Origin: a virus
DNA: 49,481 nt
Virus record (IMG/VR): IMGVR_UViG_3300032093_008396
Coordinates: 1-49,481 of that record
Reading direction: 5' to 3' (one strand)
Position numbers and translations under genes: made by a program. Positions 1-49,481 of this stretch are shown in pieces. Within the stretch, counting starts at the first letter, position 1; the number at the start of each line of letters is the position of its first letter. Below the pieces are notes generated by a model, which was given only the letters and a program-made list of their open reading frames with translations, did no database searches and had not been told where the DNA came from.

Positions 1-38
1 AAAGCAACCTTACCATCTAAATCAAATAAGTTTCTCAT
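1..38 (-). CDS. Short-chain dehydrogenase/reductase, N-terminal fragment
   Basis: Only the first 12 codons lie in the window; the gene runs off the left edge. Read from the ATG at 38-36 it gives MRNLFDLDGKVA. This is the usual opening of SDR oxidoreductases, where GKVA leads into the first Rossmann strand and the glycine-rich NAD(P) loop. The loop itself is outside the window, so the call rests on this short match and on context. The start overlaps the stop of the upstream sugar isomerase gene as ATGA, the coupling seen throughout this operon. An SDR fits a sugar-biosynthesis operon that also holds an aminotransferase and a cytidylyltransferase. Confidence 0.5.
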   Translation of the reverse strand, partial: MRNLFDLDGKVA

Positions 39-802
39 AATAATGTTTTGATTTTTTGGTATGTATTTTTTATGTAATTTATTTCATCACCATCTACATC
101 TCTTGCAAGTTGCAATATGATGTTATCAGTGTAATTAATATTTTTTAATGAATCAATTATAATTTTAAAATCAGTATCACCCAACCCAAAATGTTTTGTT
201 TCTCCATTAAAGGTTCTATCTTTAAAATGTACATTTTTTATTTTTGACCCAAAGTAATGTATCAATTCTTTATGGTCTATTTTTTCTTTATATGTTGAGG
301 TGAAATTACCGGTGTCGTAGGTAATAAAAAAATTGTTTTTATTATTGACGACATCCATCACAATTTCTTTATCACATTCAAATTCAAAACAGAAATTAAT
401 CGATGGGTATTTTTCAGATATTGGGATTATGTTTTTTAAAAATTCATATCTGATATATTCATTTTCTACTGAACTATCTTCTAAAAGGGGTATTACAATT
501 TTATTTAATTTTAGTTCTACCATTTTATCTAAAACTGGTACTAAATTTTCATTCATAAATTCATCTTTGTAAAATGAATTATTAACCATAGTATCTACAC
601 AAACTGATAAGATGTTAGTAGGTAAATTAGGTTCATTAAATAATGGATTATTTGAGTTATCATTTGGAGTTATTAACCATTCAATACCACATAATTCAAT
701 GTGATTTAAAACGTTAAATTCTGTCTTCCAATTAGATGGAAACTCTTGCATTTTTTTATTGACGGGTTCACTAAGACGACCCTGAAGAATTCCTACTTTC
801 AT
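35..802 (-). CDS. Sugar phosphate isomerase/epimerase-like TIM-barrel protein
   Basis: 255 aa, the usual size for xylose-isomerase-like (AP endonuclease 2 fold) sugar epimerases. The N-terminus carries the family signature GILQGRLS (residues 4-11), followed by a 'QEFP..W..EF' block typical of the subgroup found in surface-polysaccharide clusters. Candidate metal-site segments follow in order: FEFECD (about 138-143), YDTGNF, HFKDR and GLGDTDF (about 205-211). The reaction is probably isomerisation or epimerisation of a keto-sugar or sugar acid; the substrate cannot be read from sequence. It overlaps the VOC gene upstream by 4 nt and the SDR fragment downstream by 4 nt, so it is translationally coupled in the glycan operon. 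The fold is fairly certain, the reaction is inferred. Confidence 0.75.
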   Translation of the reverse strand: MKVGILQGRLSEPVNKKMQEFPSNWKTEFNVLNHIELCGIEWLITPNDNSNNPLFNEPNLPTNILSVCVDTMVNNSFYKDEFMNENLVPVLDKMVELKLNKIVIPLLEDSSVENEYIRYEFLKNIIPISEKYPSINFCFEFECDKEIVMDVVNNKNNFFITYDTGNFTSTYKEKIDHKELIHYFGSKIKNVHFKDRTFNGETKHFGLGDTDFKIIIDSLKNINYTDNIILQLARDVDGDEINYIKNTYQKIKTLL

Positions 803-1212
803 AATAACTCAACAAATTCTATAATATTATTTTCTGGGTCCATACCAAAAAAAACTTTAACTGTTTTTTCATCAGAAATAGTTGGGGTATTGATGACAGA
901 TAAATTATTATCAATAAACTTATTGTAAAGAAAATTAACATCTTTTATAGTCAATGCAAAGTGAGTGTAACCATTTTCTAAAAGACTTTTTTTATTTACA
1001 TCACAACTCCCAAAATAAAGTAATTCAACTATTGTTTTGTTATCAACCCCCAGTTTAATTATTCTTGGAGATTCATTATCAGAATTAAGAATATGATTTA
1101 AAAATCGACCTTCTTCTATTTTATCGTAAAGTATTTCTAAACCAATTAAATCACGGTAAAACCATAACATTTTATCTAAGTCGTTTACGACTATACCAAC
1201 ATGTCTAAACAT
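799..1212 (-). CDS. VOC (glyoxalase/epimerase-like) metalloprotein
   Basis: 137 aa, a single vicinal-oxygen-chelate unit with two beta-alpha-beta-beta-beta halves. The expected four metal ligands are all visible: H4 (FRHVGIVV), E63 (VELLYFG), H84 (YTHFALTI) and E132 (NIIEFVEL). It is therefore probably a metal-binding enzyme, not a resistance-type VOC protein. The closest architecture is methylmalonyl-CoA epimerase or glyoxalase I, but in this operon a sugar-intermediate epimerase or isomerase is more likely. The start at 1212 overlaps the aminotransferase gene by 22 nt, longer than other junctions here, but the alternative would lose the first metal ligand. Substrate unknown. Confidence 0.75.
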   Translation of the reverse strand: MFRHVGIVVNDLDKMLWFYRDLIGLEILYDKIEEGRFLNHILNSDNESPRIIKLGVDNKTIVELLYFGSCDVNKKSLLENGYTHFALTIKDVNFLYNKFIDNNLSVINTPTISDEKTVKVFFGMDPENNIIEFVELL

Positions 1213-2525
1213 TCTATCAAACTTTCTTTTAATACTCCAATACCTTCAATTAATGCATCATCATCGATTGTTAATGGTGGACCTATTTTTAAGGTTCCTG
1301 ATTGAGTCCTAATCGATAATAAACCTTTTCTCATAGCCACTTCTATAATCATATCAACAAAATCAATATCATTTCCATTTGGTGATTTTATGAACACACC
1401 AGATAATAACCCTTCGCAGTTTATTTTTTTTACATAATCAGGCATTTCTGTTTTCCATTTTAACAATTCCATTCTCATTATTTCTCCCTTCCTATAAGAC
1501 TCATTAACTAAGTCATTATCTAAAAGATATTTAACAGAAGCGTTTGATGCTGCAACCGCAACAGGATTACCACCATGCGTACTATTGTAAGACATGTCAT
1601 TATTAATAATTCCATTATTAGTTATGACACAAGATAATGGTAACGAAGATGAAATACCTTTAGCACAAACAATTATATCTGGAACAATTTCAAAATGTTC
1701 ATATGCAAATAATTTACCAGTTCTACCAAAACCTGATTGTATTTCGTCTATAATTAACAAAACTTTATTTTCATCACACCATTTTCTTAATAATTTAACA
1801 TAATCTTTTGATGCGAATTCAGCAGACCATCCTTGGTATGGTTCCATGATTACTGCGGAATATTCAGAAGGATTTAAACCTTTAAAGTATTTCTCAAATA
1901 GTTCTTGTGGTGTTAATTTTTCGTTTTCTAATGTAATGGTGTCGGGGTAAGGTAAATGTGTGACATATGTTTTAACAGGTATCCATTCTTGTGATTTAAA
2001 TTTTCCACCCGCCATAGCTGAACCCATGGTTTTACCATGATACCCATTATTAAATGAAATAATTTTATTTTTACCAGAATGTTTAATTGACATTTTGATT
2101 GCACACTCAACCGCTTCAGAACCTGTTGATAAAAATAACACCTTGTCAAAATTTTCAGGAGTGGATTCTACCAACAATTTAGAAAATTCAGACCTCTCTT
2201 TTGTTGGGTAATAATATGCGTTTAATAAATTTTTATTAGTTGTGGATATAATTGCGTCTTTTACTTTTGGGTTTGAGTGACCTACATTTGCAACAAAAAT
2301 TGATGATGTAAAATCAATCCATTTATTACCTGAAATATCATAAATTGAATAGTTCGATGCCGAATCCCACACAACGGGTAATTGGTCGTTCATTGAATCG
2401 GGCTCATATTTGATGCAATCATTTAAATATTGTAATGATTGTGGTGAAGGTATTGGTGTGATGATGTTTCGATAACGAGTTTTTACAACATCACAGTTAA
2501 ATGGAGTTAACTGAAACTTATGCAT
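1191..2525 (-). CDS. Class III PLP-dependent aminotransferase
   Basis: 444 aa, full length for class III (fold type I) aminotransferases such as glutamate-1-semialdehyde or omega-amino transferases. Visible motifs are the phosphate-binding STGSEAVE (133-140), GYHGKT (161-166), the cofactor aspartate in DEIQSGFGRTG (260-270) and the Schiff-base lysine K289 in CAKGISSSLPLS. The enzyme should transfer an amino group to a carbonyl carbon. Beside a cytidylyltransferase, SDR and sugar isomerase, the acceptor is probably a keto-sugar or a small polyol aldehyde later activated with CMP. Class III is less usual for sugar amination than DegT/ArnB-type enzymes. It overlaps the cytidylyltransferase upstream by 8 nt. 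Confidence 0.88.
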   Translation of the reverse strand: MHKFQLTPFNCDVVKTRYRNIITPIPSPQSLQYLNDCIKYEPDSMNDQLPVVWDSASNYSIYDISGNKWIDFTSSIFVANVGHSNPKVKDAIISTTNKNLLNAYYYPTKERSEFSKLLVESTPENFDKVLFLSTGSEAVECAIKMSIKHSGKNKIISFNNGYHGKTMGSAMAGGKFKSQEWIPVKTYVTHLPYPDTITLENEKLTPQELFEKYFKGLNPSEYSAVIMEPYQGWSAEFASKDYVKLLRKWCDENKVLLIIDEIQSGFGRTGKLFAYEHFEIVPDIIVCAKGISSSLPLSCVITNNGIINNDMSYNSTHGGNPVAVAASNASVKYLLDNDLVNESYRKGEIMRMELLKWKTEMPDYVKKINCEGLLSGVFIKSPNGNDIDFVDMIIEVAMRKGLLSIRTQSGTLKIGPPLTIDDDALIEGIGVLKESLIECLDMLV

Positions 2526-3186
2526 TTTTTTTATTTAAGATAAACTCAATATAATTAAAATCCTCGATAGTGTCAATTTCATAAGTTTTATCAGTAATAA
2601 AAGAATAAATTTTATCACCGTAAAAATTGTCTGAATTCATAAACACTTCAGGATTTACTATATCTATATATCCATTTGGTGAATACGTTTTGGGATAACT
2701 TTGTCTAGGTAAGTTAGTATCCATACCCTCTACAATAGGACTCCAATATATCCCGTCTTGTTTATAAAATTTGTAAACAGATTCTGAAGTTTCGTGGGCG
2801 GACCTAAGACTTGTGATTAATGATTTATTCTTTAAAAATACTTCAATAGCATCGTCTATAACTGAATGATTAATCAAAGGTGTTGTTGCTCGTAAATGTA
2901 TAATTGGTTCAGTATAGTTTAATTCCTTACAAAAATGTCTGAAAGAATCGATATCTAACGATGTGTCAGTTGACAATTCAGAAGGTCTTATAATTATTTT
3001 ACATCCTAATTTTTTTGATATCTCAATAATTTCTTCGTCGTCGGAAGAAACGTATATATCCGTAATTTTTTTTGATTCTTTTGCCGAAGTGATAACATAT
3101 TCAATTAAAGGTTTACCTAATAATTTTTTTATATTTTTTTTGGGTATTCCTTTACTACCTCCTCGAGCTAAAATTAAAGCTATCAT
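2518..3186 (-). CDS. NeuA-like CMP-sugar (acylneuraminate) cytidylyltransferase
   Basis: 222 aa, typical for acylneuraminate cytidylyltransferases. The nucleotide-binding signature LARGGSKGIPKKN spans residues 6-18; HLRATTPL, with the family's substrate-site arginine and proline, lies near 97-104, and the central and C-terminal segments follow the family pattern. The enzyme uses CTP to activate an acidic sugar or sugar-like phosphate as a CMP or CDP conjugate. No NeuB-type synthase is seen in the window, so the sugar could be a nonulosonate, an octulosonate or a smaller unit. It is coupled to the methyltransferase upstream (4 nt overlap) and aminotransferase downstream. Phage copies are known from LPS-like clusters, for example in cyanophages. 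Confidence 0.85.
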   Translation of the reverse strand: MIALILARGGSKGIPKKNIKKLLGKPLIEYVITSAKESKKITDIYVSSDDEEIIEISKKLGCKIIIRPSELSTDTSLDIDSFRHFCKELNYTEPIIHLRATTPLINHSVIDDAIEVFLKNKSLITSLRSAHETSESVYKFYKQDGIYWSPIVEGMDTNLPRQSYPKTYSPNGYIDIVNPEVFMNSDNFYGDKIYSFITDKTYEIDTIEDFNYIEFILNKKNA

Positions 3187-3881
3187 TTTTTTTCCGCTTT
3201 ACAAATTAACATTGCCTCTTTTGAGAATCTAATTATTTTGTTTGTTTTTTTACCCCATAATACTTTTTCAAAAGGTGAGTAAGGTAAAGGTAATTTTTGA
3301 ATTATATACCTAAAAATGTTTAAAAATGGATATTTCCATGTTAATGGTAACTGATACAAATAATCACATTCAGAGACAAATCCTGATAATTCACAGGCGG
3401 TTTCTAATGAGTATCGTGTAAAAGGGGTAACGTGAGTATGGTCAATATAAAATGCTTCTTTATATGAATGTTTCCAGCTTGGCGCCATACATATTAATAC
3501 TCCCCCTTTTTTTAACATTCTATAAGATTCATCTAATAAAATATCTGGATTATGTAGATGTTCGACAACAGATTTTGAAAAAATAAAATCAAATTTTTCA
3601 TCTTTAAATGGGTATTTTTTCTCATTTAAATTATATGACTTAAACTTTTTTGATGGTATATTTTCTTTAGCTGAGTCAGAAATATCTATTCCATATGCGT
3701 CTATACCACACTCAATGAAACACTTAGTTAACACACCGTCTCCACAACCAATATCTAAAATTTTATCACCCTTTTTTATATTATATTTTTTTATAATATA
3801 GTTAACTAACTTTTTTGGATAGTCTGTTTTATTCTCTTTATATGTTGTTTGTACGTAATTTGGATTAAATATTGAACTCAT
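3183..3881 (-). CDS. Class I SAM-dependent methyltransferase
   Basis: 232 aa with the classical Rossmann methyltransferase order. Motif I is ILDIGCGDG (41-49), an acidic residue ending strand 2 follows (GIDIS), and the strand-4 region reads FDFIFSKSVVEHL followed by ML.KGG, as in the UbiE/Methyltransf_11 group. That group methylates small molecules, including sugars. In this operon the likely role is O- or N-methylation of a sugar or terminal glycan residue. The acceptor cannot be deduced. Both junctions overlap by 4 nt, so it belongs to the same transcript. Confidence 0.82.
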   Translation of the reverse strand: MSSIFNPNYVQTTYKENKTDYPKKLVNYIIKKYNIKKGDKILDIGCGDGVLTKCFIECGIDAYGIDISDSAKENIPSKKFKSYNLNEKKYPFKDEKFDFIFSKSVVEHLHNPDILLDESYRMLKKGGVLICMAPSWKHSYKEAFYIDHTHVTPFTRYSLETACELSGFVSECDYLYQLPLTWKYPFLNIFRYIIQKLPLPYSPFEKVLWGKKTNKIIRFSKEAMLICKAEKK

Positions 3882-4606
3882 ATTTTTTCAGTTTTGAATA
3901 TAGTTTTAAGAATTGAATCTTCGCTGGTGTTTATTATCTCAATACCAAGATTTTTTACACTATCATTTATAATTTTAAAATCATTTAAAATATTATTTAT
4001 ACAGACATCAAATTCAATCACTGAATGAGGTCTCATATATGAATTATAATAACCTTTTTTATAATCTAAATCTACACCGGATATAAAAATTTTATTACAA
4101 CCAAGTAATATTGATAACGCTAACATATGTATTGCAACTGTATCACCCGTACTATATCTTAAATCATAATTTGTAAATTTTTGTAATTCTTCTTGTATTG
4201 TTAATCTACCATCTATAAAATTTTTACATCCATTAGGGCAATTATTACATTTAGAATTATTAAAATGTCTTTGGTCGTACCCAATATAATTTAATCCTGA
4301 GGAGTTTTTTTCTATCCATTCTCTTGGGGTTGAGTCAACTGAATCCGAATGTACTATTGTTGTACCCTCATATTTTTTAAATCTTTCTAACATAAATGGA
4401 AATGTTTGCAATGAATTTGCAAACACCCAATAATCGGGTTTTAAATTTGTGTTAATATCAATATCATTACAACATATTAAAATTATTTCGTCTCTATTTT
4501 TTGTAATGTATTCTATAGTCTCTGATAAGGACGGACCTAAACCACATATAAATGCAGTTTTATTTAGATGTTTGTTTTTAATTTGCTCAAAATTATATTG
4601 TATCAT
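3878..4606 (-). CDS. DUF115/MptE-like (Maf-related) glycan-associated protein
   Basis: 242 aa. The N-terminal third reads FICGLGPSLSE (19-29), the Rossmann-like nucleotide-binding loop of the DUF115 (6-hydroxymethylpterin pyrophosphokinase MptE-like) family, followed by CCNDID. A second conserved region, STGDTVAIHML then FISGVDLDY, sits near residues 157-182. Relatives include Maf proteins, which act in nonulosonate transfer to flagellin, and GT42-like enzymes; many are found in phage and LPS clusters. Here it could transfer the CMP-activated sugar made by the neighbouring enzymes. A central cysteine cluster (SKCNNCPNGCKNF) suggests a metal site or disulfides. Family assignment is moderately firm; transferase activity is inferred. 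Confidence 0.6.
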   Translation of the reverse strand: MIQYNFEQIKNKHLNKTAFICGLGPSLSETIEYITKNRDEIILICCNDIDINTNLKPDYWVFANSLQTFPFMLERFKKYEGTTIVHSDSVDSTPREWIEKNSSGLNYIGYDQRHFNNSKCNNCPNGCKNFIDGRLTIQEELQKFTNYDLRYSTGDTVAIHMLALSILLGCNKIFISGVDLDYKKGYYNSYMRPHSVIEFDVCINNILNDFKIINDSVKNLGIEIINTSEDSILKTIFKTEKI

Positions 4607-5829
4607 TTGAATGGTGATTCTATTAAATTATTTTTAATCATTTCTCTATTGATTAGGTATAAAACGTTTTTAGGTTTTAAATGTATATCATCTACATAAT
4701 ATATTTCTTTAGTCGTGTCTCCATCAACTAAGTAATCATATATACTTAAAAATTTGTAACCTTTTTTTGAACACTCTTCCTTAACTCTTTGATTAAAATA
4801 TTCTTTAAATTTTCTTCTTTCGCTATATGTACCTCTTGGTTTATCAAACGCTTCTGGATTTTCTCTATAATAGAATATAAACGGCTCTTCTTTTAATTCC
4901 GGTGTTACCGAAAATAAAATTATATTTTTATTATATAAATTGTCAATAAATTGAAAATACCTATCAATAATTTCATCTATTAATTCAATATAATCTTTGT
5001 TTTGTTCGTCCATATTTTTTTTTACTTGAGCTCTACAATCTATTTCACCAAAACAAATAAGAATATTTTCATCATAAGATACATTATTAATTATTTCATA
5101 TACATTTGGTTTGTTAATTAAGTTGTATGCTAAATAAGGTCCGAACCTATAGGTATGATAAGAATCATATACAATTAATTCATTCATATTAAATAAACTT
5201 TCTTTATTAGAAAAAATACTAATATGACTATCACCAAAACAATTTATTTTTTGTATTTTTTTCTGCGTCCACCCTTCAAAAATAAATTCGTAATTAAAAA
5301 TAGTATCATAATATACTGATACCTTTTCCAAAATTGAATTTCGTTTTTCAACATATCCGTCGACAAACCCGTGAAATTGTACCAAATAATTTTCAAAGAC
5401 ATTTAATTCAGGTATTGATGACAGATATTCTAATAATCTATACTCTTCCCCTTCAATATTAATTTTTATTAAATCTACTTGAAAAATTTGCTCCTCGAAT
5501 AAAAATTCTTTTATAGATTTAAGTTTTATTTTTTCAGTTCTGTCGTTTTGTGAATATATTGATGATGCATCACCATTTGTGCTTATATATTCATCTCTTG
5601 TGATATCTGACAAACCAAAATTATAAACTTTTATATTTTCATTATTTTTATATCTATGTACTATCTTTTCATAGAATGATAACACAGGTTCAAATATATA
5701 TATTTTTGGATTTTCGTATCTGTCAATACAAATTTGAGCAAAATCACCCATATACCCACCAACGTCAAAAATTACAGAATCTTTTTTTAATTCAAATTTC
5801 ATTACATCATTCCAAGTTGGATTTCCCAT
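4603..5829 (-). CDS. FkbM-type methyltransferase fused to an SGNH-like domain
   Basis: 408 aa with two parts. Residues 1-180 form an FkbM-family SAM methyltransferase: VIFDVGGYMGDF (19-30) is the SAM loop, IFEPV (45-49) follows, and DLIKINIEGEEYRLLEYL (119-136) is the family signature. Residues 195-400 look like an SGNH/GDSL hydrolase or acyltransferase: GDSH (199-202) gives a candidate serine nucleophile, FGEIDCR (260-266) matches the 'G.ND' block with E for N, and DDIHL (380-384) supplies D and H. FkbM enzymes usually O-methylate sugars, and SGNH enzymes add or remove acetyl groups, so one protein may apply two decorations. The frame is continuous across the junction. The SGNH half is less certain. 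Confidence 0.7.
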   Translation of the reverse strand: MGNPTWNDVMKFELKKDSVIFDVGGYMGDFAQICIDRYENPKIYIFEPVLSFYEKIVHRYKNNENIKVYNFGLSDITRDEYISTNGDASSIYSQNDRTEKIKLKSIKEFLFEEQIFQVDLIKINIEGEEYRLLEYLSSIPELNVFENYLVQFHGFVDGYVEKRNSILEKVSVYYDTIFNYEFIFEGWTQKKIQKINCFGDSHISIFSNKESLFNMNELIVYDSYHTYRFGPYLAYNLINKPNVYEIINNVSYDENILICFGEIDCRAQVKKNMDEQNKDYIELIDEIIDRYFQFIDNLYNKNIILFSVTPELKEEPFIFYYRENPEAFDKPRGTYSERRKFKEYFNQRVKEECSKKGYKFLSIYDYLVDGDTTKEIYYVDDIHLKPKNVLYLINREMIKNNLIESPFK

Positions 5830-5832
5830 TTT

Positions 5833-6606
5833 TCAAATTTTTATCAATTTATTAAAATACACGTCACTTGTATCTATATTTTTTTTAGCGGGTCCAAACC
5901 ATTTTTTTGGTCCTATCACTATTTTATTTTCATTCTTATTTAACCAAGCCCCCCACCATGAAAATGACGAATTCGCTATAATATTATTATAACATAAAGA
6001 CATCAAAATTAAATCTTCGTAATCTTTATTATTTTCACAATATATAACATTATCTAAAAAGTTAAAATTTTCTTTACACCACCTAATATCATCTGAGAAA
6101 ATAAAAAAAGTTTTATCAGAACCAACTATAGATATTGCTTCTTTATAATATTCTAAACTTTGTGTTGGGTGGTGGTCTAATAGATTTAAATAATCACCTC
6201 TTCTTACATGTATAGAACAAGTGTTTTCATGTAATACTTCTTTATATTTTTCACGTATGTTATTAACAACTTCATCACAATAAAAAAAATCTAAAATTTT
6301 ATTTCTGTTGTGTTTGAAATATTTTTCAGATTGAAAATATCCGTGAAGTGATGTTGGTAACATAAAATCAGGTATGGGTGAATAGTGAAAATGTGGTTCA
6401 TTATATATTTGACTCGTAACAAAATTACCATCTAATATTAAATTTTTCAAAATATTGTCCATGTAAACGTCAATTGGTTTATGGACTACTTGGACATTAT
6501 TTGGGTTGATAACAAATTTTTCACCCAAATCTAAAGATTTAGAATATGCTGTTGCGATTTGAAAAAGATAGTTCCCAAGACCACCCATTAAATAACAAGA
6601 AACCAT
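5833..6606 (-). CDS. GT11 family (alpha-1,2-fucosyltransferase-like) glycosyltransferase
   Basis: 257 aa, near the usual GT11 length. The N-terminal GGLGNYLFQIA (8-18) matches the family 'GGLGNQ.FQ.A' with Y replacing Q. HVRRGDY (133-139) is the GDP-fucose binding motif, FFIFSDD (167-173) and NSSFSWWGAW (212-221) are the other conserved blocks. GT11 enzymes transfer fucose from GDP-fucose in alpha-1,2 linkage to galactose-type acceptors in O-antigens or blood-group-like glycans. No GDP-fucose synthesis genes are present here, so the donor would come from the host or from elsewhere in the genome. It lies 1 nt from the GT10-like gene, pairing two fucosyltransferase families. Confidence 0.88.
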   Translation of the reverse strand: MVSCYLMGGLGNYLFQIATAYSKSLDLGEKFVINPNNVQVVHKPIDVYMDNILKNLILDGNFVTSQIYNEPHFHYSPIPDFMLPTSLHGYFQSEKYFKHNRNKILDFFYCDEVVNNIREKYKEVLHENTCSIHVRRGDYLNLLDHHPTQSLEYYKEAISIVGSDKTFFIFSDDIRWCKENFNFLDNVIYCENNKDYEDLILMSLCYNNIIANSSFSWWGAWLNKNENKIVIGPKKWFGPAKKNIDTSDVYFNKLIKI

Positions 6607-6607
6607 A

Positions 6608-7423
6608 TTATAAGTTTTCTTTTATGAATTTATACACATGTTCGTCAGGTAGTAAAAAGTTTTTACACTTATCAAAGTTTTCTCTAATAACATCTAATTT
6701 TGAGTTATAAAAATCTTCATTACAGTCGTTTAAAATTGTTTCTAACTCATCCATATTATCAAATATTAACATACCGTCAGTATTGAAAAAATCACCAATA
6801 GAAGGACACCCCCAATATATAGGAATCGTTCCTGTTGCAAAACAATCAATTAGTTTTTCTGTAAACCAATAATCTCTTTTACAATTTTCAATAACAACTG
6901 AAAAACGATAATCTTTAAGACCATCAATTTTAAAATTAATAGGGTTATAACTTCTACCGAACACATCCATTTTATCACCAAACTTTTGAATTACTTCGTG
7001 TCTTAATCTATGCCCGTCAGTGAATGTTTTATTAGATGAAATGACTGAAATGTTTTTACTTTTATCGTAAACTTTTTGTTCTTCTTTCGGTATCCAACAA
7101 CACCCAAAAGGAATGAATTTTGTATTGTAATCTAAATCTAATAATGTTTTTTCATGTGTTAAAATGTAATCAAACTTCATTAGATTATTTCTAACGTAAT
7201 CGTAATGTTGAGGTGCAACACAAACAGGCTCAATCAACCAAGCGATTTTATTTTTAGATGGTGGTAAATTTGATGTTAAAAAATTATCAGTAATAACTAA
7301 ATTTTCAGTATTATTTGGTTGGGTTCTTTCCCACTCAAAATTTTCTGACTTTTGAAAGTCAGAACAATAACCTAAAATAGAGTGTGAAAAAGTATTATCT
7401 GCAATTTTTATTTTTTGTTTCAT
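6608..7423 (-). CDS. GT10 family (alpha-1,3/4-fucosyltransferase-like) glycosyltransferase
   Basis: 271 aa. The C-terminal half carries the GT10 signature: FSVVIENC (174-181), YWFTEKLIDCFATGTIPIYWG (185-205, donor-binding loop with TEK and the GT.P.Y.G core). An upstream segment with FGRSY also fits the family. GT10 enzymes use GDP-fucose and are the bacterial Lewis-type fucosyltransferases; relatives occur in phages and giant viruses. The protein is shorter than Helicobacter FucT because it lacks a heptad-repeat tail. It overlaps the GT2 gene upstream by 4 nt and is followed by the GT11 gene, which suggests a doubly fucosylated product. Sugar specificity is by family only. Confidence 0.82.
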   Translation of the reverse strand: MKQKIKIADNTFSHSILGYCSDFQKSENFEWERTQPNNTENLVITDNFLTSNLPPSKNKIAWLIEPVCVAPQHYDYVRNNLMKFDYILTHEKTLLDLDYNTKFIPFGCCWIPKEEQKVYDKSKNISVISSNKTFTDGHRLRHEVIQKFGDKMDVFGRSYNPINFKIDGLKDYRFSVVIENCKRDYWFTEKLIDCFATGTIPIYWGCPSIGDFFNTDGMLIFDNMDELETILNDCNEDFYNSKLDVIRENFDKCKNFLLPDEHVYKFIKENL

Positions 7424-8145
7424 AATATCAATTTTTCGTATGGTTTAAATGTTCTGATTTTTTGAGTAATTGTTTGAACTTTAGGTAAATTAACCTTATG
7501 GTCATTTAATGGATTACTTTCATTATAAATGTAATTTATGTCATTCATAAATCTATAATGTTCAATACCACTCATTTCAGCCATTGGGTACATAAACGAT
7601 AAATCGCCAGCAACCCCCCAATAATTTCCATATTCATCTTTTAAATCTTCCTGATTAATTTTTCTCCACAAAAATACTCTCCAAGTTCTTAGATGAGTTA
7701 ATGTAAAAGTTTCGTTTCTAATATTATCAAAACTTGTATATGGCCTTGCAAACCCAGGTCTACCATCATGATATCTAAAACTACCATTCGCTAACCATAC
7801 ATCATCTGAATTATATGTATCAACAACTCTTTGGAATGTTTTTGAATCCGGTAACCAATCGTCACCATCAACCTCAACACAAATGTCGTTATCTTCAATA
7901 TCAAACTCACCTCTTATTACTTGGTCATAATTTCCCGGTTGAAACATTTTAGTTTTATTTTCAATTAAAACAAATCTATCATCACCTTTAATAAAATTCT
8001 TTATTTTTTCAACCGTTCCATCTGTTGATAAATCATCAGTGATATAACATTTAAAATTTTTATAAGTTTGAGTCATAATTGTTGCTAAGGACCTCTCAAC
8101 AAAATTCTCACAATTATATGTGGTAGTTAAAACTATTAGTTTCAT
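7420..8145 (-). CDS. GT2 family glycosyltransferase
   Basis: 241 aa, a compact GT-A fold enzyme. It begins with LTTTYNCENFVERSL, typical of GT2, followed by DDLSTDGT (37-44, nucleotide binding) and the metal-binding DGDDWLP (93-99, DxD). The acceptor half contains a W-rich segment (LRTWRVFLW) that fits membrane-free soluble GT2 enzymes. It probably adds a hexose-type unit from a nucleotide sugar to the glycan under construction. No transmembrane segment is evident. Neighbour overlaps of 4 nt on both sides place it in the operon. Confidence 0.87.
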   Translation of the reverse strand: MKLIVLTTTYNCENFVERSLATIMTQTYKNFKCYITDDLSTDGTVEKIKNFIKGDDRFVLIENKTKMFQPGNYDQVIRGEFDIEDNDICVEVDGDDWLPDSKTFQRVVDTYNSDDVWLANGSFRYHDGRPGFARPYTSFDNIRNETFTLTHLRTWRVFLWRKINQEDLKDEYGNYWGVAGDLSFMYPMAEMSGIEHYRFMNDINYIYNESNPLNDHKVNLPKVQTITQKIRTFKPYEKLIL

Positions 8146-9782
8146 CGGTTTAAAATTTTAATATATTCTTCTTTTATTTTTTTTGCAACTTCGATTGAGT
8201 TGAACTTTTCTACATCTGAAGGTACTTCATGTCTTTCTTTACTAAGAATATCACCTTTATCGTCTACTTGATAAATCCATCCTGGTTTGCCACATAACCA
8301 CCCTTCTATCGTAGTTCTACCAAGTAAAATACCTGCAGTTTCCGTACAGTTTTTAACGTACTCCTCAACTTTATTAGTTGCTTGGAAATGTTTAACGTGT
8401 GAACTATTTAATAGTTCAGGTAAGTAATTTGATTTGTTTTCACCAACTAACCACAACTCTTTACCGATAGATTTTGAATACTCAACCAAATCTCGAATTG
8501 TTTTTTCTCTCAAATAATCAATAGTACCAACAAATAAAACATATGGATATGTTTTTGTATTCACGTTATTAAATCTATTTGTGTCGATTGGATTATATAT
8601 TACATCTGTGTTAGTTTCATCTATGTTAAAATTATCAACAACATGTTTTTGAATTTCAGGTCGTATACAAATATACTTTTTAATTGAGTCGTGAATAAAC
8701 GGATTTTCTAATTCAATCACCTCTGAATGTATTGTTGAAATTTTTGGGGTGTTTGGATACATATCACATACTCTTTGTGATATTGGATTATGTTGTACGT
8801 GAATGATATCAAAATTTACGTCTGACATCTTGTACAACATATTAGGTTGGCTTTGAACAAAACCTTGCGGTGTGTTCATTCCCCATTTTCCATCACCTAA
8901 TTTATAACCAGGTGGGTTAGAGAATGGTAAAGTTTTAATTCCCTGTTGATTTGCTAATGTAGATAACGGACCATCAATATCTGAAAGAACCGTAATATCA
9001 CAATTTAATTTTTTAAGACCCCTTGCAAGTTCATAAACATACATCTCTGAGCCAGTAAAAGTTTTAAAGAATAGTGATGATAGTAATACTTTAATTGGTG
9101 ACTCTAATGTGAGATTTCTTTTAATTTTAACGGGAAGAAGTTCTTTGTGTTTTTCTGCAAATTTAATTCTGTTTTGTTCCCATTCGTCATTTGTTTGACC
9201 TATTGATTTGTGAGTTACTCTAACATCGTAGATAATTCCAATTTTTACATCTTCAATAAAGTTTCTAAATGAAAAATCCACATCATAAAAGTGAAAACCT
9301 TTTATTTCTTCATTAAAAGTTTGTTTAATATTTTTCTTATTTAAAACAATGAAAAGACCATCGACTAAAACCACGTCTTCGATTTGGTTACCTAAACTTG
9401 CAGAATATTTTGATTCCCATTTTTTACCTTCGTGTTCATGATTAACAATACCTTTCATTTTTGAAAAGTCTTCCCACCATTTTGCAGACTCAGGTAGTTG
9501 TGTTGAACCAGCAAGACCTAAAATTCCGTACTCAGGACTTCTTTTGAAATGTTTTAATATTTTACTACCCCAATTCTTACTATCGAAATAGATATCATCG
9601 TGACACAACACAACAATGTCATTTGTCGCTTGTTCTAAAATCATATTATAAGCTTCAGGTAGTGAATACTTACCCTCATTTTCTATTGGGATTATTTGTG
9701 GGTTTGGTACGCCGCACGTTTTCTTCAATAGTTCCACAAAACTATCGTCAATTTTTCTTGTTGAAAATCCTATTGTAATCAT
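8142..9782 (-). CDS. Two-domain glycosyltransferase: GT2-like N-terminus, GT4-like C-terminus
   Basis: 546 aa. Residues 1-220 resemble a GT-A domain: the start ITIGFSTRKID, the CHDDIYF block near 60 as metal-binding DxD region, and FYDVDFSFR near 168 as acceptor/catalytic segment. Residues 230-546 form a GT-B, GT4-like protein: ALRG-type start region with FTGSEMYVYELARGL, VLFVGTIDYLREKTIRDLV near 430 and the donor-side segment LGRTTIEGWLCGKPGW near 500 (E of the E.x7.E-like motif). A fused pair could add two successive sugars. The open reading frame is uninterrupted, so the fusion is real in this assembly. It follows dUTPase with a 4-nt overlap. Confidence 0.75.
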   Translation of the reverse strand: MITIGFSTRKIDDSFVELLKKTCGVPNPQIIPIENEGKYSLPEAYNMILEQATNDIVVLCHDDIYFDSKNWGSKILKHFKRSPEYGILGLAGSTQLPESAKWWEDFSKMKGIVNHEHEGKKWESKYSASLGNQIEDVVLVDGLFIVLNKKNIKQTFNEEIKGFHFYDVDFSFRNFIEDVKIGIIYDVRVTHKSIGQTNDEWEQNRIKFAEKHKELLPVKIKRNLTLESPIKVLLSSLFFKTFTGSEMYVYELARGLKKLNCDITVLSDIDGPLSTLANQQGIKTLPFSNPPGYKLGDGKWGMNTPQGFVQSQPNMLYKMSDVNFDIIHVQHNPISQRVCDMYPNTPKISTIHSEVIELENPFIHDSIKKYICIRPEIQKHVVDNFNIDETNTDVIYNPIDTNRFNNVNTKTYPYVLFVGTIDYLREKTIRDLVEYSKSIGKELWLVGENKSNYLPELLNSSHVKHFQATNKVEEYVKNCTETAGILLGRTTIEGWLCGKPGWIYQVDDKGDILSKERHEVPSDVEKFNSIEVAKKIKEEYIKILNR

Positions 9783-10399
9783 GATATTCCTGTTGAACCA
9801 AATCCGTTATCATTTCTATCTTTTGATTCAATATCTTTAACCTCAACTAAATCCACCCAATTACCATTTAAAACAGGACAAAGAACCGCTTGAGCAACTT
9901 TCTGACCTTTTTCTATTTTTATAGATTGGTTTGTGGTGTTAAAAAGAATAACTTTTATTTCCCCTTGATATCCACTATCAATTGTACCTGGTGAGTTTAA
10001 AACGAATAATCCTTGATTTAATGCTAGACCGCTCTTGGACCTGATTTGCACTTCATATGAATCTGCAATATCTAATCTTATCCCTGTTGGTATGAGTGCT
10101 CTTGAATTTGCACCAATAACAACTTCTTCGGCTGCTCTTAAATCAAAACCTGAATCTGACGGATATACATAACTTGGATTAACATTATCTGAAGTATTAA
10201 CAAACTTAAGAGTTGCTTTAGTTATTTGTGTTGAATACTCATCATTCATCGACTCAAAGTGTTTATTTAAATCATCGGTACTTAGACCCATTTTTTTTAA
10301 AAACTCTTCAGGATTGTTCATATCAATCTCACCTAAGTGAGATTGTAAGTCTTTAATTGTTTTGAGTTGTTCTCTTATTTCTTTTATTCCTTTAAACAT
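9779..10399 (-). CDS. dut: dUTPase (dUTP diphosphatase), trimeric type with N-terminal extension
   Basis: 206 aa, against roughly 150 for most trimeric dUTPases. All five conserved motifs are present: I SDSGFDLRA (81-89), II RSKSG (120-124), III GTIDSGYQGEIKV (138-150) with the catalytic aspartate D141 and the uracil-stacking Y144, IV KGQKVAQAV (164-172), V DRNDNGFGSTG (194-204). It hydrolyses dUTP to dUMP and pyrophosphate, keeping uracil out of DNA and feeding dTMP synthesis. The first 60 residues form a charged, helical extension of unknown role. Its place between glycosyltransferase and exonuclease genes is odd: nucleotide metabolism has been built into a glycan operon. Confidence 0.96.
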   Translation of the reverse strand: MFKGIKEIREQLKTIKDLQSHLGEIDMNNPEEFLKKMGLSTDDLNKHFESMNDEYSTQITKATLKFVNTSDNVNPSYVYPSDSGFDLRAAEEVVIGANSRALIPTGIRLDIADSYEVQIRSKSGLALNQGLFVLNSPGTIDSGYQGEIKVILFNTTNQSIKIEKGQKVAQAVLCPVLNGNWVDLVEVKDIESKDRNDNGFGSTGIS

Positions 10400-10400
10400 G

Positions 10401-11129
10401 TTATTTAAGAGATTTTAATTGTAAAATTGCGTTTATTAATACATCTACATCTTTTTCACAGTATTCTGCTATTTCCTGTAGTCTATTATGGTTCCAATAT
10501 GCTTCATGAACCATTCCACCATTAATTGGTCCGTCTTTAGGTGTAGGGATATCTAAACAAGTGCACATTAAATCTAATGAACCAATCGCGGTGTATGCAC
10601 CATACTGCCAAATCTCTTTCGTGTCGATTGCCTTTACTTCCCAAGGTTTAGTATCATATGAGGGGAGAATCTTTGAGGGCATAATTCCATTGATAATCAT
10701 TCGTTTTGCCAACATAGGGATGTCAAAGTTTTTAAGGTTATGACCACAAAGATAAAAATCCAATTTATGACATCTATTCAAAAGGTCTCTAACCTCTAAT
10801 AACAACTTGTGTTCGTCATCGTTAGAAAACGTTTGTTTTTTAATTTCACCATTTTCTAAAACAAATGCCATAGACACACAAACTATTTTCGCAAACTCAG
10901 GAACTAAAGCAGTTCGTTTTGCATAAACATCATTCATTTTTTGCATTTCTTCTTCGAGACCATTTGTTTCAACATTATCCTCTGGAAATCTTTTTAGGAA
11001 CCAATCGAAATATTTAACAAATTGTTCTGCAATTTTAGGATGACTTTCTTGACAAGAACTCCAGTCTTTACATAGACCAACAGTTTCTATATCTAAAAAT
11101 AAAATTTTGTTAATAGGTATGTTTATCAT
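10401..11129 (-). CDS. DnaQ-like/PolB-type 3'-5' exonuclease
   Basis: 242 aa. Exo I is FLDIETVG (11-18, D13 and E15), Exo II lies in CGHNLKNFDIP (128-138, D136), and Exo III is EYCEKDVDVL (222-231, D227), matching the 'Predicted 3'-5' exonuclease related to PolB exonuclease' group. Two metal ions held by these acids would cleave DNA or RNA from the 3' end. It lacks any polymerase domain. The DNA polymerase in this window has its own exonuclease, so this stand-alone protein probably serves repair, recombination or RNA/DNA processing. It is 1 nt from dUTPase and overlaps the GT gene upstream by 4 nt. Confidence 0.85.
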   Translation of the reverse strand: MINIPINKILFLDIETVGLCKDWSSCQESHPKIAEQFVKYFDWFLKRFPEDNVETNGLEEEMQKMNDVYAKRTALVPEFAKIVCVSMAFVLENGEIKKQTFSNDDEHKLLLEVRDLLNRCHKLDFYLCGHNLKNFDIPMLAKRMIINGIMPSKILPSYDTKPWEVKAIDTKEIWQYGAYTAIGSLDLMCTCLDIPTPKDGPINGGMVHEAYWNHNRLQEIAEYCEKDVDVLINAILQLKSLK

Positions 11130-12340
11130 TTTACTAAGGATTTATATAATTCTGCTCTATTTTTTGTGACAACATTTAAGTCGTAAGTATCTTTTACTGT
11201 TTCATATAATTTTTGACCTAAATCATATGCGAAGTTAGGGTTATCAATTAACTTTTTCATATACTTTGACCAATCACTATGATTTCTTGCTTCATCTACA
11301 AGTAACGCATTACCATCTGTAAATTCACCTTTATTAAGTGCGTGTTTCAAATCAATAGTATAAGGACCGACATTAGATGCTATAATTGCCTTTTTATAAA
11401 ATCCTGCCTCAATTACTTTAAGTTGTGATTTAACTCTATTGAATACATGATTTTTGATTGGTGCTAAAGATACGTCAAACCATTTGTAGTTGTTAGCATA
11501 ACTTGTTACTGGTTTTGTCCAAACACGATTATAGAATGTTGAAGTGTTTGATTTATACTCTTCTTCTGTAAACTTCATTAAATAATCTTTATGATTTTCA
11601 TCAACAAGTTTATAGTTGTCCGTGAATATTTCCTCATAACGAGCCCAAACAGTTTCTTCAGGTTTGATTTGTCTTTGTTTTTGTTCACCTGTTTGTTGAT
11701 TTATTTCGGTTACGGTTCCACGAATATCAAATCCACAAAGATACATACTAAATTTATCCTTCAATGGGGTTAATTTATTCATTGTACCATCTAAAAGTTT
11801 CAAGTCGTGTAAGTGTGAAGAACCACCTAACCAACCAAATCTTAATCTATCTGACGGCTCGGTTTTTGCATTAAATTGAGATTCTTTTGGGTTAATTGCG
11901 TTAGGTAAAACAAAAACACTTTTATTGTATTTTGAAATTTCTGTTGCAAATACTGAAGTAGTAGTTGTTATGTGTTGAGCAACTTTAAGGTTCTCTATTA
12001 TTTTTTTATGGAGATTAGTTTGAATTACCATTTGATGTACAGGATGTTCTTTTGTCGGTAACCAATAGTCGTCTAAGTCCATGATAGTAACAACACCAAG
12101 GGAGTTAAGTTTTTTGATTAGATTAACTGAATTATCGTACTCGTGAGCGATAGTCCTATGAAAATGAACTATGTCGTATTGTTTCCAATAATTTAAATCA
12201 TTTATCTTTGGTTCATAATCAATATCGACATGAAATTCATCTGAGTGGTTATTTTGTAACATAACGTGTGGGTCCACACTTCTAAATTTACCCACTCCTG
12301 TTTTGTCAGATGGTAGTACTAAAACTTTTATTTTACTCAT
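11126..12340 (-). CDS. GT4-like glycosyltransferase, first gene of the glycan operon
   Basis: 404 aa, GT-B type. The N-terminal domain has VLVLPSDKTGVGKFR (6-20), a GVG-containing acceptor-side loop, and DLDDYWLP (88-95), a motif repeatedly seen in phage and LPS GT4-like proteins. The C-terminal donor domain shows FGWLGGSSHLHDL and VIEAGFYKKAIIAS (E...G..KA.IAS), as in glycosyl transferase group 1. It sits at the head of the operon that runs to position 1 and beyond. An ATATTTATG string overlaps its start codon, so its mRNA leader may be very short. The likely role is an early sugar transfer in glycan assembly; donor and acceptor are unknown. Confidence 0.72.
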   Translation of the reverse strand: MSKIKVLVLPSDKTGVGKFRSVDPHVMLQNNHSDEFHVDIDYEPKINDLNYWKQYDIVHFHRTIAHEYDNSVNLIKKLNSLGVVTIMDLDDYWLPTKEHPVHQMVIQTNLHKKIIENLKVAQHITTTTSVFATEISKYNKSVFVLPNAINPKESQFNAKTEPSDRLRFGWLGGSSHLHDLKLLDGTMNKLTPLKDKFSMYLCGFDIRGTVTEINQQTGEQKQRQIKPEETVWARYEEIFTDNYKLVDENHKDYLMKFTEEEYKSNTSTFYNRVWTKPVTSYANNYKWFDVSLAPIKNHVFNRVKSQLKVIEAGFYKKAIIASNVGPYTIDLKHALNKGEFTDGNALLVDEARNHSDWSKYMKKLIDNPNFAYDLGQKLYETVKDTYDLNVVTKNRAELYKSLVK

Positions 12341-12370
12341 AAATATTTTTTTTACATAAAAGATAATTTA

Positions 12371-12407
12371 AATAAAACAAAAAATCCACCCCTTTTGAGA
12401 GTGGATT
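12371..12407 (-). terminator. Rho-independent terminator of the five-gene minus-strand unit
   Basis: On the minus strand, AATCCAC (12407-12401) pairs with GTGGATT (12389-12383) around an 11-nt loop and is followed by TTTTGTTTTATT. The 7-bp stem plus T-rich tail is a good intrinsic terminator. It closes the 14920-12428 unit and separates it from the glycan operon that begins at 12340. Confidence 0.8.
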
Positions 12408-12427
12408 AATATCAATTTACAATGAAA

Positions 12428-13033
12428 TTATTTTAGTTTTTTTACTGTGGTAACTTTACCAACAAACAAATGATTACCTACTTTAAATTGAATTGTATCA
12501 TTAGATTTTGATGTAGATTCTACCAACATACCAGCGTCTTTAAGTTCTTCCCTTATAACATCTCTTACTGTGTCTCTAACAACGTCTCTAATCATTGACT
12601 TCATTTCATTCATATTAAAGTTAGAAGTTGGTTGTTTTGTTGTTAAATTTTTTGATGGTTCAGGTTGAGTTACCGTAGTATTTGGGTTCATACCCATTAA
12701 TCTTTGAGCCCCCTCAATTATATCATTACTAATTACTGAACCACCGTTCATAGAACTTGGTTGTACTATTGGTTGCTCAATCATTAATCTTTTAATTTCA
12801 TCAGGTAGTTTTGAATTTTTAATTCTACTTTCATCTAAAGGTTGTGACGGGTCAAAGTTTTGCCCTTGTTGTGTGACTTCACCTACATATTCTTGAGGAA
12901 TATTATATGATGCGTTTGGCACCTCATAATTTTCAACCATCGGTGTTGATGGGGTAGCAGTTCCTCTATTTATTCCATTATGGGCATCCATAATTTTTTT
13001 TGAAATTGCTAATTTTTGCATTAAATCTGACAT
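12428..13033 (-). CDS. Unknown protein with amphipathic helix and small C-terminal beta domain
   Basis: 201 aa, not recognised. The first 20 residues are helical (LMQKLAISKKIMDAH). Residues 25-135 are low in hydrophobic residues and rich in P, S, T, N and Q, so probably disordered. A strongly amphipathic helix with repeated valine-arginine steps follows (IRDVVRDTVRDVIREEL, about 148-164). The last 35 residues look like a small beta domain (FKVGNHLFVGKVTTVKKL). The layout resembles scaffold or minor virion proteins more than an enzyme. It is the last gene of a five-gene minus-strand unit, 1 nt after the WYL-like gene, and is followed by a terminator. Confidence 0.55.
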   Translation of the reverse strand: MSDLMQKLAISKKIMDAHNGINRGTATPSTPMVENYEVPNASYNIPQEYVGEVTQQGQNFDPSQPLDESRIKNSKLPDEIKRLMIEQPIVQPSSMNGGSVISNDIIEGAQRLMGMNPNTTVTQPEPSKNLTTKQPTSNFNMNEMKSMIRDVVRDTVRDVIREELKDAGMLVESTSKSNDTIQFKVGNHLFVGKVTTVKKLK

Positions 13034-13034
13034 A

Positions 13035-13433
13035 TTAAGCTAAGTTTTCTGTGTTATCAAAATTTGCGTTTAAAATAACGCTTGACATAAGTTTATCACC
13101 ATCCGGATTGTAATCAGGTCTCATTTCATAAAAATTATCACCTTGTGGTTGATAAGTCAATATTTTAACTAATTTAAAAAATCTCCATCCTGGTATAGGG
13201 TTATCTCTTGTAACCTTAGAATGAGACGCCCCCTGTCTTTCCCATGCTCGTAATACTAATTCACCTTTTTTCGAGTACCCAACACAAACAGGTTCAATCT
13301 CACGGAATCCTCTACCATACTCTCTACCGTCGTAGTTGATAGTAATCACTTTTTTATTTCTAATACTATCTTGAACAACATCTAAATTTGCCGCTTCTAA
13401 AATTAAACTAGAAAGATTATTTAATAACTTCAC
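13035..13433 (-). CDS. WYL-like small protein
   Basis: 132 aa. The pattern VITINYDGREYGRGFREIEPVCVGYSKKG, with LVLRAWERQGASH and then WRFFKLVKI, follows the WYL fold: a strand with I.Y, an R.I.P turn, a leucine-rich strand and a final R.F..I strand. WYL domains bind ligands or nucleic acid in bacterial regulators, including CRISPR-Cas and phage-defence regulators. Here the domain stands alone with no helix-turn-helix. Its N-terminus (LSSLILEAANL) looks like a short amphipathic leader ending in ILE-A, which would fit prohead-protease cleavage. The fold is proposed from pattern only. Confidence 0.5.
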   Translation of the reverse strand: MKLLNNLSSLILEAANLDVVQDSIRNKKVITINYDGREYGRGFREIEPVCVGYSKKGELVLRAWERQGASHSKVTRDNPIPGWRFFKLVKILTYQPQGDNFYEMRPDYNPDGDKLMSSVILNANFDNTENLA

Positions 13434-13723
13434 GATACTGTGTAATATGGGTTATTTGGTGAAAATTTATTTATTTTTAAATCGTCTTTTCTTTCTGCGA
13501 TGTCTGTAGACGTACCCGCAGCTTGATTATATACATCTAATTCGCCACCAGTACCCCTACCAATTTTATCACCATCTGCGATTGCATCTGGGTGTACTGA
13601 TGAATATTGGTCTGCAGGATTAAAATCATTTCTTGGAAATAACTTTTTTCTTTGTTCTTCCGCAATTTTACTTAATTGATTATCAGGTTGCGAAAAATCC
13701 ATTTTATCTGATTGGACTGCCAT
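13430..13723 (-). CDS. Unknown small hydrophilic protein
   Basis: 97 aa, not recognised. It is polar and contains few hydrophobic clusters, with many D, N, S and G residues and no signal peptide or membrane segment, so it is likely largely disordered or a structural accessory. It overlaps the WYL-like gene by 4 nt and touches the preceding gene by 1 nt (13723), so it is certainly part of the operon. Nothing in the sequence points to enzymatic activity. Confidence 0.5.
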   Translation of the reverse strand: MAVQSDKMDFSQPDNQLSKIAEEQRKKLFPRNDFNPADQYSSVHPDAIADGDKIGRGTGGELDVYNQAAGTSTDIAERKDDLKINKFSPNNPYYTVS

Positions 13724-14187
13724 TATAATATTTTTTGGTATAGTTTATTCATTAATCTTATTTCTTGTTCAACTCTAACATCAATGTCACTATTAGTTTT
13801 TGAGTGACTATCTAATGGGTTAGATATCATTTGGTCTTTTTGGTGGCCATCAATAAATTGGTTCTGCATACCAGCATCCATTTTTATTTTTTTACCTCCT
13901 TTATCATTTTCTCTCCAAACTCTTAAAACCTCATCACACCATGTTTTCATTCTATCACCACCATTAAGGATAAACGGGGCGTCTTCTTTTCTACCACCAT
14001 AGTTGTCGAACCAACTTTTTATTCTTTTTATCTGTTGATATGTTGCTTGTCTACCTTGACGTAATTGTTGATTTCTATTAAAACCCTCAGTGTTTTGATT
14101 TCCACCTACAGAATTAAAAGAGTCTTCTAAGTGTTTAACCAAACTATCGGGTATTATTGCAATTCTATCGTATAAATTTTTATTCAT
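13723..14187 (-). CDS. Unknown conserved-looking phage protein
   Basis: 154 aa, not recognised. Residues 40-90 contain a tryptophan- and charge-rich helical block (ATYQQIKRIKSWFDNYGGRK) followed by GGDRMKTWCDEVLRVWREN, which looks like a small folded domain. The C-terminal part (HQKDQMISNP, then a helix to the end) is polar. The position in a unit of small unknown genes beside virion genes suggests a structural or assembly role, but there is no direct evidence. It overlaps its upstream neighbour by 8 nt and downstream neighbour by 1 nt. Confidence 0.5.
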   Translation of the reverse strand: MNKNLYDRIAIIPDSLVKHLEDSFNSVGGNQNTEGFNRNQQLRQGRQATYQQIKRIKSWFDNYGGRKEDAPFILNGGDRMKTWCDEVLRVWRENDKGGKKIKMDAGMQNQFIDGHQKDQMISNPLDSHSKTNSDIDVRVEQEIRLMNKLYQKIL

Positions 14188-14920
14188 CTTTTAACATTTG
14201 AATTAATTCTTTGGCTGATATTCCGTGCTCTTTAGCCAATTTTTTAATTGATTTAATGTTTCTTAATAAAAGAGGATTGATTAAATCTTTTAATTTTCTT
14301 TTTTCCGTATTTTCTTCAGAGTTTTTATCTATAACGACATCTTCACCTATTTCTTTTTCTTTCAGAATTGGTCTACCAACAAAACCTTTTTTATTTTTAT
14401 ATGGTGATTTTTCATCTCTTTCAGGACTTTTACCAAATTCATCTTCCACTCTTTTTTCTGCCGACTCATCATCCATTTCTAACTCATCTTTGAAATAATC
14501 CAAAGTTTCTTTAGCGTCCATATTCATAGTATCCTTATACCCAAATGCTTTAATCATATTTTCTTCTTTAACATACCCCTCACCATAGTATCCGTACCAT
14601 CCACGTAACAATGGGTCTCTTGGGTTTCTTGCCGCTGGTACGATTTGGTCAGTTGTTTTAGTACCAAGACCATTATTAGCAGGTGAAAGAATAGGAATGT
14701 CAGATGATAACCATGTTCCATCGTCATCAACAAGCTCAGTTACTTCCTGTTCCTTAGGTTCATCTTCAGAAGATTTTAATTTTTTTAAAAATATTTCGTG
14801 GGACTTACAAGGCATGTATTTTCTTTCACCATCTTCGTTGTGATAGTGAGAGCCGACACAGCCCAAAGTTTTTGCAACTCTTTCTGCCCTTTCTTCTGTA
14901 GAGTATTTATATGTCTTCAT
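14180..14920 (-). CDS. Unknown protein with N-terminal GCVGSHYH...MPC.SHE module
   Basis: 246 aa. The first 45 residues contain GCVGSHYH (20-27) and YMPCKSHE (35-42), two Cys and three His residues spaced like a small metal-binding module; similar N-termini recur, from memory, in marine T4-like phage proteins of unknown function. The middle (about 55-170) holds a conserved-looking block (NPRDPLLRGWYGYYGEGY) and an acidic helix. The C-terminus is highly charged and helical. It heads the minus-strand unit; a TATTTATA element lies exactly 21 nt upstream of its ATG. No function can be assigned. Confidence 0.5.
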   Translation of the reverse strand: MKTYKYSTEERAERVAKTLGCVGSHYHNEDGERKYMPCKSHEIFLKKLKSSEDEPKEQEVTELVDDDGTWLSSDIPILSPANNGLGTKTTDQIVPAARNPRDPLLRGWYGYYGEGYVKEENMIKAFGYKDTMNMDAKETLDYFKDELEMDDESAEKRVEDEFGKSPERDEKSPYKNKKGFVGRPILKEKEIGEDVVIDKNSEENTEKRKLKDLINPLLLRNIKSIKKLAKEHGISAKELIQMLKDE

Positions 14921-14933
14921 TGAGCTTTTTACC

Positions 14934-14941
14934 TATAAATA
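14934..14941 (-). promoter_or_regulatory. TATTTATA element before the 14920 gene
   Basis: On the minus strand TATTTATA begins 21 nt upstream of the ATG, followed by GGTAAAAAG. The same distance is seen upstream of three plus-strand heads (32666, 34501, 48263). It shares the 51-bp divergent gap with an oppositely oriented copy at 14954. Promoter function is inferred from position and repetition. Confidence 0.5.
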
Positions 14942-14953
14942 CTTCAAACAAAG

Positions 14954-14960
14954 TATTTAT
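14954..14960 (+). promoter_or_regulatory. TATTTAT element before the adhesin candidate
   Basis: TATTTATCATAAAAAAG begins 18 nt upstream of the ATG at 14972. The long form with CATAAAAA is nearly identical to the element at 34480, which argues for a shared signal and not mere AT richness. Confidence 0.5.
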
Positions 14961-14971
14961 CATAAAAAAGT

Positions 14972-17236
14972 ATGCCAACTCAAAATTTAAATACATATTA
15001 TTATCCAAAGTACAAAAGTTTTTTAAATTCAAGGCAATATTTTGATTTGACATTGGCTGCGGATGAAAGGGATTACGACGAAGAGGTTGTGTTCTCAACA
15101 GACATCATTGCGGCAAATGACGGAACAAGATTACCAATACGTTTAGATTTGAATGATACTGGTTCTTGTCCTCAACTTTCTATGTCTTTTGATGTATTTT
15201 ATACGGGAGCTACTTTAGTATCTAAAAATTATTATAATCCGAATAATTTAGATTTAGATTGTATATCTGCTTTCACAGGAACTTGTGATATTGGCTTAGT
15301 TGCCACAGATAACGGATTGTATACTGGAATGACAGGTCAAACTCTTTATTATACTATGGGTGTCAGAGACGATTATAAGTTTCATCCGCACTATTATGAT
15401 AGAAGAATGAAATTACATATGGTTACCGGTTACACCACACCACCTAATACTGTATTTTCAGGTAGACCAAAAACAGCAATGTATAATATAGTGTCTAAAA
15501 CGGCACCATCAATAGGTTACTATCAAGAACTATACGGAGGATTTTACCAAGGATTTTATAAATTATTTGGGTATGATTATGAAGTCTTTCCTGAAAGATT
15601 AAATAAAGGTTGGACTATGGAGACGGTAATTAAGCCAAGAATTACTGATGAATATTCTATTAACACATCGACCGAAGAATACCTGAACACTCGTTACCCT
15701 CAAAATGCAGGAACGTTCTTTTATTTTGGCACTAGAGCTGAAAATAAATATTATCATTTTGCAAGTGGTAGTCCTATAAGTGATAGTGGATATACTAGAG
15801 TAACGTCTGGACTTACAAGTTTAAGTAGTTGTACTTGTAATCAATCGGGATTTACAAATGCGAATTGTGTTAAACTTTATCCTGTAAGTGCAACAACAGC
15901 TTATCATAACATTGGGTGTGGATGTGGCGCATGTACTGAACAAATACCTGTAGAACCTTTGGACCCCAAATTTGATGTATTATCGAATGCGTTATCAATT
16001 AGGTTTAGTGGATGCGCCGCAGACCCAAGAATTTGTGTTAAAAGTATTATTATTACTGGTGATTGTGTAACAACTGGTAGTTGTTCAACAACAGGTTTAA
16101 CATTTCAAACAGGATATACTATAACCGAGGTTTGTAGTCCGCCAATTTATGATATATGTGATTATGTTTGTGAACAAATTTTAGAGGACAGATGGGTAAT
16201 GGTTACTGCGGTTTTTGAAAGGTACACAACAATAGAAGAATGTGATTTATTAAATTTAGGTGGGTTGGGAGATATAAGAGAAGTAACTTACCAATCTATA
16301 TTGAATAATACATCTTACAATTTAATAATGCCACCTGAAACGCATTCAGGTGGAACAAAAGAAGATAAAGTATATCGTGTTGTTTTCGATAGAAAATGGT
16401 TTGATGATGCTTGGTATAGATTAGGTAGATTAAAAATTTATATCAACGGATATTATTTTATGGTTATTGAAAACTTTGAAGAGATAATTCCGAGAGAATT
16501 GAATTGTGAAAAAGAAAAACAACTTGGAGTTCCATTCAACATATCGTGGGGCGGTGGGTCTCAAGGTTTACACGACCATTTAATATTTTCTGCAACTTCA
16601 GCGACAACGGGACCTTATACTCAGGACCCCGAGTTATTCCCTGATGAAATTTTATCTGCAACTACATTCAGCGGTTTAAGTACACAAATTTTAATGGAAC
16701 AAAATTTCGGTGGAACTTTTATGGGAGGACTATCCCAATTTAGAATGTACACAGAAGCTTTTAATAGTTCACAAGTACAACATAATTTTAGAATTTTAAA
16801 AGATAGGTTTAATCTTTTTGATTACTGGTGTCCAAATTGTTTAACCCCAAGTTTACCTACCCCAACACCATCACCTACACCGACGGTAACACCAACTCCA
16901 ACTCCAACCCCAACTGCCACTCCAACACCTACGGTCACACCAACTCCAACTCCAACACCTTCTGGTCAATTTTTAGCGGCGTTAGCAAGTTGTAGTAATA
17001 CTAATCAACCAACACAATCTATGTTATTACCATTGGCATATCTACCGGTTACTGAAGGGGCGTTCTCAACTTGGTATACCTACACAGTAAGGGACACATT
17101 GGGTGATTGTTGGACAATTACAGGTCAATATTTTGATACTCCAACCACTCCAACTCTAACTTGGGATGGAAGTAACACATTGAATTTAATAAACAACTTT
17201 GGTTCTGGTACTTACGCAGGATGTGCTTCATGTTAA
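14972..17236 (+). CDS. Virion adhesin/tail fibre candidate with LamG-like domain and Pro-Thr linker
   Basis: 754 aa. Residues about 200-625 read as a concanavalin-A/LamG-like beta sandwich: W-M-ETVIKPRI, then FYFGTR, WVMVTAVFERY, LKIYINGYYFM and a final LSQFRMYTEAFNSSQVQHNF, the last being the typical closing strand of LamG folds. It is cysteine-rich (for example CGCGACTE near 326). Residues 628-665 are an almost pure Pro-Thr linker, followed by an 85-aa module with four cysteines (ends YAGCASC). This suggests a display or receptor-binding protein. No signal peptide is present, as expected for a virion protein. It starts a plus-strand unit from a divergent promoter region. The adhesin role is inferred. 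Confidence 0.6.
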   Translation: MPTQNLNTYYYPKYKSFLNSRQYFDLTLAADERDYDEEVVFSTDIIAANDGTRLPIRLDLNDTGSCPQLSMSFDVFYTGATLVSKNYYNPNNLDLDCISAFTGTCDIGLVATDNGLYTGMTGQTLYYTMGVRDDYKFHPHYYDRRMKLHMVTGYTTPPNTVFSGRPKTAMYNIVSKTAPSIGYYQELYGGFYQGFYKLFGYDYEVFPERLNKGWTMETVIKPRITDEYSINTSTEEYLNTRYPQNAGTFFYFGTRAENKYYHFASGSPISDSGYTRVTSGLTSLSSCTCNQSGFTNANCVKLYPVSATTAYHNIGCGCGACTEQIPVEPLDPKFDVLSNALSIRFSGCAADPRICVKSIIITGDCVTTGSCSTTGLTFQTGYTITEVCSPPIYDICDYVCEQILEDRWVMVTAVFERYTTIEECDLLNLGGLGDIREVTYQSILNNTSYNLIMPPETHSGGTKEDKVYRVVFDRKWFDDAWYRLGRLKIYINGYYFMVIENFEEIIPRELNCEKEKQLGVPFNISWGGGSQGLHDHLIFSATSATTGPYTQDPELFPDEILSATTFSGLSTQILMEQNFGGTFMGGLSQFRMYTEAFNSSQVQHNFRILKDRFNLFDYWCPNCLTPSLPTPTPSPTPTVTPTPTPTPTATPTPTVTPTPTPTPSGQFLAALASCSNTNQPTQSMLLPLAYLPVTEGAFSTWYTYTVRDTLGDCWTITGQYFDTPTTPTLTWDGSNTLNLINNFGSGTYAGCASC
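16853..16965 (+). repeat. Pro-Thr-coding low-complexity repeat
   Basis: Degenerate repetition of CCAACTCCAACA-type units encoding alternating Pro and Thr, with a few Val, Ala and Ser. It links the LamG-like part to the terminal cysteine module of the same protein. Similar but shorter Pro-Thr tracts occur in the 2045-aa baseplate protein. Confidence 0.8.
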
Positions 17237-17246
17237 AATTAAAAAA

Positions 17247-17600
17247 ATGGAATTTTTTATAAAACAAAATACAACTTTACCTATAGTCAAAATGGATGTA
17301 GTTTTTGATGGTAGAACAGATGCTGGTGAAAATTTTTACTCATTGATAGATAATGCTACTTTAAGGTTTTCTATGATTAGTGAAGAAACTGGTATTCCTA
17401 AAGTTAGTATGAAACAAGCATATATTGTTGCTAAAGACAAAAGAAATCCAGATTCACCGTGGGAATATTACATTTACTATAAGTGGGGTGCAAAAGATAC
17501 TAACAAGAAAGGAAGATTTTTAGGTCAATTTTTAGTAGTTTTGGAAAGTGGGGAACTTATTTCACCGATTAGAGAAAATCTTTACATCAACATTATTTGA
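17247..17600 (+). CDS. Small fibre/baseplate-upper-protein-like protein
   Basis: 117 aa from the ATG at 17247. An upstream ATG at 17199 in the same frame would overlap the preceding gene by 38 nt and add an unconvincing segment, so the later start, 10 nt after the stop of the adhesin gene, is preferred. The sequence starts FFIKQNTTLPIVKMDVVFDGR and continues with an NATLRFSM strand, a pattern seen at the N-termini of phage BppU-like and fibre-attachment proteins with an Ig-like beta sandwich. It is probably an accessory to the upstream adhesin, but that is inferred from order only. Confidence 0.55.
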   Translation: MEFFIKQNTTLPIVKMDVVFDGRTDAGENFYSLIDNATLRFSMISEETGIPKVSMKQAYIVAKDKRNPDSPWEYYIYYKWGAKDTNKKGRFLGQFLVVLESGELISPIRENLYINII

Positions 17601-17627
17601 CATTAAGACAACTCATTTTTATATTTA
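17597..17627 (+). promoter_or_regulatory. Sigma-A type promoter before DNA polymerase
   Basis: TTGACA at 17597-17602 overlaps the stop of the preceding gene. TATATTTA (17620-17627) follows; counting from TTG, 20 bp separate it from a one-mismatch copy of the Bacteroidota TAnnTTTG box. This gives the polymerase gene its own, probably early, start with a leader of about 60 nt. The same TTATTTGACA string precedes the gp32-like gene. Confidence 0.5.
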
Positions 17628-17642
17628 TTGAAGAAGGGAAAC

Positions 17643-17658
17643 CACGACTTAGTTCGTG
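17643..17658 (+). promoter_or_regulatory. Small hairpin in the polymerase leader, possible translational operator
   Basis: CACGA (17643-17647) pairs with TCGTG (17654-17658) around the loop CTTAGT. It lies 34 nt before the ATG of the polymerase. T4 DNA polymerase represses its own translation through a 5-bp stem-loop in its leader, so an analogous role is possible, but the distance from the start differs and the stem is short. Confidence 0.25.
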
Positions 17659-17691
17659 AGAACAATAACCCAAAACTAAAAAATATAAAAT

Positions 17692-20520
17692 ATGGTTCCA
17701 CAAGAAGAAATTGAACGCTTCCTATTAGGCGAAGACGAAGAAAAATATATCGTATCACTCGAATACGATTACAAATCATCTAAAATTTATAAGGTAATAC
17801 AAGACCCTGTTAAGGGTAAATTATTACGCCCCGACACATTTATTCCATTTGCTTGGGTTGGTGACTTGAAAGGAAAAAACTTTTACAAGAACGATAAACA
17901 CGCACAAAAACGTGCGATGAGTGAAAATGGTATCATCATAGAAAAACTTGAAACTCACGGTGATGAACGTTTAGAAAACGGATTAAAGTATTTGGTTAAA
18001 ACAACCAAGTCATATTCTAACCTTGTAAACTTCTTTAAAGGTGGTGGATTAGACCCATGGGGTAGAGATAACACAGATTCAATTCAAATATTATCACCCG
18101 TAGAACAATACTTAATTCAAAAAAGTAAAAGACTATTCAAAGGTTTTGATGAATACGATGAAATCCACAGGTTTGTATTCGATATCGAGACCACAGGTCT
18201 TGACCCCAAAACAAGTAAAATATTCTTGATAGGGATGAAAGACAATCGTGGTTTTCTAAAATTATTATCAGCACAAAATGAAGATGAAGAACGACAAATG
18301 ATTGTCGACTTCTTTAAGACTATTGATGAGTTGAAACCATCTTTGATTGGTGGTTACAACTCAGCTTTCTTTGACTTTCCATTTATTTTGAAAAGAGCTG
18401 AAATATTAAAAGTTAATATAAAAAAAATCTGTAAGACCTTGCATCCTGATTATACACTGAAACAAAAAGATGGTATCTTAAAGTTGGCAAACGAAATGGA
18501 ACCATACGTTCAGACACAGATGTGGGGGTATAACATTGTGGATATTGCACACGCTGTTCGTAGAGCGCAAGCAATCAACTCAGACATTAAGAGTTGGTCT
18601 TTGAAGTATATCACCAAATTTATTGAAGCAGAAAAACCAAATCGTGTTTATGTTGAAGGAGATAAGATTGGTAAAATTTATTTTGATAACCTTGAATATT
18701 GGATGAACAAAGAAAACGGAGCATATAAAAAAGTTGGATTTGATTCAAAAATAGATGAGGTATGTAAAAGAAGAGATGATGTTTATAAATTAGTTACAGG
18801 TTCAAAAATTATTGAAGACTACTTGGACGATGACCTTTATGAAACGATGGTTGTCGATGAGCAGTTTAACCAAGCGAACTTCTTGTTGTCGAAACTTGTA
18901 CCAACAACCTATGAACGACTTTCAACAATGGGAACCGCAACGTTATGGAAAATGATTATGTCCGCGTGGTCATATAAACATAACTTAGCTTTACCAAGAA
19001 AATTAGAGAAAAGAAAGTTTACAGGAGGTCTTTCTCGTTTGGTTCAGGTTGGGTTCTCTAAAAACGTATTAAAACTTGACTACTCATCACTATACCCATC
19101 TATTCAGTTGGTTCACGATGTGTTCCCCGCTTGTGATGTAACGGGAGCGATGAAGAGCATGTTAAAGTATTTCCGTGATACTCGTATTAAATACAAGAAC
19201 TTAGCGAGTGAATATAAGTCTATTGACCCGAAACTTGCAATTTCTTATGACCGAAAGCAATTACCAATTAAAATTTTTATCAACGCATTCTTTGGTTCAT
19301 TATCAGCACCACAAGTATTTCCGTGGGGTGATATTGATATGGGTGAACAGATTACTTGTACTGGTAGACAATACCTTCGTCAAATGATTATGTTTTTTAT
19401 GAAAAGAGGTTACGTTCCACTTGTAATGGACACGGACGGTGTGAACTTTGAAACGCCACAAGATAGGGAGACATATAAGTATATTGGTAAAGGTTTGAAC
19501 GGTCTTGTTAAAGAGGGTAAAGAATATGTTGGGGCTGAAGCGGATGTTGCAGAATACAACGACTTATTCTTACGAGGTGAGATGGGATTAGACATTGATG
19601 GTGTTTGGCCTTCAACAATAAACGTGGCTCGTAAAAACTACGCACTTCTCACAGACAAGGGTAAAGTAAAACTAACGGGTAATACAATTAAATCTAAAAA
19701 ACTTCAAACGTATGTTGCCGAGTTTTTGGACACAGGTCTTCGAATGTTATTAGATGGTAAGGGTGGAGAATTTTTGGACTTCTACTACGAATATGTAGAC
19801 AAACTTTATAACAGACAAATTCCTTTGGCTAAAATCGCAAACAAAGCTCGTGTTAAACAATCAATTGATGATTACAAAGTTCACATTACTAAAACCACTA
19901 AGTCCGGTAATATGATGTCTCGTCAGGCTCACATGGAACTTTTGATTAAAGAAGGTAAAAACCCTGGTCTTGGTGATACAATCTTCTATGTTAATAATGG
20001 TGAAAAGAAATCTCATGGGGACGTTCAAAAGAAAAAAGATGAATTAGTTTTAAATTGTTATTTGATTGATGAACGTGATATAGAAATGAATCCAGATTTA
20101 TTGGGTGAGTATAATGTTCCAAGATATTTGGCGGCATTTAACAAAAGAATTGAACCATTACTTGTTGTTTATAAACCTGAAATTAGAGAAGACATTTTAA
20201 TTGAAAACCCAAAAGATAGACCTATATTCACTAAAACCCAAACCGAATTAGTTCGTGGTTATCCTATGAAAGAAGCTCACCAAGATACATTAGAAGAAGT
20301 ATTAACATTATCAGATACCGAACTAACGTTTTGGAAAAATGTAGGTATTGACCCTTATTATATGTATTTGGATGGAACTGTAGATTTAGTCGACACTGAG
20401 TGGGTTGAAAATAACAGAGTTCTAATGGAACAATATGTTCAACAACAAAAGAAAGTGGATGCTGACGAGTATTACGAATTTGATGTTGATGGTGATTTGA
20501 TGGCTCTTAGTTTCGACTAA
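17692..20520 (+). CDS. Family B DNA polymerase with proofreading exonuclease
   Basis: 942 aa, T4 gp43-like in role (T4: about 900 aa). The exonuclease domain shows Exo I FDIETTGLD (163-171), Exo II GGYNSAFFDFPF (about 221-232) and a C-terminal acid. Polymerase motif A is LDYSSLYPSI (about 462-471), motif B KIFINAFFGSLS (about 526-537) and motif C VMDTDGVNFE (about 578-587). Motif C carries DTDG where DTDS is usual. Motif A to B is only about 65 residues, so the fingers region is compact compared with RB69 (about 150). A long C-terminal part (650-942) ends in an acidic tail, perhaps a clamp-binding peptide. It makes phage DNA in the cytoplasm. It has its own leader with promoter and hairpin. 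Confidence 0.95.
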   Translation: MVPQEEIERFLLGEDEEKYIVSLEYDYKSSKIYKVIQDPVKGKLLRPDTFIPFAWVGDLKGKNFYKNDKHAQKRAMSENGIIIEKLETHGDERLENGLKYLVKTTKSYSNLVNFFKGGGLDPWGRDNTDSIQILSPVEQYLIQKSKRLFKGFDEYDEIHRFVFDIETTGLDPKTSKIFLIGMKDNRGFLKLLSAQNEDEERQMIVDFFKTIDELKPSLIGGYNSAFFDFPFILKRAEILKVNIKKICKTLHPDYTLKQKDGILKLANEMEPYVQTQMWGYNIVDIAHAVRRAQAINSDIKSWSLKYITKFIEAEKPNRVYVEGDKIGKIYFDNLEYWMNKENGAYKKVGFDSKIDEVCKRRDDVYKLVTGSKIIEDYLDDDLYETMVVDEQFNQANFLLSKLVPTTYERLSTMGTATLWKMIMSAWSYKHNLALPRKLEKRKFTGGLSRLVQVGFSKNVLKLDYSSLYPSIQLVHDVFPACDVTGAMKSMLKYFRDTRIKYKNLASEYKSIDPKLAISYDRKQLPIKIFINAFFGSLSAPQVFPWGDIDMGEQITCTGRQYLRQMIMFFMKRGYVPLVMDTDGVNFETPQDRETYKYIGKGLNGLVKEGKEYVGAEADVAEYNDLFLRGEMGLDIDGVWPSTINVARKNYALLTDKGKVKLTGNTIKSKKLQTYVAEFLDTGLRMLLDGKGGEFLDFYYEYVDKLYNRQIPLAKIANKARVKQSIDDYKVHITKTTKSGNMMSRQAHMELLIKEGKNPGLGDTIFYVNNGEKKSHGDVQKKKDELVLNCYLIDERDIEMNPDLLGEYNVPRYLAAFNKRIEPLLVVYKPEIREDILIENPKDRPIFTKTQTELVRGYPMKEAHQDTLEEVLTLSDTELTFWKNVGIDPYYMYLDGTVDLVDTEWVENNRVLMEQYVQQQKKVDADEYYEFDVDGDLMALSFD

Positions 20521-20849
20521 GAGTTCTTCAATCCATCAGAAGATAAAATATACCAATAATCTCCTATTTTTCTATATTCAACACAAGCTCCTTTATCTAA
20601 TTCTATAATATCAAACTCCTCATCTATTGGTGAGTCTGCGGTCACATTTACTTTTGTTAATGCTTTAATTACAACGTGGTCTGTTGTTTTTGAATCTAAA
20701 AATAAATCGCAGACATCAATATCTTTTATTACTATTGCTGATTCACCATTTGTTGAATAATATTTGTTTGTTACGACAGCAACATCAGAAGTTACGATTT
20801 CGTGACCATTTATAATTCTTTTAGATGGTATTGACCTAAATACTGACAT
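20517..20849 (-). CDS. Unknown small protein downstream of the neck gene
   Basis: 110 aa, not recognised. It looks all-beta, with alternating hydrophobic strands and no membrane segment; the final part (ACVEYRKIGDYWYILSSDG) resembles strand-rich virion proteins that cap fibres or necks. It is 5 nt downstream of the gp13-like gene and its stop overlaps that of DNA polymerase convergently by 4 nt, with no terminator between. TATTTATG overlaps its start codon. A structural accessory role is likely from position only. Confidence 0.5.
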   Translation of the reverse strand: MSVFRSIPSKRIINGHEIVTSDVAVVTNKYYSTNGESAIVIKDIDVCDLFLDSKTTDHVVIKALTKVNVTADSPIDEEFDIIELDKGACVEYRKIGDYWYILSSDGLKNS

Positions 20850-20854
20850 AAATA

Positions 20855-21976
20855 TTAAATTACGGTATATGGACTTTGGAATGCCCTGAACTTTAATAAT
20901 TTGTTCAAGTTCTCTGCTTGTAAAGCCTTTTGTTCCATCATTTTTTCAGGACGTAATCTTTCTAAACGAGTTTTTAATTCTTCCCATAGCATTGTTTTCT
21001 CATCTTTCGCTTCCGTTGCTAATGATGAATAGTCCATAGTTAATTCGGAATCAGGAGTTTTAAGATTACCACTAAACTTACCTCTCACTCTTGCTAATGT
21101 TTCTTTACAGTACGCGGTAAACCATCTTCTTACCCAAATTTGTGCGGGTGAATTTAACTTATCCCATCTTAATCTTTCTAAAGGAATGTCTGAAGGTAGT
21201 CTGACTACATCAGGATTATTTGCTAAACAATCTTCTCTGTCAAAAGTATCATAGTACCAATACCATACCCTGTAGTCATTATGTTTCATGTTACCAAAAT
21301 CAAACTTACCACCCGGTACATTATAAAGATGAATTGCTTTTTTACCTTCCGGAAGTGCTGTTACTCGGTAAGTTAATTCTCCAGTAATAATTCTTCTTTT
21401 GATATTGATATCAGACATTCTTAAAAGAATATCGAATGCTGGTGTAATAAAATAATTACCTGTTGTACCTAATTGTGAAAATCCGGCACCACCACCTAAA
21501 CCAATACCACCAAATCCTCCAAAACCACCCATGAATGGGTCGAAGTATGCTGCGTCCAATTCTGAACGTGAAAACCAAAGAAGTTCATTAAGTTCCCTAC
21601 CTGCCGGTATTTCATAAATTTGTTGATTTGGTACTAAATCAATGTAATCTTTCTTCAAGACCCAATCGCCACCGGCTTGTAAACCAACAATTTTAGAGTA
21701 AGCATAAGTGTATTGAGTTTCCCAATCCATACTTCTTGTTGATAAAGCTCTCGTGATGGATTGTTCATCTAAGTTAAGACCATAAACTGAAGTCCACTGT
21801 GACTCAATTAACCAATCTTGTACATGTTGTTCATAATCTTCGATAGATAATTCTAAAAGAGAATCCAACATTTCGTCTTCAAGTTCCACTGAACGTAAAG
21901 GTGCACCCAAAAGATTACGTATTCTTTTGTAAAGTTTACTTCTTTCTGGTTCGTTGATAATAACTGTAGTTGACAT
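20855..21976 (-). CDS. Neck protein, T4 gp13-like
   Basis: 373 aa (T4 gp13: about 309). The N-terminal block LYKRIRNLLGAPLRSVELEDEMLDSLLELSIEDYEQ, abbreviated here as LGAP..VEL.DE.LD..L..S..DY, is the hallmark of T4-like neck proteins. A glycine-rich insert (GGFGGFGGIGLGGGAGF, about 150-166) interrupts the middle and resembles flexible loops. The C-terminal helices are charged. In T4, gp13 with gp14 closes the filled head and joins it to the tail. It sits in reverse orientation to the other tail genes, next to the SOD fusion and helicase. A TATTTATA element lies 19 nt upstream. Confidence 0.7.
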   Translation of the reverse strand: MSTTVIINEPERSKLYKRIRNLLGAPLRSVELEDEMLDSLLELSIEDYEQHVQDWLIESQWTSVYGLNLDEQSITRALSTRSMDWETQYTYAYSKIVGLQAGGDWVLKKDYIDLVPNQQIYEIPAGRELNELLWFSRSELDAAYFDPFMGGFGGFGGIGLGGGAGFSQLGTTGNYFITPAFDILLRMSDINIKRRIITGELTYRVTALPEGKKAIHLYNVPGGKFDFGNMKHNDYRVWYWYYDTFDREDCLANNPDVVRLPSDIPLERLRWDKLNSPAQIWVRRWFTAYCKETLARVRGKFSGNLKTPDSELTMDYSSLATEAKDEKTMLWEELKTRLERLRPEKMMEQKALQAENLNKLLKFRAFQSPYTVI

Positions 21977-21987
21977 AGATTTTTTTA

Positions 21988-21995
21988 TATAAATA
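21988..21995 (-). promoter_or_regulatory. TATTTATA element before the neck gene
   Basis: On the minus strand GATATTTATATAAAAAAATCT precedes the ATG; TATTTATA begins 19 nt upstream. It matches the extended form TATTTATMNTAAAAA seen on the plus strand. Confidence 0.5.
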
Positions 21996-22011
21996 TCCTA
22001 CCAAAATAAAT

Positions 22012-23100
22012 CTAAACAGACTTCTTTTTAATTTGTGTTGTATATTGGTCGTTTACAAACCCCCAATTCACAACTTTCCAAAAGTTTTTAATGTATTCGT
22101 CTCGTTTATTTTTATATTTTAAGTAGTACGCGTGTTCCCATAAATCTAAACCAAGTAATGGGTAACCATTTTCTTTTTCGGTATTCATTAAAGGATTATC
22201 TTGATTAGAAGTTGTAACAATTTTTAATCTATTATTTTTTGTTAAAATTAACCAAGCCCACCCTGAACCAAATTTAGTTTTAGCTTCTTCACTAAATTGC
22301 TCCTTGAATTTTTCAAACGAACCAAAATCTTTTTTTATTTTAGAAAGTATTGGGTCCGATACTTCTTGTTTTTTTGGCGATAACATCTTCCAAAACAAAG
22401 CGTGATTAAAAGCACCACCACCATTGTTTTTAACAACATTATTAAATTTTGAAATCTTTTCTACGATTTCTTCTAAATCTAAATCCTTACCTTTAATTTT
22501 TTCTAATTCAACATTTAGTTTTTCAACATAACCCTTGTAATGTTTGTTGTAGTGGGTATTCATTGTTTCACCATCAATAAATTTTTCTAAAGAGTTATAG
22601 TCATATGGAAGTTTATCAACACTTACTTTTTTAATTTCGGTAATTAATAATTCTTTTTTTGAAGATTCAATTTCTAATAATGTTTCAATTTTTTCAATTT
22701 GCTCTGAAAAAGATTTATAGATAATTTTTTCCATATCCTTATTATTTTTTTCAAACTTTTTAATTTCTTGAGACGCCTGTGAACTTGCTTCATCTTCGTT
22801 TTTTCCACCAATATCTTTTCCTTTTTTTCTTTTCAAAACGGTTCGTTGGTATTCATGTGACCATTCATGAGCCAATGTTCTTAACACATCACGATTCAAT
22901 CTATCTTTTACTAAAATTTTAAGTTTGTTTTTATCGGTTCTCGAACCTGTAGTCATTTCGCCGGTTCTTTTATTTTGGAATACAATATCCAAATTATCCT
23001 CTAATGGGTAATTTTTTTTAAGTTGTGAAATAAAATCATTGATTAAAACTTTATCCTCTTTACTTGGCTCAATTCCAATATATTCAACATTTACGTCCAT
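22012..23100 (-). CDS. Zn-metallopeptidase-like domain fused to Fe/Mn superoxide dismutase
   Basis: 362 aa. Residues 1-125 end a helix in LAHEWSHEYQR (76-86), a HExxH zincin motif, followed by GGKNEDEASSQA (98-109) where a further acidic ligand would be expected, as in ImmA/IrrE-type peptidases. A lysine-glutamate helical linker follows. Residues 165-362 are a superoxide dismutase: the four metal ligands H183 (THYNKHYKGYV), H233 (FNHALFW), D319 and H323 (DLWEHAYYL) are all kept, and the closing FWKVVNW is typical. GGGAFNH and NQDNPLM (299-305, Q300) fit the manganese type. The SOD should convert superoxide to peroxide and oxygen. The frame is open throughout. Peptidase target and fusion logic are unknown. 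Confidence 0.85.
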   Translation of the reverse strand: MDVNVEYIGIEPSKEDKVLINDFISQLKKNYPLEDNLDIVFQNKRTGEMTTGSRTDKNKLKILVKDRLNRDVLRTLAHEWSHEYQRTVLKRKKGKDIGGKNEDEASSQASQEIKKFEKNNKDMEKIIYKSFSEQIEKIETLLEIESSKKELLITEIKKVSVDKLPYDYNSLEKFIDGETMNTHYNKHYKGYVEKLNVELEKIKGKDLDLEEIVEKISKFNNVVKNNGGGAFNHALFWKMLSPKKQEVSDPILSKIKKDFGSFEKFKEQFSEEAKTKFGSGWAWLILTKNNRLKIVTTSNQDNPLMNTEKENGYPLLGLDLWEHAYYLKYKNKRDEYIKNFWKVVNWGFVNDQYTTQIKKKSV

Positions 23101-23104
23101 GATA

Positions 23105-23112
23105 TATAAATA
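23105..23112 (-). promoter_or_regulatory. TATTTATA element before the SOD fusion gene
   Basis: TATTTATA on the minus strand begins 12 nt upstream of the ATG at 23100. If it acts like a -10 box, the transcript would start at or next to the AUG, giving a leaderless or near-leaderless mRNA. It lies immediately beyond the helicase stop codon. Confidence 0.45.
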
Positions 23113-24876
23113 TCATCGGTTTTTAGAAATCATATTTAACATTTCTTCAATTATCGACGCTTCGTCAAATGTATCATCACCCATTACCGTTGATATGATT
23201 TTTTTCTTTCTATTTAAGATGTCGTAAATTGCGCCTTCAATACTATTTTCAAATAGGGGGTAATATACTGATGTTGAATTTTTTTGTCCAATACGGTGAG
23301 ACCTGTCTTCTGCTTGTGAATGTTCTGCAGGTACAAAAGATAAATCATTCATGATTACGGCTTCTGCTGAGGTTAAAGTAATACCAACACCAGCAGCTTT
23401 CAAGTTTCCGACAAATACTTTGATTTTATCATTTGTTTGAAACTCATCAACGGCATTTTGTCTGTGGAACTTAGAACAACTACCATCCAAATAAACAGCT
23501 GACTTACCAAAGTGGTTATAGATTTGATTTAGTGTGTCGGTAAAGTTTGTAAATATAATAACCTTTTTACCTTGTTCTATAATGTTTTCAGCTAACTCAA
23601 TTGTGTTATTAATTTTTTCTTGTGCAATAACTTTTCTAACTTTCATCAATTTTGAAAACTGAATTGTAAGTGATGAAGACTCTTCAGGATTTTGGTCGTA
23701 CCAATTGAAATACTCACCCATTAACTCTTCGTAATCTTTTGATTTGAGTCTCAAATATACAGGAGTGATAATTTTTTCAGGTAAATCTAAAACGTCTTCT
23801 TTTAACCTTCTTAAGATGTGTGTTGAGGTTCTTTCTCTTAATTCTTCTAGATTAGATGCTCCCGTAACATTCCATACTTTTCTTTTTCCAACACTAAATT
23901 GGAATCCGTTACAATATCTTTTAGCATAAGCCATCCAATTCATTGCTACAGGACTATCAACAAGGTTTAATAAATTATAATAATTCATAGGTCGCGATGT
24001 CATAGGTGTTCCTGATAACAACCAAACTCTATTTGATTTACTTGCAATGTCGTTGGCAATTTTTGTTCTTTGTGCTTGTGGATTAGAAATCATGTGAGCT
24101 TCATCCATAATAACTAAATCAAAATTAATCTTCATTATTTCTGATTTTTCCTTTTCTTTAGTGTCGTGGAAATTTTTTAAGATATCATAGTTCACAATAA
24201 CAAAATCATGTTCATCTGAAAATTTCTTACCTTCTGCAATATATACGGTTCTATCTGAATAATTTGCAATCTCCCTCTGCCAATTTATTTTTAAAGACGC
24301 AGGACACACGATTAAAACTTTTTTAGCACCTGTTTCTAAAGCAGCAATGATTGTAGATGTTGTTTTACCAAGTCCCATATCATCTGCCAAGATAAACTTT
24401 TTGTTTCTTACAAGTTTTTCGATTGCTTCTTTTTGATGTTCCATAGGTGGTCTATGGGTATATTTGTCGTAATCAATTGAAATGTTTTTTACTTCATTGT
24501 CTTTTAGTAATGCCGATTTTGGCATCCAAAAGTCATGTAAAGTCTCACCTGAAAAGATTTTACCCCAAATATGATAAGCCTTATCCTTTTCAACCAACAA
24601 CTTTTCAACATAAATTTCTGAAGGTTCTTTGGTATACATTTTATCTTCCATCAGTTTTTTACCAAAATATGAATCTAATTTGACCCATTTTTTTGCAACT
24701 TTTGGTTGTAATGTGTGATAATTATTGATGTAATCTGCTTGAGGTCTTGTAGGTACAAAAGACTTACTATTTTGTTTTTTGTGTTTTAAATTAAGGATAT
24801 AGTTATTTGACCCTTCATAATCATCTAATATCAAAAGAGCTTTCGATTCGGGTGTTTTTTGCACAAAATCTTCCAT
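23113..24876 (-). CDS. Snf2/SMARCAL1-type DNA-dependent ATPase (superfamily 2 helicase)
   Basis: 587 aa from the ATG at 24876. An in-frame ATG further upstream at 25044 would overlap the divergent gene at 24932 and add a hydrophobic stretch, so it is rejected. Motifs: Walker A DDMGLGKT (165-172), PASLKINW (motif Ia, 192-199), DEAH (258-261), SGT (288-290, motif III), then a C-terminal RecA domain with TNFTDTL, GITLTSAEAV and EDRSHRIGQ (about 523-531, motif VI). Such enzymes anneal or remodel forked DNA or strip proteins from it. The phage role may be fork restart or recombination, like UvsW in T4, though the family differs. It is upstream of the SOD fusion gene in the same minus-strand unit. 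Confidence 0.92.
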   Translation of the reverse strand: MEDFVQKTPESKALLILDDYEGSNNYILNLKHKKQNSKSFVPTRPQADYINNYHTLQPKVAKKWVKLDSYFGKKLMEDKMYTKEPSEIYVEKLLVEKDKAYHIWGKIFSGETLHDFWMPKSALLKDNEVKNISIDYDKYTHRPPMEHQKEAIEKLVRNKKFILADDMGLGKTTSTIIAALETGAKKVLIVCPASLKINWQREIANYSDRTVYIAEGKKFSDEHDFVIVNYDILKNFHDTKEKEKSEIMKINFDLVIMDEAHMISNPQAQRTKIANDIASKSNRVWLLSGTPMTSRPMNYYNLLNLVDSPVAMNWMAYAKRYCNGFQFSVGKRKVWNVTGASNLEELRERTSTHILRRLKEDVLDLPEKIITPVYLRLKSKDYEELMGEYFNWYDQNPEESSSLTIQFSKLMKVRKVIAQEKINNTIELAENIIEQGKKVIIFTNFTDTLNQIYNHFGKSAVYLDGSCSKFHRQNAVDEFQTNDKIKVFVGNLKAAGVGITLTSAEAVIMNDLSFVPAEHSQAEDRSHRIGQKNSTSVYYPLFENSIEGAIYDILNRKKKIISTVMGDDTFDEASIIEEMLNMISKNR

Positions 24877-24920
24877 AATATAATAAAATATAAGAAACAA
24901 CCATAAAAAATCAATTAAAG

Positions 24921-24928
24921 TATTTATA
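24921..24928 (+). promoter_or_regulatory. TATTTATA element before the gp14-like gene
   Basis: TATTTATAGGT immediately precedes the ATG at 24932; the element begins only 11 nt upstream, leaving no room for a ribosome binding site. It lies in the 55-bp gap between divergent genes. Position suggests a promoter giving a leaderless mRNA, or a start-site signal in the RNA. Confidence 0.45.
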
Positions 24929-24931
24929 GGT

Positions 24932-25447
24932 ATGGCGGATAGTAGAGTTCCAATAACAAGATTAAATAAGTTTTTTGCCGAAGAAGACTTCAATTTAGAA
25001 ATTTCTATGGGTGATGAATGGCTTGGGGGTGATATGAATTTCACTCTTGTTTTATATCGTGTTGATAGACAAAGAACGGTGAATGATGATGTTTATGGTG
25101 AAACTTTAGAAGATGGAATACAATTTTTACCACCTGTTGAATTTAAAGGGTATGTACAGATTGAGGCACCTTCTAATGTCGATTATGGGGCATCTAGATT
25201 ATCTCAGTCCGAGCCAGGTAATTTGAAGGTTGGTGTTTACCAAAAACAACTTGATGAATTACAAATTGAAATTAACTTTGGTGATTATATTGGGTATTAC
25301 GAAACAGAAGACCGAGTAAGATACTATACTGTTGTAAATGATGGTCGTGTGTTAAGTGATAATAAACACACCTATGGCGGTTACAAACCTTTCTATCGTT
25401 CCATAGTAGCATCACCTGTTACAGATAATGAATTTAGAGGAATATAA
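24932..25447 (+). CDS. Neck/head-tail connector candidate (gp14-like by position)
   Basis: 171 aa. No strong motif is recognised. The sequence is beta-rich, with an aromatic, charged centre (EFKGYVQIEAPS, YGASRLSQSEPG, FGDYIGYYE) and ends in RSIVASPVTDNEFRGI. It is followed 2 nt later by a tail-terminator-like protein and precedes the tail sheath, the place where T4 keeps gp14 and gp15. It probably joins the head neck to the tail, but the identity is inferred from order and size (T4 gp14 is larger, about 256 aa). Confidence 0.5.
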   Translation: MADSRVPITRLNKFFAEEDFNLEISMGDEWLGGDMNFTLVLYRVDRQRTVNDDVYGETLEDGIQFLPPVEFKGYVQIEAPSNVDYGASRLSQSEPGNLKVGVYQKQLDELQIEINFGDYIGYYETEDRVRYYTVVNDGRVLSDNKHTYGGYKPFYRSIVASPVTDNEFRGI

Positions 25448-25449
25448 TA

Positions 25450-26490
25450 ATGGCATTACCATCAAAAGTTAAAAAAAATTTACCATTGATACCTGAAAAG
25501 GTTGGTCGTGAAAGAAGACAACAAATGTTGGATGATATCACTGACCACGGAACTTTTTTACCAAAAGGGGTTTTACATGCCGACTTAGATTTAGGTATGT
25601 TAGATTTTGTAAAAGAACAATTAAAATTAGTGGTAACTGAAAAACCTGTACCTACTGTAGATAAAATTATAACGACTCAGAACTGGTCTCAATTCACAGA
25701 GACATGGAACTTTCAAGATTTAGATAAGAACATCTCACTACCATTTATTGCAACAGTAAGAACCCCTGAGGTTAAGTACGGAACTTTTCAAGGGGGAGCT
25801 GCTAACATACCTAACAGAAGACAATTCTTTTATTATACCGTTCCAACTTGGGATGGTCAAAGAAAGGGTGCAGATGTTTATACAATACCTCAACCAATAC
25901 CTGTTGACATTACATATAATGTAAAGTTATTCTGTAATAGAATGCGTGAACTTAATGAGTTTAATAAAATTGTTATGCAAACGTTCACATCAAAACAGGC
26001 ATACACCCAAATCAAAGGTCACTATATCCCAATTATTATGGAAGGTGTTGCTGATGAGTCAGTTAAAGAATTAGAAAAAAGAAAATATTATATTGCAAAC
26101 TATACTTTTATAATGAAAGGTCTTCTAATTGATGAGGCAGAATTCAAGGTATCACCTGCAGTTACTAGACAAGTTTCTTTATTTGAAACTGAAACAAGAA
26201 ATACGTCAAGAAGAGTGAAATTAGAACCATCAAGACCCGATAACTTTGATTTAGATTTATTATTTGTCGCAGGTAATAACCAATTATCTGAAGTTTTTAG
26301 ATATACGGTTGACTTAAAAGTGACCGAATTAGAAAACGTAAGTTCTTATGATGTGTTCATCAATTCAAATTATGTGGGAACTGATTTAACCACAATTCAA
26401 ATTAATGACGGAGATACATTTTTAATTACTGTAACAAAGGCAAACTTATTAGCTGAAAGTAAAATTAAAACAGTATCTTATTTAGTTTGA
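25450..26490 (+). CDS. Tail terminator/sheath stabiliser, gp15-like
   Basis: 346 aa. The central part fits T4 gp15-type proximal tail stabilisers: a strand with FFYYTVPTWDGQRKG, then IPQPIPVDITYNVKLFCNRM and a helix ELNEFNKIVMQTF, a pattern where a P.P....Y.V strand is followed by a helix for oligomer contacts. Residues 1-60 are a charged leader (VKKNLPLIPEKVGRERRQQ). The C-terminal 90 residues look like an added Ig-like beta domain. The protein would cap the tail tube and sheath before head joining. It follows the gp14-like gene by 2 nt and ends flush against the convergent RHH gene, with no terminator visible. Confidence 0.6.
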   Translation: MALPSKVKKNLPLIPEKVGRERRQQMLDDITDHGTFLPKGVLHADLDLGMLDFVKEQLKLVVTEKPVPTVDKIITTQNWSQFTETWNFQDLDKNISLPFIATVRTPEVKYGTFQGGAANIPNRRQFFYYTVPTWDGQRKGADVYTIPQPIPVDITYNVKLFCNRMRELNEFNKIVMQTFTSKQAYTQIKGHYIPIIMEGVADESVKELEKRKYYIANYTFIMKGLLIDEAEFKVSPAVTRQVSLFETETRNTSRRVKLEPSRPDNFDLDLLFVAGNNQLSEVFRYTVDLKVTELENVSSYDVFINSNYVGTDLTTIQINDGDTFLITVTKANLLAESKIKTVSYLV

Positions 26491-26652
26491 TTATTCACCG
26501 TAGATATCTTTAGTTTCTTTACAATTTTCCATAATTAACTTTTCCAAAAACTTGTAAATTTTTAATCCGTTTTTATCACAGTATTTTTTTAACTGATTGT
26601 GTATTTCTGCATCAATTTTTAGGTTTTTTATTTTCTTAACGGGTTTTTTCAT
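26491..26652 (-). CDS. 53-aa ribbon-helix-helix-like DNA-binding protein
   Basis: The reading frame runs from ATG at 26652 to TAA at 26493-26491, 53 aa. The strand KIKNLKID (6-13) followed by two helices, EIHNQLKKYCDKNG (15-28) and YKFLEKLIMENC (32-43), fits the ribbon-helix-helix (Arc/MetJ) pattern with basic residues at the strand. Such proteins bind DNA as dimers and often repress their own or neighbouring genes. It is a lone minus-strand gene between the tail terminator and the sheath; its 3' end abuts the convergent stop codon. This position would let it control the divergent gap at 26653-26775, where the sheath operon begins. Confidence 0.65.
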   Translation of the reverse strand: MKKPVKKIKNLKIDAEIHNQLKKYCDKNGLKIYKFLEKLIMENCKETKDIYGE

Positions 26653-26690
26653 AGCAGGTAGAAAAAAGGCAGAATTTATTCTTACTCCCT

Positions 26691-26698
26691 AATAAATA
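26691..26698 (-). promoter_or_regulatory. TATTTATT element before the RHH-like gene
   Basis: On the minus strand AATATTTATTAGGG begins 46 nt upstream of the ATG. It sits within a near-palindrome AATAAATATT and faces the sheath operon promoter region. A weaker match than the others, with the final base changed. Confidence 0.35.
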
Positions 26699-26734
26699 TT
26701 ATAAGAATGTAAAGTTTTTTGTTATTTGACGATG

Positions 26735-26742
26735 TATTTATA
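26735..26742 (+). promoter_or_regulatory. TATTTATA element before the tail sheath gene
   Basis: TATTTATATATAAAAAATAAA begins 41 nt upstream of the ATG, the same distance as for the tail tube gene. TTTGAC lies 4 bp in front, too close to be a -33 box for this element, though TAAATTTA (26752-26759) lies 23 bp beyond that TTG and could be an alternative sigma-A box. Confidence 0.5.
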
Positions 26743-26775
26743 TATAAAAAATAAATTTAAAATACTTTTATTAAC

Positions 26776-29700
26776 ATGGCATCATCAAATAAGGTTTTTG
26801 TTTCTCCTGGTGTGTACACATCGGAAAGAGACTTAACGTTTGTGGCTCAAAGTGTGGGTGTAACCACTTTAGGTGTTGTAGGTGAAACACTACAAGGACC
26901 GGCTTTTGAACCAATCTTTATAACAAATTTTGACGAGTTCCAAACTTATTTTGGAGGAACAAGTCCTGAAAAATTTGTTAATACACAAATACCAAAATAC
27001 GAATTGGCTTATATCTCTAAATCTTACCTATCACAATCAAACCAACTATTTGTAACGAGAGTTTTAGGTTTATCAGGATATGATGCAGGTCCGTCATGGT
27101 CTATCGTAACCATTGGTAATGTTGACCCATCCACAATACAAGTAACAGGAACAACTGGTCCTGTTGCAGTAACATTCACAGGAACAACTGGTGGAACTGT
27201 AACATACACATCAGTCCCATCGTCAATTAACGTAAATGGAAATTTTTATAACTCTTACACTGAGTTTAATGGAGCTACTTCTTCAATTGCTGAAGATTTA
27301 ACAACTTATTTAACAAATCAAATGTATTTGTTTGCTACAAGTTCCTCAACATCAGGTAGTACTGCAATTTTGTGGGGTTCATCAAGTGCATCGACTTTGA
27401 CAAGTACTACAGGTGTTACTTCATTGAATACTATTACAGGTTCTACCGAAATGTTCGGAGTTCCAAATGTAAACCAAGCTTCTAATAATTTTTCAGCATC
27501 AACTAATGACCCATGGTATTATGGATTATTTAATTACTACCAAGGCTCAAATGATGTAAATACATATTTCGGACAAAGTATGGGTGCTGCACTTTCAGGT
27601 ATTTCTACAACACCAACAACGGGTGTATATTCAGGAACTGTTGCATTCTTTACTACATCTTATTCAGGAGCACCATATACAACTTATGATGATTTGGTTG
27701 TTGCAACATTAAGGTCAAGAGGTATTTCAACATATACTTCAACTAATGCTGGACCATTCTATGAAGTTACGGGAACTACAGATGTTGCTATGATTTGTAC
27801 AGGTGCATACTCGGCGGTAACTAAAAATCCATATTCAACATTCCAAATTTCGGGTGTTACTTATGATGGTGATAACTTTAGTTTTGAAACATCGATGTTA
27901 AGTACAAACAAAAACTATTTAAGAAATGTATTTGGAGCATCTAACTTTGGTAAAGCAAGAAATGAAGTTCCTTTATTTGTTGAAGAGACTTATTCGGCAT
28001 TATTACAAACAGGTTATAGAGCAGGTCAAATTAGAGGTTTATATTGTGACTTAGTTGAATTGCCAGGTGCAAGGTCAGGTAATGCTGATAGTATCGGTTT
28101 CTACTTAGAACAATACCAAACACCTGAGACACCTTTCTTAGTTTCTGAACTTCGTGGTAGTAAAGTTTTCAAATTATTTAAATTTGTTCTAATCTCTGAT
28201 GGTAACTCTGCTAATACATACGTAAAATTATCTATTGGTAATATTTCATTTAATAATGGAACATTCGATGTATTTGTAAGAGATTATTTTGACAATGACC
28301 AAAATGTTAGAGTATTAGAAAGTTTTACGAACTGTTCATTAGACCCAACTAATAATAACTACGTAGCAAATAAAATTGGTACGTCAAACGGTGAATACCA
28401 AGTAAAATCTAAATATGTAATGTTAGAGATGAGTGATGAAGCTCCGATTGATGCATTACCTTGTGGTTTTGAAGGATATGTAATGAGAGAATATGCAAAC
28501 GCAACACCACCATTTGTTCCTTACAAAACTAAATACTATTCAGCGGGTGAAACAATTTACAACCCACCTTTTGGTTCGACAAGTGGTGGAGACAACCCTG
28601 TTATATCAAGTGGGGAAAATCCAAGAAGAGCTTACTTAGGTATTTCTAATATTAGTGGTTTTGATTACGACTTCTTCCAATATAAAGGAAAACAATTACC
28701 AAACAGTTTGGCTACAGACACTACGGGACCAGCTTGGGGTTACTTAACTAAAGGGTTCCACATGGATAGTGGTGCAACAGTTGTGACTATCGCTAACTCA
28801 TATGCAACTTCAGGTCAATCGGCATTTGAAGTGGGTGTTGGGTCATTTAATTCTGAACCAGTTGATACCGATAATCCTTATTACAGATTAAACACACGTA
28901 AGTATACAGTAATGGCTTACGGAGGTTTTGATGGTTGGGACATTTATAGAGAATCAAGAACTAACACTGATACATTCGCATTAGGTCAAACAGGATTTAA
29001 ATACGGGGCAGCAAGTTCAGTAACTTACCCTACCGCATCAGGATGGGGAGCATTCAAACAAATTTCAGGACCTAACCAAGAAACTTGGGCGAATACTGAC
29101 TACTACGCTTACAAATGGGGACAATCAACATTTGCAAATCCTGAATCTACAAACATCAACGTGTTTGCAACACCGGGTATTGATTATGTTAATAACTCAA
29201 ACTTAGTGGAAGAATCAATTGATATGATTGAAACAGATAGAGCAGATTCAATCTACATTACTACAACCCCTGACTTCAATATGTTCTTACCATCTTATCA
29301 AGATGTAACGGAAGGTTTGATTTACCCTCAGGAGGCGGTAGATAATTTAGAGAACACAGGTATCGACTCTAACTATACTGCAACATATTACCCTTGGATT
29401 TTGACAAGAGATACTGTTAATAACACTCAAATCTATATTCCTGCAACTTCTGAGGTTGTAAGAAACTTAGCATTGACTGATAACATCGCATTCCCTTGGT
29501 TCGCATCAGCGGGTTACACAAGAGGTTTAGTAAACGCAATTAGAGCAAGACGTAAGTTAACACAAGACGATAGAGATACTTTATATAAAGGTAGAATCAA
29601 CCCAATCGCTACTTTCTCTGATGTGGGCACTGTAATTTGGGGTAACAAAACTCTTCAAATCAGAGAATCTGCACTTGACAGAATCAACGTAAGAAGATTG

Positions 29701-29988
29701 TTACTACAAGCTCGTAAATTGATTTCAGCAGTAGCCGTAAGATTATTGTTCGAACAAAACGATAATAAAGTAAGACAAGACTTCTTGGATTCAGTTAACC
29801 CAATCTTAGACCAAATTAGAAGAGATAGAGGTTTGATTGACTTTAGAGTTCAAGTATCTAACACACCTGAAGATTTAGATTCAAATACATTAACAGGTAA
29901 AATCTTCTTGAAACCAACAAGAGCGTTAGAATACATTGACATCGAGTTTGTCATCACACCAACAGGAGCGTCTTTCGACGATATCTAA
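26776..29988 (+). CDS. Tail sheath protein, gp18-like, unusually long
   Basis: 1070 aa, against about 660 in T4. The N-terminal signature (VSPGVYTSERDLTF, 9-22, then an EPIFITNFDEFQTYFGG block) and the C-terminal sheath domain (RESALDRINVRRLLLQARK near 961, then LFEQND, IRRDRGLIDFRV and EYIDIEFVI at the end) are typical and intact. The middle (about 120-850) is greatly expanded and rich in S, T, G and N, so it carries extra surface domains. Sheath subunits contract to drive the tube through the host envelope. It is the first gene of the main tail unit, with a TATTTATA element 41 nt upstream and a hairpin 15 nt after the stop. Confidence 0.95.
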   Translation: MASSNKVFVSPGVYTSERDLTFVAQSVGVTTLGVVGETLQGPAFEPIFITNFDEFQTYFGGTSPEKFVNTQIPKYELAYISKSYLSQSNQLFVTRVLGLSGYDAGPSWSIVTIGNVDPSTIQVTGTTGPVAVTFTGTTGGTVTYTSVPSSINVNGNFYNSYTEFNGATSSIAEDLTTYLTNQMYLFATSSSTSGSTAILWGSSSASTLTSTTGVTSLNTITGSTEMFGVPNVNQASNNFSASTNDPWYYGLFNYYQGSNDVNTYFGQSMGAALSGISTTPTTGVYSGTVAFFTTSYSGAPYTTYDDLVVATLRSRGISTYTSTNAGPFYEVTGTTDVAMICTGAYSAVTKNPYSTFQISGVTYDGDNFSFETSMLSTNKNYLRNVFGASNFGKARNEVPLFVEETYSALLQTGYRAGQIRGLYCDLVELPGARSGNADSIGFYLEQYQTPETPFLVSELRGSKVFKLFKFVLISDGNSANTYVKLSIGNISFNNGTFDVFVRDYFDNDQNVRVLESFTNCSLDPTNNNYVANKIGTSNGEYQVKSKYVMLEMSDEAPIDALPCGFEGYVMREYANATPPFVPYKTKYYSAGETIYNPPFGSTSGGDNPVISSGENPRRAYLGISNISGFDYDFFQYKGKQLPNSLATDTTGPAWGYLTKGFHMDSGATVVTIANSYATSGQSAFEVGVGSFNSEPVDTDNPYYRLNTRKYTVMAYGGFDGWDIYRESRTNTDTFALGQTGFKYGAASSVTYPTASGWGAFKQISGPNQETWANTDYYAYKWGQSTFANPESTNINVFATPGIDYVNNSNLVEESIDMIETDRADSIYITTTPDFNMFLPSYQDVTEGLIYPQEAVDNLENTGIDSNYTATYYPWILTRDTVNNTQIYIPATSEVVRNLALTDNIAFPWFASAGYTRGLVNAIRARRKLTQDDRDTLYKGRINPIATFSDVGTVIWGNKTLQIRESALDRINVRRLLLQARKLISAVAVRLLFEQNDNKVRQDFLDSVNPILDQIRRDRGLIDFRVQVSNTPEDLDSNTLTGKIFLKPTRALEYIDIEFVITPTGASFDDI

Positions 29989-30002
29989 AAAAATAAAATG
30001 AG

Positions 30003-30024
30003 TGGGGGGTAGAAATATCCCCCA
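30003..30024 (+). terminator. Hairpin after the sheath gene, possible terminator
   Basis: TGGGGG (30003-30008) pairs with CCCCCA (30019-30024) around a 10-nt loop, followed by TAAATTATTT. The stem is strong, but the T-tract is weak, so it may attenuate or protect the sheath mRNA rather than terminate fully. Structure resembles the hairpin at 49207, which has a better T-tract. Confidence 0.5.
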
Positions 30025-30047
30025 TAAATTATTTAATACATAAAACT

Positions 30048-30185
30048 ATGAAAATAGAAAAAAAATTAATCAAAGAATCTTTAGGTTATAAAACTGAAGG
30101 TAAAAAAACGTTTTCAGAAAAAAAACAAAATATTGTAATTACTGAAGCACAATTAGAAAGACTTTTAGAAAAACTTAAAAAATAA
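30048..30185 (+). CDS. 45-aa phage peptide
   Basis: The ATG at 30048 opens a 45-aa frame ending at TAA 30183-30185, which overlaps the ATG of the HAD-like gene by one base (TAATG), a sign of translational coupling. The peptide begins KIEKKLIKESLG and ends with a helix ITEAQLERLLEKLKK. Both segments resemble short leader or helix motifs common at the termini of marine T4-like phage proteins. It could be an internal head peptide or an upstream regulatory ORF for the HAD gene. No function can be assigned. Confidence 0.5.
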   Translation: MKIEKKLIKESLGYKTEGKKTFSEKKQNIVITEAQLERLLEKLKK

Positions 30186-31054
30186 TGAATATCAATAAGT
30201 ACGTAAGAGAATTTGTAAAAAACAAACTTAACGAAGGTTTTACGGAAGAAGGTAATCCTGATACAAAGTATTATGCTTTTGATTGGGATGATAATATAAT
30301 GTTTATGCCTACGTCAATCATTGTTTTAAGTGAAAACGACGATGAGGTTCCGATGTCTACAGAGGACTTTGCAGAACACAGACACCAAATTGGTAAAGAA
30401 CCATTTAGTTATAAAGGTACTACTGTTGTTGATTTTGCACCAGACCCATTTAGAAATTTTGGAGTTAAAGGCGATAAGAGATTCGTATTAGATGCAATGG
30501 TGGCATCTGTTGGTCCATCTTGGAATGATTTTGTTGAGTGTATCAATGGTGGGTCTATATTTGCAATCATCACAGCAAGAGGTCACAACCCGAATACTTT
30601 AAAAGAAGGTGTTTATAATCTTATAATGGCTAACAAGAATGGTCTAAATAGTAGAACACTAGCAGAAAACCTTTATAGATATAGAAATATCGGTAATGAA
30701 GTCACCGGTGAAAAAAAGGCAAAAGCTTTGACACCAAAAGAATTACGTGAGTATTTGGACCTTTGTAGATTTTATCCCGTGTCTTTCGGTGAGGGGTCTG
30801 CGACTAACCCTGAAGAAGGGAAAATAAAAGCAATGAGGGAGTTTATTTCTTATTGTAAAGATATGGCTCAAGAAATAGGTGAAAAAGCATTCTTCAAAAA
30901 TGATGTAGAAAACAATGAAATACTTCCTATTATTGGTTTTTCTGACGATGACCCTAGAAATATAGATAAGATGAAAGAATTTTTAGATGATGAAGATACT
31001 GAAAAACTAGTAAAAACTTATTTAACTAAAGGAGGAGAAAAAAAGGAAATCTAG
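30185..31054 (+). CDS. HAD-like phosphatase/hydrolase between sheath and tube
   Basis: 289 aa. HAD motif I is AFDWDDNI (31-38, D33 nucleophile, D35 acid/base), motif II is IITARGHNP (128-136, T130), and the last acidic motif is GFSDDDPRNIDK (251-262). A conserved lysine lies between them. DxD in DWDDN is the phosphatase form, so a phosphomonoester substrate is likely (nucleotide, nucleic acid end or protein). The first 18 residues (INKYVREFVKNKLNEG) form a basic amphipathic leader ending in LNE-G, which could target it into the head for cleavage. It is coupled to the 45-aa peptide by one base. Why a phosphatase sits between sheath and tube genes is unclear. Confidence 0.75.
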   Translation: MNINKYVREFVKNKLNEGFTEEGNPDTKYYAFDWDDNIMFMPTSIIVLSENDDEVPMSTEDFAEHRHQIGKEPFSYKGTTVVDFAPDPFRNFGVKGDKRFVLDAMVASVGPSWNDFVECINGGSIFAIITARGHNPNTLKEGVYNLIMANKNGLNSRTLAENLYRYRNIGNEVTGEKKAKALTPKELREYLDLCRFYPVSFGEGSATNPEEGKIKAMREFISYCKDMAQEIGEKAFFKNDVENNEILPIIGFSDDDPRNIDKMKEFLDDEDTEKLVKTYLTKGGEKKEI

Positions 31055-31121
31055 AAATACTTATAATGCAACGATAATTTTTAAAAATAACAAAGTAAAT
31101 AGAAAAAAATTTAGTTGGATA

Positions 31122-31129
31122 TATTTATA
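31122..31129 (+). promoter_or_regulatory. TATTTATA element before the tail tube gene
   Basis: GATATATTTATAATAAAAATAAA lies upstream; TATTTATA begins 41 nt before the ATG at 31163, the same spacing as at the sheath gene. It lets tube protein be made separately from the HAD gene upstream. Confidence 0.55.
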
Positions 31130-31162
31130 ATAAAAATAAAAGAAACAAAAAAATAGATAGAC

Positions 31163-31651
31163 ATGGCTGATTTGTTAATGAAAATGCCCTTTCAATATGA
31201 ACCTAAAAGAAAAAATAGGTTTATTATAACGTTCCCCTCTTCTTTGGGGATTAACTCTTGGTATGTTGAAAGTTCTTCAAGACCAAAGGTGGAGATTAAT
31301 CCAGTAGCTATCCCGTTTTTGAACACTGAAACTTATGTTGCAGGTAATTTTAAATGGGGAACAATAGACGTTACATTCCGTGACCCAATTGGTCCTTCAG
31401 CATCACAAGCTCTTATGGAGTGGGTTCGTTTACACGCTGAATCAGTAACAGGTCGTATGGGTTATGCTGCAGGTTACAAAAAAGACGTTGACCTTGAAAT
31501 GTTAGACCCAACAGGTGTGGCAGTTGAAAAATGGATTTTACAAGGATGTTTTTTAACAAATGTTGACTTCGACACATTAGGATATAGTGAAGATGGTTTG
31601 ATTACTGTAAAAGCAACATTAAGACCTGATAGATGTATCTTGGTATACTAA
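31163..31651 (+). CDS. Tail tube protein, gp19-like
   Basis: 162 aa, almost exactly the T4 gp19 length (163). The pattern is typical: start MADLLMKMPFQYEPKRKNRFII, the WYVESSSRPKVEINPV strand pair, NFKWGTIDVTFRDPIG in the middle, WILQGCFLTNVDFDTLGYSED and the closing TVKATLRPDRCIL. Tube subunits stack as hexamers inside the sheath to form the DNA channel. It has its own upstream element and is followed by a strong terminator, so it is a single-gene unit, as expected for a protein needed in large amounts. Confidence 0.93.
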   Translation: MADLLMKMPFQYEPKRKNRFIITFPSSLGINSWYVESSSRPKVEINPVAIPFLNTETYVAGNFKWGTIDVTFRDPIGPSASQALMEWVRLHAESVTGRMGYAAGYKKDVDLEMLDPTGVAVEKWILQGCFLTNVDFDTLGYSEDGLITVKATLRPDRCILVY

Positions 31652-31672
31652 AAACAAAATAAAATATTATTC

Positions 31673-31701
31673 AATCCCATCTATTTTAGGTGGGATTTTT
31701 T
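31673..31701 (+). terminator. Rho-independent terminator after the tail tube gene
   Basis: AATCCCATCT (31673-31682) pairs with AGGTGGGATT (31688-31697), one T-G wobble in a 10-bp stem, loop ATTTT, followed by TTTTATTTA. This is the strongest intrinsic terminator in the window. Confidence 0.85.
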
Positions 31702-31744
31702 ATTTACATAAACTAAAGTCAAGTTATTTTTAAAGAAAAAAATT

Positions 31745-32503
31745 ATGGACCAAAGCACACAATACGGACAAATGGATTTCAACCTTCCACATGATATGGT
31801 AAAATTACCAAGTGGTGGACATACTTATAGACCAAAAAAAGAATCTTTAAAAGTGGGGTATCTTACTGCTACGGATGAAAATATTTTAATGTCTCAAAAT
31901 ACACCAAAAGACGGGTTGATTATGACTCTACTTAAAAATAAAATTTATGAGCCAGGTTTTGATGTGGGTCAATTATTAGAAGTTGATGTCCAAGCTATAT
32001 TAATATTTTTAAGAAATACTGCCTTCGGACCTGAATATGATTATCTTATAACTGACCCAAAAACGGACAATAAATTTGAAGTCAAACTTATTGTGGATGA
32101 GGTAAATTACATAAAACCTAAACATGAAATGGGTACAGATGGTTTGTTTAGCGTTGAGTTACCAAAATCAAAAAATAAAGTTAAATGTAAATTACTAAGT
32201 ATAAAAGAAAGTAATGAAATTGAATCGATTAGTAATAATTACCCTTCAGGAATGATTGCACCAATAGTTACAAAAAAATTAGAGAGTCAGATAGTAGAAC
32301 TAAACGGGTCAACGGATAAGGGTGAGATTGCAAAAATGATTTCAAACATGCCAATTGCCGACTCCAAATTTTTAAGAAGATTTTTATCTGAGTGTGAACC
32401 ACAACTTGATTTAATAAAAACAGTTACAGCCCCGTCAGGAGAAAAAGTCAACGTAATGGTTGGTTTTGGGGTTGAATTTTTTCGCCCTTTCTTCACAATA
32501 TAA
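31745..32503 (+). CDS. Baseplate/tail assembly chaperone, T4 gp26-like
   Basis: 252 aa. It matches the T4_baseplate (gp26) pattern: LPSGGHTY (37-44 region), then GYLTATDENILMSQNTPKDG, a 'TA.DE.ILxS' block followed by a conserved helix, and EVDVQAILIFLRNTAFGPEY. These proteins resemble tail assembly chaperones and act in hub or tape-measure assembly. It directly precedes a 40-aa out-of-frame ORF and the tape-measure gene, the classical chaperone position. It ends at TAA 32501-32503 with a TTTTTT run at 32477-32482 shortly before the stop. Confidence 0.7.
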   Translation: MDQSTQYGQMDFNLPHDMVKLPSGGHTYRPKKESLKVGYLTATDENILMSQNTPKDGLIMTLLKNKIYEPGFDVGQLLEVDVQAILIFLRNTAFGPEYDYLITDPKTDNKFEVKLIVDEVNYIKPKHEMGTDGLFSVELPKSKNKVKCKLLSIKESNEIESISNNYPSGMIAPIVTKKLESQIVELNGSTDKGEIAKMISNMPIADSKFLRRFLSECEPQLDLIKTVTAPSGEKVNVMVGFGVEFFRPFFTI

Positions 32504-32513
32504 AAAAATTTTA

Positions 32514-32636
32514 ATGGATGAATTTTATTATTTAATAAAATTTGCAAACTTTTCATACTTGGATTTACTTAAAATGCCAACATTCGAAAGAAAGTACTTT
32601 TTGGATAAGCTAATATCTGAATCAAATAAAACATAA
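32514..32636 (+). CDS. 40-aa ORF after the chaperone, possible frameshift extension
   Basis: The frame from ATG 32514 to TAA 32634-32636 encodes 40 aa: MDEFYYLIKFANFSYLDLL, then KMPTFERKYFLDKL. The Y.L.K....S..DL..MP..ER..F pattern resembles C-terminal parts of tail assembly chaperones. Its frame is +1 relative to the preceding gene and is open upstream through the TTTTTT run at 32477-32482, so a +1 or -2 ribosomal frameshift could join the two, as in lambda G/GT or Mu-type tails. Alternatively it starts independently 10 nt after the stop. Confidence 0.55.
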   Translation: MDEFYYLIKFANFSYLDLLKMPTFERKYFLDKLISESNKT

Positions 32637-32644
32637 TCCTAAAA

Positions 32645-32651
32645 TATTTAT
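32645..32651 (+). promoter_or_regulatory. TATTTAT element before the tape measure gene
   Basis: AAAATATTTATTTAAAAAAATT precedes the ATG at 32666; the element begins 21 nt upstream, the most frequent spacing in the window. Confidence 0.4.
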
Positions 32652-32665
32652 TTAAAAAAATTATT

Positions 32666-34462
32666 ATGTTTTTTAATGACCCACAACTAGAAGGAGGTGC
32701 TGCCAAATCAATAGCCGAGCAAATTGAGGCCTTAAAGGGTGCTATTAAAGCAAATATAGCAGCACTCAGTGCATCGGATGCATTTACAGCTTACAAAAAT
32801 ATAGAAAAAACCGCAATAAGTATTGCTGATAGTTCTAAGACCTTACAAAGGTCTATGGGTGGTGTTGTTATGGACAGCTCTAAATTTGCGAGTAAATTAA
32901 TTGAGTCATACAAAAACACCGTCAAAATAGGTGCCGAGTTTAAAGATATCACTGGAACAGTCCAAGGACTTGCTGAAAGTATGCAAAGAATGGTAGACCC
33001 TTCTTTGCAAACTATTGAAAATATGGTTGCTCTTTCACAGGCAACAGGTATGGGTGCTGGTGAAGTTGGTAAAATGGTTGGTGAACTTACTAGATTTGGT
33101 GGAACACAGTTGCAAGCAACAGAAAAAATGCATGATTTAGCCGTTGAAGCTAGAAAAGTGGGGATTGATTCAAAAAAGTTTTTAACTGATGTCAACGCCA
33201 ATATGAAATCATTAAATGGTTTTGGTTTCGGTAATAGTGTAAAAGGTTTAACTGACATGGTAAAACAAGCTACACTTTTAAGAACATCTATTGAAAAAAT
33301 TGGTGCAAGTGCATTACAATCAAAAATATTAGACCCTGAAGGTGCTATGGAAACTGCAGCATCATTTCAAATGTTAGGTGGTGCTGTAGGTAAATTAGCG
33401 GACCCTTTTCAATTAATGAGAATGGCACAATCAGACATGAAAGGGTTGCAAGATGAAATTATAAAATCAAGTGCATCTGCCTTTAAATTTAATAGTGAAA
33501 CAGGAAAATTTGATACTTCAGTTGCTGACATGTATAGATTAAGAGAACAAGCAGCGTTAATGGGTAAATCTTTGGATGAGGTAATGGAAGTTGGAAGAGA
33601 GGCTGCAAAGGCAAACTTTTTGAAAGATAGATTTGGTTTTGCGGATTTGGATGAGGATGAATTGAATTTAGTAACGGGACTTACTGAAATTGGGCCTGAC
33701 GGTAAAGTAACGATTGATATACCTGGTTATGGTGAAATTGAAGAAGCTAATTTAGGTAGTGCTGAAGCCCAACAAGCATTAAATGATTATATGCAGAAGG
33801 CTGGTAAAGACGAAAAAGATATTGCGATAAATAACTTAACTATTACTGAAAATCAGGCAAAAGATGTAAACATTATTAAAAGTGCTATATTAACACAAAT
33901 GGGTGTTCAAGATAGGGCTACTTTTTTGAAAAATATTGAAACCGCAAACGAAAAACTTGGTAAAGCCATAACAAACGGAGCTGAAACAACAGCAAATACT
34001 CTTGAAAAAACCGCTAGAGATACTGCGAAATTTGAAACAACCGCAGCAGGTGAATTACCAGACCCATTAATTTCTGAAAATGCAGTGAATAGAATGATGG
34101 ATGTACAAGAGGAAGTAAAAAAAACTATCAAAAAACCAATTGAACCGGTACCTACCGTTACCGGTAATGATATGTTATTTAAACCTGGAGGTGCCCCACA
34201 AATAATGGCTAAAGACACGATATATAAAGGAATAGTTGGTGATGAGGTTGCTTTCGGAACTAACTTAACAGACGCACTTAATAAAGGTGGTGGGAGTATT
34301 GGAGGTAATATAGATATTAACATTAATTTAAATGGGTCTATTGCTGGTGACCCAGGACAATTGAACAAAATGTTTAATTCTCCTGAAGTTCAAAAACAAA
34401 TTATGGATACCGTACTTTATAAAATGAACGAATATAAAAGACAACAAGGCGTATTATCCTAA
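32666..34462 (+). CDS. Tape measure protein (gp29-like)
   Basis: 598 aa, close to T4 gp29 (590). It is mostly helical and rich in A, K, T, S and M, with heptad-like regions from 40 to 330 and few aromatic residues. Segments such as LSQATGMGAGEVGKMVGELTRFG and MAQSDMKGLQDEI (about 250-262) are typical of tape-measure proteins that scaffold the tube. Polar loops and a glycine-rich turn (NKGGGSIGGNID) precede a C-terminal helix (SPEVQKQIMDTVLYKMNEYKRQQ) that may anchor in the hub. It follows the chaperone and 40-aa ORF and precedes the baseplate proteins, the standard order. The short length predicts a short tail, about as long as that of T4. Confidence 0.8.
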   Translation: MFFNDPQLEGGAAKSIAEQIEALKGAIKANIAALSASDAFTAYKNIEKTAISIADSSKTLQRSMGGVVMDSSKFASKLIESYKNTVKIGAEFKDITGTVQGLAESMQRMVDPSLQTIENMVALSQATGMGAGEVGKMVGELTRFGGTQLQATEKMHDLAVEARKVGIDSKKFLTDVNANMKSLNGFGFGNSVKGLTDMVKQATLLRTSIEKIGASALQSKILDPEGAMETAASFQMLGGAVGKLADPFQLMRMAQSDMKGLQDEIIKSSASAFKFNSETGKFDTSVADMYRLREQAALMGKSLDEVMEVGREAAKANFLKDRFGFADLDEDELNLVTGLTEIGPDGKVTIDIPGYGEIEEANLGSAEAQQALNDYMQKAGKDEKDIAINNLTITENQAKDVNIIKSAILTQMGVQDRATFLKNIETANEKLGKAITNGAETTANTLEKTARDTAKFETTAAGELPDPLISENAVNRMMDVQEEVKKTIKKPIEPVPTVTGNDMLFKPGGAPQIMAKDTIYKGIVGDEVAFGTNLTDALNKGGGSIGGNIDININLNGSIAGDPGQLNKMFNSPEVQKQIMDTVLYKMNEYKRQQGVLS

Positions 34463-34479
34463 AAAAATCTAAAACAATC

Positions 34480-34486
34480 TATTTAT
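34480..34486 (+). promoter_or_regulatory. TATTTAT element before the 2045-aa baseplate gene
   Basis: CTATTTATCATAAAAAGACTGA lies directly before the ATG at 34501; the element begins 21 nt upstream. TATTTATCATAAAAA is shared exactly with the element at 14954. Confidence 0.5.
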
Positions 34487-34500
34487 CATAAAAAGACTGA

Positions 34501-37500
34501 ATGGAGAGTCCACTATCATTTAATTCGAGCGAAAATTTTAGAAAAAAACTATTGGTGAGAAACCTTCCACCATACAAAGTAGATAGTGCTTTTTCAAATG
34601 ACGGTAAACCAGGTTCTTCTGAATTTAATATTAATGACCTAACACCCATTGACTCCCCAAGTGTTGAACAAATAGGTAACCAACAAGAACAAATTCTTTT
34701 ACCTATAAATCAGTATGGTCCACAAACAAGTACTGGAGAATATGGAGACATCGTACCAATCAATATTAATTTAAATTATAAATCAAATGAAGGTGAATAT
34801 GGATATCCTGACACTATAGAAAGTGATTTAGAGATTATTGGTAACAATACTGAAAAACAAATTATAATAAAAAATGTTTATAGACCTGAAAATGGTTTAT
34901 CAGACTTCGGCTCAACTGCTTGGTACATTAATAATGATAAAGTTATTAATACTGTTGGTGAAGGTGAATATACGGTACAAGATACGATTGGTAGTAATTT
35001 AGAAACTACCGCAAATGCCGACCGACCTATTCTTATTACAAATAATCAATACGGACCTGAAAACCCTTCTAATGTCGAAGTTTCGATTAATAATAATTTA
35101 CAAACTAATGCTAACGAAGGTGAGTATGGTTTTCCTGATACTGTAGATAGTCCATTAGAAATAAAAGGAGAAACGGATAGACCTGCATTAATTGCTATAA
35201 ATCAATATGGTCCTGAAAATTTACCAACAACCGAAGTATCAATAAATAATAACCTACAAACCAACTCAAATGAAGGTGAATATGGGTTTCCTGATACTGT
35301 AGATAGTGAATTACAAATTGTAGGTGAAGACGTTAGAAAACCTAATTTCTTACAAAATCAATGGGGCCCTGAACAGGGACAAAGTGAAACTGAAGTTGAA
35401 CCGTACAGAAAACAAAAAAATTTAGTAATACCACAAGGTAATTACGACGTTACTGATTCGGATGGCTCTCTTTTAGAACTTGTTGGAGGAATTAAAGAAA
35501 CTGAAGCATACCTATCAAACAGATATGCTACGGGTGATGGTGAATATGACCCGACAGATTTCAAAACCCTTCAACAAGAGGCGTTACAGTTACCATATGC
35601 TAATTCAGATAATACGTTTATATTTTTACCATCTACCTACACACCATATAGTATATTATTAAATGATGACCCATCGGGTTCTGATGGTAGTTTATCACAA
35701 GACTCTGACTTAGCAAATATTGGCGCAAAACAATTAAATAAAGAATTTAAACATAGAGTTGCGCTTGAGTTATTTCAACAAACATTAGGACAAGTAAATA
35801 TATTCAATTCTAATGTTAATCCCGATACTGGAGAAATATCTGCTCAACCAAATACCGACCCTTTCGATGCTATTGGTTTATTAACAGGTAATATTCCTAT
35901 TGTATCGAGAGTTTATAATATTACAACTCCTGATTTTCTATTTGGTCAAGGTATTAACTTTGCCGCTAAATTAGGTGGTCTTTATTCACCCTATTCTTAT
36001 ATTCCTGGTGAGTATTTTGATTATCCTGAACGAATAGGTAATGGACCTTTTGAAAACCCATTATCATTAATAGGTGGGGCTTTAGGTTCTTTATTTAGTG
36101 CTCTACAACCCGCAAATCAATCTTCATCTGAATTATTTGTTGAATTTACATCAGTACCAACACGTAAATTACTTTATGACCAATTAAAATATAATCAGTA
36201 CAGACCCGATTATAAAATAGGTAATAATTTACTCGCACCTAAAGGTGTGTTCTACCTTGGTGATAGAAAAAATCATTTGACAGAATTAATGTCCCCCGCA
36301 CCCGAACTACCATATGCAAAAGATGGTAAAACCTCATCAATGGGACCTGTGCTTTCTTACTCTAATATGGGTAAGTTATATGAAGGAGAACAATTAAATG
36401 AAACACAATTTGGTTTAAATAGTAGAAACTTATATAGTGCGGGAGCTAATAAAGATGGTGTTAAATGGATTGGTGCTGGTATCTTCGGTGGCGTAACTTG
36501 GATTGGTAGTAAGAGTCCGAAAGAGGATAACAAACCACTACAAGGTAAATTACAAGGTAGAGGTGGAGAGCAATTCGAAGACAATAGTGAATTTACTTTT
36601 GGTAATTTAGTAGGTTTTGATTCAACTAAGTCTACTAATTTAGATTTCACACCAGGTTCTTTATTAGATGTAACACAAAAACTTGTAGATGCAGGGCAAC
36701 GAAGTTCACAACCTTTAGAACATGTTGGAACCGCAATTAACCAAGTATCAAAAGTATTTAACGACGGATATCAAGAATTAACAAAAGGTTCAAGAGTTGT
36801 AAGATATACAACCCAAAACTCTAAACCTGATAGTAGCGCAACACCAACAGGTCTTGAGTATTGTAGAGTATTCACAAAAGACAGACCATACTACACTTAT
36901 GACGAGTTACAAAAAACAGATGGTAATATAAGAGGTTATACTAATTCAGTATTAGACAACACTTACAATTTAAATATTGCACCAACTGACGGATATAGTA
37001 TAAAAGATGGTAAAGTAAAAAAATACATGCTATCTTTAGAAAACTTGGCATGGAGAACATCAAATAAAAAGGGTTTTACTTATGATGATTTACCGGCTTG
37101 TGAAAAGGGACCAAATGGAGGTAGAATTATGTGGTTCCCACCATATGATTTAAGTTTTGATGAAAGTGTTAGTACACAATGGACTGACAACAATTTTTTA
37201 GGTAGAACTGAACCGATTTATACTTACACTAACACATCAAGAAAGGGTAACGTTTCTTTTAAAATTATTGTTGACCATCCATCAATCCTTAATGTATTAG
37301 TTGATAAAGAATTAGAAAATGTTGGAAACAATGGAGAAATAACACAAATTATTGATTCATTCTTTGCGGGATGTACTAAGTACGATTTATGGGACTTAGT
37401 TAGTAAATTCCCAATGTTTACTCCTAATGATATTTTTGAAACTCAAATATTAACTACGGAAGATGTTGTCACTGTAGTACAAGAAAACAGTTATTCTATA

Positions 37501-40500
37501 CCTGAACAAGAAATTGATATTGATAGTGAAATAGAACCTACACCTACACCATCACCATGTGTTGTTTTAAAATACCAAATTGGTGTTACCACCGATTTAA
37601 CGTATACGGGTTGTTCAGGAGATGTAATAACACTAACAGGTTTAGCACCAAACGCGAGTGGAGAAATATGTGCAATAAGAAGTAATGCTTATAATTACTC
37701 AACACCTGACCCTACAAATACTATAACACCAACAGGACAAAATTGTGTTCAAACAACACCTGGACCAACTCCAGGACCAACACCTACACCAACACCTACA
37801 GCAACCGAACCACCATTAAATATTCAATTTCCGGATATTGGTTTTTATTTTGATAACAACTTTCCTGACGGAACAGGAAATAGATACGGTACCACTGTTA
37901 CTCAAGATTTTGAACATTGGTACGATTTATATATTGCTTCAAAAAACAATTATTTAAATGATGGAAAACCTGATACCTATAGTGCTGCTTTGAATAAAAT
38001 ATTTTCATACGATGATAGTACTAAAGCAGATAAAACTAGTTTCATTTTAGGACTTGATGATAGTAATGCGGCTAAAATAGAATATCTAAGGAATTATGTA
38101 GATACAAGAAAAGAGGAAATAGGTATTTTTTTCGATTATATAACTAAAGAATTTAATGAAGCCAAAAGTTTCATACCAAAACTAGGTAAAATATTAGATG
38201 ACGGGGGAACCGTTGAATTTGATTTAGAGGCTAGTGCATCCGCTGTTACCGACCCTGAATATAATCTAAATTTATCTAAAAGAAGAAATGATGCAGTTTT
38301 GAAGTGGATATTAAAACAAAAGTCACCAAATCAAACAACTTTACAAAATTATAACCAACAAGGTAAATTGAAAATTAATCAAACGTCCGTTGGGGAAAGT
38401 CCCACACTGGAAGACAAACCATATAGATTTGTTGTATGTTCTAAAGGTTTTAAATCATCGAAACAAGAAGGTGTTGTGTCAATAAACGCAATGGCTTGTC
38501 GTAGAACTAAAATTAGTAATATCAAACCTATATATAACCAATCACAAAACGAAAACCAATCACAAAATTCAACTGTTCCATTAACTAATGGTGGTGATTC
38601 GTCACAAACTGGTCAAGAATTATCAGGTCAAGATTTCTTAGTGATTGCACCGAATCCACAACCCGGTGTTGATGGTGGTGTACCACAACCAAATGACACA
38701 ACTAACCCTTTTGTTACCCAAGACCCAATTTCACAACCTTATACAAATACACCAAATACGAGACAACAAGACGTACAAACACAAACACTACAAAAAAGAA
38801 AAGATTTAACAAAAAGATTAGCAAGAAAACTTTTAACTGAATGTAATTATTTTGAATACATCAAACAAAATGAACCAATGGTTTATGATGGTATTAAATC
38901 AAAAATAAAATACTTCCAACCTGCATTCCATTCAATAACGCCAGAAGGACTTAATGCTAGATTAGTGTTCTTACAACAATGTATGAGACCTGGAGACACG
39001 ATACCTACTGTATCTCAGTCAGATAGCGGTCAACAAACATTATTATTTAATGATGCGACGAACAGTGCTTTTGGTGCACCTCCAGTTTGTATTTTAAGAA
39101 TAGGTGATTTTTTCCATACAAAAATTGTTATTGACCAAATAACTTTTAAATATGATGATGGTAGATTTGATTTAAATCCTGAAGGTATCGGAGTTCAACC
39201 AATGATTGCAACTGTGAATGTATCATTCAATTTTATAGGTGCTCATGGTTTGGCAGGTCCTGTCGCTCAATTACAAAATGCATTATCATTTAACTATTAT
39301 GCTAATACTGAAATGTATGACGAAAGAGCCGAATCAACAGAACAACTTAATTTAGAAGTTTATGATGCTCAAATACTTTCACAAGTAAAAGATGACTTAA
39401 ATGTTGTCAATACGGAAGCACCAAGACCGGTAGTTAATGACGGAGGAGTTACGATTGGGACAATAATAACTAATACAATTGATTTAAACACATCTATTAC
39501 TTCAGGTACCATCAAGTATAAAGATGTAATGAGTGGGTTGGCAAATTTAACAAAAGAATATACTGAAAAAACACTTTCTACTTTAGAAAAAATAAATGAA
39601 AATTATTTGATTGGTGGACTACAGGTGTTCACAAAAGATAGAAAATATATAGAAGGTAATTTTAATTATTTAGGTGGAAATATAACAAATACTGCAAACA
39701 TATTTGGGTACTCTTATGACGTTCAAACTAAAATTGAAAGTATTGCAACTAAAGCGAAGGAAGATGTTGATAATGGAGACGTTTGTCCACTTCTTTCAGG
39801 ATTAGCAAATCAAAACTTATCAAACGTTCAAGTGAGAAAAGTTAAAAAAGAATTAAAAAATCAAATAGATGCTAAAAAAGAACAAATGTTGAATGATTTA
39901 GAAAATTATGCAAATGAAATTAATAATATACAATACCCATTAATAAGTTCAATTGACAAAATAAATTATGTTTCAGATGCCCATGATGGGTTCATAAAGA
40001 AAAATAATTCAGTAGTTATCTATAATCTTTCAGGAACAACACAGATAACACAACCAACCCTATCTGGTGTGAACAATACATTACAAGAACTTGTTGAAGA
40101 TTCTTATTTGGTGAAAAATAACATAAATGATTTTTATCAAAAGTTACAAGATTTCAGTTTAATACCAACAGGTGAGGATGTATACAGAGACGATTTTACT
40201 CAAAATACTTATATATCCAATCAAAACTTTTTACCACAAGAAACTGTATTCTTTATTTTATTTGGTAAAGACATAATAGATGATTCTGATAAGTTTGCAA
40301 TAGATTTGATAGATAAAGCAATACCAAATTTAAATCAAGATGATGAAATTGCTTGGTTGAAATTCTTAGATGAAAATCTAAATCAACCGAATACAGGACT
40401 TAGAGATTCATACAAAGCTTCTAAAACTGTTGTCGATAAAAAAATTGCAGATTTCAGAACAACGTATTTTAATTCTACATTTACAAATTATAAACCCTAT

Positions 40501-40638
40501 AATTTAGATAAAGAAAGAATAATGTGGTATGAATCCCAAGTAACAGCACAAGCACCTTATACTGATAATTTATCTGCAATTTACTCGTCAACAAATGCGA
40601 CGTGGGACAAATTTAATTTACAAAAAAGTTTTCAATAA
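34501..40638 (+). CDS. Giant baseplate/virion protein with N-terminal repeats and embedded OmpA-like domain
   Basis: 2045 aa. Residues 70-330 hold five imperfect repeats of 52-57 aa (core YGPE, then INNNLQTN, EGEYGFPDTVDS). Residues about 780-1000 resemble a baseplate/LysM-adjacent region (YNLNIAPTDGYSIKDGKVKKYM, WFPPYDLSFDESV). Pro-Thr linkers lie near 1013-1020 and 1084-1103 around a cysteine module. Residues about 1105-1330 look like an OmpA-type peptidoglycan-binding domain: GFYFDNNFP for strand 1, TVEFDLEASASAV, and NLSKRRNDAVLKWIL (about 1255-1269). The rest is helical and beta-rich. It overlaps the next gene by one base. Probably part of the baseplate wedge or hub; the exact T4 counterpart is unknown. 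Confidence 0.7.
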   Translation: MESPLSFNSSENFRKKLLVRNLPPYKVDSAFSNDGKPGSSEFNINDLTPIDSPSVEQIGNQQEQILLPINQYGPQTSTGEYGDIVPININLNYKSNEGEYGYPDTIESDLEIIGNNTEKQIIIKNVYRPENGLSDFGSTAWYINNDKVINTVGEGEYTVQDTIGSNLETTANADRPILITNNQYGPENPSNVEVSINNNLQTNANEGEYGFPDTVDSPLEIKGETDRPALIAINQYGPENLPTTEVSINNNLQTNSNEGEYGFPDTVDSELQIVGEDVRKPNFLQNQWGPEQGQSETEVEPYRKQKNLVIPQGNYDVTDSDGSLLELVGGIKETEAYLSNRYATGDGEYDPTDFKTLQQEALQLPYANSDNTFIFLPSTYTPYSILLNDDPSGSDGSLSQDSDLANIGAKQLNKEFKHRVALELFQQTLGQVNIFNSNVNPDTGEISAQPNTDPFDAIGLLTGNIPIVSRVYNITTPDFLFGQGINFAAKLGGLYSPYSYIPGEYFDYPERIGNGPFENPLSLIGGALGSLFSALQPANQSSSELFVEFTSVPTRKLLYDQLKYNQYRPDYKIGNNLLAPKGVFYLGDRKNHLTELMSPAPELPYAKDGKTSSMGPVLSYSNMGKLYEGEQLNETQFGLNSRNLYSAGANKDGVKWIGAGIFGGVTWIGSKSPKEDNKPLQGKLQGRGGEQFEDNSEFTFGNLVGFDSTKSTNLDFTPGSLLDVTQKLVDAGQRSSQPLEHVGTAINQVSKVFNDGYQELTKGSRVVRYTTQNSKPDSSATPTGLEYCRVFTKDRPYYTYDELQKTDGNIRGYTNSVLDNTYNLNIAPTDGYSIKDGKVKKYMLSLENLAWRTSNKKGFTYDDLPACEKGPNGGRIMWFPPYDLSFDESVSTQWTDNNFLGRTEPIYTYTNTSRKGNVSFKIIVDHPSILNVLVDKELENVGNNGEITQIIDSFFAGCTKYDLWDLVSKFPMFTPNDIFETQILTTEDVVTVVQENSYSIPEQEIDIDSEIEPTPTPSPCVVLKYQIGVTTDLTYTGCSGDVITLTGLAPNASGEICAIRSNAYNYSTPDPTNTITPTGQNCVQTTPGPTPGPTPTPTPTATEPPLNIQFPDIGFYFDNNFPDGTGNRYGTTVTQDFEHWYDLYIASKNNYLNDGKPDTYSAALNKIFSYDDSTKADKTSFILGLDDSNAAKIEYLRNYVDTRKEEIGIFFDYITKEFNEAKSFIPKLGKILDDGGTVEFDLEASASAVTDPEYNLNLSKRRNDAVLKWILKQKSPNQTTLQNYNQQGKLKINQTSVGESPTLEDKPYRFVVCSKGFKSSKQEGVVSINAMACRRTKISNIKPIYNQSQNENQSQNSTVPLTNGGDSSQTGQELSGQDFLVIAPNPQPGVDGGVPQPNDTTNPFVTQDPISQPYTNTPNTRQQDVQTQTLQKRKDLTKRLARKLLTECNYFEYIKQNEPMVYDGIKSKIKYFQPAFHSITPEGLNARLVFLQQCMRPGDTIPTVSQSDSGQQTLLFNDATNSAFGAPPVCILRIGDFFHTKIVIDQITFKYDDGRFDLNPEGIGVQPMIATVNVSFNFIGAHGLAGPVAQLQNALSFNYYANTEMYDERAESTEQLNLEVYDAQILSQVKDDLNVVNTEAPRPVVNDGGVTIGTIITNTIDLNTSITSGTIKYKDVMSGLANLTKEYTEKTLSTLEKINENYLIGGLQVFTKDRKYIEGNFNYLGGNITNTANIFGYSYDVQTKIESIATKAKEDVDNGDVCPLLSGLANQNLSNVQVRKVKKELKNQIDAKKEQMLNDLENYANEINNIQYPLISSIDKINYVSDAHDGFIKKNNSVVIYNLSGTTQITQPTLSGVNNTLQELVEDSYLVKNNINDFYQKLQDFSLIPTGEDVYRDDFTQNTYISNQNFLPQETVFFILFGKDIIDDSDKFAIDLIDKAIPNLNQDDEIAWLKFLDENLNQPNTGLRDSYKASKTVVDKKIADFRTTYFNSTFTNYKPYNLDKERIMWYESQVTAQAPYTDNLSAIYSSTNATWDKFNLQKSFQ
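34708..35500 (+). repeat. Five tandem coding repeats of about 156-171 bp
   Basis: Repeat starts (codons for N-Q-Y-G-P or a variant) fall at 34708, 34873, 35044, 35200 and 35356, so unit lengths are 165, 171, 156 and 156 bp. Units 3 and 4 are most alike and both carry INNNLQTN and NEGEYGFPDTVDS. All units stay in frame, so this is a protein repeat, not a CRISPR or non-coding array. It could bind sugars or be a stalk; copy number may vary among relatives. Confidence 0.85.
37747..37812 (+). repeat. Pro-Thr/Gly-coding low-complexity linker
   Basis: Codons read TPGPTPGPTPTPTPTATEPP, a flexible linker placed directly before the OmpA-like domain. A shorter tract (PTPTPSP) lies at about 37538-37558. 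They flank a 60-aa module with paired cysteines. Confidence 0.8.
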
Positions 40639-40955
40639 TGGATTACTACAATAGATATAAAGATTTTTTGATTAACGGACAACAAACTGTTGTTCCGTTT
40701 TTATCTATACCTGGTAGAGTTACAGACCAGCAATATTTGTATAGACAAGGAAGAAGTAGGTTAGATAAAATAAGTTTTGAAAAATATGGAACACCATATT
40801 TTGGTTGGTTAATATTGGCAGCAAATTCTTTATATGGTGGACTTGAACAAAACATACCTGATGGTACAATATTAATTATTCCTTTTCCATTAACTGCGGC
40901 ATTACAAGATTATAAAGCTGCTTTAGATACTCACATATTCTATTATGGCCGTTAG
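40638..40955 (+). CDS. gp53/LysM-like baseplate wedge protein (tail protein X-like)
   Basis: 105 aa. The C-terminal two thirds read DKISFEKYGTPYFGWLILAAN (about 42-62) then IPDGTILIIPFP: a LysM-type fold in which D.IS...YG...W.I..AN and IP.G..L.IP are the signature. Such domains occur in T4 gp53 and in Mu-type tail protein X, where they hold the baseplate hub and wedge together and bind peptidoglycan-like sugar polymers in other contexts. It shares one base with the stop of the 2045-aa gene and overlaps the next gene by 11 nt, so the three are translated as a unit. Confidence 0.75.
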   Translation: MDYYNRYKDFLINGQQTVVPFLSIPGRVTDQQYLYRQGRSRLDKISFEKYGTPYFGWLILAANSLYGGLEQNIPDGTILIIPFPLTAALQDYKAALDTHIFYYGR

Positions 40956-43900
40956 ATTAAAACAAAATAAAAAAATCTTTATTGAGACCGATTATGATAA
41001 CATTGTTGTTGTTAACCCAAACGAAGTTTTTTCTCCCGACGGTACAAAACAAGAACGCCTTGTTGACCATGAAGATTTAGTTTATTATGCCAATTTAGAA
41101 ACATTTATAATCCCAAGAACTAAGTTAGCTATTGGTGATAATTTTGACTCACCGGTTATTAATACAACAAGTATCGCAACAATGTTTGCGGGTGACGACG
41201 CGTTGAAAATTAATTTCATGAAACCAAAAGGTAAGACACAATTTGATACAAGTTGGTCAGACCAATTGACGGGAGAAGGCACAAGAACTTTCAACGGAGC
41301 TAATCAATCAAGTGAAAGAGTTGTGAACTTTGAAGGTAGACAATCTTTTAAACGTTCCGTTTCCAACCCTGAAGATACACAATTATTAGGTATAAAAGAA
41401 ATAAGAGTTAATATTAAGGGAACGGGTGTTCCTGAAGTAAATATACAATTAGTCGATATACAAGGAAGGTCTTTATTTGAACAAGGAGAAAATTCATTAT
41501 ATTCTGCATTTTTTAATTTTCCTTATCCATTATTTTATTTGACGTTGAAAGGTTATTATGGTAAAGCTGTCAAATATAGATTATCATTAATGTCATTCAA
41601 CGCAAGTTTTGATGCGGACACAGGTAATTATAATATTTCACTCAAACTAATTGGTAAATTCACTGCACTTCTTTTTGATACGCCTTTATCTTACGCGGTA
41701 AACGCACCAAAAATGTATAATACCCAAATTACCGTAACACAAGCAAGCACAGGTAATAAGAACGTCTTCAATACATATAAGGGTAGACAAAAATTAGAAG
41801 AGGTTTACAAAACCTATATGAGAAAAGGTTTAATACCTGACAACTTTCCGATGCTCTCGATAGAGGATTTTGTTTTGAGAGTGGAAAACTTTGAATCTAA
41901 ATTGAAAAAAAATTTAGAAACTCAGGCAGATTTTACTAAGTTAAACGATTTGAAGTTGTTTGCGGATACTTTGATTAATTTAAGAAAAAAAGTTTATGAT
42001 TATTCTATTAATAATTTTCTTGATAGAACAAGTTTTTATGTTGTCGGTGAAGAAATATATTACCCTTTCAAAAAAGAAGTTGCGTTACAGTCTAGAGAAG
42101 ATTACAAAACATTTATAGACAAAAATATAATTGATTATACAAAACAATTGAAAGACAATGCAACTTTTGGTGAAAAAGGAGAAACAAAAGACCAAATTAC
42201 TATTTTAACTAAAAATAAAAAAGATGTAATAAAAAAATTAGATTTTAATGCTTGGCAAAACAATAGGGCCGATGTGTTAAATACATACTTATCAAGGTAT
42301 AGTAGAAATTTAGAAGCAGAAAATCCTGATGAATATAAAAAATTTATTGAAAACGAAGCAAGAAATGCTCAACTTACAACACAAGTAAGAGATGAAAAAG
42401 GCCAAATCATAAATGACACGCCTGATTATTTTGTTTTTGGGAACAAAATTGTTGCTGACGGCATATACGTCAAAAATTCTTATTTAGATAAGATTGACGA
42501 AATGCAAAAAAGTTTAGAGGCAAAACAAAAAGTTATTGAGGATACGTTAACAAAATATTATGCAAGTTTACAATTAAAAAACCCAAGTGAAGGTGGATTA
42601 GGATTTAAACCAACGATTAGAAACATTTTTGCGATAATAATTGCAGGTGCCGATGCTTTTTATAGATTGATGGAAGATAACCATGAAGAAGCATGGAATG
42701 TAAGAACTGATAAGGACAGGTTATTAGCGGTAATACCAGCAGAAAAAAACTTTTCAGTTGATGCTGTGAAAAGTATACAAAAGTCAAGTACGGAATTAAA
42801 TGATGATAATGTTGTATATCCTTGGCCTTTATATTTTACATTAGAAAAACAAGAAAATGGTAGTGATTTATATACAATACAATATCCTGGAGACGCGAAG
42901 TACATAAGACAGACAAAGGCTTATGATTATAGAGTTTGGCCCGAAGTTGGTTTTGTTGAGGCATACATAAAGGCTTCATTAGAAAAAGAAAAACCAACTT
43001 CTAATTACTCATATGACAACCCAACAGATGTAACTAAATATGTTTCTTGTAATGCTTTAGAGTTCCCATTCAAAACAGCACCATATCAAGATTTGAATGC
43101 TATTAAAACATTTTATGAAATATTTGAAAGAAGTTATATTAGTTCTCACTATGGAAACTTACCACTTGATTTATCACAAAAAAAACAGATAGATAAATTT
43201 TATGGAGATATTGAAAGTTCTAATATAGGTTTAGTTGCTCCTGAGGATATTACAATCAATCAAAATTTAAAGAATTTAAAATTCAATTCATTAGACAAAT
43301 TGATTGATTATATGAAAACAATATCAAACAATGGTAAAGGACAAAGCTGGCAAACGTACATACGAGATATATTCAACACAGAATATATTAAAAACTTACT
43401 ACAAAACGTCAATGAAATTTATTCAATCGACACATTATCCGATAGGTCTGTGAAAGTTTCTGCTGACCTACCATTGGCAACCAATATGAAAGAATTTTTA
43501 GAGGATAGTGGGACATCCAAAAAAAATACGTTAGATACGTATCCATTTACTGATTTAACATGGTTACAAGAAAATATGGCAAACGGAAGTAATATAGGTG
43601 CGTTTGAAGATTATAATAATACCACAAGAAGTTACATTTATTTAGATGATAAAAAGACTATCGCTAGAATTAATGAAACTGAAAAATACCCTAATTTAAA
43701 ATTATTCACAAATAACACGGTATTTCAAAGTAACACACAAGCATATTTAACAGAAGTAGGGTCAACTGAAAAAATCAATTCAAGATTATCTCTTAAAAAC
43801 TTTTTTGAAACAAGACAAGACAAAGATTTATATTTAACTGAATCATATATTAACTATGGAACAAGTTATAGTGGAAATATCGGAACTTTTATTCAAACAA

Positions 43901-46900
43901 CATCATTATTAAACACACCATATTTTGTTAATGCTCTCATCGATGGGGTGACAAAACAAAAAAATAATCAAGAAAACCCATTTGTAGGTTTAGGTTATTT
44001 GTATTTGAACTCATTACCACTGATAACAACCAAAGAAAAAATAAAAGACATAACAGATAATGTATTAACGGATTTAGATTATTTAGCTGCAACATTTAAT
44101 AAATTTTCAGCAATACATCAAGTACCTTATGCTTGGGTATTAAAGTACGGTTCAATATGGCATAGATATAAAAAATACATAGAAGATAATGTAGATATAT
44201 TAGACGATTGTTGGAAAAATTTTGATTTTAATGTTGCTTATGCGCCAACAACAGGTGATAGTACAACCACATACACAATATTAGACTATAGTGGTAATCC
44301 TCAAAATATCACACTACAAGGTGCTCAATTTTATCAAAATCCACAAAACTCATTCATATTAAGAAATACGTTCGATGTTGGGTTTTACCCTAAAGTTGTA
44401 AATTCATTAGAATATTATTTGAATGAAGAAGATTTATTAACGGGTTATACAACAAGTGATTTTGCGGATGTATATAATAAAGGTTTGAAAATTGGTTTCA
44501 ATAGTGAGTCTACCACAATGTATGGTACAGGATTTGACCCAAATAATGGATTCAGAGAGTTCTTAAAGAAAAACTATTTTACATATAGATTAATTGAAAA
44601 CACTGCGGTTCAGTCGCAACCAGACACAATAAGACTATACCCATCAATGGGAGGTATACCATTCGACCAATCAATTTTTGAATGTTTCAATCAAACGAAT
44701 AAAATTACCGAAGAAATATATAACAACTCCTCAGTTTTCAACGGTACTGTTAGGTCATTATGGGGTATTTCTAATTTTGGATATTATAACAACGATTTAA
44801 TTAAAAAACCATTACCGACCGAATATCTTAAAGTTATTAAAAATAATGCACCACTTCAAAACGATTTTAATATTGTTAGTAATGATTTAACTTACTCAAA
44901 AATAGACGAAATATTCAATTTGTTTGATGTTGATTTATTGGATAAAATGGAAGAAAAGTTTTTAACTTTCTGTAATTTTAAACCATTGGCGAGTGAATTA
45001 AAATTGAATGAGGAAAATATTACACCTAATTATATAGACACTAACGGTTTAACAAATTCAGACGTTAAATTATTACGATATCAGATTAAAAACATTTTTG
45101 ATTTTGATAGTAGTTTATTTAATAGTGTGAATCAAAACGAAGATGGAATAGAATTAGGAAAATTACAAATTTCAAATTTATATACATCATTAAATAAATT
45201 TTTAAATTTTGATTGCGTATTAAAAATTGCAAACCCAACAAACTTTGATAGAAAATTATTTGATTCATTTAGTACTATTTCAAACTTACAAGTACAAGAC
45301 AAGTATAAATTTGAACCTTATGTGAAAGGTACGTTACCCGGTGACGGAACAGCAACTACTTTATTACAAAGTATAACTCAAAACCCTTCTGCTTGGGATG
45401 CGTTCAGAAAATATTTAGGATATACTACAATACCTGGGTTAGAGTTTCAAACACAAGTACAACCGGTGTTACCATCCGTACCTATCGCACAAAATAATCC
45501 ACCTACACCATATACACCACCCGTTGCGGGACAAAATTATAGAACGTTCCAAGATTTATGTAGTGGTACGTATTTTAATATAATTGACCCAAATGATAAC
45601 ACAAGCACAACATCATTTAATTACTATAATAATGACGTATGGTTCTTAGAGGTTGTTGATAACACATCACAAACAAAAAAATTCTGTGCAAGAAAGGTAC
45701 CTGATAGTGCGACAACAACCACATATAATTTGGAGAATGATGACAATTACCCACAGACAAATGCGGTAGGAACAACACCGGCAAGTTACTGTATGTCATT
45801 TTATCAAACACAATTAAATTGCCAACAATCACCTTTACTAGACCCAATACAATTACAATTTATTGGAGATTCGGCAACAATATTACCTGACGTACCTGGT
45901 GATGGTGATTATATTAACATTGAAAAAACAGACGGTACATATCAGGTGTTTAGAATTATAGGTGACCCTAATTTTGATGCTAACAAGATTGAAAATATAA
46001 GATTTTATCCACCGGGAACCGACCCAATAAACCCACCAATCGGTACTAGTATATATCGTGAAGGGTTTGGGGGTGTTGACACAAACTACGCGAGAGTATT
46101 TAGAGTTGATAATAATGTAGGTGGTAATTATGTTATGACGGTAGAATACACCCCTAATTCCCCAAATGAAATTATATTATCTGCGAATGTTTCAACCCTA
46201 CCTGGTTTACAAAACACAATACCACAACAAACAACAGTACCCCAACAGGCACAACCATTACAAAATACACAAAAATCTTTCTTAACTGATTTCTTCATTG
46301 ATAATTCAATTGCATTTAATGAACAAAATATTATTACTTTATATCCATTAGTAAGACTTTATGGTGAACAAAAAAGACTTGACCCTACTTATGACAAAAC
46401 TAAATTCACGACATATATAAATAATTTTTTAGAGGATAGAAGAAGTTTACAGGACAAAATGGTTACAGAAACTTTTTCCAACCTAAATAAAATTTTAAAT
46501 AATATTGATGTAACGGTTGATTTACCTACTACTGCGCTTAACGGTGACACTACAAAATTAGCTTTATATAATACATTGAAAGGATTTAACGATAAATGGA
46601 TTGCTGGCTCTGATTTAAAAAACAATACTTTGTTTGAGGACTTTTTATTTATGGATAGGGCAAATAGTGATTTAGGTAATTCATTTGTATTAGACGTACA
46701 AAAAGTTGTAAATGCGTTAGACCTTAAGTCAAAACAAGACCAAAGTTTAATGAGTGTAATAAGTAGAATTTTGGAAGAAAATTATTTTATTTTTATGGCA
46801 ATGCCTGCTTATATTAATTTTTATGGTATACAAAGAGCGGTAAAAGATGGTCAACCATTGAAAGATGTTGAAATTGGTAATTCATTATTTGGTACGTATT

Positions 46901-48234
46901 TAGAAGTTGACTATACAAACTCAAGTCCCAAATTTTTGTGTTTATATGTTGGAAACCCTTCAGAATACCCTAAACCAAAAGAGAACACTTTCAATCGTTT
47001 TGGTGATGATAGTTTTGACTTGAGAATGTCGGATAACCCACTTAGAGTTTCGGACCCAAAAACAAACTATTCGTTGAGTAATCGTGTTGTTGGATTTGCG
47101 GTTGATTTTGGTATAAGAAATCAAAACATATTCAAAAGCTTGAGTCTAGATATGTCAGAAATGAAAAACACATCAGAGTCATTCAAAGTTTATGCTGACA
47201 TGGGTAGTTCTGTTGCTGGTGATAAAGTGGCACAACAATCCGCATCGCTTTATAGTATATATAAATCTAGGTCATATAGTTGTGGTGTAAGTAGTATGGG
47301 AAATGTCATGATACAACCTACAATGTATTTTGTACTAAGACACGTCCCTATGTTTTATGGTCCATATTGGATAACTGAAGTGAACCATAATATTAATACT
47401 GGCGGATTTAATACCGAATTTAAAGGTACTCGCATACCAAAATATGCATTACCAAAAGTGGATAATTTATTGGCGTCTGTAAATCAAATAGTAATAACTA
47501 AGATTAAAGAGTTGGCAGCAAAGGATAAAGAAAAACCAACAACTGAAAATGAACCAGTCACACAAAATCCAGTACCTGTTAATTTAGCTAGCCCTGAAAA
47601 TAATTGTGAAACAATTACACAATATCCTTCAGTACCATTTGAAACACTTGTACAGAGCACGTTCACAGATACAGATATCATACCTGTAATAAAACAAGAA
47701 ACAAGTGACACATCTTTACGAGCTTTAATTTATGGATTGACTAAAGGAGTTGTTCCAGGAACCACAATGAATAACGGTATTACAAATTGCATCAATAACA
47801 ACCCATTCGGAATTAATACAATAATAAATTATAAAGGTAATCTTCCTAGTTTGATTTTAAAACAATCTTGTATAAATATTGCAAATACACCAACCCCTTT
47901 AGTTAAGTTTAATAATTTAACAGAGTCTATAAAGTTCATGATTTCATACATGACTCAGGTTATAAATTTAGTACCACAGTTAAAAACATTAAATCCTGAC
48001 GCCGACGAAAACAAACAATATGGAAAGGCTTTATTTCAGTTAGTATATGCTTCTTGGTTAACTCAAAAAGCATTTGGTAACCCAACTGCGGTACCACCAC
48101 AACCCCCATTAAACGCTCAACAGATAAAAGATACTACTATACAAGATTTTACAAATCAAAATAAATTAGACACATATAACAATTGGGTTGAAGAATTTGC
48201 CCGAAGTTATAAGTATTTTAAACAAAACCCATAG
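40945..48234 (+). CDS. Giant 2429-aa baseplate protein with possible C-terminal peptidoglycan hydrolase-like domain
   Basis: 2429 aa, the largest gene here at 7.3 kb. An N-terminal region (about 149-270) with VNIKGTGVPEVNIQLVDIQGR, PYPLFYLTLKGYYGKAVKYRL and FNASFDADTGNYNISLKLIG is a beta-rich baseplate module. Most of residues 300-1500 is helical and charged. Residues 1511-1632 form a Pro/Asn-rich, cysteine-containing stretch like those in two other virion proteins here. Around 2090-2190, YGPYWITEVNHNINTGGFNTEFKGTR fits a hub-type beta barrel. The last 200 residues contain NNPFGINT (about 2284-2291) and FNNLTESIKFMISYM, resembling glucosaminidase domains, but the usual E-S-G catalytic segment is not obvious. 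Probably a fused hub/wedge protein. Confidence 0.65.
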   Translation: MAVRLKQNKKIFIETDYDNIVVVNPNEVFSPDGTKQERLVDHEDLVYYANLETFIIPRTKLAIGDNFDSPVINTTSIATMFAGDDALKINFMKPKGKTQFDTSWSDQLTGEGTRTFNGANQSSERVVNFEGRQSFKRSVSNPEDTQLLGIKEIRVNIKGTGVPEVNIQLVDIQGRSLFEQGENSLYSAFFNFPYPLFYLTLKGYYGKAVKYRLSLMSFNASFDADTGNYNISLKLIGKFTALLFDTPLSYAVNAPKMYNTQITVTQASTGNKNVFNTYKGRQKLEEVYKTYMRKGLIPDNFPMLSIEDFVLRVENFESKLKKNLETQADFTKLNDLKLFADTLINLRKKVYDYSINNFLDRTSFYVVGEEIYYPFKKEVALQSREDYKTFIDKNIIDYTKQLKDNATFGEKGETKDQITILTKNKKDVIKKLDFNAWQNNRADVLNTYLSRYSRNLEAENPDEYKKFIENEARNAQLTTQVRDEKGQIINDTPDYFVFGNKIVADGIYVKNSYLDKIDEMQKSLEAKQKVIEDTLTKYYASLQLKNPSEGGLGFKPTIRNIFAIIIAGADAFYRLMEDNHEEAWNVRTDKDRLLAVIPAEKNFSVDAVKSIQKSSTELNDDNVVYPWPLYFTLEKQENGSDLYTIQYPGDAKYIRQTKAYDYRVWPEVGFVEAYIKASLEKEKPTSNYSYDNPTDVTKYVSCNALEFPFKTAPYQDLNAIKTFYEIFERSYISSHYGNLPLDLSQKKQIDKFYGDIESSNIGLVAPEDITINQNLKNLKFNSLDKLIDYMKTISNNGKGQSWQTYIRDIFNTEYIKNLLQNVNEIYSIDTLSDRSVKVSADLPLATNMKEFLEDSGTSKKNTLDTYPFTDLTWLQENMANGSNIGAFEDYNNTTRSYIYLDDKKTIARINETEKYPNLKLFTNNTVFQSNTQAYLTEVGSTEKINSRLSLKNFFETRQDKDLYLTESYINYGTSYSGNIGTFIQTTSLLNTPYFVNALIDGVTKQKNNQENPFVGLGYLYLNSLPLITTKEKIKDITDNVLTDLDYLAATFNKFSAIHQVPYAWVLKYGSIWHRYKKYIEDNVDILDDCWKNFDFNVAYAPTTGDSTTTYTILDYSGNPQNITLQGAQFYQNPQNSFILRNTFDVGFYPKVVNSLEYYLNEEDLLTGYTTSDFADVYNKGLKIGFNSESTTMYGTGFDPNNGFREFLKKNYFTYRLIENTAVQSQPDTIRLYPSMGGIPFDQSIFECFNQTNKITEEIYNNSSVFNGTVRSLWGISNFGYYNNDLIKKPLPTEYLKVIKNNAPLQNDFNIVSNDLTYSKIDEIFNLFDVDLLDKMEEKFLTFCNFKPLASELKLNEENITPNYIDTNGLTNSDVKLLRYQIKNIFDFDSSLFNSVNQNEDGIELGKLQISNLYTSLNKFLNFDCVLKIANPTNFDRKLFDSFSTISNLQVQDKYKFEPYVKGTLPGDGTATTLLQSITQNPSAWDAFRKYLGYTTIPGLEFQTQVQPVLPSVPIAQNNPPTPYTPPVAGQNYRTFQDLCSGTYFNIIDPNDNTSTTSFNYYNNDVWFLEVVDNTSQTKKFCARKVPDSATTTTYNLENDDNYPQTNAVGTTPASYCMSFYQTQLNCQQSPLLDPIQLQFIGDSATILPDVPGDGDYINIEKTDGTYQVFRIIGDPNFDANKIENIRFYPPGTDPINPPIGTSIYREGFGGVDTNYARVFRVDNNVGGNYVMTVEYTPNSPNEIILSANVSTLPGLQNTIPQQTTVPQQAQPLQNTQKSFLTDFFIDNSIAFNEQNIITLYPLVRLYGEQKRLDPTYDKTKFTTYINNFLEDRRSLQDKMVTETFSNLNKILNNIDVTVDLPTTALNGDTTKLALYNTLKGFNDKWIAGSDLKNNTLFEDFLFMDRANSDLGNSFVLDVQKVVNALDLKSKQDQSLMSVISRILEENYFIFMAMPAYINFYGIQRAVKDGQPLKDVEIGNSLFGTYLEVDYTNSSPKFLCLYVGNPSEYPKPKENTFNRFGDDSFDLRMSDNPLRVSDPKTNYSLSNRVVGFAVDFGIRNQNIFKSLSLDMSEMKNTSESFKVYADMGSSVAGDKVAQQSASLYSIYKSRSYSCGVSSMGNVMIQPTMYFVLRHVPMFYGPYWITEVNHNINTGGFNTEFKGTRIPKYALPKVDNLLASVNQIVITKIKELAAKDKEKPTTENEPVTQNPVPVNLASPENNCETITQYPSVPFETLVQSTFTDTDIIPVIKQETSDTSLRALIYGLTKGVVPGTTMNNGITNCINNNPFGINTIINYKGNLPSLILKQSCINIANTPTPLVKFNNLTESIKFMISYMTQVINLVPQLKTLNPDADENKQYGKALFQLVYASWLTQKAFGNPTAVPPQPPLNAQQIKDTTIQDFTNQNKLDTYNNWVEEFARSYKYFKQNP

Positions 48235-48241
48235 ATAGATA

Positions 48242-48249
48242 TATTTATA
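48242..48249 (+). promoter_or_regulatory. TATTTATA element before the 74-aa gene
   Basis: GATATATTTATATAATAAAAATG precedes the gene; the element begins 21 nt upstream of the ATG at 48263 and just after the stop of the 2429-aa gene. It starts a short two-gene unit that ends at the 49207 terminator. Confidence 0.5.
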
Positions 48250-48262
48250 TAATAAAAATGTT

Positions 48263-48487
48263 ATGAGTATGAAAGCATTATTAGATGATTATTTAAAAAA
48301 AGATACGAGAGTTACCCAAAGAGACGCGGGTAATGGTTATCAAGAAGTTTGTGATTTAGATACGGGTGATTGTTATACAATCAGAATGAAAGATGGTCTA
48401 ATCGAAAGAGTGGATAATACTATGAGAACAAACAGAACATTAAAGGTTGAGACTCCACAAGGTGTTAAAACATTATTAAACGGATAA
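48263..48487 (+). CDS. Unknown 74-aa protein
   Basis: 74 aa, not recognised. Residues 15-50 look like a small beta hairpin with two cysteines (EVCDLDTGDCYTIRMKDG), and the C-terminus is polar. ATG at 48269 could be an alternative start giving 72 aa; the first is closer to the TATTTATA element at the usual 21-nt distance. The stop is immediately followed by the ATG of the next gene, so the two are coupled. Confidence 0.55.
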   Translation: MSMKALLDDYLKKDTRVTQRDAGNGYQEVCDLDTGDCYTIRMKDGLIERVDNTMRTNRTLKVETPQGVKTLLNG

Positions 48488-49180
48488 ATGTATAGTAAAA
48501 TGAACGTAGAAAAAAAAATATTGGAAGAATTAAAAAGATTCAACCAAATTAATTCATATATCTTAAAAGAGCAACCTGAAGCACCTACAGAACCTGAAGG
48601 TGGTGTGCCACCGGCACCAGAAGCACCTATTGAAGGTGATGCACCACCGGCACCTGATGCTGCCGCACCAGCTCCTGAAGCACCGGCAGCAGATGCAGGA
48701 GCTGCTCCAACTGAAGTTCCTGAACCTGTAGATGTGGAAAACGACCCGGATGTAGAAGAGGTTGATGCTGAAAAACCTGAGGATGAGGAAACTGAAGAAA
48801 TTGATATCACTGACCTTGTAACATCACAACAAGAAATTCAGGCAAAACAAGATGAGTTCATGAATGATATGTTTTCAAAAATTGATGATTTGGCATCAAA
48901 ATTAGAAAACATGGACCAAATCATGAGTAAGATAAATGACTTAGAAGCTAAATTTGATAAGTACAGAGAAAAAACACCTGAAGAGAAACTAATGTTACGT
49001 TCTTTAGATTCTTATCCTTACAATCAAAAACTGACAGATTTCTTTCAAGATAAAGAAGAAGAGATGGAGAAAACAGGAAAAAATGAATATGTATTAACAT
49101 CAGACGAGGTTGAGAACTTTTCTCCAAATGAGGTAAAAAAAACATTTAATATATATGACGACGAGAATCCAAACATGTAA
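48488..49180 (+). CDS. Acidic, Ala/Pro-rich virion-like protein with coiled coil
   Basis: 230 aa. Residues 1-28 form a basic amphipathic helix ending YILKEQ, which could be a head-targeting leader cut after LKE. Residues 29-110 are almost only A, P, E, D and G, hence disordered and very acidic. Residues 110-170 form a coiled coil (IDDLASKLENMDQIMSKINDLE). The last 60 are a charged globular part (EKLMLRSLDSYPYN). The composition resembles scaffold or internal head core proteins in T4-like phages. The gene starts 1 nt after the previous stop and ends before a terminator. No enzymatic motif is visible. Confidence 0.55.
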   Translation: MYSKMNVEKKILEELKRFNQINSYILKEQPEAPTEPEGGVPPAPEAPIEGDAPPAPDAAAPAPEAPAADAGAAPTEVPEPVDVENDPDVEEVDAEKPEDEETEEIDITDLVTSQQEIQAKQDEFMNDMFSKIDDLASKLENMDQIMSKINDLEAKFDKYREKTPEEKLMLRSLDSYPYNQKLTDFFQDKEEEMEKTGKNEYVLTSDEVENFSPNEVKKTFNIYDDENPNM

Positions 49181-49206
49181 AAAATAATAGGATAAAGAAT
49201 CATTAT

Positions 49207-49232
49207 AAAGGGGGGCATAAGTCCCCTTTTTT
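49207..49232 (+). terminator. Rho-independent terminator before the gp32-like gene
   Basis: AAAGGGG (49207-49213) pairs with CCCCTTT (49223-49229) around a 9-nt loop, followed by a T run to 49232. It ends the main tail/virion transcript and isolates the gp32-like gene, which has its own promoter. Confidence 0.8.
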
Positions 49233-49234
49233 AT

Positions 49235-49264
49235 TTGACAAACTTAAATATTCACCTATATTTG
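49235..49264 (+). promoter_or_regulatory. Bacteroidota sigma-A promoter before the gp32-like gene
   Basis: TTGACA (49235-49240) and TATATTTG (49257-49264). From TTG to the box is 19 bp, and TATATTTG is a perfect TAnnTTTG, the -7 consensus of Bacteroidota housekeeping sigma factor. The leader would be about 30 nt. This indicates transcription by unmodified host RNA polymerase. Confidence 0.7.
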
Positions 49265-49299
49265 TTGTAGATAAAAGAGTAATAATTAAAAATTTATTT

Positions 49300-49481
49300 A
49301 TGGCAAATTCAGTATTAGATTCAGTACTTGCGCAGTACGAAAAGAACTCAACAACTACGGGTTCACAAAAATCAAACATTTCACAAGAAGACAGATTGAA
49401 GAAGTATTTTTCAGCAATCCTTCAGAAGAATGAAAAATCCGCATCACGACGTATTCGTATCTTACCTACAAAAGATGGTTC
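49300..49481 (+). CDS. Single-stranded DNA-binding protein, gp32-like, N-terminal part
   Basis: 60 codons lie in the window and the gene runs off the right edge. The start is the ATG at 49300 (MANSVLDSVLAQYEK). A charged helical leader is followed by RLKKYFSAIL and the strand RRIRILPTKDG, which matches the 'R.LP' entry strand of the OB fold in T4 gp32 (T4: about 300 aa). gp32 coats single-stranded DNA and organises polymerase, helicase and recombination proteins. A strong host-type promoter precedes it, fitting early, abundant expression. Identity rests on this short stretch and on context. Confidence 0.6.
   Translation, partial: MANSVLDSVLAQYEKNSTTTGSQKSNISQEDRLKKYFSAILQKNEKSASRRIRILPTKDG

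Follow-up and report, generated by a model that had tools for sequence, protein, structure and literature searches.

The window, the whole 49,481-nucleotide stretch of the uncultured virus record IMGVR_UViG_3300032093_008396 (IMG/VR), encodes a 2045-amino acid baseplate protein that carries an OmpA-fold domain at residues 1108 (approximate start) to 1346. The favored reading, to which we assign a probability of roughly 55%, is that this domain grips peptidoglycan at the tip of the tube in the manner of PorE, as part of the tube-initiator protein of an uncultured T4-like contractile phage. The fold itself is confirmed; binding and gripping of peptidoglycan by the phage domain, through the residues retained in its diaminopimelate (DAP) pocket, are inferred.

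Genomic setting of the 2045-amino acid protein

The initial annotation had described the domain as embedded in a baseplate protein, and this setting is borne out by the surrounding genes, all of which lie on the plus strand:

26776-29988, plus: tail sheath
31163-31651, plus: gp19-like tube
31745-32503, plus: gp26-like baseplate gene
34501-40638, plus: tube-initiator-like baseplate protein with OmpA-fold insert (2045-amino acid ORF, ATG start, relatives along its whole length)
40638-40955, plus: gp53-like baseplate wedge protein of 105 amino acids (T4 gp53 PDB profile match; phrog_7145)
40945-48234, plus: hub/spike candidate of 2429 amino acids (from its position)

The sheath, tube and gp26-like genes are thus found upstream, the 2045-amino acid gene is located between a tape-measure-like gene and the gp53/hub genes, and the gp53-like gene and the large ORF follow downstream. 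The sole PDB profile match of the 105-amino acid protein is T4 gp53, which is weak (E 0.15), and the baseplate wedge family phrog_7145 was matched by 16 of its 19 relatives. The 2429-amino acid protein matched no family in Pfam or PHROGs; judged by its position, it is probably the hub/spike. Flavobacterium phage immuto shares the order of a tape-measure-like gene, a 2045-amino acid-type gene, a gp53-like gene and a large ORF, the latter encoding a 938-amino acid protein with a VanY domain.

Relatives of the 2045-amino acid protein across its full length are present on uncultured virus contigs. A tblastn search of 50,697 phage records revealed none, and queries with the conserved flank and with the relatives L072, L079 and L080 likewise found no cultured relatives; the same search with the tail sheath as control retrieved 2588 records and therefore works. 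Counterpart proteins of immuto, Microcystis phage Mel-JY01 and LR756508 were located by gene order and HMM comparison. When a canonical bacterial OmpA domain was used as query, 25 phage records were found, many of which are, by annotation, host proteins whose contigs were deposited as phage, and none of the annotated ones is given as a tail protein. The open-access literature searched yielded no description of a phage tube initiator with an OmpA domain, and the accessible portions of PMC10013915, PMC8705779 and PMC4632598 contain nothing on this subject; myophages of freshwater Bacteroidetes have been described (PMC9723584).

The OmpA-fold domain

The following parts of the ORF are needed for the description of the domain:

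37540-37755, plus: small all-beta domain between Pro/Thr linkers, residues 1014-1085 (model pLDDT about 90)
37822-38538, plus: OmpA-fold domain, residues 1108-1346, start approximate (family profile, AlphaFold2 model, structure alignment)
37849-37854, plus: Phe1117-Asp1118 in strand 1, matched to Phe541/Asp542 of PorE by motif and not by a computed structural alignment
38239-38241, plus: Ser1247 at the canonical pocket Asp position (111-row count)
38260-38286, plus: retained pocket residues Tyr1254, Asn1255, Leu1258, Ser1259 and Arg1262 (TagL and PorE equivalents)

The OmpA pattern noted in the ORF is real: both motifs were located, FYFDNNFP at residues 1115-1122 and NLSKRRNDAVLKWIL at residues 1257-1271, and profile, model and structure comparison agree. 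Searches with the single sequence against Pfam, PHROGs and the PDB were weak or misleading, with antibody and hemagglutinin chains outranking OmpA, and family profiles were therefore used. For the window sequence, the Pfam OmpA score of 13.5-16.1 bits (E 0.095 for the whole protein, 0.015 for the domain alone) lies under the cut-off of 27.2 and is suggestive only. PF00691 is matched at E<=0.1 by 30 of 42 relatives (best 4.1e-5), and, at E<=1, a 42-row family profile retrieves 42 sequences from the PDB, most of them of the OmpA, Pal, OprF, YfiB and MotB types (best E 1.4e-7). Alignment A1 of the phage family matches a bacterial OmpA profile with a probability of 97.0 (E 1.1e-10). The AlphaFold2 model of the domain has a pLDDT of 94.1 and the order beta-alpha-beta-alpha-beta-beta; in VIA-align, its top rows are OmpA-like (OmpA/Pal crystal structures; Z 9.9, 108 residues, rmsd 2.3), and the region thus models as an OmpA fold and not as another one. 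A chance resemblance of the motif, for which the low Pfam score of the single sequence could be taken to speak, was ruled out as highly improbable by these agreeing results, unless the model is wrong.

The limits first given for the domain, residues of about 1105-1330, end too early: the last strand (ACRRTKI) lies outside them, and the end was therefore moved to about residue 1346. The linkers described as Pro-Thr are indeed Pro/Thr-rich; they flank the small all-beta domain just upstream, which is covered by 17 of 50 aligned rows and therefore occurs only in part of the family, and the OmpA domain itself is followed by a low-complexity stretch.

The proposed tube fold around the domain

The domain is flanked by two segments of the same protein:

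37006-37272, plus: tube-fold domain, first half, residues 836-924, upstream of the insert (structure alignment, hhalign)
38998-39246, plus: tube-fold domain, second half, residues 1500-1582 (structure alignment; profile A2, mean column identity 67%)

In structure alignment, the flanks (model residues 46-792) behave as a single uninterrupted domain that matches baseplate tube-initiator chains, with Z scores of 8.3 for PVC (6j0n_b), 8.2 for AFP (6rao_G), 7.9 for T4 (5iv5_BE) and 7.7 for diffocin (8v3w_T), alongside other baseplate chains; Z values of about 8 are near the level of unrelated matches, though the rows mutually agree. The alignments to the PVC, AFP and T4 chains span 143-148 residues of a low-quality model, with a pLDDT of 63 overall and of roughly 50-75 in the flanks. 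Both flanks are matched in order in the counterparts of immuto, Mel-JY01 and LR756508, the first by hhalign with a probability of 95.7 (E 9.9e-9) and the second weakly (probability 24, E 8e-4), and the OmpA part is without a match in these three proteins in HMM comparison. In the relative L221, 119 amino acids of low complexity stand in place of the OmpA domain. Since the flanks, taken jointly, are similar to the adaptors with a tube fold that occur in contractile baseplates, it can be proposed with moderate confidence that the OmpA domain is an insert inside a tube-initiator fold, which sharpens its description as embedded in a baseplate protein. The flanks share one tube-like domain with the tube initiators of the T4 gp48 type, Afp7, Pvc7 and Mu gp43; compared with these, the phage protein adds the OmpA-fold insert and about 790 N-terminal residues.

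Relationship to bacterial PorE-like domains

The nearest bacterial domains found are those of TPR-PD40-OmpA proteins of Bacteroidota, which are PorE-like and associated with the type IX secretion system (T9SS). They have the same fold and the additional segment that separates the first strand from the first helix, and the five rows read have Ser in place of Asp. The PorE-like profile A7 matches the phage domain with a probability of 99.7 (E 2.1e-25) across 186 columns, among them those of the strand 1-helix 1 segment, and Foldseek places 6TOP, the C-terminal domain of PorE, at rank 1 for the phage model; 6TOP is absent from the PDB matches of the A7 profile at E<=0.1. In contrast to the bacterial proteins, which have an N-terminal TPR and a PD40 propeller, the 2045-amino acid protein has no TPR or PD40 match in Pfam; it has no Pfam match to LysM either, a fold whose like can escape sequence searches.

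Phylogenetic trees unite the clade of the window with the PorE-like bacterial domains (100/99 and 100/98). Other phages that share the protein core carry a different type of domain (GYASPQG), and a single phage origin of both types is not rejected (p-AU 0.152, in the second tree, which omits the motif-less L062 and L049). The suggestion that the domain was taken from the host stands as regards a bacterial relationship, the closest bacterial domains found being PorE-like, with transfer in either direction, once or repeatedly, conceivable. A recent capture from the host was not adopted in view of the GYASPQG type in phages with the same core and the p-AU value.

The diaminopimelate pocket

In A. 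baumannii OmpA, the Asp of the DAP site is Asp271. The equivalent residue is Asp486 in TagL (PMC8253398) and Asp576 in PorE of P. gingivalis, which was crystallized with a stem peptide bound and in which the Asp contacts the DAP amine as one of three side chains that hydrogen-bond the ligand (PMC7192894). The phage domain has Ser1247 instead, and the residue is almost never Asp in the family: 111 rows hold Ser (92), Asn (13), Asp (2, one of which is an alignment shift), other residues (2) or a gap (2). The ligand residues on which the initial annotation had made the OmpA reading depend are thus kept for Asn and Arg and lacking for one of the three side-chain contacts. The Asn1255 position is Asn in 106 of 111 rows and the Arg1262 position is Arg in 109 of 111, the remainder being mostly gaps, and the carboxylate-binding Arg is present in all 109 ungapped rows. 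Bacterial OmpA controls have Asp in 34 of 36 rows (distinct rows from 53 hits, those not fitting the motif expression being dropped; the sole "G" row reads GSAD, which is Asp by eye) and in 64 of 67 rows of a second set, whose added loci were picked non-randomly by similarity to A1 or L272 and which misses most PorE-like rows. Among the PorE-like A7-type rows, all five that were read out of seven (L345 and L346 were left out) have Ser.

The pocket is nevertheless among the best-conserved parts of a fast-changing domain in most rows. With a mean column identity of 28% over the domain, the Asn, Leu, Ser and Arg columns rank 11, 12, 17 and 2 among 224 (random-rank test, p 5e-5; a Fisher value treats related rows as independent and is descriptive only), and Phe1117 is nearly invariant in A1. 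This conservation, and the fact that the pocket is common to phage and PorE-like bacterial proteins, argue against a purely structural role, in which the OmpA fold would be a scaffold, inserted in the tube initiator, in contact with proteins of the wedge or hub, its pocket binding a segment of a neighboring protein or nothing. Such a role is in agreement with the loss of the canonical Asp across the family and with two Cys residues (1313 and 1333) that occur in every one of 42 rows and are absent from those columns in four aligned PorE-like rows. Moreover, L062, L132, L136, L140 and L141 retain a related domain in which the pocket has degenerated; of these, L132, L136 and L141 keep an OmpA-like domain despite the loss of pocket residues. 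Overall, we regard a structural role as unlikely.

A different ligand was also considered, in that the Ser/Asn pocket might read another state of the stem peptide, for instance modified or cross-linked DAP, or another envelope carboxylate ligand. The contact of Asp with the DAP amine in PorE would fit this idea, as would Ser or Asn in 105 of 111 rows together with the constant Arg, and the Ser of the five PorE-like domains. However, the main-chain contacts and the Asn remain, and ordinary DAP could still bind; this explanation appears less likely still. Evidence against a peptidoglycan grip includes the replacement by Ser of one of the three side chains that hydrogen-bond the ligand in PorE, and the decay of the pocket in the five relatives, which fits a structural role.

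A proposed role at the tube tip

In T4, the tube-initiator ring goes into the periplasm along with the tube. Under the favored reading of a PorE-type grip, the 2045-amino acid protein would play the role of T4 gp48, Afp7/Pvc7 or Mu gp43, its tube-fold domain being broken by a PorE-like OmpA-fold domain of the Ser-for-Asp form. Six copies, presumably as a hexamer, would encircle the tube directly behind the hub and be carried with the tube into the periplasm upon sheath contraction. The OmpA domains could then bind peptidoglycan stem peptides via the Arg, the Asn and the hydrophobic pocket that have been kept, thereby fixing the end of the tube to the cell wall while DNA is delivered.

A peptidoglycan module on the same ring is presumed for the LysM-bearing tube initiators of Mu (gp43), Milano, A-1(L) and R2 pyocin; the module of Mu gp43 is viewed as a structural component (PMC11915804). 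The phage protein differs from these in having an OmpA fold, not LysM, and in that the gp53-like protein is encoded by a separate adjoining gene; the OmpA grip might act beside, or in place of, the LysM module. In the type VI secretion system, TagL/TssL also combines an OmpA domain with a contractile machine, and the pocket positions are the same as in the phage (PMC8253398). However, TagL anchors the membrane complex of the firing cell itself, whereas the phage OmpA domain would be part of the injected device.

More tentatively, a widespread lineage of uncultured phages could share a tube-tip peptidoglycan anchor with T9SS-associated PorE-like proteins, the Ser-type pocket being a distinct mode of recognition by which the tube docks on the wall like a secretion machine of the host. 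The Ser-for-Asp form common to the phage and the PorE-like bacterial proteins points to a putative further mode of ligand binding within the OmpA family. LysM peptidoglycan-binding modules are already known from tube initiators; if the grip is real, an OmpA-fold module with a conserved pocket in the same ring would be an independent solution, which would suggest selection for wall contact by the tube tip.

Gene context and distribution

The OmpA-fold protein is encoded on the 49,481-base virus contig in the following setting:

34501-40638, + strand: 2045-aa ORF, OmpA-fold-bearing baseplate protein
Upstream of this ORF: long tail sheath, gp19-like tube gene and gp26-like baseplate gene
Downstream of this ORF: 105-aa gp53-like gene and 2429-aa ORF

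The sheath (26776-29988) is unusually long with 1070 aa, and known sheaths match its C-terminal third only. In the N-terminal part of the 2045-aa protein (aa ~64-346, window 34690-35540), several degenerate repeats, NQYGPEN ... NEGEYGFPDTVDS, were recognized by eye; this part is variable in length, with up to 306 aa in relatives versus a 50-aa block in the window. Positions 37540-37755 encode a small, confidently modelled beta domain flanked by Pro/Thr linkers, several more tandem copies of which are found in the 3268-aa relative L067.

One scan of uncultured virus contigs revealed relatives of the 2045-aa protein at at least 76 loci, while tblastn, with the tail sheath as positive control, detected none among 50,697 phage records. 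Further relatives come from contigs listed with a Prochlorococcus single cell (L079), with a MAG of rumen Paludibacteraceae (L080) and with one of Holophagaceae (L078), so that the host range is not fixed by these listings. Very large phage contigs (L183, L239 and L234; 226-380 kb) belong to the wider family. Together with the lack of a tblastn match in the phage records, their presence indicates that the tail module is common to a large lineage of uncultured contractile phages.

An OmpA-fold insert in a predicted tube initiator

The window sequence alone scores 13.5-16.1 bits against Pfam OmpA, below the cut-off of 27.2; PF00691 is matched at E<=0.1 by 30 of 42 relatives. A profile of the 42 phage domains mostly retrieved OmpA, OprF, Pal, YfiB and MotB chains from the PDB (best E 1.4e-7). 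The AlphaFold2 model of the domain (pLDDT 94.1) has the expected strand and helix order, and VIA-align superposed it on 9uu2 (Z 9.9) and on A. baumannii Pal and DAP-bound OmpA (Z 9.8). Foldseek alone was weaker, with no PDB row at E<=0.001 and PorE (6TOP) as the best match (2.8e-3). Profile, model and VIA-align thus bear out the OmpA fold named in the initial annotation. Mean column identity of the domain is low (28%). Cysteines at aa 1313 and 1333 are invariant in 42/42 phage domains, and the four aligned PorE-like bacterial rows have none at these columns; the pair may form a disulphide or bind a metal. In L068, a 17-aa stretch of the domain holding LSKRR is copied in tandem and in-frame, and it is single in the near-copy L034.

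Both flanks of the domain are present in 228 ORFs, giving 157 distinct intervening regions, 111 of which match the phage profile. Among the remaining 46, 38 fall into groups with an hhalign probability >80 to the profile or to bacterial OmpA, seven are weak (six L080-group members plus L184), and only L221 lacks an OmpA-like match by hhalign; the flanks, used as negative controls, scored <1%.

The flanks are well conserved (mean column identity 64% upstream and 67% downstream). Modelling of aa 790-1640 gave low overall confidence (pLDDT 63) but preserved the OmpA part. Taken together, the flanks (model residues 46-792) were aligned by VIA-align to PVC 6j0n_b (Z 8.3, rmsd 4.5, 148 aligned), AFP 6rao_G (Z 8.2), T4 5iv5_BE (7.9), diffocin 8v3w_T (7.7) and further baseplate chains, with around 150 residues aligned across the whole span. 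We take 6j0n_b, 6rao_G and 5iv5_BE to be Pvc7, Afp7 and T4 gp48, respectively. Independently of the model, counterparts occur in Flavobacterium phage immuto, which has the same gene order as the window, Microcystis phage Mel-JY01 and uncultured phage LR756508. Their aligned C-termini match the upstream flank (probability 95.7, E 9.9e-9), followed by the downstream flank (24, E 8e-4); the OmpA part between the two is unmatched. Modelling and sequence comparison thus indicate that the OmpA domain is an insert within a predicted tube initiator. The proposed setting in a baseplate protein holds and is sharpened to an OmpA-fold insert with a Ser-type pocket.

The putative DAP pocket

In the TagL (PMC8253398) and PorE (PMC7192894) studies, DAP is contacted by Asp, Asn (+8), Leu/Ile (+11) and Arg (+15). 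The same spacings in the window give Ser1247, Asn1255, Leu1258 and Arg1262. Across the 111 rows, the Asp position holds Ser in 92, Asn in 13, Asp in two (L150, which is genuine, and L049, an alignment shift), Tyr and Leu in one each, and a gap in two; the other positions keep Asn in 106, Leu in 104 and Arg in 109 (two gaps). In the phylum of bacterial genome G001, 34/36 rows have Asp. By conservation, the kept pocket residues rank 2, 11, 12 and 17 among 224 columns. Since the Asp position is consistently changed and the others are held, one of three side-chain contacts is altered and the rest of the pocket is kept. The initial annotation had tied its peptidoglycan-binding reading to the ligand residues, of which Asp is missing in the window and Asn1255, Leu1258 and Arg1262 are present. 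Several ligand contacts of PorE are described as main chain in that study (PMC7192894), so the Asp change would not remove these. The changed pocket would either shift the ligand preference or weaken binding. L132, L136 and L141 retain an OmpA-like domain and have lost the LSxxR motif, making them natural pocket-less variants.

Bacterial relatives

When 118 genomes of the phylum of G001 were searched with the phage profile, the best matches were four long ORFs in three genomes. The match of the aligned bacterial domains to the profile (99.7%, E 2.1e-25) spans 186 columns and takes in the segment between strand 1 and helix 1. Their genes have signal-like starts (by eye), TPR and/or PD40 repeats precede the OmpA domain (each type in 2/3 proteins scanned), and one gene adjoins PorP/SprF, which together argue for a PorE-like architecture. 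PorE-like genes were found in 6/296 genomes, and Ser occupies the pocket Asp position in 5/5 PorE-like domains read. An earlier tree lacking PorE-like rows separated all 42 phage domains from the other rows (95/83). In a tree that includes five PorE-like rows, these join the 42 phage rows (support 100/99); on a shorter stretch, in which no branch sets the phage rows apart, 40 phage and five PorE-like rows are joined at 100/98. One phage origin that takes in the lineage with the different GYASPQG domain was not rejected (p-AU 0.152).

Putative role at the cell wall

That the domain is a structural insert is still a live alternative, and rows with a decayed pocket among the relatives speak for it. 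In most respects tested, the domain behaves like a peptidoglycan anchor and is a putative peptidoglycan binder. It lacks one of the residues that define canonical DAP-binding domains and is therefore classed as a divergent OmpA-fold domain of the PorE-like type. According to the respective reports, T4 gp48 and gp54 enter the periplasm along with the tube (PMC7600766), the equivalent ring of XM1 is thought to remain with the tube (PMC10457771), and the Mu initiator carries LysM (PMC11915804). By analogy with these tube-initiator rings, six OmpA domains would contact the wall directly behind the hub.
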